From Echinarachnius parma (lineage: Eukaryota; Echinodermata; Echinoidea; Clypeasteroida; Echinarachniidae), in NCBI GenBank assembly GCA_037951105.1, contig JBAMJV010007773.1, positions 49,572-113,571 on the forward strand: a DNA stretch of 64,000 nt, in the 5' to 3' direction. The stretch's first letter is position 1. Each line of letters starts with the position of its first letter. The position numbers and the translations under genes are program-made. Positions 1 through 64,000 of the stretch are shown piece by piece. The notes under the pieces are model-generated. The model saw only the letters and a program-made list of their open reading frames with translations. It had not been told where the DNA came from and did no database searches.

Positions 1-312
1 TGTACACCGTCCAGGTATTCGCGTGCGGGGATGGGTAGGAGGCATCTCCTCAATATCGATGTTTGCCGACGTTGTGGACGCACTTCCGGGCGGGAAGAGG
101 TGAGGCACGGTCTGAATTAATATCGTGGTCGTGTCCGTCGTGGTCGTGGTTGCGCTCATCGTGGCTTGGTGAATCTCTTCGACGTCGTCGTTGAAATCCG
201 TCCCTATATCGCCATCGAACCTTGGCCCGGAGGACACAGTGGAAGGGTGCGATGGGATCGCGTCTGTGGCAGTGGTAGCTGACAAATCATCTTGCCATAT
301 AGCCCCACTGGC
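1..312 (-). CDS. Partial exon of an unknown Thr/Ser-rich protein
   Basis: On the minus strand a splice acceptor (TTTCTCATGCAG, exon starting at 312) is followed by 104 codons without a stop to the window edge. The stretch is far more GC-rich than its surroundings, as an exon should be. The encoded residues are acidic and rich in Thr and Ser, with a Thr run near codons 63-73 and Pro/Thr motifs near the end, which suggests an extracellular or linker segment. I see no recognisable domain. The frame is the one that stays open; the true phase is not fixed because neighbouring exons lie outside. The microsatellite at 386-740 would sit in its upstream intron. Family unknown. Confidence 0.5.
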
Positions 313-385
313 CTGCATGAGAAAGGAAGAGGGATAATGTGTGTAATACATCAAAATATTTATGTGTATTAGTACAGTACCGTAT

Positions 386-439
386 CAGAAGTAGTAGTAG
401 AAGTAGTAGTAGGGGTAGTAGTAGTAGCAGTGGTAGTAA

Positions 440-493
<54 letters not shown>

Positions 494-509
494 AAGTAGT
501 AGCAGTAGC

Positions 510-549
<40 letters not shown>

Positions 550-580
550 TCAGTATAGTAGTATCAGTAGTAATAGTATC

Positions 581-621
<41 letters not shown>

Positions 622-646
622 CAGTAGCAGTAGCAGTAGCAGTAGC

Positions 647-726
<80 letters not shown>

Positions 727-740
727 TAGTAGTAGTAGGG
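386..740. repeat. (AGT)n trinucleotide microsatellite
   Basis: About 355 bases of AGT/TAG repeats with occasional substitutions (CAGTAG, AGTATC, GGTAGT). The long Ser, Val or Tyr runs that open reading frames show here are only the repeat read in its frames and are not protein. Confidence 0.97.
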
Positions 741-1085
741 GGGGAGACCGGGGCTAAAAGTAACAGGGGTACGTTGTAACACAGCCTGTTACTCCACCGT
801 AGATGACGTACCTACGTTAAAACCAAATCTGCTATGTTCACCCGTACCGATCTTGCTTTACATGAGAAATCGCGAGGAGTGAGTGCAGGAGAGTAAAATT
901 ATCTCAAAATCACGCTTTTGAGCCTGGAAAGTAAAATATGAATTTTGCAATATTTTTGTCATAATGGGTAGAGATTGTGAAATTATACAAGTTGGCAGGT
1001 ATGATGTGAAATGATGTTGTTTCAAGCACATTTGGCATGTTAAAAAGTGATGGCACGTGGCTTTGTTTTTGAGAAAAAAAAGATT

Positions 1086-1175
1086 TTTGTACACACTGAC
1101 ACACCGGAGCACGTTGTAACGGGAGACGTTGTGACGGGATGTTACAACGTGCCCCGGTGTGTCAGTGTGTACAAA
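1086..1175. repeat. 35-bp inverted repeat (hairpin)
   Basis: Arms at 1086-1120 and 1141-1175 are near-perfect reverse complements (one containing ACACTGACACACCGG and ACGTTGTAAC) around a 20-bp loop that repeats the word ACGTTGT. Probably a small foldback element. A related ACGTTGTAAC word occurs at about 771-780. Confidence 0.85.
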
Positions 1176-1240
1176 CATGTTCATTTCTGAGTACCTACAC
1201 ATTCGTGCACCATGTTAATGTTTGAAATATTAATTGCTAT

Positions 1241-1388
1241 AACGAACCTTCGGAATAACGAACCTTCGGAATAACGAACCTTCGGAATAACGAACCTTCG
1301 GAATAACGAACCTTCGGAATAACGAACCTTCGGAATAACGAACCTTCGGAATAACTGAACCTTCGGAATAACGAACCTTCGGAATAAC
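1241..1388. repeat. 16-bp minisatellite, about 9 copies
   Basis: Tandem copies of AACGAACCTTCGGAAT, nearly identical, with one variant copy carrying an inserted T (AACTGAACC). It directly abuts a truncated copy of the TTAA-flanked inverted-repeat family starting at about 1395. Confidence 0.97.
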
Positions 1389-1394
1389 GGACTG

Positions 1395-1853
1395 TAACCA
1401 TAGTTATAACTCCACCATGCTATTACGGTATAGAAAATTACAAACGACTAAGTAAAACAGCATGTTTCAATCAAAAAGAGCCATTAAAACACAAAAGGGC
1501 TCTCTCAACAAAAAAACATTGGTTTCAACCATTTTTCATACAAAATTATGCATGTGATGTTTTGTTGAAATAATGATTAAATAGAGATCATCAGCAACTA
1601 TATAAAAACCTCTTTTGAAAATTTTTAAAAAAGTGTAAGCATTTTTTCAATAAAAAAAAATATCATCGAATAAATCTGGACTCCAGATTTATTCCGATCC
1701 GATATATTTATTGATATTTTAGCCGTTTCGGAACCGATTTTGAACAAATAAAGTTTATTCTGTCATTGAAATTGTATGCTCTTTCAAATGTTACACTGAG
1801 TTTATTCATCATCTCACAAAAAAAATATTTTCGTGCAGCGCCCTCTGTTATGA
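1395..1853 (-). mobile_element. Truncated TTAA-type MITE (family 1)
   Basis: Shares long blocks (GTTATAACTCCACCATGC, ATGATTAAATAGAGAT, GCCGTTTCGGAACCGATTTT, GCGCCCTCT) with the complete copies at 36254 and 45190, in the opposite orientation. The left terminus is missing, replaced by the 16-bp minisatellite. No coding capacity. Non-autonomous. Confidence 0.8.
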
Positions 1854-1911
1854 CTTAGTGTGTAGTATGGGTGATTACTGTTCGTTTGATTGTCCATACG
1901 TGTGTGCATGT

Positions 1912-1912
<1 letters not shown>

Positions 1913-1948
<36 letters not shown>

Positions 1949-1958
1949 TGTGTGTGTG
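1913..1958. repeat. (TG)n microsatellite
   Basis: Dinucleotide TG repeat of about 46 bases with small interruptions, preceded by degenerate TGTG words. Confidence 0.9.
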
Positions 1959-2029
1959 TACTGTGTATGTGTATAATGTGCCCTCGAGTGTGCTAGCATC
2001 CTACGTTATCTAAAATGAATGACAACATG

Positions 2030-2312
2030 TTCAAATTGATTGCCCAAAAATGAAATCGAATTCTCCAAACGTGCTCATCAGGCATGACCAGGCATGATGC
2101 ATTCATTTGTATGCACATTCGCGAATTCGATTGCCCATAAATGCACTCCTGTGTCTATTCACGATAGCTTATGCGTATGCATGAATTTGCTTGCACTTGC
2201 TCGGAATTTGAAATGCCGATCACAACGATTACGTGGCAATGCGTTAATTTGAATGACCCGTAATGAATTTGATTGAAAAAAAAGTGTCAAATTGAGCGGG
2301 AAAATGGAAAAT
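2030..2312. repeat. Dispersed repeat, also at 19.77-20.29 kb
   Basis: Blocks such as GTGTCTATTCACGA, AGCTTATGCGTATGCA and GTCAAATTGAGCGGGAAAAT recur at 20165-20292. Here the segment GCACATTCGCGAATTCGATTG is uninterrupted; in the other copy a 338-bp inverted-repeat element lies at this point. This copy therefore shows the unoccupied site. Confidence 0.75.
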
Positions 2313-2698
2313 GGAAAGCGGCCCTTTGTCCCAATTCCTAAGATGAACTAGAGGGATTGAATGGATAATGAAAGGAACCAATAAGAATATATCCGGTGGC
2401 AAATGGCAACCATCAATGGGTCCACATGTGCAAATGGTTTAACTGGTTACGTAACTGTTAGTTTATGTCTTTTTAGCCCAGACTAAAGTTGTGCCACTGA
2501 TGAGAATTCGGGCCAATATGTTCCCTTATAAACCGCATGTATGTTGAGAGAGTGCTAAACTACTGAGCACGCTAAAATCCACACGTTTCCGGGTGGCTCT
2601 GTCCTTGGATCCCGTCAAGGTATATTAAGGGGACTCACAATATTAATCAATCCAGCTAAAATATGTTTTGTTTTAATATTCATTACGGCAAAGATTGC
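2313..2698. other. Intergenic, nothing recognised
   Basis: AT-rich non-coding sequence with no reading frame, repeat match or splice-bounded exon that I can support. Confidence 0.6.
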
Positions 2699-3062
2699 TT
2701 AAGGATCTAATAATGTTGTTGACATGAGCAAAAAGTGAAGAATGGTTGATATAATGTGTATTTGTGTGATCTGATAATGTCCACTGAGTATTGTGTGAAC
2801 ATTTCGCGTTAAATATATATTATATGACAGAGTAATGAGCGAAACTGCAAATTGATATTCACTAACTTATTGCACTGACGTTGTACACGATTACCACTAT
2901 CTAGTGGATAGTTTAATATATGAACACTTCAATCGTAAATATCTTTTTTAACGAATGGGAAATTCGAAAAACCGACACCTGTCCCATGCTACAACAAGGT
3001 ATGAGAGTCACCTCTAGAGTTCCAAGTTTGTAGGATTTGGGCAATGTTACTATATCCCTTTA
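2699..3062. mobile_element. TTAA-flanked MITE (family 2)
   Basis: Bounded by TTAA at 2699 and 3059. The ends are related inverted words (AAGGATCTAATAATG at the left, GTTACTATATCCCTT at the right). Internal blocks (TCATTGCACTGACNTTGTACA-type, ACACTTCAATCGTAAATAT, GAAATTCGAAAAACCGA) recur at 30.4, 53.7-54.6 and 58.3-58.7 kb. No coding capacity. Confidence 0.75.
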
Positions 3063-4250
3063 AGGATAGTATCGCCCTTTTGCAAGCGAAGATACTTAAT
3101 TTGCGAGATTATTGCATAATAATGAAAACGAAAATACCATTTATAAGAGTAGTGTGATAATACTGGGTCGGGAAATGGAGAACCTCCGAATAAAAAAATA
3201 TAAAAAATCATTAGACTTACCAACCAAAGGATCAAACTCAGGGCCAGGAAGAGTATCAACAGGAGAAGCATTATGTTGCAAATGTGTCGGCATTTCTTTT
3301 TGCTCGATTTTGAATGATCCGCCATTTTGATTTTCAGTCCTGGAAATTCGTCGAGCAATGAACGCCGAGGATGAGTAGTGATAGATGCAGCTGTTAGCTA
3401 TGGACGCTTCGCGATATGAATGATTATCCCCCTATGCAATCCGAAATTCTGATTATCGAATAATTATAATACATTATTAACGAACAAGAAATTGCAATAC
3501 GGAAGCCTGACCAGGAAACGATTCAAATTTAAATGGTATTTTTCTTCGTTGGGCTAACGGTTATACCGAACTGAAGAAAAACTAGACAACTAACAATAAT
3601 TATTAATATTCGTAAACTCGCCGCTGAGTCATACACATTGCACAGAGAGTGAATTTAGTCCGTTGCGAATCCAGATTTAATGTAGTTTTTCTTTATGATC
3701 GTTAATTTATATTTATATTTATCACGGTAAACCGATGTTTGCAAACTTGGTACGCTCTTTGTCGATGGCTTCACTCTGTATTACTAAGGAGCAGGGACGT
3801 GTGAGCTGGTATATAATGAATATTGCACAATGCATCATGTTGATATTGTCAACAGTGAAGGCTCCCTTTTGGGCGAGGATTGGTGTCTTTGTGTTGAGGC
3901 GGTCATGCATGAATGTCAATAGCGTATGATCCTTTTCTTATTGGAAATTGTGCAACATTTCATTTTTGACTTGGCCCCATATTCAGGTGAAGTGCGCAGT
4001 CCATAATAATACAATCATTAAAAACAATGCATCAATGTAAAGATGAATACACAGGCTTTCCAGCGGTACCAATATCATTTAGGATAGTCAAGTAACAAGG
4101 AAGATATGACCGCTCAAAATTAATTTCGGAACTTATTTTGAGGGGCATATTAGGGGAATCCCCAAATTCTGACGTAATGGGAAAACCCTTGGAATCCGCG
4201 TGACGTGCGCAGCAAACAGTGGAAGAGGGATTGTATACTCCAGGGTCCAT
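3063..4250. other. Intergenic, nothing recognised
   Basis: Short open frames on both strands overlap one another and lack domain content or convincing splice signals. I see no gene here. Confidence 0.55.
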
Positions 4251-4269
4251 GTTCATAAGATCCGCTAGC

Positions 4270-4800
4270 TTCAGGGGCGTCGACCACGGGGGGGGGGGGG
4301 GGGGGGGATATATCCCCCCCCCCCCAATATTTCAGGTGGGGGGGGGGGGGATGGCCTGTATTATCATCCCCCCCCCCCCCCCAATATTTGGGGATGAAAA
4401 ATATATAATAACATTAAAATTAAGGAGCATTGCCCCCTCTCATGAATGGAAGTTGTTACTATAGTCTTCTTTAAACCACTTTTTGATAATTCTAAACTGC
4501 CCAAATCCAAAATCTTCCGGGGCTGCGCCCCTGGAACCCCCATTAAGGTTATTTGACCCAGTACCAGCCATGTACTCATTAAATATTTGTATTCAGGACT
4601 TTTCTCTTGGCAAACTTTCAGGCGATCCTGGCCCACTGTGCGTTTGCGCTTCGCTCACAAAAATTGAGCTAACTACCGTATTCAATACTTAATTGTATTT
4701 CTGGATATTACAAATCCCAAAGCTTCCGGGGGCTTCGCCCCCTAGACCCCCAATAGCCTTTCCAATGTGGGTATCCCTTGACTTATTCTATTCAGGGTTC
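4270..4800. mobile_element. Decayed DNA-transposon debris with long G/C runs
   Basis: Starts with CAGGGGCGTCGACCACGG followed by runs of 12-19 G and 12-14 C at 4289-4382, then words such as GGGGCTGCGCCCCTGGAACC and GGGGGCTTCGCCCCCTAGACC. Such G-run-rich ends are typical of short non-autonomous hAT-like elements in animal genomes. The right terminus is not clear. Confidence 0.45.
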
Positions 4801-5867
4801 CATCAGGATGATTGCAATCAACAGTATTTATCTATCAGGCTAGAATTCATCCATACTTGGACAGTGCCCTCATCATAACAGGATGCTTGCAATGTGCACT
4901 TAATAATCTCTAAACAGCTAATTGAAAATCCAACTAGACATGAAATTCGTCATAGACGAATTAGGTGATACGTACCCATTTGAAAATGTATCTTTTGAAC
5001 CTTTCCACAACAAGCTTAAACCGATTTGATTTGCAGGAAATCTTAATAAGGAAAAATTATTCAGAGGTCTATCAGTAAAGATTTGTTGTGAACACCTCAA
5101 AATCCAAGATGGTGTCCAATAAAGCAGCTGTTTTGATTTGTTATAGATAATTGGTGAAATGTACCAAACGACACCTGTAATCAGCATGATTTTGCAGTTA
5201 TATTAAAGACAATAGACGTTTCTATAATCTGATAATAATCATTATTGGGTTCAAGATATGTTACATGGTTACTAGTAGTTGTAGTCCCAAACTTAAATTT
5301 TAGGCATTTTCCCCCAACAATAGAAAATTATTGATTTACATAATTTGGTGTAGATCAATAATTATATTAGTAGTTGGATTAATACTTTTTGAAGAACTGC
5401 CAAGTTATATTAGCAATACTATGTGAAAGTTTTAAGTGTGTACCATATCTGAACAAAAAGTTATAATATCTGGAAGTCAACATTTAATATCGACAAAAAA
5501 GGCAGTTTTGCACCATTTATCATGCTGAACAGGGTGTCTACAAAATTTGTAATCGTGATTACAGGATTTGTGTAGTCAATAGTTGCGTTAATCTTGGGAC
5601 ATCTTCATTTCTAGTTATGAACAAAACCAACTTTTTCTGTAATATGACGAATATTCCACCATCATTTTGTAATCCGCGTAGATGTTGTGTTTGTCTTGTA
5701 TTAGTTTATGAATTTATCAATACTCAAGCGCTAGAAATGAACTTAGTTCCACTCCCCATGGAGCATTCAAATCAGCTGGATAATAACGCGCCTGCCAGGC
5801 CTATTGTGAATTTGAATCATACTGGGTGTTGCCCATGATGTTTTTAAAGCATTGTCAAGATCATATT
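4801..5867. other. Intergenic, nothing recognised
   Basis: AT-rich sequence with short frames only (one of 73 codons at 5617-5838 has no recognisable content). Confidence 0.55.
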
Positions 5868-6355
5868 CCCAGATAACAATGCTACGTTGGCCCATCGTTG
5901 GCCCAATGTAGGCGGTCATGTTGGGCCAACGTCAAAACGTGACGTCTAGCCCACGTCATTCTTGCCGCTGGGCCCTCGTTGGCCCAACCCCCATACGCCA
6001 ACGTCAATTGCCAATGTTGAACCAACGTTTGCCCAACCATTTATTTTGCTATTTCTGACGTCAAGCCAACATTGAGCCGACTAAACCCCAACGTTAATAC
6101 GACTATATAAGTCAATGTCGGGCCAACGTTAAAACGTGACGTTTTGCCCACGTCATTCTTGCCGCTGGGCCCTCGTTGGCCCAACCCAACAAGCCAACGT
6201 CGTACAAGTGTTGGGCCAACGTTTTCCCAACCCTTGCCCAACCTTTCAGTTGGCTAATTATGACATCGGGCCAACGTTTAGCCAACCTTGGGCCAACCTT
6301 GAGCCAACCTTGAGCCAACGTTGAGCCAACGTTGAGCCAACCTTTAGCCAACAAT
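5868..6355. mobile_element. CCCAGATAACAATG-ended element with GGCCAACGTT minisatellite
   Basis: Begins with CCCAGATAACAATGCTACGT followed by many degenerate copies of TTGGCCCAACGT/GAGCCAACCTT. The terminal word is the exact reverse complement of the right end of the element finishing at 21766, so it is a transposon end. No matching right terminus is seen here, so this copy looks one-ended. Open frames inside are repeat artefacts. Confidence 0.7.
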
Positions 6356-6636
6356 ACGAACAATTAAAAAAAATGATTAATAGGCTTGCATGGTGTTACA
6401 AATTTTACACTTCCGTCTTCCAACCACTAAATCCTACATCCTTATCCTACACCTAATCCTATACCTATCATTCTATCCTTAACAATATACTATGCAATCG
6501 ACTTAGTATATATATACCTATACATACTATGTACATTTGTTAATAGTTAGTAATTGCCGAGAGTAGTTTCTAAAATAATCAGCCTTTGAATCATATTCAT
6601 AAGACTATTACTCAGGTGTCATTTATAGTTTTATAA
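6356..6636. other. AT-rich spacer
   Basis: No feature recognised apart from pentamer-like CCTA words at about 6425-6480. Confidence 0.5.
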
Positions 6637-6719
6637 ATTATATAGAAAAACAAGGACATGATAACACTGTTTTCAATACAAATAATAGCAAAAATAGGAA
6701 TTTTTCTGTTCACTATTAT
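6637..6719. repeat. Left flank of the LINE insertion site
   Basis: These 83 bases (AAATTATATAGAAAA to TTCACTATTAT) reappear almost unchanged at 17768-17850, where they continue directly into the sequence that here lies on the other side of the LINE at 17294. They are therefore the target DNA on the LINE's 3' side. Confidence 0.85.
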
Positions 6720-7020
6720 TTTTATTTTGTTTTTTGTAATAGTATTTTATTTTCTCTCAAACAAATTTACAACGTAAATTTACAATACAAATCATTCATA
6801 TAAGTACAACAAACTAATTGTGTACAGCATTACATATACATATACAATCTGTTCTTATACATATAATGATAATCATAGTGTTTGAGAAAAAAAGAAATCT
6901 ATAGTAAAACAGAGAAACAATAGCGAACTAACAGAAGAAAGATAAAAAGAAAAAGAAAAAAAAAAAGGGGGGGGGGAGGCGGTAGTAAGAACTCTGTACA
7001 TGGTGTCTCTGTGTCATACC

Positions 7021-10000
7021 CTAGTCAGAGAGTGTGTCCAATTTTCTATAATGAATTTGCAATGTTCCTCTCTGTTCAGCTATCTTTCTTTCTTCCTCTT
7101 TATTTTTCAATAATGTATCTTTAATATCTTTTATAGTTGGAGGATAATCTTTCGTTCTACTATTAACAAATATCATACTTTTTATCAACAATATAACATG
7201 ATTTAATAATTGATCTTTTCCTACATTACTAACCTTGATTCCTACATGGACCCCTTTCCAATCTATATTTATTAATTCTTCTAAATCAAACTCGTTACCG
7301 CAGTCTACCCAGATCATTCTTACTTTTTCACAAAAGTAAAACAAATGTTCATATGTTTCCTGCATTTTATGACAAAAAGAGCATAAATTACTATCCCCCA
7401 TATGAAAAGTAAACATGTGTTTCTTTGTATAAATAAGATTGTATAGTAATTTAAATTGAAATTCCCTTAGTGAACTATTTAGCGTGGATTTTCGGGAGCG
7501 TACAAAAATATTTTCATTATCTTTTCCAAAGACATTATATAAGTGTTCTATGTTGCGAACTGCAAAAGACTTCTCTAATCTTAAATTTAACAAATGATCA
7601 TATATATATTTTGAAGTTATATCACACAATGAATAATCTTTTCCACTCAATCGAAACTCCAAATTCAGTGCAGTATCTTCCATCACATTATAATCTCTAC
7701 TTAACAATTGTTTCCATATAAATGGTATATTTTCAAAAATCTGTTTCACTATGTCAATTTCTGACCTATCTAATCCTAGTCTCATAAATTCCTTGACAGA
7801 TTTTATTCTTCCTTTGCTATCGACTATATGATGTATTTTATAAACATTTTTCAAAAATAATGTTTCATTATAATAAATTTGTCCATTAATTCGAATATAT
7901 CTATTATTAAAAACAATTTGATTCCTGCTTCCAGTTTCTTTTAACAAAAAATCTTTTGAACCTATCCAAGCTTCTAACATTTCCCTGTAAAAACCCGGAA
8001 GTGACAAATTCAATAAATCAAATGAAACATTACAAAAGAAAACCAACAAACCTCCTGCTTGTCTAGTCAAGAATTTAAAAACTCTTTTCCATCCCATCAT
8101 TGATTCCCCCTCAAAAAGTCTCTTAATCCACATTATTCTCTGTGTCCGAATAAATAATTGAAAATCAATCATTTTTAGACCCCCTTTTTCGTAATTCAAA
8201 AAAGTAACTTCCCGTTTAATTTTATCTTTTCCATGCCACAAAAAATCAAATGTTAATCTATTCAAATCTTCTATTACACCTTGCGGAATTGGAGTGAGTG
8301 AAGATACAAATATTAATTTAGAAATCACAAACGTCTTTATCAATTGAATTTTTCCCATCAGGGTCAAGTCCCGCTGTTTCCACCATATTAATAAATGTTT
8401 AATTTTACTTAAAATTTCTTTATAATTCATTCTTTCTCGAACTTCAGGGTCCATAGAAAAATATACACCTAATATTGTAATCATCCCAACTTTTGTACCA
8501 AAAGGAGTTACAATTTCTTTTCCATGAAGAGGGCCTAATAACAAAACATATGTTTTGTCTCGATTAATTTGTAATCCCGATATTATAGCAAAAGTTTCAA
8601 ATTTTTCCTTTAATTTTATCAACGAATCTTTATCTTTTACAAAAAGCGTCATATCGTCTGCGTATAATACTTGTTTAATATGTGCATTTCCCAAAATAAA
8701 CCCTGAAATTTCATTGTCGGTCCTAATCGAGCGTGCTAAAGTTTCTATACATAATATAAATAAATAGGGTGATAAGGGGTCTCCCTGCCTTACCCCTTTC
8801 ATAATATTAAAATAACCAGTCGATACATTGCCGTTAAATACACAACTCTGAGCGCCCTTGTAGAGTGTACGAACCCATTTACAAAATGAAGTCCCAAAAC
8901 CAAACGTCTTTAACACATTTTGCAAAAAATCATGAGAAACAGTATCAAAAGCCTTTTTAAAGTCAATGGCTAATAAAAACCCTGGTATATTATTTGTTTT
9001 AGTATAGAAAATCATATCGTCTATCAATCTTATAGCCTCACCGATATTTCTCCCTTTTAAATATCCTACCTGATCTATACTAATAAGTTCCCCTAATACT
9101 TTTTTAATCCGAACAGACAATATCTTAGCTAAAATTTTGTAATCTACATTTAATAATGATATAGGCCTGTAATTTGTTATTTGTAAGGGGTCTTTATCTT
9201 CCTTTTGAATCAATATTATAATAGCTTGTTTTTGTGAAGAAGATAATTCTTCTTTAACAAATGCTTCATTTAAAGCCCTTACCACAATATCACCAATAAC
9301 AGGCCAAAATAATTCATAAAACTCTACACTAAGACCATCGTTTCCGGGTGACTTATTACCTTTCATTTCTTTTAAAACCGCTATACATTCCCCTTGAGTT
9401 ATATTACCTTCGCAAATTTCCTTTGATTCTAAACCTAATTTTGGCAAACCTTTAAAAAATAAACTTTCATTAAATAATTCTACATCAACAACAAATTTGG
9501 AATATAATCCAGCATAAAACCTTTGTATTTCCCGAATAATAATATCCATATCAAAACTTATTTTTCCTCCATCTACTAATAATTTACTTATAATTGTCTT
9601 CTTTTTATTTGCTTCCATTAGTTGCACAAAATATTTAGTATTTTGTTCCCCTCTCTCATAAAATGATGCTCGAGATCGAACTTTCAAACCCTCATTAATA
9701 TATTCATAAAAAAATTTTAACTCCATTCTTTTATTTTCCAACAAATCAACCTTTTCCTTTTCTACCTTTTCTATCAATTCTTTTTCAATTACACTTATAT
9801 CATTTTCAAGATTTTGAACTTTTTCTTTCCTTTTTCTAGATTTTTCTTTAGAAAATTTCCTAATAAAATTGCTAATTTTCATTTTCAAAAAATCCCAATA
9901 CACTCTTACATCTTTAATTTCTTTTTCATATATATTTCTTAATCTCCCTATTTCCACTTCCATCTGTCTAATAAATTCCCCATCTCCACATAAACTATTA

Positions 10001-10803
10001 TTGAACTTCCAGTAACTACCTTTACCTTTAATTGAAAAATTAGGCAAATTATAAAATTGTAACTGAACAGCAAAATGATCTGGTGCAATTGATGGTATTA
10101 TATTACATTTTAAGACAATTTGTTCTAAACTATATGAAATAAAAAAATAATCTAAACGACTTTGGACAAAGGGGTTAATTTGTTTAAACGTATATTGTTT
10201 TTTTAAACCATTTTTCCCCCGCCAAATATCTAATAAAGTCCATTTATCCTTATAATTATCAAAGTGTTTAAGAAATATCGACTGTACCTCTTTTTTATTA
10301 CTTCCCAAATAATCTAAATCAACATTATAAATCATATTAAAATCCCCTCCCATAATTATTGGGTTACCATTACCATTTATTGTATCCAAACTGTTATCAA
10401 TACTATTCAAAAACTCAATCTGCTCCATTGATTTCCCTCTTACTGGAAAATACGCGTTTATTAATATTAATCTTAATCCCTGAATAATACAGTCTAAAAT
10501 AATAAATCTCCCTGCATTATCATTGCGCACTTGAAGAACCTGGATATCTAATTTAGAATCTATCAATACCGCCACCCCTCTACTGTGATTTGTCCTATGG
10601 CTATAATAAATTGTTCCATCCCACAAAGAACCCCATACATCTTCAACATCATTAGTGCTGTAAGTCTCCTGCAAAAAAGCTACTTCTACTCGTTTATCTC
10701 GTAACCAAAATAAAATACCACCCCTTTTTGTTCTTTCCCTTATTCCCTTAACATTCAAGGATACAAAATTACAATTAAACGATATATTATCAAAGTCCGT
10801 CAT
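7021..10803 (-). CDS. LINE ORF2: endonuclease-reverse transcriptase, 1260 aa
   Basis: One uninterrupted frame. Residues 1-245 form an AP-type endonuclease (SLNVKGIRERTKR near 14, LQET near 40, GGDFNM near 152, PDH near 243). Reverse transcriptase spans about 470-800: NYRPISLLN near 540, DFKKAFD near 612, GVRQGDPLSPYLF near 665 and the catalytic YADD near 715. A C-terminal Cys-rich motif, C-x2-C-x8-H-x4-C, lies near 1140. The order EN-RT-Cys motif, no RNase H and the length match L1/Tx1-clade ORF2 proteins (usually 1200-1300 aa). It nicks target DNA and copies the element RNA. All catalytic motifs look intact and there is no frameshift, so it may be functional. Confidence 0.95.
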   Translation of the reverse strand: MTDFDNISFNCNFVSLNVKGIRERTKRGGILFWLRDKRVEVAFLQETYSTNDVEDVWGSLWDGTIYYSHRTNHSRGVAVLIDSKLDIQVLQVRNDNAGRFIILDCIIQGLRLILINAYFPVRGKSMEQIEFLNSIDNSLDTINGNGNPIIMGGDFNMIYNVDLDYLGSNKKEVQSIFLKHFDNYKDKWTLLDIWRGKNGLKKQYTFKQINPFVQSRLDYFFISYSLEQIVLKCNIIPSIAPDHFAVQLQFYNLPNFSIKGKGSYWKFNNSLCGDGEFIRQMEVEIGRLRNIYEKEIKDVRVYWDFLKMKISNFIRKFSKEKSRKRKEKVQNLENDISVIEKELIEKVEKEKVDLLENKRMELKFFYEYINEGLKVRSRASFYERGEQNTKYFVQLMEANKKKTIISKLLVDGGKISFDMDIIIREIQRFYAGLYSKFVVDVELFNESLFFKGLPKLGLESKEICEGNITQGECIAVLKEMKGNKSPGNDGLSVEFYELFWPVIGDIVVRALNEAFVKEELSSSQKQAIIILIQKEDKDPLQITNYRPISLLNVDYKILAKILSVRIKKVLGELISIDQVGYLKGRNIGEAIRLIDDMIFYTKTNNIPGFLLAIDFKKAFDTVSHDFLQNVLKTFGFGTSFCKWVRTLYKGAQSCVFNGNVSTGYFNIMKGVRQGDPLSPYLFILCIETLARSIRTDNEISGFILGNAHIKQVLYADDMTLFVKDKDSLIKLKEKFETFAIISGLQINRDKTYVLLLGPLHGKEIVTPFGTKVGMITILGVYFSMDPEVRERMNYKEILSKIKHLLIWWKQRDLTLMGKIQLIKTFVISKLIFVSSLTPIPQGVIEDLNRLTFDFLWHGKDKIKREVTFLNYEKGGLKMIDFQLFIRTQRIMWIKRLFEGESMMGWKRVFKFLTRQAGGLLVFFCNVSFDLLNLSLPGFYREMLEAWIGSKDFLLKETGSRNQIVFNNRYIRINGQIYYNETLFLKNVYKIHHIVDSKGRIKSVKEFMRLGLDRSEIDIVKQIFENIPFIWKQLLSRDYNVMEDTALNLEFRLSGKDYSLCDITSKYIYDHLLNLRLEKSFAVRNIEHLYNVFGKDNENIFVRSRKSTLNSSLREFQFKLLYNLIYTKKHMFTFHMGDSNLCSFCHKMQETYEHLFYFCEKVRMIWVDCGNEFDLEELINIDWKGVHVGIKVSNVGKDQLLNHVILLIKSMIFVNSRTKDYPPTIKDIKDTLLKNKEEERKIAEQRGTLQIHYRKLDTLSD

Positions 10804-11660
10804 TATATATCAATATCAATACATATAAACTTTATCATCATTTCTATTTAAATATAACCTGAGTAATGAGAAGGGGACACACACTTCTTTAGAGTAACCC
10901 TCATAATTCTGACTGTTACCACAAAAATATGAAAAAAGAGGAACTACCGCCATACCCCTTGGAAAAGAAATTAAAAAAGTTAAACAGTCACAAGAATAAC
11001 AATACATAGAAGAAAAAAGAAGAACAAAACAAATAAATCGAATCGAACCACCAAGTGCGAAAAAAGAATAATAATAAACTACCGTCCGAATGAGCCGCCA
11101 CCCATCCCCTTCACTACACAAAAATAAGAATAAACAATAGACAAAACACGTCACTACTGAATTTTGCCTTTCTTTAACATCCTTCAGTCTTGACCGAGAT
11201 CAGACTGCACCAATCTATAGGGGCTTATAATAGGTAGCCAAACCCCAAATGCCTCGGGATTGCGAGGGTAATCACTGCATTTCCAGCTAGAAGGAACCCT
11301 TTCGTCAAGCACTGAACCCTTTTCTCCATCACTTCGCATTCATTATACTCCAAACAAAAGTATTTACCAATTCCATGTATTTCTTTTAAAATAACTCATA
11401 CGAATCGCTTTTGTTTCAATACCCCCTTATATCGGAAGCCCAAAACACTATCTAAAAAGAAATCTACTTTTGCTTTTTTTTAAGCATTCTATTAAAACAA
11501 AAACCGGAAAGGAATCAAAAAGAAAAAAAACCCTCAATCCTGAATAACCAATAACAGACATGATGTCTCAACAAGTAGACAACCTTCTACGACTGTAAAC
11601 AAAATTACATAATCAAAAGAGAAACCAAATACATTGTCTCATAAAAAAAAAAAAAAAAAA
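10804..11660 (-). other. LINE inter-ORF region, non-repeated part next to ORF2
   Basis: Leads into the ORF2 start. An open frame of 112 codons (11154-10816, minus strand) is hydrophobic and resembles no known protein; I treat it as chance. A run of about 23 A (T on the element strand) ends the stretch at 11643-11665. Confidence 0.5.
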
Positions 11661-12905
11661 AAAAACAATGACGTGTTTACACTTGATAATACTTCATATC
11701 CCCTTGTATGAGACTTCTATCCGGCGTTCAATTACCCGCCGACTTTAACCATTTCCATTAGATTTCCCGCCTTTTACACAAAATCAAAAAGAAATTCCTT
11801 GTCTCTTCAAGCATTCAATGACAATACTCCATTTAAGGGATTTTATAAGTACGACCCTCTATCCCATTTTGTGAGAGCATTAAATGACATTCAATTACTC
11901 TCGTATACCCTCTGTTACATCTATATAAATAAAAACAACTTTACAATACATTGGACTTTCGAATAGTCTCATAGAAAGAAGTACAAAACACTCGCTATTC
12001 TTGTATTTCATCACTTATAAGAATGTCAAAACTCCAATGTGACAACAACAATTCAGACTCAAGTAATACATTTTTTCAAAAAATCAAAAAGAAACAATGA
12101 ACAAAAGTTTCTCCTTTTTCTTCTTTTTCCTTCATTTTTTTCCCTTTTTCAATTACAAAAACCCTTTCCGAAATCCCTCAATTCTGGCCTAGTAGCAAAC
12201 TGGCTTGACATGTGTCAAAAAACACCAACAATTAAAACGGCTACTCCACACTTCTAATACCTCTCTAAAAAAAATAAGCATGACTAAGCCAGCTCTTTCA
12301 TCAATTTCGAAACCCTTTTTAGAGATCACTCAGTCATGACGTGGTGTCACTAGATTGGCTTTTCAAACATTCAATAAAAGGATTCCCCTAAAGAGACTTC
12401 ATCAGATAATAGACCGCCTCCGCAATGCATGCAAACAATACGCGTATGACGTAATACTCCCCGCTGGCAAGCCCAACAATGGCAACTAGGTCCGGCAAGC
12501 TAGATTACCCTGAGCTTGCCGGACCCAGTCACCACTGTCAAGCCCGCCAACGGGGACCCCGACGTCAACGCATACCACCTACACACACTGCAGAAGCGGT
12601 CTATTGACTTGTTTAAGTACCGTTCTTTATCCCATTTAAAAAAAAACAATTTACAATACATTAAGATGCTGAACCGTCTCACTAAACCCGCTATTCTTCT
12701 AATACATCACTTATAAGAATGTCACAATTCAGAGTCATTTTTAACTAATACCTAAGGAACAATAAAGGAACCTTTGTATCCAAAACCTTTTTCACAAACT
12801 CAGAATGAGTGAGCTCTCTTATCCCTTTTAAAACCTTTTTACAAGATTATTCAGTCCAGACGCGGTAGTCAACTGGCTTTAAAAAAATGCTAATCAATTA
12901 AAGAA
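11661..12905. repeat. Diverged tandem monomers inside the LINE
   Basis: Blocks such as CATTCAATNA, CCGACTTTA/TATCCCATTT, TTTACAATACATT, CTCGCTATTCTT and CATCACTTATAAGAATGTCA occur at both 11880-12025 and 12600-12725, showing old, diverged tandem copies related to the better-preserved arrays next to them. No coding frame of note. Confidence 0.65.
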
Positions 12906-14840
12906 AATATTCCACAAGGTCTTTACCAACCAGAATCTTTTCTCTCCATTTCCACCTGCACGTTATTTTGACCAAACACCCTGACATATCTTTAACTAAT
13001 CCCTAAGGAACAGTGAAGGAACATTTTTATCCAGAACCTTTTTCACAAACTCAGTCTTGACCCAAATAACAGATTGGCTTTTCATCGCCAATAATAGTGT
13101 CTAAACACCAATATAAAACAAGTTCATACAAACTCATATAATGCCTCTCTAAAAACAAAAACAAAAACCTGAATAAGTGAGCTCTTTTTATCCCTTTTAA
13201 AACCTTTTTGCGCGATTTTTTAGTCCAGATGCGGTATTCAACTGGCTTTTAAAACATGCCAATCAATTAAAGAAAATATTCCACAAGGTCTTTACCAACC
13301 AGAATCTTTTCTCTCCATTTCCACCTGCACGTTATTCTGACCAAACACCCTGACATATCTTTAACTAATCCCTAAGGAACAGTGAAGGAACATTTTTATC
13401 CAGAACCTTTTTCACAAACTCAGTCTTGACCCAAATAACAGATTGGCTTTTCATCGCCAATAATAGTGTCTAAACACCGATATAAAACAAGTTCATACAA
13501 ACTCATATAATGCCTCTCTAAAAACAAAAACCTAAATAAGTGAGCTCTTTTATCCCTTTTAAAACCTTTTTGCGAGATTTTTCAGTCCAGATGCGGTAGT
13601 CAACTGGCTTTAAAAAAAAAAAAAAAAAAAAGCCAATCAATTAAAGAAAAGATTTCACAAGGTTTTTACCAACCAGAATCTTTTCTCTCCATTTCCACCT
13701 GCACGTTATTTTGACCAAACACCATGACATATCTTTAACTAATCCCTAAGGAACAATGAAGGAACATGTTTATCCAGAACCTTTTTCACAAACTCAGTTC
13801 TGACCCAAATAACAGATTGGCTTTTCATCGCCAATAATAGTGTCTAAACACCAATATAAAACAAGTTCATACAAACTCATATAATGCCTCTCTGAAAACA
13901 AAAACCTAAATAAGTGAGCTCTTTGTATCCCTTTTAAAACCTTTTTGCGCGATTTTTTAGTCCAGATGCGGTATTCAACTGGCTTTTAAAACATGCCAAT
14001 CAATTAAAGAAAAGATTCCACAAGGTGTATACCAACCAAAATCTTTTCTCTCCATTTCCACCTGCACGTTATTTTAACCAAACACCATGGCATATCTTTA
14101 ACTAATCCCGAATTAGGAACAGTGAAAGAACATATTTATCCAAAACCTTTTTCACAAACTCAGTCCTGACCCAAATAACAGATTGGCTTTTCATCGCCAA
14201 TAATAGTGTCTAAACACCGATATAAAACAAGTTCATACAAACTCATATAATGCCTCTCTAAAAACAAAAACCTAAATAAGTGAGCTCTTTTATCCCTTTT
14301 AAAACCTTTTTGCGAGATTTTTCAGTCCAGATGCGGTAGTCAACTGGCTTTAAAAAAAAAAAAAAAAAAAGCCAATCAATTAAAGAAAAGATTTCACAAG
14401 GTTTTTACCAACCAGAATCTTTTCTCTCCATTTCCACCTGCACGTTATTTTGACCAAACACCATGACATATCTTTAACTAATCCCTAAGGAACAATGAAG
14501 GAACATGTTTATCCAGAACCTTTTTCACAAACTCAGTTCTGACCCAAATAACAGATTGGCTTTTCATCGCCAATAATAGTGTCTAAACACCAATATAAAA
14601 CAAGTTCATACAAACTCATATAATGCCTCTCTGAAAACAAAAACAGAAACCTAAATAGGTGAGCTCTTTTATCCTTTTAAAACCTTTTTACGAGATTTTT
14701 CAATCCAGACTCGATAGCCAACTGGCTTTTAAAAAATGCTAATCAATTAAAGAAAAGATTCCACAAGGTGTTTACCAACCAGAATCTTTTCTCTTTATTT
14801 CCACCTGCACGTTATTTCGACCAAAAACCATGACATATTA
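12906..14840. repeat. About 370-bp tandem repeats with dimer higher-order structure
   Basis: The word TTCCACAAGGT/TTTCACAAGGT recurs at about 12910, 13269, 13646, 14005, 14390 and 14757, giving units of 358-385 bp. Units alternate in detail: those at 13646 and 14390 share a poly(A) run of 18-20 and AACATGTTTATCC, while others have AACATTTTTATCC or AACATATTTATCC. The 13489 and 14233 blocks match over more than 130 bp at 744-bp spacing, so a dimer was amplified as a unit. It sits between ORF1 and ORF2 of the LINE. Confidence 0.92.
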
Positions 14841-15339
14841 AATAATATACAAACATCATAAATACCCTTCTCCCATTATAATGAGCTCCCAATTATATAT
14901 TATAAAACTATCAATATGATATCTTCAAAAGGGCATCAATGAGTACGTCGGTCGTATAGACATTACTTTTAACAACAAAATCACACAGGCCTGACTACCA
15001 GGCTGGCATTAATAACATTACAGAAAGCCAAACCCCAAATACCAATAAATTGTATAAACAAAAACCACTCCCTTCATTTTCACATACCTGTACCCCAAAG
15101 CAAAAGCAATGGCCCATGTACTTTTTTTTTCGACATTAATACCAATATCCAATTTTATAAAAAAAATTAAAAATAAAAAAATGCCAATTGTATATTGTGA
15201 CACTATTATTATATTTAGAAAAAAAATAAACAAATAAATAACATTCTATGAAACTTACATAATGAAAATCTATCATATTATAAATGCAAAAAATCTTATG
15301 ACATGAATGCAAGAATTATAGCAAGTATATATTTATGTA
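14841..15339. other. LINE inter-ORF region, AT-rich
   Basis: AT-rich with A-runs; no gene or clear repeat seen. The short frame at 15233-15018 on the minus strand is low-complexity. Confidence 0.5.
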
Positions 15340-16085
15340 ATTGTCTTTTAGTTCAAATAATACAAATTATGCTTCCTTTCGATTGTCAAGTTCAATCTTA
15401 AACTACCTCGGTCTTTCTATTTTCTTTAACTTTCCATCTACCCCATGTTCTTCATTTTACTCATTATCAAGTTTTTTTTAATTATTTTATTGTCCATTTT
15501 TTTTCTTTCTTTTAATCCACCGAATGTCATTATGAGTTTACTCACTCTTGTCTATATCGTCTCTAATCTTGTGAATTCCTCATCTAATCTTTATCCATGC
15601 TGTAAGCTTCTTATTATTCATTTTCCACGTTTTCAATTTTTCCATATACCCTATTCATACAATTACGAATTGACTTATATTCTCAAATATTTTAATAAAT
15701 CCAATTCTGCTTCTAAATTCAAACAGGAATATATAATTGTCTTTCCATTCAAATAATACAAATTATGCTTTCTTTCAATTGTCAAGTTCAATCTTAAACT
15801 ATCTCGGTCCTTCTATTTTCTTTAACTTTCCATGTACTCCATGTTCTTCATTTTACTCATTATATAAGTTTTGTATTATTTTATTGTCCAATTTTTTTTC
15901 TTTCTTTTAATCCACCGAATGTCATTATGAGTATACTCACTCTTGTCTGTATCGTCTCTAATCTTGTGAATTCCTCATCTGATCTTGATCCATGTTGTAA
16001 GCTTCTTGTTATCCATTTTCCACGTTTTCAATTTTTTCATAAACCATATTCATGCAGTTACTAATTGACTTATATTCTCCAATAT
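15340..16085. repeat. Tandem duplication of about 398 bp next to LINE ORF1
   Basis: 15340-15737 and 15738-16085 match over nearly their whole length (TTGTCTTT, AATACAAATTATGCTT, GTCAAGTTCAATCTTAAACT, CCACCGAATGTCATTATGAG). It lies directly downstream of ORF1 on the element's strand. Confidence 0.9.
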
Positions 16086-16156
16086 TTTGATAAATCCATC
16101 TGCTTCTAAATTCAAAAAGGGATCTCGCTCGTTGCCCCCTCCGTACACCTCTTCCT

Positions 16157-17266
16157 TCAAGGTTCCTCCAAGACACCTTCCATCTCATCAACATCCCTCC
16201 TCTCCTCTGTGCTATTCCCTGCCGCTTCAGTTTGGCCGCTGGTCTCCCGTCTATTCTCCTCTCCCTTCCGCTCCTGATCTCCCGTCGCTTCTGCCCGTCT
16301 TGGATACGTTCCTTGCCGCCCATGGTCCCTGGTAACCTTCAATGTCGGCCAGTCCTCTCGGTTGAGCTGGGCACCACTCGTAGCTGGAATACTTGGCATC
16401 ACCTCTCGGCTCCTTTCATCGGCCAGTTTGGAGCTCCTAGGGGGTCTCTCGCCTGATCTAGACGCGCCATCTTTTCCCCCTTTAGCATCTTTAATCACCA
16501 GTTTCCACGGTTCACTTCTGGAAAAGAAGGCGATTTTCCCCATCTCCCTGGCTTTTTTCATTTGCTCCATTTGCTCCTTTCTCATCTGTCGAATACGTTT
16601 CGGCAGATCATCCGTGATGAAATACGATGTGCCCTTGAGGTTTTTGGCATGGTTCATAATTTTAACTTTGTCGTCGTATCTGAAGAAACGGACTTTGATG
16701 GGCCGAGGTTTCTGTGCTGATGGTATTCTGTGTAGTCGCTGATGTTCAATTCTCTCCCCATCCCCTATCTTTAACTTTGTTTTATAGAAGTCTCTCACCA
16801 CTTCTTCGGTATTCTCATTTTCTGATAGTTCAGGTACACCAAGAATTACAATATTCTCTCTGGTGGCATATGCGGCTACTTTGTCGATTTCCATATAAGC
16901 ATCCTGCAAGTCAGTTTTTAGTTTCTTTTCCATTCTTGGTAACTCGGTTTGGATCTCTTCTACCACTTTATTTTGAAAGTCCAGAGCGTCTCCAATTTCT
17001 GCGAAACGATGTTCAAATTCCTTAAATTTGCGTATCAGTTTGTTCTCCATGTCATCAATTCTTTCGCTGAACTTGTCCATTTTTGAGTTTATTTGTTCAA
17101 TGGCCGACAGTAATGTTCCATTATCTATTCCCGAGGCATCGGGGCTTGTCGGCGTAACAGGCCTACGCCGCTTGGCTTGGCCAAGCGGCTTGGCCCCCGT
17201 GCTTAGCTGTCCAGTGGTCCGATGCATGGTGCTTGAAGACAAGTAGAAGCGAGGCGCGGCAAACAT
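16157..17266 (-). CDS. LINE ORF1: L1-type RNA-binding protein, 369 aa
   Basis: Residues 50-125 are heptad-like and charged (MDKFSERIDDMENKLIRKF near 62), fitting a trimerising coiled coil. Residues 133-210 resemble the L1 ORF1 RRM (RENIVILGVPE near 136, HRIPSAQKPRPIKVRFF near 183), followed by a basic C-terminal domain (DDLPKRIRQMRKEQ near 219) and a charged, low-complexity tail from about 265. L1 ORF1 proteins bind element RNA and act as chaperones in the ribonucleoprotein. No zinc knuckle is visible. The first ATG is only 28 bases from the element end; a second in-frame ATG at 17227 has a better context (AGCACCATGC). The frame is intact. Confidence 0.88.
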   Translation of the reverse strand: MFAAPRFYLSSSTMHRTTGQLSTGAKPLGQAKRRRPVTPTSPDASGIDNGTLLSAIEQINSKMDKFSERIDDMENKLIRKFKEFEHRFAEIGDALDFQNKVVEEIQTELPRMEKKLKTDLQDAYMEIDKVAAYATRENIVILGVPELSENENTEEVVRDFYKTKLKIGDGERIEHQRLHRIPSAQKPRPIKVRFFRYDDKVKIMNHAKNLKGTSYFITDDLPKRIRQMRKEQMEQMKKAREMGKIAFFSRSEPWKLVIKDAKGGKDGASRSGERPPRSSKLADERSREVMPSIPATSGAQLNREDWPTLKVTRDHGRQGTYPRRAEATGDQERKGEENRRETSGQTEAAGNSTEERRDVDEMEGVLEEP

Positions 17267-17293
17267 ACGTGTTATACTATAGGGGATGGGTGG

Positions 17294-17327
17294 CGTTTAT
17301 AATCGATCATGAACCCCGATAGCAATT
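17294..17327. repeat. Right flank of the LINE insertion site
   Basis: Thirty-four bases (CGTTTATAATCGATCATGAA onward to AGCAATT) identical to 17854-17887 in the unoccupied copy. Confidence 0.85.
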
Positions 17328-17600
17328 CTGCGTTGGCCCAATGGGTGATTTCAAGTATCGTGTTTAGGGCTGGTGTTAGTGTTTATAAAACTGGCGTTTG
17401 TGTGTAATAAACACTAACACCGGCCTTAAACACCATACTTGAAATCACCCAATGTCGGCCCACTTACGACGCATTGGGATCGATTGCGGAACGAACCTTT
17501 ACCGATCATAAATCACTAATTAATAGGTGTATCAAAGTGAATAAAGAGGGGGCTTTGCACCCCCAATATTTTGTTAATAAAATTTAATTTAATTGTATTA
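17328..17600. mobile_element. Foldback element in the target copy
   Basis: An insertion absent from the second target copy at 17764-18040; flanked by AATT-like words. It contains an inverted repeat: GGGTGATTTCAAGTAT at 17344 pairs with ATACTTGAAATCACCC at about 17432, extending through GGTGTTAGTGTTTA and TAAACACTAACACC. No coding capacity. Confidence 0.75.
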
Positions 17601-17603
17601 ATT

Positions 17604-18040
17604 TACCAATTCAACAACATAATATAATGTACAATATTTCACAATTTCCCGTCATTTATTAAAAAGGATAGACATTGCATAGTATATTAGTCAAAACTAG
17701 CCCTTGAACAACTATATAAACAATACAAGTATATACTGCACATTATATTATCGATAATATTACAACAAATTATATAGAAAACAGGGACATGATAACACTG
17801 TTTTCAATACAAATAATAGCAAAAATAGGAATTTTTCTGTTCACTATTATGATCGTTTATAATCGATCATGAACCCCGATAGCAATTTACAAATTTAACA
17901 AAATCATATAATGTACAATATTTCACAATTTCCCGTCATTTATTAAAAAGGATAGACATTGCATAGTATATTAGTCAAAACTAGCCCTTGAACACCTATA
18001 TAAGCAATACAAGTATATACTGCACATTGTATTACAACAA
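17604..18040. repeat. Tandem duplication holding the unoccupied LINE site
   Basis: The block ATAATGTACAATATTTCACA to ACAAGTATATACTGCACATT occurs at 17619-17746 and again at 17908-18027. Between them lies 17768-17887, which is the LINE's left and right flanks joined without the LINE. Best read as a tandem duplication of a ~277-bp unit: copy 1 carries the LINE and the foldback element, copy 2 (17764-18040) is empty. Confidence 0.85.
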
Positions 18041-18351
18041 TCCAAAATGTTCCAAAAACGTTTTCATACATTGTTGGTAGAACATAATTCAAATATATTG
18101 TAATTATTGTACAATTTAAGAAATCCATATCGTGACATTGTACATTTTAAGTCGCATGGAGGTTCATCTAAAATTACTGCCCCAATGTATGAAATGGACT
18201 GTTTCCCTATATCTGTCTTGATTTAGCTATCTTGCATTTTGTTAATCAATTTTCCCCGTGAAATATATAGCAGTGGTTCAATCTTTTTTTTCGTAATATT
18301 TGTATCTAAATTATATTACCACAAATGAAGTGCAATCCACTTGTGTTTTCA
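18041..18351. other. Intergenic, nothing recognised
   Basis: AT-rich, no supported feature. Confidence 0.55.
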
Positions 18352-18881
18352 TTAAAAGGATAGTTGAGTTTTGATAAAGAGAGTTCAGCTTTGGTTAACC
18401 TGAGCTTTAGTAACTAAAACCTGCATCATTACATTACAAACAAACAGTTATAACTTACTCCACCATGCTCGAAATTAATAACACATCAAATTACAAATGA
18501 CTAAGTAAAAAGCATGTTTCCATTAAAAAAGAGACGTTAAAACTCAGGAGGATGCTCATTAAAAACATATTGGTTTTAACCATTACAAATAAATCAACAA
18601 TTATTCAAAAACATCTTTAATAGTACCTTTCTAAAAAGAAGAAGCAATTTTTAAAATTTGTTAGCGGCCGATTCAAAGTTATATTGTCCGTTCCCTACAA
18701 TTATTAAAATGTTAGGTTTATGGATATCTTAGGCTTTTCTGAAACAATTTTGATCAAATTAAGTTTATTCTGTCATTACAATTGTATGCTCTTTCAAACT
18801 CGACACTCCGTTTTTTATTATCTCACACAAATATTGTGTAACGGCCTCTATATACCAAAACTCAACTCAACTATCCTTTAA
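18352..18881 (+). mobile_element. TTAA-flanked MITE (family 1)
   Basis: TTAA at 18352 and 18878; inverted ends AAAGGATAGTTGAGTTTTG and ACTCAACTATCCTTT. Shares internal blocks (TAACTTACTCCACCATGC, AAATGACTAAGTAAAA) with the other copies. Non-coding. Confidence 0.85.
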
Positions 18882-19769
18882 TACGAATCCTTGATACCAA
18901 ACAATTTTTTGTCGGTAACGATTTCTAAAAAGCATGAATTTGGTATAATATATTTTCTTTACACCTATATGAAATGCGTCAATATTTTACCTCATTACAT
19001 TTAAATCTATGTGTAAATACTCTCTAAAAAGTGAGAAACCGGCTAAAAATCATCTGCAAACAATCCCAAATGGAAATAATAACGTAGGTTTGGAAATCGT
19101 TTATACAAATGAGGAAAGACGCTGGTACCACTACAGATCATTTTGAAACTCCATAATGTAATCGGTAATCAAGAAGAAAAAACATCATAAGTTAGAGTGA
19201 TATCGGATAAATACCCCTTGACCACGGGCACCGAGTTGGATGTGAACAAAGTCTTTGCGAATTTCATGAACATGAACATGCACTATAGGGAAAAGTGTTG
19301 TTAGTCCTTTGCGAAATCTAAGAAGATTCTGTTTGTAACACTTCTAGCATTTTTGCCACTGATTCGTACACAGTTGATGAATTAAATTGATCAATGCTAT
19401 AAACTTCGCATTCATCAGCCTGCTCTAAAACCATACTGGTGTAGTGGTGTTCATAATATAATAACATAACTTGAACCGTGAAAATTTGTAGACGTGGTGT
19501 GGCAAAATTTTCGCGTTCTCGTTTGTCCTTAATTAAGCAAGACAATTAATCCAATATTGCTGCGTTCTACCATTATATCGTGGACTGCGCCCTATTGACC
19601 AGCATGCCTTGCTCCCAAGGGATCAGAAAGTGCACGTGTGGATTGATTGTGAGTGTGTCCGATGACCCCCCGATGACCGGGGTAATAATATCTTTATTAG
19701 GCGCTATATAAATCGAAACATTATTATTATCTTATTTGTATTTTCATTATAAATTATAATTTCATCAAA
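18882..19769. other. Intergenic with a SINE-like tail at 19560-19735
   Basis: Mostly featureless. At 19560-19735 the sequence ends in AGGCGCTATATAAATCGAAACATTATTATTATC, a 3' tail style common to short retroposons of marine invertebrates; no A or B box was identified. Confidence 0.35.
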
Positions 19770-20292
19770 CGATTATTTGGCTGCACATTCGTGAATGCTA
19801 CCCAACTAACAATTGAACGTTTTCTGAACGTTCTAAACAGGTTCAAAGTTGGTTATTTGGACGTTATGTGAAAACGTTTTAAAACGTGTATTTGTGGAAG
19901 ATTGAAAACGTTTTTAAAACGTGCCAAATGGACCTTTTTAAAACGTTGTTTAAACGTTACCAAAAAAACAATAAAAAACCTTTCATGTATTTGCTTTCAA
20001 GTGCAAGGACCAGCAGAAACCCTGTCGGACGCTGGAGACGTTTTAAGAACGTTTTTTAAACGTTGATTAAAGACGAAGACCTACGTGACCTAATAAAAAC
20101 GTTTTGTAAACGTTTTGTAAACGTTTTGTGTTTGCTGGGTAGTGCCCGTAATTAATGTACTCGGGTGTCTATTCACGAAAGCTTATGCGTATGCACTTAT
20201 TCGGAATTTGAAAGACCGATTCCAACAATTACACGACAATGCGTGAATTTGAATGATTTCGATTGAAAAAGTGTCAAATTGAGCGGGAAAAT
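19770..20292. repeat. Dispersed repeat (second copy), interrupted
   Basis: Same family as 2030-2312; interrupted at 19801-20138 by the next element. Words on both sides (GCACATTCGTGAATGC before, GTGCCCGTAATTAATG after) line up with the continuous copy near 2.1 kb. Confidence 0.75.
19801..20138. mobile_element. 338-bp element with AAACGTTT subrepeats
   Basis: Ends CCCAACTAACA and TGTTTGCTGGG are imperfect inverted repeats, flanked by TA on both sides. The inside is rich in degenerate AAAACGTTTTNNAAACG words. Looks like a non-autonomous DNA transposon with subterminal minisatellite, similar in style to the CCCAGATAACA elements at 5868 and 21766. Confidence 0.75.
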
Positions 20293-20360
20293 GTTATGAT
20301 TAATAATAAGTATTCATCAATTGTATCATAATTCTGTTGCTATCATTTCATCGTTGGCCA

Positions 20361-21766
20361 AATCTCATTCAACCAACCAATAACGACACTACGTAGTAGG
20401 CAAAACGTTGGCCTAACGCTGGCTTGCCTACCGTCGAAATGTGGTTGTTTGTTAAAGGTTGGTTTGACGTCAACTAGCCAACCAATATCCAACGTCGCTC
20501 ATTAACCGAATGTTGTAGTAGGCGAAATGTTGGCCTGACGTTGGCTTGCCCACCGTCGAAATGTGATTGTTTGTTAAAGGTTGGTTTGACGTCAACTAGC
20601 CAACCAATATCCAACGTCGCTCATTGACCGAATGTTGTAGTAGGCGAAACGTTGGCGTAACGTTGGATTGCCCACCGTCAAAATGTGGTTGTTTGTTAAA
20701 GTTTGGTTTGACGTCAACTAGCCAACCAATATCCAACGTCGCTCATTGACCGAATGTTGTAGTAGGCGAAACGTTGGCCTAATGTTGGCTTGCCTACCGT
20801 CGAAATGTGGTTGTTTGTTATAGGTTGGCTTGACGTCAACTAGCCAACCAATATCCAACGTCGCCCATTGACCGAATGTTGTAGTAGGCGAAACGTTGGC
20901 CTAACGTTGGCTTGCCTACCGTCGAAATGTGGTTGTTTGTTAAAGGTTGGTTTGACGTCAGCTAGCCAACCAATATCCAACGTCGCTCATTGACCGAATG
21001 TTGTAGTAAGCGAAACGTTGGCCTAACGTTAGCTTGCCTACCGTCGAAATGTGGTTGCTTGTCAAATGTTGCTTTGACGTCAGCTAGCCAACCAATTTGG
21101 AACGCCATTCATTGATGTAATTACGTAGTAGGCGAAACGTTGACTTGCCTATTGTCGAAATGTGGTTGTATGTCAAACATTGGTTAGCCAACCAATATCC
21201 AACGCCACGCATTGGCCGAATGTTGTAGTAGGCGAAATGTTGGCCCAACGTTGGCTGCCTACCGTCGTAATGTGGTTGTTTGTCAAACGTTGGTTTGACG
21301 TCAACTAGCCAACCATATCTAAACGCAAGTCATTGACACAATTTCGTATAGTAGGAGAAAACGTTGGTATAACGTTGGCGCGTGCACTCACGCTGCACGA
21401 AGATTTGGGTTGTTTGCCAAACGTTAGTACGACGTCAACTAGCCAACCAATTTCCAACGCCACTCATCGACACAATGTCGTAGTAGGCGAAACGTTGGCC
21501 CAACGTTTGTTTTTCGACCATAGAAATATGATTGTTCGTCCAACTATCACCCAACGTTTGTTTCAACGTACATTTGCCAATCAGTTTGCCAACAGTCAAC
21601 AGACGTTGGCTTAACGTTGGCTTAACGTCGTTTTAACGTCAGCTCGCCGACTGCACAAATGTGGTTGTAAATTTACCTTAGGCCAACGTTGGCTAAACGT
21701 TGTTTTGCCAACCGCGACGGTGCCGACTATAGACTACGTTGGGCCAACGTAGCATTGTTATCTGGG
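20361..21766. mobile_element. Element with a 120-bp minisatellite and a GTTATCTGGG right end
   Basis: About ten degenerate tandem units near 120 bp (AAACGTTGGCCTAACGTTGG, CGAAATGTGGTTGTTTGT, GACGTCAACTAGCCAACCAA) spaced at about 20403, 20523, 20644, 20766, 20886 and 21008, then more diverged. It closes with GGGCCAACGTAGCATTGTTA and TCTGGG at 21741-21766, the reverse complement of the start at 5868. Regular spacing is not CRISPR: the units have no unique spacers. No left terminus visible. Confidence 0.85.
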
Positions 21767-22022
21767 TACATATTATTGTGGACCTATGCTTAGGGTTATA
21801 AATATGTCAGAATATGTCAAGGTGGGTGGGTGCAGCAAGAGTTCGCCCAGGTTGTTTGATGGTATTTAAGGGTGAATTCTCCCCTCCCCCCCCCCCCCTC
21901 AAGCACGCACAACAAACATGTATTACACATCATGAATTCAGAGAGGTGGGACCTAGCTCTCTGTATGAATGCATGTTCACCTTTTCATGCAGAGAAAAAC
22001 ACACTTATTACCCCCTTTCTCT

Positions 22023-22521
22023 TGAAGGGATAGTTGAGTATTTGTCAAACCATTAAGGTACAAAATAATACTAGTTATAACTTCACCATGCTCGAACTCG
22101 AAGCATATACACAGTTACAAACAGCTAGGTAAAAACCCTGTTATCATTTTTAAAAATCTGTTACAATTCACGAGGGCGCACTCCAAATCTCAATTAATTA
22201 TCAATTTTCATACAAAATTGTGCATGTTTTTTTTAAAATAATGATTCAATAGAGATATCATAAACAACGTTGAAAATAACCTATTCAGATTTTTTTCAAA
22301 GTAGCTTCATGATTTTTATAACTTTTCTTAAAAAGTAAAAAAAGTGAAGCAAATTTAGAATAAAAATATATGTTTATTGATATTTCAGCCATTTCGGAAC
22401 CGATTTTGTTTAAATAAAATAGTTTCTGTCATTAAAATTGTATGTTCTTTCAAATGTGAGAGTGAGTTTTTCGTTATCTCACAAACAATATTTTGTAAAG
22501 TGCCCCCTATAGTAACTCAAC
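22023..22521 (+). mobile_element. TTAA-type MITE (family 1), degraded ends
   Basis: Starts GAAGGGATAGTTGAGTATTTG and contains the family blocks TTATAACTTCACCATGCTCG, CATTTCGGAACCGATTTTG and ATTGTATGTTCTTTCAAATG; ends near TAGTAACTCAACTTC. The flanking TTAA words are lost. Confidence 0.75.
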
Positions 22522-22585
22522 TTCAAAATACTAACTGTAAATACATGGTGAACAACATTTCATACACAGCGTGGGCGTTGTTGTA

Positions 22586-23085
22586 GACTAATTGCTAGTA
22601 GACCAAATCGTATGTAGACGTATTGGGTAGTAGCCCAAAAGACTAGTAGACCAAGAGCATCGTAGACCACATGGATGGTAGACGAAATAAGTTGTAGACG
22701 AAATGGATTGTAGACTAAATGATTTGGAGACGAAATTGTTATTAGACTAAATAGAGTGTAGACCAAATACATAGTAGACCAAATAACTAGTAGACTAAAT
22801 GTATTGTAGACCAAGTAAATTGTAGACCAATTGCATGATGGACTAAATGATGTTAGACCAAAATACTAGTAGACCAAATTGGGTGTAGACCAATTGGAGT
22901 GTGGACCAAATTAAATGTAGACTAAATTACTAGTAGACCAAATGGGTAGTAGACGTATAGGGTGTGGACCAAATTACAGTAGACCAACTGGATAGTGGAC
23001 CAAATTGGTGTGGACCAAATAGCAGTAGACCAACTGGCTAGTGGACCAAATGGTAGTAGACCAAATGGTCATAAACCATGTCAGT
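22586..23085. repeat. Degenerate GTAGACCAAAT short-repeat element
   Basis: About 25 degenerate copies of a roughly 20-bp unit, AGTAGACCAAATNG. A second small cluster at 40846-41061 has the same word in both orientations, so this is probably the inside of an inverted-repeat transposon. Confidence 0.85.
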
Positions 23086-23234
23086 TACCCAAACACAAAC
23101 ATCAATAGTCAGTGTCCACCATGTGCTTGGAATTATTCAGTGCATTCGGCTACGCATGCTGTCCACCAGGTTCATGATACAGGCTTGGGGAGAATGTTCA
23201 TGTCCAAATACCGAAAATCAATCGAATAAGTGAA

Positions 23235-23392
23235 GTATTGGCTGAGATATGCCCATCCGAAAGAATTTTACTTCAATGGGCAATCAGTGTTATAGTGCTC
23301 TGGTTCATAAAGTTATGAACCAGACCACTATAACACCGATTGCCTATTGACAACAAATTAATTCGGATGGGCATATCTCAGCAAATACTAAA
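23235..23392. repeat. Imperfect 75-bp inverted repeat
   Basis: The left arm from GTATTGGCTGAGATATGCCC at 23235 to GGTTCATAA near 23310 pairs, with a few mismatches, with 23318-23392 (TTATGAACCAGACCACTATA to GCAAATAC). Confidence 0.85.
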
Positions 23393-23452
23393 CATATTCA
23401 ATGCCATTGAATATGTTTAGTATTTGCTGAGATATGCCCATCCGAATTAATT
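23356..23452. repeat. Perfect 48-bp palindrome
   Basis: Arms 23356-23403 and 23405-23452 are exact reverse complements around a single C at 23404. The left arm overlaps the right arm of the preceding hairpin. Confidence 0.95.
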
Positions 23453-23709
23453 GGTAATGCACACTCTCATAGAGCACAGAAGCCATGACGTCAACAAAAT
23501 ATGGTTTTGGAATTTTCAAATTTGAACTTCATTTTCCGAAAGAGCATAACAAATAATGTCCAAATACCAAAAATCCATTGACAATGGATTTTTGGTATTT
23601 GGACATTATTTGTTATGCTCTTTCGGAAAATGAAGTTCAAATTTGAAAATTCCAAAACCATATTTTGTTGACGTCATGGCTTCTGTGCTCTATGAGAGTG
23701 TGCATTACC
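23453..23709. repeat. Perfect 128-bp palindrome
   Basis: Arms 23453-23580 and 23582-23709 are reverse complements as far as I can read them, around a single A at 23581. It begins exactly where the previous palindrome ends. No coding content. Either a young foldback or a read-turnaround assembly artefact. Confidence 0.95.
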
Positions 23710-25140
23710 AGGCGGATTGCCCCTTATACTGTGACATGTGGTCCCGGAAGTTGTTCCATGTCAGTGCTTTTTGCAGTTGTGTCAGTTGGGCAATTGCTTG
23801 GTTACTGACATGTGTTTAGAGTAGCGTGTTTAAGTAATCCTGTGTGTCATTTTGGTTGATTTTGATGGACAGGATTTTAAGATATGATCATGTGAAAAAT
23901 TATAAGTTTCTTTTTGGGCCCAGTGTATAATATTATTGAAAGGCCGCCGTGAAATGATACAATATTTCAAATGAGACTTCGCTCATTATTCTATTCGGTA
24001 TATTTCAAAATTATTATTGATAGTATTACATATTTTGTTAGATTTCAGCATATTCAGCCTCAAATATCACATATTAACTGAAATTTACATGACCAAATAT
24101 AGCTATATGCAATATGGTACGAATTATATCATGTTATGTTATTCAATTTTTAGTAAAAGTAAGTGTCAAAGTGCCAACACATTTAAAAAAAACGGATTTG
24201 CAATTTTATATGACAAAACATTTGATATAGTATAGGACATTTTATTCTGATGCAATATTTGGGTAAAGCATGCTATAAATAATTACCTCTTTTAAGAAAT
24301 ATATTAACATCATTTTTCATATGTACATAAATTATATTAAGTGTTATAGCCACAAACATGTCCCCAAATTAATGTGCTCAAAACAAGACAAAAATATAAG
24401 GTGGAATAATTACATAAGGTGGCCAATCATTCGCAACCTTTTCTCAGCTGTGTACATATGCACGTATATGTTCATATAATATATTATGTTCTTTATGTAT
24501 CATTGTCATTTAGCCTCTGAAAAAGATTCTGCTAGGATCGAGAATTCAGGCCCTATAATATTTGACTCTCATTGAAATATATGTTCAACAACTGGTTACA
24601 ACAGCAATACTGATTAATTACCATTTCATTCACATGCTTTTATCGGGAAAATTAATTTGTTCACTTAATTACAGACGAGATATTACTCATGCATTGTCCA
24701 AAAAATGGTCAAAATCGTGATTCACACATCTCTGTTCTTGAAAATGATACATTTATTCTCAATTTCTTTTTCAGTTTTAGTTCTTTTTTCCATTGACTAA
24801 GTGCTTGCATTCAGTCAAATGACCTCTTCTTTAGATTATTGAATTCTTATTTTGAGAGTTGGTGCACAACTTTTCATTTTTGTACAATAAGTTTTTATTT
24901 CTAACGAGACTTCGCAATCTATTTTTAATGATAATAGGTAATTATTGAAGATAACCAATTGCACACACAAAATAACTTTTAAAAGAATCTAGTAACTTTA
25001 AATTTGTTGACATGTGCATCAATAGATGAACGATGTGTAACTTAACTCGTTGCACTGACTACATACGTACATGCGCCCTCTTTATCACAACGATCGATGC
25101 ATGTTTACATGGACTAATGCGGTGATCACCTTCATGCGTG
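23710..25140. other. Intergenic, mostly featureless
   Basis: AT-rich. A fragment of MITE family 2 lies at about 24985-25070 (ATCTAGTAACTTTAAATTTG, CTCGTTGCACTGAC). No gene seen. Confidence 0.5.
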
Positions 25141-25150
25141 CATGGTTTGT

Positions 25151-25430
25151 AGAGAATTATCAATAAGGTGTGCCAAATGGGCTGTAAGTATAAACTCCAT
25201 TCATCTACAGACTATACATATAGTTATGTGTATATTTGTAAACGCCTGACATTTCCTTATTGTGGAGAATAATAGTCAATAAGGTGTGCCTAATGAGCTG
25301 TAAGTATGTATACTCCATTCATCTACCTATAAATAATAATAATAATTATTGACACTTGTATAGCGCATTTCCTGTTAATAACTGTATACATGTAGTTTTT
25401 TGCATATTTGCAGGCGCCTGACATTTCATA
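25151..25430. repeat. Diverged tandem duplication of about 126 bp
   Basis: AATAAGGTGTGCC, GAGCTGTAAGTAT-like, ACTCCATTCATCTAC and CGCCTGACATTTC occur in the same order in both halves; the second copy is split by an AATAATAATAATTATTGACA insertion resembling a SINE tail. Confidence 0.8.
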
Positions 25431-25878
25431 ATGCTATTCGTTTTTTTTCTACTCTATTTTTACATATCGTTTATTGTGATATTAACAAGTTTCAGGTAAG
25501 ATGGTCACAAATCGTATATGGTTAAAGATTGTAGGTTTGAATCGCATAGTCTTTATTTTATTCCATAGAGAATATGCGATGGACTGACTTATAGTTATTA
25601 TATATCTGACTAAAATTTAGCCAAACGTTTTTTTTAACATATAGCATACAAAGCGCTATATCCTACATACGTTTAAAATATGTTCCAAGTCATAATAATT
25701 ATATTCATTTAAACATATATTGGTCTGACTTATAGAGCTGAGCTGCCATGATTTTGATGAAGATATTTCAGTCAGCTCCTCATTAACAGTCCTTAACTGT
25801 CATTGTCCTTCCTCTAAATTCCTCCATGATATATGCGCGTTCCATTGCAGGTGTTTGAATGTCTCCTTACAATCCTTG

Positions 25879-25947
25879 ATGACCATGATAATGAATATCA
25901 ATATTTCCAGTTTTGTGTTATTGGCAGTCTGGATCATGACGATATAC
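25879..25947 (+). CDS. RTK exon 1: signal peptide
   Basis: ATG at 25879 opens 23 codons ([20 protein letters not shown], then TIY) that form a typical secretory signal, ending in phase 0 at a GTAAGT donor (25948). This phase joins the next exon exactly. A possible 5'-UTR acceptor (CATTGCAG) lies just upstream, at about 25851. Two further ATGs at codons 3 and 5 could also start. Confidence 0.8.
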
Positions 25948-28900
25948 GTAAGTAAAATATACTTATTTTGTCAGAACATTTCTCCTACATCGTATTGAAC
26001 CTTCAATTAAAATTCATAATTTATAATTGATATTCAACAACAGAATACACAAGAAAATTCTGAAGGAAAAGCTACTTTTATATAATACAAAAGAAATAAA
26101 AACTAATAATACAAAAAGCAAAGAAGATACTATTACAACATATGGTATGTAAATTGATATTGAATAAGTAATATCAAATTTGAATTTGATAGAAATAATA
26201 AGCCTGATTTGGAACACCATCTCTAAGCGTACCACTGTCATTGATAGGCTACGCCCATATTATAGGAATGATTCCCAAAACCCTTCTCCTTCATTGGGAG
26301 AATTTCATTTTTTGGTAGCCATTATGCGCACAATGTTCAGGGATATGAATCACAATCATGTATACAGGCTAGATTCACACCGCTGGGCCACCATGTTTTG
26401 TAGAGAGCAGCAAACGAGGACACCAGTACCTGCGCCGGTGCAGTGCCCACGACATTCGTACTGGAAGATAAAGACCTGGAACAGTTCCTTAGAAGAACTA
26501 TGACGATGGTCCAAGAATGAAGAATGTGTTGTTTCTTCAAAATGATATTAGATAATATAAAAGCATTGCTCTAATTGAATTTCCATTTGGTTCTGATTCA
26601 AACTATAATTCAGCATTATGCATGTTATAAATAACCATTTTATATATAGTTGTTATATTGCTGCAGTAGTAATGCCACATGTCACTTTTTTTTATTCGTT
26701 TTATATCTGACAGCAGGACCTCGGTGTTCTATTCATCTTGTATTTGCTTCTTTTGAATTGAAATTTAAATGTGTAGCTTTTTTCCCCCCCCCCCCAATTG
26801 ACTATTTTATCCAGGATATAAGACAAGGAACGTGTCAAACATTACCGGGACCATCAGACTATTCTGTTGTGCGAGGAGACGACGGGACATTAAGCTGCAG
26901 TGTGACAGGAGTTACATATCCCTTCTTCATTTGGTCTGATATTTCTGTAAACCCTGCTGTGAATATATACAATGGTGGCACCAAGTTTACAGCAGATAGC
27001 AAGTATGATAACTTTGATGTAAATGAGCCAGGAGACAATTCATCATCTCTAACTATTATCAGTGCTGCACTGGAAGATGAAGGAACATACACCTGTGCAG
27101 CGCAAATTGTTGGTTCATCGAATTCAGCCAGTTTTACTGTAGATGGTGAGGAAACTTAAATGGCTTGACCATTGGCAAGTCATGATACAAGACCGTATTA
27201 TTTTGTATGTCATGTAAATACAATTAGGGGAGACAGTTCATCGAGAATTGAAAAAAAAACAGTTAAAGAGAAAACATAATGATTTTTTTTTTACTGATGG
27301 GATTTGCTAGGTTATCACTTGCCCCATACATTTGGGTGCTTTTGAAAAAAAATGATTGTTAAATTATGACCAGTTTACTGTACAATGAGACTACTTGAAT
27401 CACCATACAAAATAATTTCATGCACTGTACCTACCAAACATGCACAATTGATTGCACATGTATTGACGTTTGTTTAAGAGAATTTTTGATGTATGATGAA
27501 TTTGAATATGCTACATTCAAAGTATATTAAATTTGATGGGAAAGGGTCATTCATCTTGTATATTATAAAATGTTCTTTGTAATGTGCAAGCTTATTTGAA
27601 GTACATTCACTATTTCCCTTGCATTCCATTTTCTTCAATGTTGATACAGTTCAGGGAACCCTTGCTGATGTAGCAGGCCTCCCTAGTGATCTGGTTGCTG
27701 GTCAGGACTACACTGCACAATGCAGTGTCACTGGGAGCAGACCACAGGTTGTTATTGAGTGGTACATTAACAACATCCAGCAGACAACAGGGATATCAGA
27801 AACCTCTGCAGCTAACCCATCAGATGCCGATCTGTCGGATACAACCAGTGATCTCACAGTCACCGTTACAAAAGGCTTCAATGCTGCAGCCATCACCTGC
27901 CGGGTGTCTGGGTATCGGGCTCTAAGTCTTCAGAATCAGATCCAAGAAAGCACAACGACCTTGAATGTGAACTGTGAGAAAGTATATATTTTAACCATGA
28001 AATCAATGATTATAACTGTACACACCATATCCAATAGTAATCCTTTACACCTAACACTAACTGTAAACAGTAGGCCTATGACTCTCTCTTGCATAATAAA
28101 GAACAAATCATAATAAGATGGTTAGGTAAACATGGCCAATGCTGTATATTTATGACATGTTATATGTTATATGTTTTCATTTATGTAATATTATTATTGA
28201 GTATTGAACAAAATCAATGAAAGTAGTATTATCAAATGTAAACGGATTACATTCATGATATGTGCCTATAGACAGATTCAAAAGAATCGTAGTTCACATG
28301 AAAATGTCCATCTCATATGCAATAATCATGTATGAAGTAGGCCTATGTACTTTATAAATGATGTATCCAAATTCGGTTCATGCATGTCTTTCCCCTTCAA
28401 CTTTCTAAATTGACAAATTTCTGTCCCACTTTAATTACACCGGCGAGAATTAAAAAGACAAACACTATCTAATTACGTTTAGCAGTATTATCACGTTGTT
28501 ATTATTTTCTGTAATTGATAGATCTCCCAAATCATCCAGGCTCCCTGATTGGGACGTTTGTAACGCTATCACAATAATAGCCATAATTAGTATGGTCAAA
28601 ATTGTCAACCAAATGAAGATCCATTATATATCCCCTAATTGTTTATTCAAACATGGATGTGTTTGACATTGGAGATCCACCCAGCTCTGTGACTGTGGCG
28701 TTCAACGCAGACGGAACAGAGGTATCCTGTGAAGTGGACGATGCCAATCCATCAGTCACGTACTACATCTACAAGAATGACAGCCTCATTCACCGAGGCA
28801 CAACAGATTCCTTTTCTATATCCACACTGGATGCTACCGACAAGTTCACATGTGTTGCTGGAAACTACCTTGGAAATGTAACACATGGGTATTACACGCC

Positions 28901-31900
28901 TCCTCCAAGTAAGTGACCAGCATTGTTATTTCGAAGGGTTATTTTAAAGTGATCTAGTAACAATGTACAGATCCATAAAACTCAAACGGTTCTCAAAATA
29001 TCTACTCGTTGTATTCGTGTTACCAAATAACTAACCGTATTACAAATATGGATTAGTTTTCGGTTTTCAAGTAAAGATATAAAACGATAGAAATGTTTGG
29101 ATTTTAAAGGCTCTCATGGAGACTTTCAAATGTGTACAAAGTCAGTGCAATGAGATACAATACAACATACAGTAGTTACTTTTATAACGATAATACACAA
29201 TGTGTCATAGCGCTTTACACACACAAATGAAAAATACGTATTCATATATTGCACATAGCGAATATCGATTTCCATTTTCGCTCTTTACTCGGTAATATGA
29301 TATTCATTTAACATGGACTGACCACACTTTTCTCAATGGGCATAACATTATACTATACAGATACAAATATTATTATACACATTTCATTAACCCTTCGACA
29401 GTTGGGTACAGGAGTCCAGAGTTGGGGGTTCAGAGGGAGGAGCGCTCGGAAGGTTTTTATTTGTTATCATTATTGAATATACAGCTAGTTTCTTCTGCTA
29501 AATATGCTTAATTTTTGTATTCTTCGTGCAGTATATCACGGACGAATCTAGTTATTTAGCAATAGATGTTCTCAATTTATATGCCTATACAGATACCACG
29601 CCGTTCCCGAAAAGTAAGTTACTTTTTAGAGTAACATGTAGATTATTTATCATCACGATACCCCGACAAATCTTACAATTAGGGTCATATACGATTTCGA
29701 ATGCTTGCTTTGCAAAAAGCGGTATGTTATTATCATGATGATTTTATATTCTCACGAATAATAATTTTTAATTTTCAATATAACAACACATAAATCTATA
29801 ACTTAGTACAAGTTCAGTTATTATTGTTTGCCCACCAGTAATATGTTGCCTTTTCTATTAGTTAGATTTTGCGTGTTGTTTTTTTCGCTTTTTCCCTGAT
29901 TTTCACTTGATGTTTTACAAATGTTTCTCATTTCTTAGACAATACTCAAAACAAAAATAAGACACATGAACATACATTTAACTATTCTGACACTTATAAG
30001 CTATATAAGTTATGTTTATAAGCTATAGTATAAAACAAAACAAACAAAACAAACTTATGCAAAATGTATATATTTCTAAATAAAATTTATTATCTTGAAC
30101 GCCTTTTATACAATTCCAATGGTCAGTATTTTCTCTCTCATTCCCACTATAGCAACATTACTTATTACTACTTCAGGTACTCCAACGACGGTTCCAAATC
30201 CAACTTCAGGTAAAAGCGATTTATATTTGTATTATAAGTTATCATTATTTTAAGTTCTGTTTTAATTCCGTCGATGTTGTTATAACTATGTCTATTACTC
30301 AATGAGCATATAATTTAAGAACTAGTAAAATTTCATATTTATCTTCATTTCATTTGCATTTGCATTTGCATTGTAGTGATATTCAATAACTCATTGCATT
30401 GACTATGTACATGATTGTGACTATCCAGTGGATTGTAACAAATCTGAACACTTCAATCGTAAATACTTTTTTAACGAAGGGGAAATTCGAAAAACCGAAA
30501 CCGGTCCCAAGTTTTGTATGTATGATAGAACCACTAGATCGAGCTCCGAGTAAGTTTTGAGGAGTTTGATAATATTACTAGATCACTTTAACTACCCTAA
30601 CCTACCCTAACACTTACGAAGAAAACACAAGCTTAATTTAAAGTCAATATGATCATGATAATAATTGGACTTAAATAATACAGACTATAATGTTAATACA
30701 GTTGTATTTATATAATCTAAAGTCAAACAAACCAACGTATGAAATAGATATGCATTTTAAAATAAAATTGATCATCTTGAACGCCTCTCTTACAATTTCA
30801 ATGATCAGTTCGTGTCATCTCATTCCCACTATAGCAACATTACTTATTACTACTTCAGGGAGTCCAACAATCGTAAATTGCATACATAGAGAAAGTGCCC
30901 AAGTGCCCATAGAGAAATAAGTGGACAACAATATAAATCGATTAATAGCATTATATTATACCAGTTCACTTTATTGTAATGATCTTTTGTACAGGAGTTA
31001 ATTGACCATTTATCATCTAAACAAAAGTTTTATGAATACAAAAAGGATATTTTGCGTGTTAAACATTTCACGCATGAATGAACTTATTATTTTCGCAATA
31101 AGTAATGAGTTACTTTCATTCTTTAGGAGACGGTCTAAGCTTAGAGGCACCAGCTGTTATAGCTATTCTAGTCATTCTTTTGGTCACATCGCTGGCTGCA
31201 AACATCGTCCTGGTGATTTTACTGAGAAGGGAAAGATCAAGTAAGTGTAAACAACATTACATCACTTATTTTGTAAACTGCATTTGAGAGGTGTAAGCCA
31301 TTATTGAGTCGTATAGTCCTTCATCATATTCAAACAAATTATATCAACAATGGTCTGTACATATTCCCTTCACATTTTAAGATAGTCGTATAACATGCAA
31401 TATTGGAAAGGGCTGAACGTCAAACATGACGTTATCTACATTGTGTGTTTGTTAAATCATTAAAAGCTATGTATTTGTATAACTGTTTGTAATGTTTTCT
31501 CTTAATTCATGCACGCTGACGCAGAATCGAATGATGCAAATAAATCAAGGTATGTCAATCATCATATTGTACATTGTAAAGTATTACTAAATACAGTACA
31601 TATACTTGATACTGAACTGAATCATTCTTAAAATTTAGATAACAATTTACATGAAATATCAATATACATACACCGTTATGCTAGAATGACATCCGGCAAT
31701 TATTATACAACATTATGGCAGAACGACCTCATATAAATGTATCTACTTATTTGAAACTAAGAATTTCCTTCATGCTAGAATTATATCCGGCAATAATTAC
31801 CAAACATTTGCTTTAAACTTATAATTTCCCCTCACGTTTTACATTTTTGGGTCCAATTATTGGGGAGGGGGGCAGATGCCCTCCCTGTACCACCTACGTA

Positions 31901-34900
31901 GTTAGCCAATGTTTACCTTTATTGTTTTTCAAGGAGTGAGGTGAACAATGACGGAGCAGACGACAACAAACCTCATGAGATGATTGCACCTAGGACAAGA
32001 AGTAAGTGGTTTTGTTCATAGCTTTTACAAACTGTAACATTTTTAAGTGATTCTTTTAGATAGGGTGTCTAATTTTTATTCAAGAAAGTTGTATAATAAC
32101 GAAAGAAAGTGAATCCTTTTAATAGAATTCAAAGCATTAGACAATTAATTTTAATTGAGAAGTCTTACAAATAAATTTATACATCACTTAATATATTTAT
32201 ATTGCTGACCAAAATTACGTTTTAATATAAATTTGATATGATTGATTTCCCACAAATTCAGCTAACGCAACATACACTGCCCTAAACATTGGATTCAAAG
32301 GAGATGGTTCCGTGTCGATACCTGCTGCTGATGTATCATTCTTCACTAGACTGGGTCCCATTGGGAGTGGGGAGTTCGGTGATGTGTGGAAAGGGGAACT
32401 TAATTCACCCCAAGGGGGTACTGCAGTGGCTATCCGGCAGATACGAGGTGGGAAAATTGTAACATGAATTGTTATTATAATTTATGTTATCTATAAAGTG
32501 ATCCTATGTTATGAAAATTATCCAACAAAAAACATTTGCCCATAATATCCATAGCACGTTTTATGTTATATTTGATAACCAATGGATAGCAGATCTCCGC
32601 TTGTTTTGTTTATTTTCGCATCGATGAATTGTCTGCAAATGACTAGGTGTGTTTCCTGTGCAGAATCCATATGATAAACAGGACTTCTAAGTTCTTAGTA
32701 TCATAGACTCCCAGTCAACGATGTACACTGTAAATACAATCAATACAACATATGAAGAGCACTTAACCATTCCACTCGGGATATGGAACCCTGTGTTTCA
32801 ATCTTATTCTAGCTTACTATATGTATACATTATATCCTCATTCATAACAACATATGAGGATATTATAGATGCATTTGTGAGCTATATAATATGTTGCGCA
32901 ATGCTAGTCTTCCGTAACAAAATTACTTAAAAGTTTTCAAGTTTAGGTTTGGTCATGTTATTCTAAATGGATAGTGTGTTGTTAAGATAATACTGTATCA
33001 TATTATTTGAAATCGTCGAAGATATTTCTTTTGAAAAGACGGAAAAATATTACATATATTCGTTATGTTTCCGCTGAATTCGACATTCCTAATGCAAAGA
33101 AATGCCAACAAATGTCATCGTACGGGAACAAGAATTGTATACATATAATAAGCCACCAAACAATTGTTCTGCATTGTAACAATTTAAGTAGACAGTGACA
33201 TGTGCAAATAAGATGATTTGCAATATCCATGATATCTATCCGGATTTCCGTGTTTTGTGAAATAACTAGTGATTGTTTTCATTAATATATATACAGGAAA
33301 TGCATACTTTGACATTTTCCTTAGTCATATTCATTACCAATATGGAAATCTAGCTTTATATGGATAAAACAAATTACTTTAGCTATTCAAATGATATGTA
33401 CTTCCTCATTATGTTAGTATTGCATACTGTGTACACGATGATGTGCATTTACAAATGAAACGGTATATTCCGATGTTCATTGTATCCCTTAACAGGGGCG
33501 GATCTAGCTTTTGGCTAAGGGGGGGGGGGGGGGGTTTGACCCAATGACGATCTAGCTTTTTGCTAAGGGAGGGCGCGAAGCGGCGAATTTTTTTTGCTAT
33601 TTTGAACCCCCGTAAGTGATTTTTTTTTTCACTTTTGTTTCACTTTTTTTCACTGATACATTTTCACTTGGCAGCCTAAGGGGGGGGGGGGGGGGGGGGT
33701 TAAACCACCTAACCCCCCCCCCCCCCCCCCCCCCTAGATCCGCCACTGCTTAAAATCAAACCAAATTAAACGAATGCCCCTTTTCCCTATAATAATGGCT
33801 ACAACTGGCGACACGAAATAGAAAATTACATATAAACATAATGTAATTGTCTGCAGGTAAAAAAAAAATAAAAATGCGTAGGCTACTTTAATATGATATG
33901 ATCATATCACAATATCACCGTAGTAACATTATAGTTCATATGTATATATATATATACATGTATAATTTTTTTTTTTTAAATTTCATGTTGCTTCTGATAT
34001 ATTGTTGATGTAAAAAAGGAATATTTATGTTGCTGGTCCTTCTGTTTGGAATAATGTGCCAGTAGACTTGAGGCTTGCCTCCCACAGTAAAAATATTGAA
34101 GAGAAATTAGAAGACATTGTTGTTTTTAAATTATAGATTGGAGAGGTTGTAAAACGCATTGACGAGTGAGTAATTTAAAATGTGCGATAGCAGAGTGAAT
34201 TACTGTTATTATTGAGCAAACATAATACCTGTAGTATTTTAAAATTTTTACTTCGATTATTATTATGTTTTATTTCCAATTGTGATATAAACTAATCCAG
34301 GCAATACGCAAGAGTCATCGATCATCTCGAGCGCTGACCAAACCCTCAGCAGTTTGTCTGGCCATCCCAATGTTGTGGCATGTATTGGATACTGCTCTGA
34401 GCAACGTAAGTTTTATTTGCGATTTCTTGTTACTAATTAGTCTTCAAACCAGAGTAACATAATAACAAATAAATGATTTGTCAGGAACTGTATAAACAAG
34501 TATGTACAGTATAACAGAGGGACACATCCCTCTATACGTTGATATATAGACTCCATGCCCCATAAGTCTCATATTGTTATTATTTAACGAGATAGTAATT
34601 TGTAATGTGCGATAGCAGAATAAAATACTGTTATTATTGAACATAAATCACTTTGATTATAATAATGTTTTATTTCCAATTTTGATTTACACTAATTCAG
34701 ACAATACGCGAGAGTCATCGCCCATCTCGAGTGCTGTCCAAACCCTCATCAGTTTGACTGGACATCCCAATATTGTGGCATGTATTGGATACTGCCCCGA
34801 ACAACGTAAGTTTTTTTTGTGCGATTTCTTATTTCTAATCATTTTAAATCCAGAGTACATACAAAATTTGTCATCAAAAGAGGAACACATCCCTCTATAC

Positions 34901-37900
34901 GTACATAGACTCCAGGCCCAAAAATCTCATATTTTCATACTTTTGTCCTCAATACAAGATCCACATGGCGCCCACGGCCAGAGTACGTAAATATTTACTC
35001 AATATAATCAAGTAATGAAATGAATAATAGTAACAAATGTTTTTTTAAATGAACACATCTCTGCATGGAGACGCCAGTACAAATAGGTCTCTTGCATCTT
35101 TTTGTACTCTTACTAATCCACAGGAAGCATTTTGTACGAGTTTGTATCCGGGGGATCCTTGCTCACCCACCTGCATACCAATGGCGCCCACGGCCAGCGT
35201 ACATACGGGAACATTAAGGGAAGCAAGAGTCGGCTGGATGAGACATCTCTCCTCAAGTTTGCCTGCCAGGTTGCCAATGGCATGGACTTTCTCTCATCTA
35301 GAAAGGTAAGTGGCATTTGTTATCATCAAGGTATCTTCAAATACAGTATACGCTCTGACGATACAACTTTTGCTAAATTATTTTGGAACATCCTAGCTTC
35401 ATAAGTTTTGAAAAAGGTGTTAAAATAACCAATTTAACATGTAAATATAATCTTTTCTTTTAGTTTACTATTGAAATATGAACTAACTTAGGCTTGAGTC
35501 ATGCATTTTGGGATATATGTGTGAGTGTGAGTGTTTGTAAATGGTTTTTTCAGTGTTTGTATATGTAAGTGTCAAAGTGTTTGTGTTGCATATTCCAATT
35601 AAATGTTATTATTTTCTAGTAATCAGAAAAAAGGTTAATGAATATAAAATGTTTAAGTTTTATTTTAATTTCCCCTCTATCAGATCACTCATGGCTCGCT
35701 GTGTGCTCACAACATTCTGATGACTGAGAAGAAAGAGTGCAAGATGTCTGACTACGGCCTGGTCGCCATGACAACGGGCCAGAAACCGGTAGGTTCCGTA
35801 CATACTATTAATACGATACGAATATGATTTCTAAAACATATGTAATTATTTAGTTATTTCTGCACCTTGCATAAATTTGTGACAATCACTTACCCTCGGT
35901 ACGTCTTACTTGGTTTTCATTCCTCTGAAGATTGTGGTATCCATCCGCCATGTCCTCCTTAATAGAGAGCAAGGAATGAAATACATAACTTCATGTAGTA
36001 GGATCTTGTCATCTTGCCCACCCTACCACCCCAACACCATCACTTGGTTTTTACCCAAGGTGTACCATTACATCGTGAGCGAAGAGTATGGCCCACAATT
36101 CGATACAAATGGTATGAATGGCTTTGAGCCCATTACAACAGAGTATGTTATAGAAGTGAACTTTATACAGGACGACGACAACGGAAGAAAACACAACGTC
36201 TCAGTGACCTCCTTGTCCAAAACTGTGTTCCTTGATTATTCTGTATGATTGTGTTAAAGGGGTAGTTTAGTTTTGGTAGAGAGGGCGCTGCACATCACAA
36301 TTTGTTTGTGAGGTAATGAAAAACTGAGTGTCGAATTTGAGAGAACATGCAATTTTAATGGCAGAATAAACTTTATTTGGTCAAAATCGACCCAGAAACG
36401 GCTGAAATATCAATAAATATATCTGAATTTATAATTATTTGGGGCCCAAATAATTATCTGATTTAAAAAAAAAAAAAAAAAAAAATGCTTGCACTTTTTC
36501 AAAAATGTTCAAAAGCATTTTTTAAATAGTTGTTGATGATCTCTCTATTTAATCATTATTTCAATAAAACATCACATGCATAATTTTGTAAAAATGGTTG
36601 AAACCGATGCCTTTTTAGAAAGCGCCCTCTTGTGTTTTAATGGCTCTTTTTGAATGATAACGGGCTTTTTACTTAGTCGTTTGTAATTTTGTATACCTTT
36701 CGAGCATGGTGGAGTTATAAATATTAGTTTATAAATGTTACTGTCCAGGTTTTGGTTACTAAAATTCGGCCTTACCAAAACTGTACTACCCCTTTAATTT
36801 ACAGAAACTAACGCGGTGGTCCTCGCCGGAGACTCTGCTGAACGGCGTGTGCACAGCAGAGAGTGATGTCTGGTCCCTTGGCATCGTTCTCTGGGAGATT
36901 GTTACTCTTGGTGAGTCCACACTTCAACTTAACTACCAAAATGCTCTAGATAGACAAAGGGAGTGGATATTGTACAATAGTTTGTTGGGTTATACAGTGT
37001 CCTATGTAGTTGAAGTGACCATTGTATCGCCATTTAATTATCTCTTTATTCTATTGGAAATTGCATAGTTACATGGGTCCCTATTAAATGACGGAAGACG
37101 AAGTACTAGTTCACTGTGAAGGGGCTAGCATCGTAATGTTAAATTTAAGCCAGTTGAGTTTTTTTCTGAGCTAAGTGGAAATGACATAATACAAACAAAA
37201 ACATGACACAATATATCACTGTGTAAGACGAAAAAAGGTATCCTTAAAATATCGTTAAAAGTACGTTATCCTTATAAATTCAATTATTGCTTATTACTAT
37301 GTAACATGTTTAATATATTGTTATTTTTTGCATTATTATTATAGTTATTGTCTCTAACAAGTACTATTTAATTACAATTCCCATAATTGCAGGTGCCAAG
37401 CCGTACCCCGGCATGAACTTCATCGCAGTCAAGCAGGAGGTAACCAATGGTTACAAAATGCCACGCCCCCGTCACTGTGGACAACCACTGTAAGACTTGT
37501 GATTGGCTTACATTTTATTATTCTGTTATCATCATCAAAAGTACATTGTAAACATGGTAAAATAAATGTGTAAGCCCCAAGTAAGTTTGGTTTATTTGAC
37601 AAAGTTAATGGAGCACTTACATTATGTAGAAATTATTTAGTTAACAATCTAAGAATAAATACCTGTTCAAATTCAGGCTACAATGTTGTAATAATCTCAT
37701 CGTTATCACATGTTTTAGTAGTACATTTTTATTCCGAGTTAGAGTTAATTTCATTAATATTTGTTATCATAATGAGGACATTCAGTTAATTTGAAAATTA
37801 GTTTGAATGTTTAATTTTGAATTTCATAAATATTCTGTTCATTTAGGTATGACATAATGAGCGAGTGCTGGGAGAACGCTCCAACAAGACGGCCGACATT

Positions 37901-38726
37901 CAACCAGACACTGCGGAAACTTGAACAGCTCTTGGAGCAAACACAGGTAAAAGTTGTACTTGTTTTTTGTTTGTTTATTTCCAAAATCAATCGAAAACAT
38001 TTGCAAGACTACATGCAAGCGATTGAATGGCCTAATTCAGCCATATTGCACGAATAAGTATTGTTAATCCTGTGGATACGAAATTCAATACATTTAAAAA
38101 CACATCAATACATATAACTTTTAAAGAACATTACAACACAATCATGTGATGTTTAAATACTGTTTGAACAAAATATATTTCGTGAGCCTTTTTTGCTGCT
38201 TTGTTTATTTCCGAAATCACAACAATAAATACAACAATAAAGGGCTACGCGGGATTGACCCAATTCAGCAGAATTTAAAAAGACAAAACCGTTGTTCTTC
38301 CTTGGGGTCCCACAAATAGATACAGTATACAAGTATACGTCTATAAACAATGATTGATAGGGAAAGCAATATAGAAAGGGGAGAAAGCGAAATAGAGAAA
38401 TTATAATTTCCTCATGGTTACAGTTTAATATCCATACATACTTGCAAGGACGTATCTAATTTGGCACAATCACCTTTTCCCAACGGACCATTGTGTATAC
38501 ATTATATCCTTGCCTTCTTGTAATGCATGACTACTACTTGTAATATAAAGTTGAAGTCGAGAAATACAACATGATATTGAATGCACTATTGCAAATAATG
38601 TGCTAATACAAATATGCAAACCACACATGTCTTATTGCATTTTTCTGTTTTCTTTGGCAGGGCTACATATCTATTGATGAACTCGACACGGAACTGTACC
38701 ATGAATACTACGACCCCGTGGAATAA
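25879..38726 (+). CDS. Ig-domain receptor tyrosine kinase, predicted pseudokinase (whole gene)
   Basis: Sixteen exons, listed separately, join in phase from ATG to TAA (2145 coding bases, 714 aa). Order: signal peptide 1-23, three Ig-like domains about 24-133, 134-241 and 242-319, a Thr/Pro stalk, a membrane helix near 340-364, a short juxtamembrane segment and a kinase domain about 425-705. The glycine loop GSGEFGDV (434-441) is normal, but the ATP-anchoring Lys of the VAIK motif is Arg (VAIR, 458), the HRD loop reads HGS (560-562) so the catalytic Asp is missing, and DFG is DYG (580-582). Asn567 of the loop is kept. From family knowledge such a domain is unlikely to transfer phosphate and would signal as a scaffold or partner. 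[16 protein letters not shown] and the RRPTF motif show the C-lobe is otherwise complete. The subfamily is unclear; the C-lobe looks generally RTK-like. Confidence 0.85.
26815..27145 (+). CDS. RTK exon 2: Ig-like domain 1
   Basis: Acceptor TTTTATCCAG after a C-run; donor GTGAGG. Phase 0 in, 1 out. V-set-like features: Cys in TLSCSV, a Trp in FFIWSD, and [10 protein letters not shown] carrying the second Cys. Potential N-glycosylation at NSS. Confidence 0.92.
27650..27973 (+). CDS. RTK exon 3: Ig-like domain 2
   Basis: Acceptor TTGATACAG, donor GTGAGA; phase 1-1. Contains AQCSVTG, a tryptophan in IEWYI and the second cysteine in AITCRVSG, the pattern of a C2/I-set Ig domain. Confidence 0.92.
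28675..28908 (+). CDS. RTK exon 4: Ig-like domain 3
   Basis: Acceptor CATTGGAG, donor GTAAGTG; phase 1-1. Shorter Ig-like fold with VSCEVDD and [10 protein letters not shown] cysteine motifs but no clear Trp; N-glycosylation sites at NDS and NVT. The acceptor has a weak pyrimidine tract. Confidence 0.85.
29593..29613 (+). CDS. Possible RTK microexon, 21 bases
   Basis: CTATACAG acceptor and GTAAGTT donor bracket 21 bases that keep phase 1-1 and would add NTTPFPK to the stalk. Plausible optional exon; no transcript proof. Confidence 0.35.
30177..30209 (+). CDS. RTK microexon, Thr/Pro stalk
   Basis: CTACTTCAG acceptor and GTAAAAG donor bracket 33 bases, phase 1-1, encoding [10 protein letters not shown] between split codons. 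A short mucin-like, probably O-glycosylated spacer before the membrane. Confidence 0.6.
30366..30592. mobile_element. Partial MITE family 2 in an RTK intron
   Basis: Shares AACTCATTGCATTGAC, GAACACTTCAATCGTAAATA and GAAATTCGAAAAACCGAAAC with the copy at 2699; the right end reads ATTACTAGATCACTTTA. Confidence 0.7.
30757..30870 (+). repeat. Duplicate of the stalk microexon region
   Basis: Repeats 30077-30190 closely (ATCTTGAACGCCT, CTATAGCAACATTACTTATT), including the ACTACTTCAG acceptor, followed by a changed sequence (GGAGTCCAACAATC) without a good donor. Either a dying duplicate or an unused alternative exon. Confidence 0.75.
31127..31240 (+). CDS. RTK exon: transmembrane segment
   Basis: Acceptor TTCTTTAG, donor GTAAGTG; phase 1-1. 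After GDGLSLEAP comes a helix of about 24 apolar residues ([20 protein letters not shown]) ended by LRRER, the positive-inside stop-transfer signal of a type I receptor. Confidence 0.92.
31525..31549 (+). CDS. RTK exon: juxtamembrane, 25 bases
   Basis: Acceptor GCTGACGCAG, donor GTATGT; phase 1 in, 2 out; encodes KSNDANKS. The same microexon is recognisable in the decayed copy at 59821. Confidence 0.8.
31934..32001 (+). CDS. RTK exon: juxtamembrane
   Basis: Acceptor TTTTTCAAG, donor GTAAGTG; phase 2 in, 1 out. Acidic then basic residues ([16 protein letters not shown], then APRTR). No tyrosine in this piece. Confidence 0.85.
32262..32447 (+). CDS. RTK exon: kinase N-lobe, glycine loop, VAIR
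   Basis: Acceptor CAAATTCAG, donor GTGGGA (weak); phase 1-1. Carries ATYTAL, then the glycine-rich loop [11 protein letters not shown] and [10 protein letters not shown], where the invariant Lys of beta-3 is replaced by Arg. The Tyr at 404 lies in a juxtamembrane position. Confidence 0.92.
33493..33748. mobile_element. hAT-like short element with G/C runs, in an RTK intron
   Basis: Inverted ends CAGGGGCGGATCTAG and CTAGATCCGCCACTG, flanked by CTTAA on both sides. Long G runs (33521-33534, 33682-33700) and a C run (33713-33734) lie inside. Non-coding. Confidence 0.85.
34301..34405 (+). CDS. RTK exon 10a: helix-C region, copy 1
   Basis: Acceptor ACTAATCCAG, donor GTAAGTT; 105 bases, phase 1-1. 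Encodes [20 protein letters not shown] followed by [11 protein letters not shown]. By alignment with FGFR-type kinases the position of the helix-C Glu appears to be Ala, in keeping with a pseudokinase (inference). Confidence 0.88.
34701..34805 (+). CDS. RTK exon 10b: helix-C region, duplicate
   Basis: Same length, phase and splice words as 10a (acceptor ACTAATTCAG, donor GTAAGTT), encoding [20 protein letters not shown] then [11 protein letters not shown]. The duplication includes about 110 bases of upstream intron (GTGCGATAGCAGA, TTTTATTTCCAATT). Either copy fits the frame; including both would duplicate helix C, so the two are probably used as alternatives. Confidence 0.75.
34960..34990 (+). 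pseudogene. Relic of the next kinase exon
   Basis: ATGGCGCCCACGGCCAG followed by AGTACG matches 35181-35204 of the following exon (ATGGCGCCCACGGCCAG then CGTAC). It suggests the duplication that made exon 10b once also covered part of this exon. Confidence 0.6.
35124..35305 (+). CDS. RTK exon: hinge and helices D-E
   Basis: Acceptor AATCCACAG, donor GTAAGTG; phase 1 in, 0 out. [15 protein letters not shown] is the hinge region, followed by a glycine/lysine-rich insert ([18 protein letters not shown]), probably the kinase insert, then [17 protein letters not shown] of helix E. Confidence 0.93.
35684..35788 (+). CDS. RTK exon: catalytic loop (HGS) and DYG
   Basis: Acceptor CTCTATCAG, donor GTAGGT; phase 0-0. 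The loop reads [13 protein letters not shown] where active kinases have HRDLAARN: Arg to Gly, Asp to Ser, and Asn kept. The metal-binding motif is DYG instead of DFG. The activation segment is short and has no clear tyrosine before the next exon. Confidence 0.93.
35910..36248 (+). other. Unassigned 112-codon open frame in an intron
   Basis: Open frame of 112 codons between two kinase exons, ending 6 bases before the MITE at 36254. It could be read as an exon from the CTCTGAAG acceptor-like word at about 35930, but kinase exons on both sides join without it. No domain recognised; composition is more protein-like than other random frames nearby. Possibly a captured gene fragment. Confidence 0.3.
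36254..36797 (+). mobile_element. Complete TTAA-flanked MITE (family 1)
   Basis: TTAA at 36254-36257 and 36794-36797; inverted ends AAAGGGGTAGTTTAGTTTTG and AAACTGTACTACCCCTTT. The best-preserved copy, 544 bp. Seven bases separate it from the kinase exon at 36805, so its right end supplies the pyrimidine tract of that acceptor. TTAA targets are typical of piggyBac-like transposases; no transposase is seen. Confidence 0.92.
36805..36910 (+). CDS. RTK exon: APE region and helix F
   Basis: Acceptor CTTTAATTTACAG, donor GTGAGT; phase 0 in, 1 out. [11 protein letters not shown] stands where active RTKs have a WMAPE motif; [17 protein letters not shown] is a normal helix F. Confidence 0.93.
37393..37489 (+). 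CDS. RTK exon: helices F-G
   Basis: Acceptor CATAATTGCAG, donor GTAAGA; phase 1 in, 2 out. [16 protein letters not shown] and [11 protein letters not shown] match the helix G region of RTKs. Confidence 0.92.
37847..37946 (+). CDS. RTK exon: helices H-I
   Basis: Acceptor GTTCATTTAG, donor GTAAAAG; phase 2 in, 0 out. [18 protein letters not shown] is the classic CW-x6-RP motif, followed by a helix ending EQLLEQTQ. Confidence 0.93.
38661..38726 (+). CDS. RTK last exon: C-terminal tail and stop
   Basis: Acceptor TCTTTGGCAG; 21 codons and TAA at 38724. [20 protein letters not shown] has three tyrosines in an acidic setting, possible phosphorylation sites for a partner kinase. Confidence 0.9.
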   Translation, partial: GYISIDELDTELYHEYYDPVE

Positions 38727-40417
38727 TTTACCGGACTTGAAGTCGCCTGCCCACAGGTGACCGGCCGAGGGTGTACAGCAACGGCAACTCGGCCATGGTA
38801 TTTCACCTCAGCGGCATGAACCACTGATCTTTTCTTGCTAAGGTCTAGATGAAGTATGGAGTACTCACCTCTATAATATCATGGTTGACGCCGCAACAAA
38901 TGAATGTTCTGAAAAACCCAACTTATTTTTGCTAATGTGTTATGTATTTTAATTTGTATACGTGTGATTATACTCAGTCACTTTATCTGTATGGTTAACA
39001 CGATACATGTAATCCTTCTGAGACACGGTGGTAGGAGAGCGGATCTCACTTTAGTCAGTCAATAACTTGTCCAGAATTATATATTGAGATCAGTGGCCGG
39101 AGTTATCATGCCTGAAGCAACGAGAAATAGTCTTATGTGAGCCATTATCAAACTGTACAAAAAAGTGTTCCGAAAGTTATATTGAGAGTACAATCGTATT
39201 CCGATATCATTGTAAATTACTTCTGAATGGGTGTTCTAGTTTCCGTAATAACATGTTTAATTAGCGAAAACAGGTAAACAGTTCTGGAACGCACTTCATT
39301 CAGTCATAGATTTCTCTAAAATAAGGGAGATATTAGAAACATCAATTCCTACTTCATTTTCCTTGTCGTTACCATAAGCTTTATAACCAGGTACAAGATA
39401 AATGTGAAAGCTCCAAATGGTTATCTTTGCATTGTGCAAAGAAAATAGAATTAGTTTAAAGGCAGGATATATCAGACCATTGTTTCAGAAAATATTGTTT
39501 GCTTTACAATATAATTACAAGGTAACATTAATTATTATGTAAAACAATCGATTTTTAATATTATTTGCAATTTGTAATAATCAATGACGCATTATCATTA
39601 TATTTTGTTGAAATATCATTATTAACATTATCTATATATGTCAGTGTATGCAGTTATGTACTATATGTTAGAATACAAATAATACACGGTGTAGAGTGTG
39701 CGCATGCGCACAGCTAATATAGCCGAGAGTCGATGCATTTACATGACGGCACGATAACAAGACCGTAGTATTATTTGTTTTATAAAACAGGCCCAACCAC
39801 GGATTGTTTTATTTTGCTATATTATTGAAAACAGGCTCTCCACAATTAGTAACCCAGTCTATCTACTCTCTGGAGTGTGAATTTATTAGGAATTTACCAA
39901 ATTAATCATCACTAGAGTGCACTCGCTTCACTGAATTTGACTCTGCAGCTCAGCAGATCAAATGCAGTCGCCGAAAATCCGAAAATTTTCCCGTTAAAAG
40001 TGAAGAAATATCAAAGAATTGTATGCATTTCCATTCCAAAACTTCCCAATATCAAACGACATACCATATAATTTACGAATCCACTAAGATTTATTTACTA
40101 CAGAACACATTATTTACAGAACGAAGCATTTTCCATCTTCTTTTTTTATCACTTTCGCAAGTTTGACTTCGTAGAACTATGTAAACAAGCATTGTGACGT
40201 CCCAGCCGTGCAAATATCGCGCAACAAAAAGTGACAACACATGTGTGTTACGCTTTTTCTTGTTTGTTTGTTGAATTTTAATGTATAGTCACGTGACTGG
40301 ATTTAACCAATCACGTTACTGAATTTACCAGAGCCGTTTTATAATTTGTAATAGTTCATACAAGTTATATGGCACAAATCGTCGTACTAAAATACAAAAA
40401 ATATTGTCTTATGTTAT
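38727..40417. other. RTK 3' UTR and intergenic
   Basis: The 3' UTR begins at 38727; I did not find a convincing AATAAA signal and cannot place its end. No other feature recognised. Confidence 0.5.
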
Positions 40418-40644
40418 GTAGCAGTCACACCGCCAAACCGAATCCAAACCGACACGAGACCGAATAATTCGGGGACGTTTCGGAGACGTTCGGGGTGCTA
40501 GCGGTTTGGTGTCGGAGTAGTATCGGAATTGTCGGTCTCTTTTGTTGTGACTGCTAACCCCAGTTCGCGCTCTTGTCGGTGCCCGATAAAGTGGAAGTTC
40601 GGTCTGGTTTCGGTTTGGATTCGGTTTGGCGGTGTGACTGCTAC
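40418..40644. mobile_element. 227-bp MITE with 35-bp perfect inverted ends
   Basis: GTAGCAGTCACACCGCCAAA at 40418 continues as 35 bases exactly mirrored at 40610-40644. The inside is GC-richer (TTCGGGGACG, GGTGTCGGAG). No coding capacity. Confidence 0.93.
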
Positions 40645-40845
40645 ATTAGGCTTATTAGAGAATGCTATGAAAATGCTTCATGATATAACATATTTAATTT
40701 TATTTGTTGTATCTATCCGAATGTTCATATTTTCAATTTCATGAACTGACTTCATATATTTGATATACGAATGCACTTCATACTTTATTTAGAAGATGAC
40801 AGTGATTACATATACTTTCACTTTTCGATTATGGTTTATGTTCAC

Positions 40846-41061
40846 TTGGTCTACACTCAGTTGGTCTACAACTCATTTGGTCTACTACCTGAAGCCTTTA
40901 ACTTCAATTTCCCCAGCTCCAAACACGATCCCTAACCCAAAACCTAACCCTAACCCTAATCCACACCCCTAACCCTTATCATAATCCATAAATATAATCA
41001 TAAGCCCACGAATTTATAGACCAAATGGGAGTAGACCAAATGGCTTTAGACCAATCGGTAC
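40846..41061. repeat. GTAGACCAAAT inverted-repeat element with telomere-like words
   Basis: TTGGTCTAC words at the left (40853-40890) and GTAGACCAAATGG words at the right (41031-41050) are in opposite orientation. The middle has CCTAACCCTAACCCTAA-type words at 40933-40978, too short and mixed to be a telomere array. Confidence 0.7.
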
Positions 41062-41706
41062 GTTACCTCGATGATATTGTATATACCCAGTACTTATACA
41101 TGTAACCCAGTACTTACAAATGTACAAGTTAATTGTTATACTTAAAATATATATAAATCTTATATAGTTTGTGTATTAAATATATACAAGCGATCATGTC
41201 GAGGACGTTGTAAAATATAATTCAAAGTTTACTGTTGTGCACTTCATTTAAATTTGTTACACGTCCTGAACAAAATGTTAACAAGACAAAGAATACAATA
41301 GAAATTGGTTTCATTACATCGCTCATGGAGAAAAATACAAATATCAGTAATTTTTGGTATGTTACTTTTCGTTCTACGACGCATTAGTTGAAACATGCTG
41401 GGTTTCAAAATAATCTGTTTAGTTTCAAAAAAAGAAAATCACCCTTTCGCTCGTCACACAATGAGTATTTCAAAAAGTTTTTAACCTCAACATTGTTGTA
41501 AAACATCTTCATCTTGCAAATGAAGACGTTCAGCCCGTGTGCAACATCATTTGAATCTTAACTGTTTCAAAACATGAGAGTGCGCAGTAAAAGGAGAGAA
41601 GAATGGCCTCAATTTCAATTACTATTGCCAAAAAGAAGTAACGTAAAGGTGTTATCAGTACCAGTAAGCACACGTGCAATATGAAACTTCCCTTTAATCT
41701 TCTAGC
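41062..41706. other. Intergenic, nothing recognised
   Basis: AT-rich; no supported gene or repeat. Confidence 0.5.
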
Positions 41707-42131
41707 TTAAAGGGTACCACCACCTAAACATAATAATCTTATTATAGAAAGGTAACATCTTTAGTATTCCATTCCATCAACAAGTTCACAAAAATATGTT
41801 TCCAGAAAAAAAATATATATTTGGAAAACGCATCACCATTAAAAGCATGCGTTCATGCGGTCTGAATTGCGAAGACTAATGTGTGCAGAGCGAACTAATC
41901 GCCCGGGATTCTATTGTCTACAAACGTACGCGTGAATAGCATTGGCGCACTCGCAAATGTTTTGCCCGTAAGGAACCAGGAAATAGTAGTGGTTCCGTAA
42001 GTGGTGGAAATGAATTGCTTTGTTTATGAATTACACAACCCTTCGCAAAATGTTGGATATCTTTTTGATATCACAAAACGGTACCAAAACATAAAATAAT
42101 GTGTTGTTCTTTGCCTGGTGGTCCCCTTTAA
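41707..42131. mobile_element. TTAA-flanked MITE (third family)
   Basis: TTAA at 41707 and 42128; ends AAAGGGTACCACCACC and GGTGGTCCCCTTT are imperfect inverted repeats. 425 bp, non-coding. Confidence 0.7.
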
Positions 42132-42584
42132 ACAGATCTGTTCTTCGGTCGTGATATTGTTTATATAAAGAAAACATGTAAAACACAATACAAATTGCAT
42201 TTCTTGATACGAAATGTTATGAAATGTCTATCAATTAGGGTATACCACTTAAATGGGTTGTATACGTTTTATCTTTTGTATATATGTGTTGACCATACAT
42301 TGCGAGACAAACGAATATCACTAGCGATATTATTTCCGATATATGTGTATTGTTTACATTTTGACTGATTAAATAAAATATATTTAAATGAAAATAAATT
42401 TAAAATGTATTATTTTTGTATTCATAGAGTCGTTATAATTTTAATACCGTGTGATATATAACTAGTACTTTTTATTAGTAATAGTTGTTGTTTTTCCTGT
42501 GTCTGTTTGTTAGGTGTTTCTGTACTGTTTTTGGATAATTATGTTGAATTTTGAATTTTAACTATGACTTTCATTATATCTAAA

Positions 42585-43924
42585 CCCCTCAAAAAAGTTC
42601 GGAAACTCAAGTTTCATCGATTATATCTATTTTATTATGAAATCATAATTGTTATTTGGTATCACTTGAAAGTGTGTGTTAAAATGATACCAAATTCGTA
42701 AGCTTCACGAGCACGAGGTATGCGCAGTATATCTGAGAATGGGGGAATGTCAGAAGTGAAATGTCACAAAATGCGCCAACAAACTTCAGTTGGAAGGTCC
42801 GACACCCGTATCAGGGTCTTTCTCAAGTTCAAATTTTTTCGACGATGAATATCTTGACAATGAAAAAATACTGTTGAATATGGTATCAGACAAAAGCCCG
42901 TTTAATTATCTTTCCAATGACACCTCACTTGGAATGATTATGAAAGCCGGTAGGTATACAATTAAGGTGAATATTGCGGAGGATCGACTGCAAAATGTAA
43001 ACAAAATGCATTTGATTGTGTGAAATTGAAAGCGTAATAAGGGCATACCGATACGGTCAAAGAGGGCGCTAATATGCCAGTTCTGGCCAGTTTGCGTACG
43101 TTTAGTGAAATTTGATGCAGTTTCAATACATCAAGTGTGTGAGTTTCTTGTACTGCGCACTCACATTCAACATAATCATTGCAAATGAGATATCATATTA
43201 AAGATAAATTAACGAGCTTTCCGATAGTGCAAAACGTAATGATGATAGAGTTATGATTAATACAACAATATCTTACCGGAATCGTGAAACAAGAAACCAC
43301 GGTCTTAAATTCATAGCATTAATAGACCCCCATATCCGGTTTTACTGCACACACCCTAATACATAATTATTAGGCCTATAGGTGAGACATAAATTTAAGG
43401 GAAAATAAACATGCTTTCACATGATGCAAATTTACTGATGATTATGCAATGTAAAACCCCAAAACATCTCCTCCAATAGTCGTTTTTCGATGCAACGCCT
43501 TCAATTTCACAAAATAAAATGCATTTTGCTGTTCGACCCTCCCCCATATTCTGCTGTTCCATACTTAACATATCAATACAATTGTTTCGGACATAACCGT
43601 ATTGAAAAGATAGACACATAGGCTTTAAAATGATACCAAATTTGATAATTTTAGATAATTTGAACACGCTACAATCTTCAGTACAACTTGACCATTAACA
43701 AATACGACACAATAGTCAAATTTCCTAACTGAATACTTTCGCTCCATTTTGCGACATTTGACTTCTGACCGTCCTCCATTTTGAAACGCACTGCGCATTC
43801 CCCGATTTGAAATAAATGACATACAATGTACCATTTTAAAGGGAGATCATCATGCATTGCAATGACACTAAAAGAGTGATATAATCGATCAAAGTTGAGT
43901 TTCCGAACTTTTTTTGAGGGGTTT
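42585..43924. mobile_element. 1.34-kb element with long inverted ends
   Basis: ACCCCTCAAAAAAGTTCGGA at the left pairs with TCCGAACTTTTTTTGAGGGG at the right (43901-43921); about 44 bases are near-identical, and similarity continues inward (TGTCAGAAGTGAAATGTCAC against GACATTTGACTTCTGAC near 43750). The outer bases TA could be a TA target duplication. Open frames inside (42790-43023 plus; 43834-43395 minus) are short and have no transposase motif I recognise. Confidence 0.8.
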
Positions 43925-44770
43925 ATATCAGTTTTAATTTGAAGTACAATGGTTTTTTTTTATCTATGGGTCGACCAGGCGATAAGGTCTTGATACCTTT
44001 TTAGTTTGTTACCCCTCAAAAAATTATTAATTTTAATTTGTACATACAATCTGCATTTTTAAATTTTAAATGAAATGTACTTTTATATTGTTATCAATTT
44101 GTATGTATTTCATAATGTTTCTTTTATATTGAGAAAATAAACTGGACTTGACTTTGAACTTGAATAATGAACATGTTGTATGAGTAAGGGAGTAATTCCT
44201 TTGAATCATCACCCTCTAATTGACCGATTCAGTGGTGTAGTGTGTCGGACTCATAAGGGAGGGGGACACACCTGATATTTTTCTTTATTTTTTTACACAG
44301 ATTTCCCCCGTATCTGCAGATCATTCTAAAGGTTTTGGGTTTGTTAAAATAAGTTAAATGAAATCTCGAAATGAAATATAAAAACTCAAAAATAGTTCTC
44401 GAAAAAGGATGGCTCTGGCATGGCAAACCAAGATAACGGGTATATTGCGGATATAACTTGAAACGCAGAAAAGTATACAAGCAGTCGATTCCGCCGCGTG
44501 TCTACGGATGTTACTCTGTCATCCTTCAGTGGGAAACTTGAAAACAACAACACTTACATATTCCCTTCACAGTGTCTTTTTGTGAGTGTATATGTGTGGT
44601 ACTGCATATGTGCACTGTCCATATATACATGTATGTAGAAAGAGAGTTTAACCACCTTCAAACAGATTGGCTGATTGAAATAATTTATCTTTTAGGTAAC
44701 TTCTATTTGAATAAAACAAAAACACGAAAATGGGAAATAAATTATATGATAATTATATTTTCACTGTTTA
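43925..44770. other. Intergenic, nothing recognised
   Basis: An ACCCCTCAAAAAATT word at 44009 echoes the preceding element's end. CAGTGGTGTAGTGTGTCGG at 44231 resembles a hAT-type terminus without a partner. Confidence 0.4.
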
Positions 44771-44776
44771 TCCTTC

Positions 44777-45110
44777 TTTTTTTTTTTTTTTTTTTTTGGG
44801 GGGGGGGCAAACGATTATGTGTACTCACACACACCACAAGCGCGAAACCGCACTCCTTTACAGCCAGGGTCCAGGGCCCATTTCAGGGCACTGGAAGCTC
44901 TCGGGAGGGGGCCGGGGGGGGGGGGGGGGGGGGTGACGCTCGATTGTGCTATCTGTACCACAATTTTAAGCATTTTAAGCAAAACAGCAAATCAAAATGT
45001 AGAGGCAGCCCACCCCTGTTGCGCCCCCTCTGGATCTACCATTGGTTATTCAAGGGGTTCCAGTTCCAATTTGGGGTGGGGGTGGGGGGGGGGGGGTATG
45101 CGCTAATTGT
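44777..45110. mobile_element. Transposon debris with T and G runs
   Basis: A T run (44777-44799) followed by G runs at 44800-44808, 44906-44932 and 45077-45096. The open frames here are low-complexity Gly. Likely debris of a short DNA transposon; termini not identified. Confidence 0.35.
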
Positions 45111-45189
45111 TAGTATTAAGACGGCATCAATTCACGTAAAAATAAGACAATGGATTTAGCTATGAAATACAACCTCTTCAAAATATACT

Positions 45190-45738
45190 TTAAAGGGATA
45201 GTTGAGTTATGGTATAGAGGGCGCTACACACAATTTTGTGAGATAATGACAAACTGAGTGTCAATTTCGAAAGAGCATACAATTTTAATGACAGAATAAC
45301 TTTTTTTGATCAAAATCGGTTCAGAAATGGCTGAAATATCCAAAAACGTAACCATTTTTAATAATTGTGGGGCCCAACAAATATTCGATCATTTTGAACC
45401 AGCCGTTAAATTCCTCTTTTCAAAAATGTACAAAAGAGGTTTTGAAATAGTTGTTGATTATCTCTCTATCTTATTATTATTTCAACAAATCATGCACAAT
45501 ATTTTATTTAAAATGGTTAAAAGGACGAGTGTTGGGAGAGCGCCCTCTTGAGTTTGAACGGCTCCTTTTTTTAAAAATGATAACAGGCTTTTTACTTAGT
45601 CATTTGTAATTTTATATTCCTTTCGAGCATGGTGGAGTTATAAAGTATAGTTTGTGATGTAATGGTGCAGGTTTGGTTACTAAAATTCAGTTTTACCAAA
45701 ACTGTACTCTCTTTACCAGAACTCAACTATCCCTTTAA
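45190..45738 (+). mobile_element. TTAA-flanked MITE (family 1), first of a tandem pair
   Basis: TTAA at 45190-45193 and 45735-45738, ends AAAGGGATAGTTGAGTTATG and CTCAACTATCCCTTT. More diverged from the 36254 copy than its neighbour is. Confidence 0.92.
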
Positions 45739-46278
45739 AGGGGTAGTTTAGTTTTGGTAGAGAGGGCGCTGCACATCACAATTTTTTTGTGAGGTAATGA
45801 AAAACTGAGTGTCGAATTTGAGAGAACATGCAATTTTAATGGCAGAATAAACTTTATTTGGTCAAAATCGACCCAGAAACGGCTGAAATATCAATAAATA
45901 TATCTGATCTTATAATTATTTGGGGCCCAAATAATTAGATGATTTTTTGAAAAAAATAAAAAAATGCTTGCACTTTTTCAAAAATTTTCAAAAGCGTTTT
46001 TTGAATAGTTGTTGATGATCTCGCTATTTAATCATTATATCAATAAAACATCACATGCATAATTTTGTATGAAAAATCGTTGAAATCAATGCCTTTTAAA
46101 AAAACGCCCTCTTGTGTCTTAATGGCTCTTTTTGAATGATAACAGGCTTTTTACTTAGTCGTTTGTAATTTTGTATACCTTTTGAGCATGGTGGAGTTAT
46201 AACTATTAGTTTATAATGTTACTGTGCAGGTTTTGGCTACTAAAGTTCAGCCTTACCAAAACTAAACTACCCCTTTAA
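45735..46278 (+). mobile_element. TTAA-flanked MITE (family 1), second of the pair
   Basis: Shares the TTAA at 45735-45738 with the preceding copy and ends at TTAA 46275-46278. Very close to the 36254 copy over the first 150 bases, so both belong to a younger subfamily. Confidence 0.92.
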
Positions 46279-47330
46279 CATCAAACTCTTACACATTTAT
46301 TATTGTACATGTATTATGTAAACACACGTGTTATAATTCTGTTTAGGATCACATTCACCAACTTCCATTCTTTTCCTATCCACGATTGTGTCAACTCTCA
46401 AGTACGTCGTTTCGCTAGTGTTTTTTTTAATTTTATTGTTGTTGTCAAATTATTTTGGGACACGTATAATTATGTAGATACAATACCGATTGCGGACATT
46501 CTAAACACGAACTATGTCATTATAACTGACAATACCATCGAAGATACCACGATTACGAACTCTTCAACAATAGGGGTGAAGTTGGAATGCATCATATATT
46601 TGCTATTATCATGATGATATTCATTCATTTGACGTTTGAGGGGAACACAAGCGGGATAGATCGATACAAATACCCAGGTAATCTTAATAACAATTAATGG
46701 GCTTTTGCACTAGCTGAACAACAGCGAGAAGTAACTGGTCAACACCTTCTGGTTTTCGGGAAACTCTTTGATCTAACACTGGCCGTAAAGTAGCCACGGT
46801 CTATGTTAGGTATTTGCAGGTACCTAAATAACCTTTCAAATATCCTTTGAAAATACACATTTTCTAATCGAGTTCACAGACCCAGAGTGTAAAGATGTGT
46901 TACTTTCGTACTTAGATTAAGTCAGTTGACTTTGTTGTCGAAAACATTAGCGAATGTTCCCTCGGGATTTTAAATGATATTTTGGGACGACTACGTCTCG
47001 GGACTTATGATATTATAATCAATTTATATTACATCATAGCATATCAGTTAATATTATGACATATTTAATATTATTTCATAAGTGAACTTAATGTTATGAA
47101 ACAAAATTTTAAAACTCAATCATTGCAGTAATGTTATTCATATGCGCGCCCTCTAAGTAAATCAGTCGCAATGTATTACGATACAACAAGGTGAGCTATA
47201 ATTGATTCACAACCTTCTCGGTGTTTGTGTGTTTGTTTTATTTGTCGTATAGGCCTACTTTGGAATCTAATGTATCGCAATTGTTGGCAGCATTTGATGC
47301 ACAAACCTTTTAAGTAAAAGAGGTAAGTTT
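46279..47330. other. Intergenic, nothing recognised
   Basis: A frame of 103 codons at 46303-46614 has no recognisable content. AT-rich. Confidence 0.5.
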
Positions 47331-47700
47331 ATTTCGTGAATCGTGTCATACATAAGCGAATTAGAATTGAAGCGCGCGTCTCCATTCAAGTCGCCCCATT
47401 CCAATAAAACGGGCAGATCTGACACGTATCGCCTCCTTGCTGAATGGTTTGGGAAACGCAAATTCGCCGACCGGGCTCCTTCTCGAGACCGATTACCGAT
47501 TATCGCAGGGATCCAGCTATTTTTAAAAAAAGGTTTACAGAAACAGTAACGCGCGATCGGAGGCGAAGACCGCAAAAGCACGACACGCCGTCCTCCCGTT
47601 TACCGATATTATTAGATGCGTTATATGATTTGTAAATTATTCCCCTTTTAAAAACATTAATTGTGGTGGTGTAAGCTAGGGTAACCATGGTAACGGGGTT
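47331..47700 (+). promoter_or_regulatory. Possible plexin promoter or 5' UTR exon
   Basis: A CpG-rich island in AT-rich DNA (GAAGCGCGCG, CGCGCGATCGGAGGCG, GCACGACACGCCG) about 0.7-1 kb before the first plexin coding exon. Frames on both strands are open but show no domain. Position and composition fit a promoter or untranslated first exon; this is inference. Confidence 0.35.
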
Positions 47701-48359
47701 AGCGTAACAATGTGAATGTATTCACAAATATATGATGTTACTATATACTGTAATCGTGCATTATACGTATACCCTAGATCATTGAATTTCAGGAGGTCAT
47801 TATAGTGTTGTTAAATATAATGTCAGCTGTTTGCCTTCTATATCGATGTCTGGAAAGATATCAAGTTCTACAGTATGTATTTCATGTATAAAAAGTCAGA
47901 TGTAATTTCATACAATGATGTTTGACACCAGAAAGCTATTTCATTCTAAATACCATTTCCCCGGGAATCTTGATGCTACCAATTCATGGTTCAGACTGCA
48001 AATATTTCAAACTGCCTTTGTAATGGAACGGTTTCTTACTTTCTTTGTAAACGAGAAACCTTTTAAGGTTGCTGCACCTCTGATTAGATTAGTCAATCAA
48101 CAGGACCGATGCAAAATTAAATAATATTTTACTGAGTCTTATGTGTGACCCCCTCTGCTTTGCTTGCAACTTGAGTTTCATGTATGCATTTGTCAAGCAA
48201 ACTGATTCATTTTAAGGTTGTTCTTATGTGCAGTAACCTTTTGTGACTATCAGATATCCATGTATTAATTGTTTTGTTTTAAAAACCGTACAATTCAAAA
48301 TAGAGTTGAACTGTTAGAGTTATGTTTGTATTTTGCTTTGTTTTGTTTTGTCATTTCAG

Positions 48360-49525
48360 AAGAAAAAAACGGCCACTGTTTTTCAGCGATGGAGGAAACC
48401 AGACACATCAGAACAATGTCAGAGACAAAAGTTTTTCCTCTTCACAGAAGCCCATTTACCATCAGACATCTTGTCATTATATTCACTCTCGTGATTGGCA
48501 CATCTATGAATGCAAACCATGCTTCGGCAGTACTAGATCATGATCCTGTTGAATTTGTTGATGTGCAGGAAACACCGTTGAACCATTTTGCAGTTGTTGA
48601 AAAGACAGGTGGCATAAGTGATATTTATGTTGGAGGAAAGAACTATATTTACCACCTCAATGAGGACCTGTCACTACACCAAACGGAGAACACCTGCTCA
48701 CCTCAATGTGACGGTAATGACAACAAAATATTGGTCGTTGCTCCATCTCCGGTTAATCGCCTCATCACGTGCGGTAGCTATGATGGCAAGTGCGATGTAC
48801 GGAAACTGTCCAATATTTCAGAAGCATTTCAGTCAAATTCTCCTGTGACAAACACTGAAACGCCAGCAGTAGGTGTATTTGATTCAGATTCCCATAACTT
48901 CTTTGTTGGTGTGAGTCCCCAGTTTGATCCGGAAACAAGCATCAATTATGTGAGAAAGTGGAGTGTAGATCCAACTGATTCCAGCGACCAGTTGCAGTTT
49001 CTGGTCCAGACTAATCAACCATCGTCATATGCAAGAATTCTTAATGTTGAAGTCAAGTTCAGGAGTGGTTTTGTGCAGAGTGGTTTCACCTACTTCGTAA
49101 CCAATCAGCAGCAGTTGGAATACGAAGGTACCGGCAATGTCATACCACCTGCAGATATTCCCTATGTTTCCAAGCTCAATAGGGTGTGCCAAACGAGCAG
49201 CGACTTTGATACATTTACAGACGTGCCTATTCAATGTTCTGCAGGGGATGGAACCTCGTATAACCTGATCCAAGCCATTGATGTATCGCTGCCTGGAAGG
49301 AACCTTGCAGAAGCACTGAACACCGATGGCAGTGCTCTGTTGTTCGCAGTATTTACAGCCTCAGGGAGTGGAGATAACACAGACACACCAACAGCTAACT
49401 CTGCTCTCTGTATCTACAGGATGACTGATGTGGAAGACAAGTTCCTGAAAACTATACAAAACTGCCTCAACCTAGGTTCTGCGTATGGATCTAAATTATT
49501 GAACAGCAGGTGCCTGAATGTACCA
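48360..49525 (+). CDS. Plexin coding exon 1: signal peptide and most of Sema
   Basis: Acceptor TTTGTCATTTCAG at 48347-48359; ATG at 48389 (CAGCGATGG, good context) with a second ATG nine codons on. Coding 48389-49525, 379 codons, phase 0 at the GTAAGT donor. Plexin-like motifs: DIYVGGKNYIYHL, LITCGSYDGKC, VRKWSV, YVSKLNRVC and YNLIQA. Confidence 0.92.
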
Positions 49526-52500
49526 GTAAGTACTGACAGCATCTCCCTAGTAAGATTATGAAATATACATTTTTAAACGTTGGTGGATATTTGTTCATGA
49601 AACCGGGATATAAGACAGACTTTCGGCATTTCAAACCATCTCGTAGAAATGTCTTTGAAGTGTTTACTCAATTAAAATGTGTCCAAATGGTGTATCAGGA
49701 CCCACATTACGCCATAAACAAAAAAGGAGCACCGGTTTGTATTCAGCTGTTCGGTGTTAGCTCTAATATCCGCATTACGGGTGTAAAAACACACAGAGTA
49801 TACATTTTATGCTAAACTCAGATCTGTAATTCAAAAAGTCTTCAGTGATGTTCCCTTTTTTTGTAAAGATATTGTATGTATGGATAGTTGTGGATAGGTG
49901 TTGAATGTAAAATAGCATGTGTTTCTTTTATCTGACTGCACCCATTTTGTATGATCATTTCTTGAAGCTCCGTTATGGGTGTTACGTTTTTGTTGCGGGT
50001 GTTAGGTTGTGTGAACTGTCACTCTTGCACTTCAACTTCGTTGATAAAATTTTTACTTAAATTTGTTATGTTCTGTTCACCAAAATGTCAAAAGAAAGAT
50101 ATTTGTAACACTCTTATTGTCCATTGTATGCCAGAGCTGCTAACGACGAGCCCCTGGTAGCAACTGCAATAATGCAGATGGATGCTTACAAATCTAAGGT
50201 ATATTATGTATTAAAGTTACGGGATTGAACCTCATGCTTTTTCTTTTGAATCTATGTTCAGATTTCCCGGGAAGCTACTCGTCTGCAGGAGTGTGTGACG
50301 GATAACTACCAGTATGCCAGCGCTCCTAAAGATGAGCCTCTGGAAGCAACTGCAGTACTGCAGATGGATGGAACACTTGCAACGTCTATTGAGACTGCCA
50401 TAGAGGAAAATGAGACCATAGCTTTCATTGGATCGCGCGCAGGAAAACTGCTGAAGGTAAGCTGCAAGTTAACTTTAAAAACCAATTGTCCTAAGACATT
50501 TCGAATGTCCATCAAACACTGCTAGCAACCGGAACCATTGCCTTTGAAATGTTCACCAAGAAAACAATGAGTTCTCCAAAGGCCATTCATTAATAGTGTG
50601 AATAGTCCTGGATAAATAGATTGTTGATACATTTGTATGTATATGATTCTTTTAATTTCACTTAATAATCAAATAATGTTGGTATGGGATTATTATTCTG
50701 TTGATTTTATCACCCAACCTCTTCCCTTGAAAATAATAATTGTAATTGTATTTACTTTAAATAATATTAACCATTATGCATTCCACCGATTTAGATTTTA
50801 CACGTATTACTAATATTGAGCATTGTCTTTATATTTTTCGTTCCAGAGTCCTTTAAATGTTTCCTGATGATTGTGTTGTTATATTTGAATATTATTGGTA
50901 TGAACCAATCAAAATGTCTAATTGATGTGGAGGAATGTGAATTTTAATTTAAATATAAATATAACCCAGATTCAGTTTCTAAATTTGATTGGAATTATTA
51001 TTTCATATTCGATTTCAATCTTGATCTTAAATGTATTACAGGTCCATATTGGTAGTGCCACCCAAGGCAGAATGTACGAGGAGGTGTCCATTGATAACAC
51101 ACAGGTCCAGCAGGATACGTACTTTGATGAGCAAAATGACCAGCTATACATGCTCACACAACAAAAGGTACTTTTTTAAATGCGTATTCATGATTTTATC
51201 ATTGGAGTCTTTATAAAGTGTTTATTAAAGTTAATGTGTTTTTATAAAAAGAGATCGATTACCGGTCCGTGGTTTATAACTGCAGTGCAAATAGTACCAT
51301 ATTTGTATAGTTTATTATTCTTATTTGTGATTATGTTGAAAATATCATATTTGTTGAAGTATTGGTGTTTTTAGATGTACTATTATTTTCCAACTTTGAA
51401 ATATAATAAAGCACTCCTAGCCTAAGCTAAATCTTTATCTTCTTTAACACTGTGGCGTCTAAATCCATATGGCGTCTAAATCCATATTGCGCTCTAAATT
51501 CCGATCACGGGAAAACTGTTCAATGGAGAAAATCACGCATATGTTTGAATGCACCATGAGCGGCATTAATTTATACGATAATACGCTCATAGAAAAGACT
51601 CAGAGCACAAGCGATTACTGTATGCAGGATCCAATGCGCGCGCGCACAGCGTCGCGGAGAGGCGCTTGGCAACTAGCATAACAAATATTGCCTATGATAT
51701 GTTCCCTGTTCCATTACATTATGTTTTGCTTCATTTTATGAGTTAACACATTTGTAGTTTATATTGAGAAACATGTATTTCTCTTTTTGTCTACCAAGCT
51801 TGTCCGTCTGTCAGTGGCTAACTGTAGTCGGTACACCACGTGTGATGAGTGTATCGGACCAGACGGGGCACAAGATGGCGACCCGTACTGCGGCTGGTGC
51901 ACGCTGGAAGATAGGTACGAGGAATATCCGATTGTGTTCAATAATTTTACATTTCATTACATTTAAGATTAGATTCAATAAACCCGTTCACTGCTAGGTT
52001 TTGAAATCCTCATCTAGCGTTCATACAGGGCCCACCATATTTCGTAGGCAATGGTTTAATTTAATTATTTTACCCACTGCCGTCAGTACACAATCAAGTA
52101 TGTTGAAACAATAATTCATAATTGTAATTTTGGTATAAAATAATGTTGCAACATTCATTCATTGCCCTTTGTAATGTAAATTCTGACTATTATAATAATG
52201 TTCTCTATTCACTAAAGGTGCATACGCTATTGTAATTGTGGTCGTACACATAATGTGTTAGCTGCCGTACAGTTCAGAATAGTGTATGAGCAAAACTAGC
52301 ACCTCTGTTGGCTTGCCACTCAATTTTCTTTTTTCCCTTTTTATCACTATTGCAAATTCTAAATTTTTCACTACTGTTCTCTGTCCATGCACCACAGATG
52401 CACAAGGTACCGCGACTGTGGTCGTATGGACGAACCTATGTTTGGTTGGTTGCCATACAGTGCAGAGCGGCAGCGGTGCATCAACCTAACGGGTATATGT

Positions 52501-53309
52501 ATGGCATTCAATGTTCCTGCATCCACCCCTTCGCAACAGGTCAGTCCATGCTTTGTTTCATCTTCCTCACACAAGAGTGAGAGAGCATTAAGTCGATTTG
52601 TTGTTAAGTTAAATGTTGCATTTTGCATACCTCTATTTGATGTCAAATTGTCTGATATCAGGTATTTCTAATTTTGGGAATATTCATTACACAGAAATTT
52701 GCTAAATAAGCTTAATACGAGACTTCCAAGCTTCTTGCATGATTATCTCTTGAAGTACATGTACAAATATTCACTTAACGCCCTTCTGTCTCCCAACCAA
52801 TATCTTATCAATGTTGAAAGTTTGTGTTTCTGGATATGTAGGCCTACATACTATATTTTATTTTGTATTTGTATCAATGTTATCTATTTTTATGTTTTTT
52901 GTTTTGTTAAACAATGTTAAATGTCACATTCTATCGTTTGGTATTCAGCTTTGTTACCATTGACAACTTGATAGTCAGCACATTGCACAGCAAGCAGTTT
53001 TGTTGTTTATGTATGTAAACTATTCAAAATATGTCTTTATGCCATATGTCACTGGATGCAGTGATAGCTGATCAGTTTCATTCTAAATGCAAATGCATAT
53101 CAGTCACATAATATCGCCATATAGACGTATATTAATATTATTCACATTTTAATAGGTATTTAGACAAATACTTACAATGAAAAGATGTTAACTTTATTAT
53201 ACACAGATCTCCACGAGCCAGTTCCCTGCGCTGAACGAGGGGGCAAGTTATAGTACCACCCCATCCCTGGGAGATATCCCTGTCATACCATGCATACCAG
53301 CAGGCCAAT
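48360..53309 (+). CDS. Plexin, N-terminal half (Sema and PSI), six coding exons
   Basis: Exons at 48389, 50262, 51042, 51799, 52398 and 53207 join in phase (1819 coding bases, 606 complete codons). A hydrophobic signal-like stretch (HLVIIFTLVIGTSM, residues 27-40) precedes a Sema domain of about residues 50-490 and a PSI domain of about 490-540 with YCGWC. Plexins are transmembrane semaphorin receptors; the full family length is near 1900 aa with IPT repeats, a membrane helix and an intracellular GAP. Only about a third is present; no later exon is found before the window ends. MET-type receptors also have Sema and PSI, but the spacing around LYMLTQQK and the PSI region looks more like plexin A. 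The ORF track lacks any GAP-domain sequence. Confidence 0.85.
50130..50198 (+). pseudogene. Relic copy of plexin exon 2
   Basis: Encodes ANDEPLVATAIMQMD, clearly related to PKDEPLEATAVLQMD in the real exon at 50262, then loses similarity. It sits in the intron just before that exon, a partial tandem exon duplication that has decayed. Confidence 0.7.
50262..50456 (+). CDS. Plexin exon 2: Sema domain
   Basis: Acceptor TCTATGTTCAG, donor GTAAGCTG; 65 codons, phase 0-0. ENETIAFIGSRAGKLLK is the late Sema blade motif of plexins. Confidence 0.92.
51042..51167 (+). CDS. Plexin exon 3: end of Sema
   Basis: Acceptor GTATTACAG, donor GTACTT; 42 codons, phase 0-0. DEQNDQLYMLTQQK resembles the LYIMSERQ motif that closes the plexin Sema domain. 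Confidence 0.92.
51799..51914 (+). CDS. Plexin exon 4: PSI domain
   Basis: Acceptor TCTACCAAG, donor GTACGA; phase 0 in, 2 out. NCSRYTTCDECIGPDG and DPYCGWCTLEDR give the PSI cysteine pattern. Confidence 0.93.
52398..52539 (+). CDS. Plexin exon 5: end of PSI and linker
   Basis: Acceptor TGCACCACAG, donor GTCAGT; phase 2 in, 0 out. CTRYRDCGRM completes the PSI domain; ERQRCINLTG follows as in plexins. The word CCATACAG inside the exon is a competing acceptor but would break the PSI. Confidence 0.9.
53207..53309 (+). CDS. Plexin exon 6, last recognised
   Basis: Acceptor TATACACAG, donor GTGAGT; phase 0 in, 1 out. TSQFPALNEGASYS resembles the segment after the first PSI where plexins have NVPELSAGVNC. 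No further plexin exon is seen downstream. Confidence 0.8.
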
Positions 53310-53729
53310 GTGAGTACTTTAACCCCTTGCGTACGGGGACATTGTAGTCTATGTACGAAGTATATGGGGATTTCAGAATCACGAAGGGAACGGGTTAATA
53401 CTGACTTATCTAGGTATTGGTATTTCAGTTCTTTCTGGACCAATTTTGATAAAATCAAGTGTGTTCAGTCACTAAAATGGTATGCGCTTTTAAATTTGAG
53501 AGTCAGTTTTTCATTATCTCAAAACATTTGTTATTTCTCTTTAAACATTTTGTGGGTCAAACACACTTTATTTGCACAATGCAAATTGCTTAACCATGCT
53601 TATATTTAACCTAAGTCTGATAACTTTACTTTGCTAATGACCAAGTGCTATTTCAATAACAAACTCAGTGTACTATTCATATCCTTATCATTTTGTTTCC
53701 AACTTGATTTCGTTGTAATAATGTATTTA

Positions 53730-54640
53730 CTAAAGGGATCTAGTTAATTTGTTGACATGTGCACAAGTGTTGAGTAGTTGATACAATGTACATGTATATG
53801 TTGTTATATGATATGTCTATTGGGTGTCGTGTGAACATTTCAAGTTAAATGGACGTTGGCCGAGTAATGAGCAAAAATGCAAAGTGGTTTTCACCAACTC
53901 ATTGCACTCACTTTGTACATGGTTTTCGCGGTCCAGTGGAATTTTAACCGCTGAACACTATTGTTAATATACAGGGTGGGCCAAAAAAAAAACACGGAAC
54001 GGGGCACTTCCCAATATATAGTACCAAACTATTTATGTCCATCAGATAGGGTGTCTTTTCCAATGAAAAACGATACCAAGAACAGTAATTTTGGACGTGT
54101 AGTTTTTGTTTTAGGACGCTGTGAGTGAGACCATGTCAGGTGCCAATTTTTGTCAATTTTTACCTATTCATGGCCAGTAAAACCGCACTCACTGCCCGTA
54201 ATACCATGCCCATTATCTCGGAACACGGCTGAGTGCACACTGTCAATGGCGCGCTAAGTATACGGTATGAAAGGTGGTGCGTGCGGTTTTACTGGCCCTG
54301 ACTAGGTAGAAATTGACAAAAAACGGAACCTGACATCATGTCACTAACAGCGCCCTAGAACAAAAACTACTCAACCAAAATCACTGTTCTTGGTATCATT
54401 TTTCATTGGAAAGGACACCCTATCCATTGGACATAATAATTGTGTTGCTGTTTTGGGAAGTGCCCCGTTCCGTTTTTTTGAGGCCACCCTGGATTGTTTA
54501 ATAACAAAAGAGATATTTGAAAAACCAAAACCGTTCCAATGATTTTATTGTTAACACGAATACAACAAGGTTTTAGGGAGCCGGTATAATTACGATCGGA
54601 TTTTGAGGATTTGTTCAATGTTACTATATGTTAATAGACG
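53730..54640. mobile_element. MITE family 2 split by a foldback element
   Basis: Starts TAAAGGGATCTAGTTAATTT, contains AACTCATTGCACTCACTTTG and, after the insertion, GAAAAACCAAAACCG, and ends near CAATGTTACTATATGTTAA. The inserted foldback occupies 53974-54493. Confidence 0.75.
53974..54493. mobile_element. Foldback element with GGTGGCC ends
   Basis: CAGGGTGGGCCAAAAAAAAA at the left pairs with TTTTTTTGAGGCCACCCTG at the right; arms extend for about 150 bases (ACGGAACGGGGCACTTCCCA; GATACCAAGAACAGT). No coding capacity. Confidence 0.9.
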
Positions 54641-55029
54641 GGGAAATACAGTAGACAACAACAACACATTCATACAAATGGGTGGTTGGAGGCTTTGTTT
54701 GGCCTCAACTATATTAAAGGGAATTGTGTTCTTATACAATAAACTTTGAACTTGCTGAATGGTTCATTAGAAACGGTTAATGATGAGGGAATGTTTTATG
54801 CCCGTTATTAAAACTATACATATCGGGCTACGCTAATAAACTGTAAAATATGCTGTATTTGTGTTCATATTTCAATGCAAAATACATACATTGGCCTACT
54901 TTGAAATGACTCTCAAATACTGTAATTATATTATTAGCATACCATCATATTGTATTATTATATTATATCGTTATAATTTATAAGTTAATAATTTATCAAT
55001 AATATGCCATCTTGTTTTAAAAAAAATTC

Positions 55030-55500
55030 GGTTCACTTTTATGCAGATAACACCGTTGAATTTGTTCAGATAATGACCCTTGTAATATAAAAATTATTTT
55101 GTATATGTGATTGCATAAGTTATATTATTTGATGAATTGTAATAAGTTGAAAATAAACTGCCCTATGGTTGTAAGTATATAGGCACAGTAAGTTTAACTT
55201 AAGAGTAGATAATTATAATATTGCTCAAGTGGACAAATTTACACATAATTAGGTATTTGTATTGATTGTAAATTAAAATGGAATAAACACATTAATCAAT
55301 TATGTAAAAGGTTGGACAAATATAAGTTTCTTAGGAAAGTGAGTGATTATGTGAATAAGAATGGTTTAAAATTTGTATATAACGCGGCGTATATGCCACA
55401 TTTTGATTATGGTGATGTGTTATGGGAACTAATATTCAGGTAGACATGTTTCAAAATAACAGAACAGGGCTGTTAGAATTATTCTTAAAATAAATAATAA
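55030..55500 (+). pseudogene. Reverse-transcriptase C-terminal remnant (CR1/jockey-like LINE)
   Basis: TTTTATGCAGATAACACC at 55037 reads FYADNT, a changed YADD box. From 55249 an open stretch encodes LGICIDCKLKWNKHINQLCK and, further on, YNAAYMPHFDYGDVLWE, the conserved C-terminal RT segment of CR1/jockey-type LINEs. Stops and frameshifts around it show it is dead. Confidence 0.75.
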
Positions 55501-56949
55501 CAAATAATCTGAACATAAACACAAAACAAAAACATAAATAAATAGGCAAATTAGGCACAGTTATTCTTAAACCTATACAATATTCCCGAGTTGGTACTTG
55601 TATATTAGAAAGAAAACTGTATTTCTAAGACTATTAAGCCTTGCCCTGAGAAGTACTAATTTAATTTTTTCCCAAACCTAAAATACAGAATTGTAAGCGA
55701 CTTTGTTTGTATCGCGGAAGTAAAATGTATAATGAATTATCTATGCATATTCGACAATCAAGAATGTTGGCTATTTTAATACAGAAATACATGTACAAAC
55801 TTTAGTTTCAATGTTTTGAAAGGGAAATACGTTTTTAGTTTTTAATAATACTCATGTATGATGGTAAATAAAACCAGTGTTAATGTGTATGATACCATAA
55901 AGGAATTGGGAAGGGGTACGGGGGAGGGGTGAGGGTGGGGGGGGGGGGGGGGGTTGACACAGGAGGGGATGGTGAGGAGAGGGCGGGACCGATAAGGGGG
56001 GGTAGTGCATTGGTAAATTACTATGATTGAACATTCATATTGAATTTAAATTAAATTTTTTGTTTTGCTTTTTGACCCCATGGAAGAGCAGGACCATTCT
56101 GAAAATGGTCATGAAATGGTCTTTCCAATCGTTTGTCTATACTTAACGTATTCACTACTTTCTTATAATTTGATATTTGCTTTGTATGTATATAGGGATT
56201 TTTGTAGAAGAACAAAACAATAATAACCTGCACCTTTGTAATTATACTTTGGCTAAATGTGATAATTTTAAACAAAACTACTCAACAAAATCACTGTTCT
56301 TGGTATCATTTTTCATTGGAAAGGGGACACCCTATCCATTGGACATAATAATTGTGTTGCTGTTTTGGGAAGTGCCCCGTTCCGTTTTTTTGAGGCCACC
56401 CTGGATTGTTTAATAACAAAAGAGATGATTTGAAAAACCAAAACCGTCCAATGATTTTATTGTTAACACGAATACAACAAGGTTTGTTAGGGAGCCGGTA
56501 TAATTACGATCGGATTTTGAGGATTTGTTCAATGTTACTATATGTTAATAGACGGGGAAATACAGTAGACAACAACAACACATTCATACAAATGGGTGGT
56601 TGGTAGGCTTTGTTTGGGCCTCAACTATATTAAAGGGGAATTGTGTGGTTCTTATACAATAAACTTTGAACTTGCTAATTGGTTCATTAGAAACGGTTAA
56701 TGATGAGGGGAATGGTTTTATGCCCGTTATTAAAACTATACTATATCGGGCTACGCTAATAACTGTAAAATATGCTGTATTTGTGTTCATATTTCAATGC
56801 AAAATACATACATTGGCCTACTTTGAAATGACTCTCAAATACTGTAATGTATATTAAAGCATACCATCATATTGTATTATGTATACTTATATCGTTATAA
56901 TTTATAAGTTAATACGATTTATCAATAATATGCCATCTTGTTTTTAAAA

Positions 56950-57420
56950 AAAATCGGTTCACTTTTATGCAGATAACACGTTGAATTTGTTCAGATAAGA
57001 ACCATTGTATATAAAATTATTTTGTATATGTGATTGCATAAGTTTATATTATTTGATGGAACTTGTAATAAGTTGAAAATAAACTGCCCTATGGTTGTAA
57101 GTATATAGGCACAGTAAGTTTAACTTAAGAGTAGATAATTATAATATTGCTCAAGTGGGACAAATTTACACATAATTAGGTATTTGTATTGATTGTAAAT
57201 TAAAATGGAATAAACACTTTAATCAATTATGTAAAAGGTTGGACAAATATAAGTTTCTTAGGGAAAGTGAGTGATTATGTGAATAAGAATGGTTTAAAAT
57301 TTGTATATAACGCGGCGTATATGCCACATTTTGATTATGGTGATGTGTTATGGGAACTAATATTCAGGTAGACATGTTTCAAAATAACAGAACAGGGCTG
57401 TTAGAATTATTCTTAAAATA
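56950..57420 (+). pseudogene. Same reverse-transcriptase remnant, second copy
   Basis: Duplicate of the remnant at 55030 as part of the 1.9-kb duplication; one extra G (GGGAAAGTGAG at 57260) shifts the frame relative to the first copy. Confidence 0.75.
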
Positions 57421-58322
57421 AATAATAACAAATAATCTGAACATAAACACAAAACAAAAACATAAATAAATAGGCAAATTAGGCACAGTTATTCTTAAAC
57501 CTATACAATATTTCCCGAGTTGGTACTTGTATATTAGAAAGAAAACTGTATTTCTAAGACTATTAAGCCTTGCCCTGAGAAGTACTAATTTAATTTTTTC
57601 CCAAACCGAAAATACAGAATTGTAAGCGACTTTGTTTGTATCGCGGAAGTAAAATGTATAATGAATTATCTATGCATATTCGACAATCAAGAATGTTGGC
57701 TATTTTAATACAGAAATACATGTACAAACTTTAGTTTCAATGTTTTGAAAGGGAAATACGTTTTTAGTTTTTAATAATACTCATGTATGATGGTAAATAA
57801 AACCAGTGTTAATGTGTATGATACCATAAAGGAATTGGGAAGGGGTACGGGGGAGGGGTGAGGGGGGGGGGGGGGGGGTTGACACAGGAGGGGATGGTGA
57901 GGAGAGGGCGGGACCGATAAGGGGGGGTAGTGCATTGGTAAATTACTATGATTGAACATTCATATTGAATTTAAATTAAATTTTTTGTTTTGCTTTTTGA
58001 CCCCATGGAAGAGCAGGACCATTCTGAAAATGGTCATGAAATGGTCTTTCCAATCGTTTGTCTATACTTAACGTATTCACTTACTTTCTTATAATTTGAT
58101 ATTTGCTTTGTATGTATATAGGGATTTTGTAGAAGAACAAAACAATAATAACCTGCACCTTTGTAATTATACTTTGGCTACATGTGATAATTTTAACCTA
58201 TCTTATTTACAGGAGTTATTTGACCAATTGTCATCTTGAAACAACTTTTAAGGAGCATGCATCTGTGATTTTAATATAGCACCTTATAATAATAAGATGC
58301 TTTATCTATTATTTTCGCATTA

Positions 58323-58697
58323 TTAAAGGGATCTAGTAGCTTTGCAAAAAGTGATGAGTGGTTGGATACAATATAAAATCATTGTTATCTGATATGTCCC
58401 ACTAGGTGTTGTGTGAACATTTCAAGTTAAATGGACGTTTATATGGCCGAAAATGAGCAAAAATGCAAAGTGACATTCACCAACTCATTGCAATCACTTT
58501 GTACATGTTCTGACGATCCGTTGGATAATTTGACATCTGAACACTTCAATCGTTAATATCTTTTTAACGAAAGAGAAATTTAAAAAACCGAAACCTGTCC
58601 CATGCTTTGTTTGTTCATACGAGCACAACCAGGTATGAGAGAACCGCTAGAATTCCAATTGGAATTTGAGGATTTGGACAATGTTAATAAAGTCTCT
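58323..58697 (+). mobile_element. MITE family 2 in the decayed RTK copy
   Basis: TTAA at 58323, then AGGGATCTAGTAGCTTTG; contains CAACTCATTGCAATCAC, AACACTTCAATCGTTAATAT and GAAATTTAAAAAACCGAAAC. Its absence from the corresponding place in the intact gene shows it came after the duplication. Confidence 0.8.
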
Positions 58698-58748
58698 GTA
58701 ATACAATTATTGATTCATTGATTAATTTATTTGTTTAATTATATGGAG

Positions 58749-58862
58749 ATGGTCTAACTTCCGAAGCAAAAGCTGGTTTCGTCTATTCTATCCCTTCTAT
58801 TGGCTACATCACTGGCTGCAAACGTCTCCCTGGTGAGTTTTACTGAGAAGAAAGGGGTTCAA
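58749..58862 (+). pseudogene. Decayed membrane exon
   Basis: GATGGTCTAACTTCCGAAGC and ACTGGCTGCAAACGTCTCCC match 31129-31240, but one extra base upstream of GGCTGCAAAC shifts the frame into a stop (TTTTACTGA). The TTTAG acceptor is replaced by ATATGGAG. Confidence 0.85.
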
Positions 58863-59219
58863 GTAAGTTTAGAATTAATATATTGGTTTTGGTCAAATAT
58901 AATTGAATAACTTACATTGTCATTAAAAAATAACTGTTATAATTATATGCATGAATGATCGAATAAGATAATACAAACGGCTAATAACAGGGCCCTTTTC
59001 ATTCGAAACGTACCAGTTAATACAGGGAGAGCGCTATCCAAAGACATCAACTTTCAACCATATTTTAATATAAACATTGAATGTATAGATTGATCATCAT
59101 AAACGATATAAAAAATGTCAGTACCTTTTCACAAATGTGTACGATTTATAAAAAAATCCTAAAATTATTGAATAAAGGTTCTTGTCCAACTTTTATTTGC
59201 AAGCAGATACATGAATTAA

Positions 59220-59393
59220 TATTTGGAGGTGTTTCTGAACTGACTTTGGTAAAATAAATTCGAATCTGCTTAGAATTGTGCTCTCTTGGAAAACTATACT
59301 TATTCTGCTAAATACTTATTATGTTCATTAAATCACAAAAGGAATCTATTGAAGCGCCCTTTAAATAAAAACTGGACGATCCCTTTAAACACA
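59220..59393 (+). mobile_element. Fragment of a family 1-like MITE
   Basis: GAAGCGCCCTTTAAATAAAA followed by CTGGACGATCCCTTTAAA resembles the right end of family 1; the left half is missing. Confidence 0.45.
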
Positions 59394-59821
59394 TCCTATG
59401 TAATTTGTTTAAATTATTTCGCTTAAAGGAAAAAAGTAAACATTGCCTATTCATAATCTCTTTCAGTTCAAGTCAGTAGTATTATACATTAAACAGGAGA
59501 TCTAAGGGAGTTTTTATCAAGTTGTGGTCAAACAGAAGTAAAACGTCTCAGTCATCGTTATACAAACTTGAATAGTAGAAAAACATACACACGGCTTGGT
59601 TGAAGGACTGTTTTCATTTAAAACAGGTGTTAACACAAAACTGCAAGTCATATTTACATAGATATTGGAAATAATCAAACCTCATACTTGTGGTCAACCT
59701 GGTTATTGGAAAACATTGTCCCTATTAAATATTATTTAAACATTTGTATATTTTAGTTTTAAATCATTTTAAATCGATGTATTTGTGTAATTGTACTTTC
59801 TCTTAAATCACGCTGCTACAG

Positions 59822-59847
59822 GAAACGAATGATGACAGAAAATCTAG
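59822..59847 (+). pseudogene. Decayed juxtamembrane microexon
   Basis: GAAACGAATGATGACAGAAA followed by ATCTAG and GTATGT matches the 25-base exon at 31525 (ESNDANKS became ETNDDRKS). Confidence 0.75.
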
Positions 59848-60339
59848 GTATGTAAAATCATCAGATCGTTATATTGTGAAAATATAAATAAATACAGTAT
59901 ATATAATGGCAACTTAATCTTTATTAAAATTTAGATCATGATTCATGCTAGGATTAAATAACATTACATTCTTTGTAATCGACATTTTTTAGATACATTT
60001 TTAAAAATAATGTAGCCCCTCATTGAACATATTGGAACGATTTGCCGTATTTTCCCCTCCAGGATTATCCCTCGAACGGGGTTGATCGATAAAACTATCG
60101 TTTTGTGCATCGGGGTCAGTAGGGCAGATAAACTTACCTTAGCCCAACTCGCGTGGTGATGTTTTGGATCAGGCAATAATCAACATTCTGGCAAGACTAC
60201 CTCATATTACATTTTACACTAGGAATTTTCCCTTATGATCTGTAATTTGGTATAGCCTACAATTATTTAAAAGGGGGATGGGACGTGCCCTCCGCGATAG
60301 CTACGCCGATTTCTACTCCTTTGTTTGTTTTTTCCAGGG

Positions 60340-60408
60340 GTGAGTGAACACTGACGAGGCAGACGACATCAAACTTTTATGAGATTGATTGCACCTGGGG
60401 ACGAGATG
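60340..60408 (+). pseudogene. Decayed juxtamembrane exon
   Basis: GGGTGAGTGAACACTGACGA and GATTGCACCTGGGGACGAGA match 31934-32001; a lost base gives a stop after four codons. The GTAAGTGG donor is kept. Confidence 0.8.
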
Positions 60409-60655
60409 TAAGTGGTTTTATTTAAGCATTTACAATTTTGTATCTTTGCAAGTGATTTTTCTAGAAAAGGGTGTCTAATTTTGATTTAAGAAAGTTGAAA
60501 AGGAAAATGAATCCTTACAATAAGAAAGCATTAAAAAGTGATTATAATTGAAAATGTTTGCCAGAAGTATTGTATTTATTCATCAAAATGTATATACATT
60601 CATATTGCTGACAAAAATTGTCATAATATAAATTATTTTTTCTCATCAATGCAGC

Positions 60656-60830
60656 TGATGTCAACATACACTGCCATTCAACCTGGCTTCAAAGGAGATG
60701 GATCCGTGTCGATACCTGCTGCTGATGTCTCATTCTTGACCATATTGGTCCGATCGGGGAGCGGGGAGTTCGGTGACGTGTGGAAAGGGGGAACATAATT
60801 CACCCCAAGGGCGTACAGCAATAGCTATCC
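60656..60830 (+). pseudogene. Decayed glycine-loop exon
   Basis: In one frame it gives TALN-equivalent [20 protein letters not shown] and [13 protein letters not shown] before a stop; the following AIAIQQIR lies in another frame. At least two frame changes relative to 32262-32447. Confidence 0.88.
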
Positions 60831-60899
60831 AGCAGATACGAGTGGGAACATATTAGTTTGAATGAACTATTATTACTTTGTTGTTAAAACGTGATCTAT

Positions 60900-62160
60900 T
60901 AAATTCATAATTTTTTCCGAAAGTAGGATTTGAGTATTCAATCGTGTACCCAATATCATTGTAATTCACAATTGAATGATATATAATTTTATAGTTTCAC
61001 AGAAAAAGAATGACGTTTACCTAGTGAAAAAGAATACAAGTTACTGTCATATTTTACCATCCACTACCCATTAATTCTCACGACAATCGAAAGCGTTCCG
61101 GAACGCTTTTCAATTTAATCATGCAAATCTCCATATTAATATTAATATATCCAATATTTGACAAATCAAATCCCATTTTATTTATCTGATATACAATAAT
61201 CAAAACATCAGGTGTGAAAGCTCCACGTGATTGTTATTATAATACGATATCTACATGTAAATGACAAAGTTTATAGATCACTTTAGTAACAATATTATTT
61301 GGTACCAAAAAAGTGTACAGCATATCACTGTTCCCGAAAGTACATAAAATATATCATAGCACTCTTTAAAACTCATCCATGAATTGTCGCTGAAATTACA
61401 AGGGGTGATTTCTGAGCAGAAAAAAGGGGTTAAAAATTAGGTTTCTTAGTTGTCATTACCCTAGTAAACGCCGGATACCCAATATCAATCTGGTAGACGT
61501 AGAGCACTGAACCATTTCACTCGATCGAAAGCATTTCAGTCAGTCATATGTTATGCTCCAGAGTGTTAGGGAACCTTGTGTTTCAATCTTGTTCCAGCAA
61601 CCTATTTGTACACAATGTGTACCCTCATTCATAATAAGACATCATTTAAAAATATCTATCTATCTATCTATTTATATACGTAGGAGGTAATATTTTGAGG
61701 ATACTAAAAGTTTGCATTTGGAAACTGCATAATTTTTTGCGCAAGGTTAGTCTCTCGTAACAAAATAAAATTGTATGTAATTTGGTCAGTGGATTTCTAA
61801 TTAACTTTATCTTTAGTACATAGCGACATTTCGAATAATCTGAAGAAAAATAAAACAGAATTGTTTTTTAAGAATTGTTTTTTAAAATTACTTTAAAGAT
61901 TTGCTTTTGAAAAGAAATTAAATGTAAACTTAAATTTTGTGAAAAAGTGTTCCCTACAATTACAAATTTAAATTACTATCGTACAATTATGATAGGTGTT
62001 ATTAGGAATACAAATTATTTCCTCAAAGTGTTACAGTTAAACGTACACAATAGTATGTGAACAAATGAATGAAAAGCAATTTGACCCGGATTTCCTATTT
62101 TGTCACAGAAAGATTGATTTTACTAATACAGAAAAGAATACTACCTTGACATCTTCCTTT
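60900..62160. other. Intron-equivalent of the decayed RTK copy
   Basis: Matches the intact gene's intron only in patches (TGTGTTTCAATCTTGTTCCA at 61587 against 32795). A (TATC)n stretch lies at 61653-61672. Nothing else recognised. Confidence 0.5.
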
Positions 62161-62162
62161 TA

Positions 62163-62172
62163 CTGGTGTAGC

Positions 62173-62204
<32 letters not shown>

Positions 62205-62413
62205 TCCTGTGCCCTTAGAACTCCCCCCCCCCCCCCCCCCCCCCCCCCCGTTAACCATTAGTTTTAAATTGGGGGATTTGAACAGCTTAAATCTAAAAGC
62301 TTCCGGATGTTCCGCCCCCGCAACTCCTGTCAGAAGCCCAAAGACCATGCCCAAAACGGCTCTGCTTGCAGATCGGAGCCCCCTTTTCAAAGTTTCCTGG
62401 CTACACCACTGCT
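62163..62413. mobile_element. hAT-like short element with G and C runs
   Basis: Ends CTGGTGTAGCGAGG and CTGGCTACACCACTG are imperfect inverted repeats; inside are a G run (62175-62203) and a C run (62223-62249). The Gly/Pro open frames here are artefacts of the runs. Confidence 0.7.
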
Positions 62414-63015
62414 TCCTTTATTATGATTTTACCCTCTGAAATAGTTACCATAGTGACATTCGACCAGTATACATGTTACATGAATTTGAATAACTTTAGA
62501 AGTAGAATGTACTTCCTTATGGTGTTAGTAACACCATACTTTGCACACGATGATGTGCATGTACGCATTAAAAACGTCAAGCAATATTATATTGATGTTG
62601 TTCATATTTAGTTAGACAAGTTATTTATCCTTTGAAATTTTTAACTTTTGAAAAAACATCAATAATGTGTGCAATTTAGCCCCGTTAAAAGAAATTTATA
62701 TCAAATAAGACGTTTTGTTTCAAGGAAGATTGTTGTTTCAATGCATTTTGTATACATCATGTAACTTATTTGTTAGAAGTGTGAGGTTGCAGCAAGAGAG
62801 AAATTTAAATTCTGTCTTGACTCCTCTGAATCGAATCGCAGGGAAAGCTAAATATCAAATATTATAGTTGTTGCCTAGTGTCAGTGTTATGTATTTGATG
62901 TCGATAAAGAGTTTTTAAAGATTAAACAGACATATTGATATTGATATTGAGTTGCTCTAATGACTTTGATGATGAAAATGTATTATCTCTTTATTTGCTA
63001 TAATCATATATTCAG

Positions 63016-63121
63016 GCAATAAGCAAGAGTCATCGACCATCTCGAGTGCTGTCCAAACCCTCAGCAGTTTGACTGGACATCCCAATGTTGTGGCATGTAT
63101 TGGATACTGCCCCTGAGCAAC
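63016..63121 (+). pseudogene. Decayed helix-C exon
   Basis: 106 bases instead of 105: an extra C in TGCCCCTGAGC makes a TGA. TTCAG acceptor and GTAAGC donor are kept. It shares GTGCTGTCC and TTGACTGGACAT with exon 10b but GCAATA and GTTGTGGCATG with exon 10a. Confidence 0.88.
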
Positions 63122-63276
63122 GTAAGCTGTTGGGTGGAATATTCAATGATATAGCGTGGTCGGAATCATGTGGGGCTCACATAAGTGGGTAGGGGGGTGG
63201 GGGACATACCTTATATTGTTCTTTTGTTTATTAAAAGTCTCCCCTTTTGTTTCTTTCATTGAATGTCCTTTACATA

Positions 63277-63605
63277 CTTATCATAATGATTGAATATTTA
63301 TAAAGCGCAATATCCACATAATAAGGTGCTCAAGAGCGCTTATTATTATCCTGGTCATTTGGTACAGTTCAGACCGGCACAATTATCTTGTACACATTCT
63401 CAACTCCCTGGGGAAGCATACTAGCGGCGGGCAAACCCTATAGGTGCACCAAGCTAATTTTCACCAGACCGGGTACCCATTTATACACCTGGGTACTGCA
63501 GCAATGTGGATAAATGCCTTGCTGAAGGGCAAAACGGAGCGAGGCAGGGTTCGAACTCGGGTCTCACGATCAGAAAGCACGCGCTCCACCGATCTTGCCA
63601 CAGCC
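63277..63605 (+). repeat. SINE-like repeat with a B-box word
   Basis: TTATAAAGCGCAATATCCAC at the start, then ACCGGGTACCCATTTATACACC, AATGTGGATAAATGCCTTGC and GGGTTCGAACTCGGG. The last word matches a pol III B box (GGTTCGAANCC) and this word order is common in dispersed repeats of marine invertebrates. I recognise it by style; no A box was found. Confidence 0.6.
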
Positions 63606-63802
63606 ACTTCCACATATACTTGCGAATGTAAGAGTAGGATGTTAACAGTTACAGCTCCTTGTATGATTATGGACTACTTCGTTTACTTTATAGAGAAAGT
63701 TACTTTAAAGAAAATACAAACTTTTACATGAATTCATTGTCATCTTGTGTCACGTAAAAATGGGTAATAGTTCATTCTTACTGTATACTAGTCCACATGC
63801 AG

Positions 63803-63872
63803 GCATTTTGTACGAACTCGTGGGATACTGCTTGCTGATCTACAGTCCAATGGATACGGCCAGAGTACAACC
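63803..63872 (+). pseudogene. Decayed hinge exon
   Basis: CATTTTGTACGAACTCGTGG and AATGGATACGGCCAGAGTAC match 35127-35204 with internal losses. The last recognisable piece of the second RTK copy before the window ends. Confidence 0.75.
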
Positions 63873-64000
63873 AATCAAACATAAATAATATGTTAGTAAC
63901 TACAATAAGCAAAACGAAGGACAAAGAACAAAGCCAACCAGACTGCAGAGCAAATAAGGTATATTATATATGTTCATAATCATACCCTTACGTATCCTTA

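What the first reader, a model, noticed from the sequence alone, without database searches (positions are those of the whole stretch)
25879..38726. Ig-domain receptor kinase that has lost its catalytic residues
Seen: a complete 16-exon frame with a good glycine loop but VAIR for VAIK, HGS for HRD and DYG for DFG. Known: the VAIK Lys and HRD Asp are needed for phosphate transfer in protein kinases. Inferred: a membrane pseudokinase, with tail tyrosines that another kinase could modify. All other C-lobe motifs are kept and the frame is intact over 2145 bases, so it looks selected rather than dying.
Basis: partly seen in the sequence, partly recalled or inferred. Interest (0 to 1): 0.8.

Follow-up and report, generated by a model that had tools for sequence, protein, structure and literature searches.

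The report
Family of dead-kinase immunoglobulin receptors
This gene, from what looks like a sea urchin or sea cucumber relative, encodes a cell-surface receptor whose kinase part has lost its catalytic residues, and it belongs to a family of closely similar dead kinases joined to very different outer parts, which suggests a recognition system rather than a broken gene.

Summary
A 17-exon frame (25879-38726, +, 721 aa) encodes three Ig-like domains, a transmembrane helix, a tyrosine-kinase-like domain and a Tyr-rich tail. It has VAIR for VAIK, HGS for HRD, DYG for DFG; the alphaC Glu is also lost (Ala). Two in-frame alphaC exons lie in tandem.

It is not a lone gene. The genome search listed arrays of close copies. 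In the exon copies read, catalysis is never restored: beta3 Lys 0 of 21, HRD Asp 0 of 23 (Ser in all); catalytic-loop Asn and DFG Asp 23 of 23. For the same gene pairs dN/dS is 0.14-0.23 in the kinase (upper values with the loose alphaC exon) and 0.41-0.62 in the Ig part. The tail peptide is identical in 5 of 5 fetched paralogs. Outside one close subgroup the listed ectodomain matches are 29-55% identical, and DNA homology stops at the transmembrane exon in 3 of 3 informative loci.

Best reading: receptor pseudokinases with a conserved dead module and diversified Ig ectodomains, probably recognition receptors signalling through tail tyrosines modified by another kinase. Family facts are shown; ligand, partner and immune role are inferred.

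The parts
25879..25947 (+). exon 1, start codon and signal-peptide-like hydrophobic stretch
   Evidence: splice model; signal peptide judged by eye
26815..27145 (+). exon 2, Ig domain 1
   Evidence: Pfam Ig_3 7.5e-18; phase 0 to 1, GT-AG
27650..27973 (+). exon 3, Ig domain 2
   Evidence: Pfam C2-set_2 5.2e-10; splice sites
28675..28908 (+). exon 4, Ig-like domain 3 (weak)
   Evidence: Pfam Ig_2 8.5e-5, 23.2 bits, below the curated cut-off of 27
29593..29613 (+). exon 5, 21-nt stalk exon
30177..30209 (+). exon 6, 33-nt stalk exon
31127..31240 (+). exon 7, transmembrane helix (by eye); 5' limit of DNA homology with paralogs that have other ectodomains
31525..31549 (+). exon 8, juxtamembrane
31934..32001 (+). 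exon 9, juxtamembrane
32262..32447 (+). exon 10, glycine loop and VAIR (beta3 Lys replaced by Arg)
34301..34405 (+). exon 11a, alphaC region, Glu replaced by Ala
34701..34805 (+). exon 11b, tandem in-frame alternative of 11a, also without the alphaC Glu
35124..35305 (+). exon 12, hinge with Tyr at the gatekeeper place, alphaD-alphaE
35684..35788 (+). exon 13, HGS (HRD Asp replaced by Ser), Asn kept, DYG
36805..36910 (+). exon 14, end of short activation loop, SPE, alphaF
37393..37489 (+). exon 15, C-lobe
37847..37946 (+). exon 16, C-lobe end
38661..38726 (+). exon 17, tail [21 protein letters not shown] and stop
   Evidence: identical peptide in 5 of 5 fetched paralogs
58745..63126 (+). decayed partial copy of the TM-kinase half (exons 7, 9, 10, 11 recognised) with several frameshifts

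Best explanation
The gene encodes a single-pass Ig receptor with a catalytically dead tyrosine-kinase-like domain, one of a family of close copies in this echinoderm-like genome. SHOWN from DNA: an intact frame; loss of beta3 Lys, alphaC Glu and HRD Asp in every family exon copy read; retention of the glycine loop, catalytic-loop Asn and DFG Asp; purifying selection on the dead domain and an invariant tail; diversified ectodomains; a homology boundary at the TM exon. INFERRED: the Ig part binds variable ligands (microbial or self/non-self). The pseudokinase keeps a kinase fold, perhaps with bound nucleotide in the HER3/KSR2 manner (Arg paired with the DFG Asp, alphaC out), and works as an allosteric or docking partner. 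A separate active tyrosine kinase phosphorylates the tail tyrosines, which recruit SH2 proteins. Alternative alphaC exons 11a/11b tune the face that contacts the partner.
For: Frame and splice sites. Family census: beta3 position Arg 18 of 21 (four different Arg codons), Gln 3 of 21, Lys 0 of 21; HRD Asp position Ser 23 of 23; catalytic-loop Asn 23 of 23; DFG Asp 23 of 23; alphaC position Ala 14 of 16, Asp 2 of 16, Glu 0 of 16. dN/dS for the same gene pairs, kinase without exon 11: window-C7000A kinase 0.15 against ectodomain 0.62 with equal dS (0.167, 0.169); window-C12509 0.14 against 0.41, Fisher p 0.0006 and 0.003 on rounded counts. With exon 11b: 0.19 and 0.19, p 0.003 and 0.017; all window-C7000A kinase exons 0.21, p 0.005. 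Likelihood, three genes, no exon 11: 0.19 against 0.62. Tail peptide identical in 5 of 5 fetched paralogs with 1-4 silent differences each from the window. Ectodomain matches outside the close subgroup 29-55%. DNA homology begins at 31085-31125 in 3 of 3 informative loci, but runs from 26803 on in C7000A. C7000A has the compared exons open with splice sites. Precedents: Arg at beta3 with Asn and Asp kept in KSR2; ATP bound without the alphaC Glu in HER3 (PMC4718504, passages).
Against: No transcript, protein or ligand data. The immune or allorecognition role rests on the family pattern alone; ectodomain dN/dS is below 1 overall, so positive selection is not shown. Across all copies the per-exon likelihood omega is higher than in the three-gene test for three of four exons: exon 10 0.31, exon 11 0.57, exon 12 0.17, exon 13 0.39. 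Gene conversion among copies may distort dN/dS, and some copies may be alleles or decayed. ATP binding may fail, because the Arg that tyrosine kinases use in the catalytic loop is His here (by eye). No partner kinase was identified. The tail has no strict ITAM or ITIM (motifs recalled, read by eye).
Confidence: 0.6

Rival explanations
1. The same receptor pseudokinase family, but the ectodomain spread reflects relaxed constraint and array turnover (adhesion, gamete or tissue receptors), with no immune or allorecognition role.
For: Ectodomain dN/dS is 0.41-0.73 summed per gene pair and 0.48-0.90 per Ig exon by likelihood, not above 1; arrays and gene conversion alone can homogenise one half and leave the other to drift.
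Against: Homology stops sharply at the TM exon; dS is similar but dN differs two- to four-fold inside the same gene pairs; one locus has more Ig-like exons than the window gene (L054).
Confidence: 0.25
2. An atypical but active kinase: Arg at beta3 and the kept Asn and DFG Asp allow weak phosphotransfer.
For: KSR2 carries Arg at this place and was reported active; HER3 and JAK2 JH2 show weak activity without standard residues (PMC4718504, passages).
Against: The catalytic base Asp is Ser in 23 of 23 exon copies and alphaC Glu is absent in 16 of 16; KSR2 keeps its HRD Asp.
Confidence: 0.08
3. Allosteric inhibitor or decoy: the dead domain dimerises with an active receptor kinase and shuts it off.
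For: Dead domain held under selection; no activation-loop Tyr beyond the DYG (by eye) and a C-loop piece 8 residues shorter than in FGFR, VEGFR and EGFR.
Against: A pure decoy would not need the invariant Tyr-rich tail; no closely related active receptor appeared in the genome search, whose matches on other contigs were 31-41% identical.
Confidence: 0.15
4. A dying gene or pseudogene.
For: A neighbouring partial copy is frameshifted and one family exon copy holds a stop.
Against: The whole frame and all splice sites are intact; on the window gene's own branch about 7 amino-acid against 17 silent changes without exon 11 (binomial p 2e-6), 11 against 19 with exon 11b (p 5e-6).
Confidence: 0.03

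Closest known systems
HER3/ErbB3 and other receptor pseudokinases (PTK7/CCK4, RYK, EphB6; the last three recalled)
   Same: Receptor with dead tyrosine-kinase-like domain and tail tyrosines that a partner kinase could modify (recalled for HER3); like HER3 lacks the alphaC Glu and keeps catalytic-loop Asn and DFG Asp.
   Different: HER3 keeps the beta3 Lys and has no Ig ectodomain (recalled); those are single genes (recalled), this is an array family with diversified ectodomains.
KSR2 pseudokinase
   Same: Arg for the beta3 Lys with Asn and DFG Asp kept (PMC4718504, passages).
   Different: A scaffold of the Ras-Raf-MEK pathway that keeps the HRD Asp; here it is Ser.
JAK JH2 domains
   Same: Catalytic Asp replaced and a short activation loop (PMC4718504, passages); an HG-x-x-C-A resemblance in the catalytic loop is recalled.
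   Different: JH2 sits beside an active JH1 in one protein; here no second kinase domain exists in the model.
FGFR/VEGFR/KIT/TIE receptor kinases
   Same: Among the best sequence matches of the kinase domain in solved structures: TIE2 157.6, FGFR1 157.2, KIT 152.0 bits; the top row was an EGFR entry with two stretches of 107 bits each.
   Different: Active kinases; the domain here is about equally far from several of them, so the parent family is not resolved.
Diversified Ig-type recognition families (fish NITR, mammalian LILR, Hydractinia Alr; recalled)
   Same: Tandem arrays, variable Ig part, conserved membrane-cytoplasmic part.
   Different: Those use ITAM/ITIM-type tails or adaptors (recalled), not a kinase-like domain.

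Membership tests
Receptor tyrosine kinase (by descent) | Tyrosine-kinase-type domain behind a TM helix with Ig ectodomain | tested here: met
   PF07714 219.2 bits; best PDB matches are mostly RTKs; TM helix by eye
Receptor tyrosine kinase (active enzyme) | VAIK Lys, alphaC Glu, HRD Asp | tested here: not met
   R, A, S here; Lys 0 of 21, Glu 0 of 16, Asp 0 of 23 in the exon copies read
Pseudokinase (sequence definition) | Loss of one or more catalytic motifs in an otherwise complete kinase-like domain | tested here: met
Pseudokinase (biochemical definition) | No phosphotransfer measured | not testable with these tools
   needs assay
HER3-like nucleotide-binding pseudokinase | Glycine loop, catalytic-loop Asn and DFG Asp kept | tested here: met
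   Gly 21, 21 and 20 of 21; Asn 23 of 23; Asp 23 of 23
HER3-like nucleotide-binding pseudokinase | beta3 Lys kept | tested here: not met
   Arg here; Lys 0 of 21
HER3-like nucleotide-binding pseudokinase | ATP binding | not testable with these tools
   needs thermal shift or ITC
PTK7/CCK4 | Seven Ig domains (recalled) | tested here: not met
   three Ig-like domains only; orthology not tested by tree
Immune-type Ig receptor family | Tandem array with diversified ectodomain and conserved cytoplasmic part | tested here: met
Immune-type Ig receptor family | Positive selection in ligand-binding domains | tested here: inconclusive
   omega 0.48, 0.90, 0.77 for Ig1, Ig2, Ig3 in 5, 5 and 4 genes; no site test run
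Immune-type Ig receptor family | Expression in immune cells and ligand recognition | not testable with these tools
   no expression data
ITAM/ITIM receptor | Canonical ITAM or ITIM in the tail (motifs recalled) | tested here: not met
   tail read by eye: YISI and YHEYYDPV, no strict ITAM or ITIM

The most novel reading that the evidence does not exclude
A large germline repertoire of echinoderm recognition receptors in which interchangeable, diversified Ig ectodomain cassettes are joined at the transmembrane exon to one conserved dead-kinase and Tyr-tail module: an innate or allorecognition system that signals through a pseudokinase instead of ITAM/ITIM adaptors, with a second layer of choice from tandem alphaC exons.
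Probability: 0.35. Interest if true: 0.85.

Novelty: new variant of a known kind. Interest (0 to 1): 0.62.

Why it matters
Receptor pseudokinases are known mainly as single, old genes (recalled). Here a family of copies lacks the catalytic residues in every exon copy read while selection held the domain and tail, so it is a natural test of what a kinase domain is for when it is not an enzyme. The contrast of a fixed dead module with a variable Ig part offers a direct way to ask whether an invertebrate built a recognition repertoire on a pseudokinase.

Tried and rejected
Lone dying gene: rejected. Hidden active copy in the family: none among the exons read; the genome search scores only its best candidates. 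Exon choice that restores catalysis: both alphaC exons lack Glu. Upstream part of the same contig as further array: no match to the gene in L010-L014, which cover the contig outside the window. Ig clusters elsewhere (C4443) as members with another cytoplasmic part: 3.5 kb downstream of one of two clusters read, no TM or kinase exon recognised, undecided. Allelic contig of the window: a search with 1.7 kb of 3' flank found paralogous flanks in C11691 and C6623 (93%) and a repeat, no clear allele. Structure prediction was not run: the tool takes proteins read letter for letter from DNA and this one is spliced; I did not test that rule. No kinase-family tree was built, so the parent RTK family is open. 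Literature: seven full-text searches (listings seen, empty) listed no description of such a family; the library lacks most subscription papers, and the sea urchin kinome paper was seen only as a reference.

IQ-TREE omega was absent from its report file and was read from its log.
Full report
OBSERVATION. The spliced frame is real: 17 exons from 25879 to 38726 (+), every intron GT-AG, 2166 nt with stop, 721 aa. Pfam reports PK_Tyr_Ser-Thr (219.2 bits, residues 439-692) and Ig families over the first two Ig exons; the third is Ig-like but below the curated cut-off. The sequence shows GSGEFG (glycine loop intact), [18 protein letters not shown], and a tail [21 protein letters not shown]. The residue before the hinge Glu (gatekeeper) is Tyr. 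A C-loop piece of 74 residues aligns to 82 residues in FGFR, VEGFR and EGFR; in the EGFR alignment the gap of 8 lies in the activation loop. That loop has no Tyr beyond the DYG (by eye).

TWO ALPHA-C EXONS. Exon 11 occurs twice, 34301-34405 and 34701-34805, both 105 nt, phase 1 to 1, with AG and GT sites; either one, both or neither keeps the frame. The two lie in stretches of about 300 bp that are 78% identical, so a tandem duplication. The pair is also found in two paralogs with the same splice sites (C7000A and C6623-164k). Mutually exclusive use is an inference without RNA. Exon 11 is the least constrained kinase exon (omega 0.62 by counting, 0.57 by likelihood).

ORGANISM. The assembly has 1.2 Gb in 14,790 contigs. 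Its mitochondrial COI has AAA at an Asn place, ATA at Ile places and AGA at Ser places (the places judged by recall), and the large rRNA lies directly upstream on the same strand with a tRNA downstream, then an ND4L-like frame (by eye). By recall this is the echinoderm code and the sea urchin/sea cucumber gene order. The species is unknown.

THE FAMILY. A genome search with the kinase domain returned 127 scored matches: close ones on 15 contigs (arrays on C808, C6623, C6047, others mostly short contigs), and on other contigs (C4816, C5339, C1283, C596, C10017, C4240) only 31-41% identity. I read 21 exon-10 copies (those listed apart from the decayed window copy, two of them partial) and 23 exon-13 copies (19 listed plus 4 met in fetched loci), the window's own included. 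Beta3 position: Arg 18, Gln 3, Lys 0 of 21; the decayed window copy reads Gln. Arg is written by four codons, so it is held at the protein level. HRD Asp position: Ser in 23 of 23. Catalytic-loop Asn 23 of 23, DFG Asp 23 of 23, Tyr of DYG 22 of 23. AlphaC position: Ala 14, Asp 2, Glu 0 of 16. Gatekeeper Tyr 14 of 14. One of the 23 exon-13 copies holds a stop and is decayed. C8390 and C14103 look like alleles of each other, so gene number is below exon number; 12-20 genes is a rough guess, not a count. Loss of catalysis therefore appears older than the array.

SELECTION. For the same gene pairs, kinase exons (10, 12-15 or 12-16, without exon 11) and Ig exons have similar dS but different dN: window-C7000A kinase dS 0.167 dN 0.024 (0.15), ectodomain dS 0.169 dN 0.105 (0.62); window-C12509 kinase dS 0.324 dN 0.047 (0.14), ectodomain dS 0.269 dN 0.110 (0.41); C7000A-C12509 0.18 and 0.57. 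Fisher tests on rounded counts give p 0.0006 and 0.003 for the first two. With exon 11b the kinase values are 0.19, 0.19 and 0.23, and p 0.003 and 0.017; all window-C7000A kinase exons with 11a, 11b and 16 give 0.21, p 0.005. On the window gene's own branch about 7 amino-acid and 17 silent changes (p 2e-6), or 11 and 19 with exon 11b (p 5e-6). Likelihood omega: kinase of three genes without exon 11 0.19, ectodomain of the same genes 0.62; Ig1 0.48, Ig2 0.90, Ig3 0.77; across all copies exon 10 0.31, exon 11 0.57, exon 12 0.17, exon 13 0.39 (two exon-10 rows with insertions and the stop-bearing exon-13 row left out, identical rows dropped). By counting, earlier and with fewer copies: exon 10 0.16, 12 0.19, 13 0.29. 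Single short exons vary: exon 13 gives 1.12 for window-C7000A on 5 changes. Gene conversion can bias such values. C7000A is a second gene with the compared exons open and splice sites kept; its tail stop is displaced by five residues. The tail peptide is identical in 5 of 5 fetched paralogs although 1-4 silent differences separate each from the window.

DIVERSIFIED ECTODOMAINS AND A SHARP BOUNDARY. The ectodomain search listed 72 matches. Only C7000 (three copies) and C12509 have ectodomains close to the window's (71-88% identity); the rest are 29-55%, some of them on contigs without a family kinase match, and still more distant ectodomains would not be listed. Exons 10, 12 and 13 of the family are 77-98% identical to the window's. 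At DNA level the paralogs C6623-202k, C808-132k and C6047-40k match the window gene from 31085-31125 (the TM exon starts at 31127) onward through introns at 70-91%, and show nothing upstream over 4.5-5 kb read, while C7000A matches from 26803 on at 90-94% and C12509 matches the Ig exons at 81-85%. Of the separately fetched ectodomain stretches of other members, L054, L055 and L056 gave no DNA match and L057 one of 39 bases. Two more loci (L021, L025) show the same start but end about 280 bases upstream, so they are not informative. Modules also look reassorted: C808-77k has an exon 10 close to the window's (dS 0.043, dN 0.015), but Ig2 and Ig3 upstream of it, taken to be the same gene, are only 33 and 39% identical, and its exons 12 and 13 are less close (92 and 86%), so tracts are mosaic; C12509 has a close ectodomain but the most distant exon 10 by dS (0.54). 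One locus (C6623, L054) has three Ig1-like places, more Ig exons than the window gene.

MECHANISM. Shown: dead by sequence, kept by selection, fixed tail, variable Ig part. Inferred: (a) the fold may still hold a nucleotide, as KSR2 does with Arg at this place and HER3 does without the alphaC Glu, through Asn and DFG Asp (PMC4718504, passages); the JAK JH2 domains there also lack the catalytic Asp and have a short activation loop. (b) Another kinase phosphorylates the tail; the tail is docking. (c) The Ig part meets variable ligands. A recognition role is my preferred reading, with probability about 0.35 in its bold form.

KNOWN. The nearest kinases by sequence are TIE2, FGFR and KIT in the whole-domain search (the top row, an EGFR entry, sums two stretches of 107 bits) and FGFR and VEGFR for the C-loop piece (again with that EGFR entry on top): near-ties, so the parent family is not resolved. 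Seven full-text searches (listings only) showed no such family. In PMC6374515 (passages) Met-like receptors with plexin ectodomains are described in a starfish; a Sema-domain gene lies next to this gene in the window, but I found no link.

Noticed in passing
window 48269-52000 (+): Exons with Sema-domain similarity (Pfam Sema 2.6e-6 for 48269-49558, 0.03 for 50250-50522), a plexin-, semaphorin- or Met-like gene lying between the receptor and its decayed copy.
   Followed up: partly
window 7021-10809 (-) and 16157-17296 (-): A 1262-aa frame with a reverse-transcriptase-like YADD motif and a separate 379-aa frame: LINE-type retrotransposon pieces, judged by eye.
   Followed up: no
window 39698-40344: Interspersed repeat of about 647 bases with 37 further copies at 95-97% identity listed in the genome (a capped list).
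   Followed up: no
window 40416-40464 and 40598-40646: Inverted pair of 49 bases, 96% identical.
   Followed up: no
window 36254-36797: Intronic repeat with copies at 45190-46278, 1400-1846, 18382-18867 and 22069-22488.
   Followed up: no
window 34960-34988: A short stretch resembling part of exon 12 lies between exon 11b and exon 12 (seen by eye), perhaps a remnant of local duplication.
   Followed up: no
G000 C4443, 14373-15912 and 87615-89831: Ig clusters related to the ectodomain without a kinase match listed on that contig; they may be family members with another cytoplasmic part.
   Followed up: partly
G000 C10588, C3249 and C6623-140k exon 10: A subgroup has Gln instead of Arg at the beta3 position, as does the decayed window copy.
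   Followed up: no
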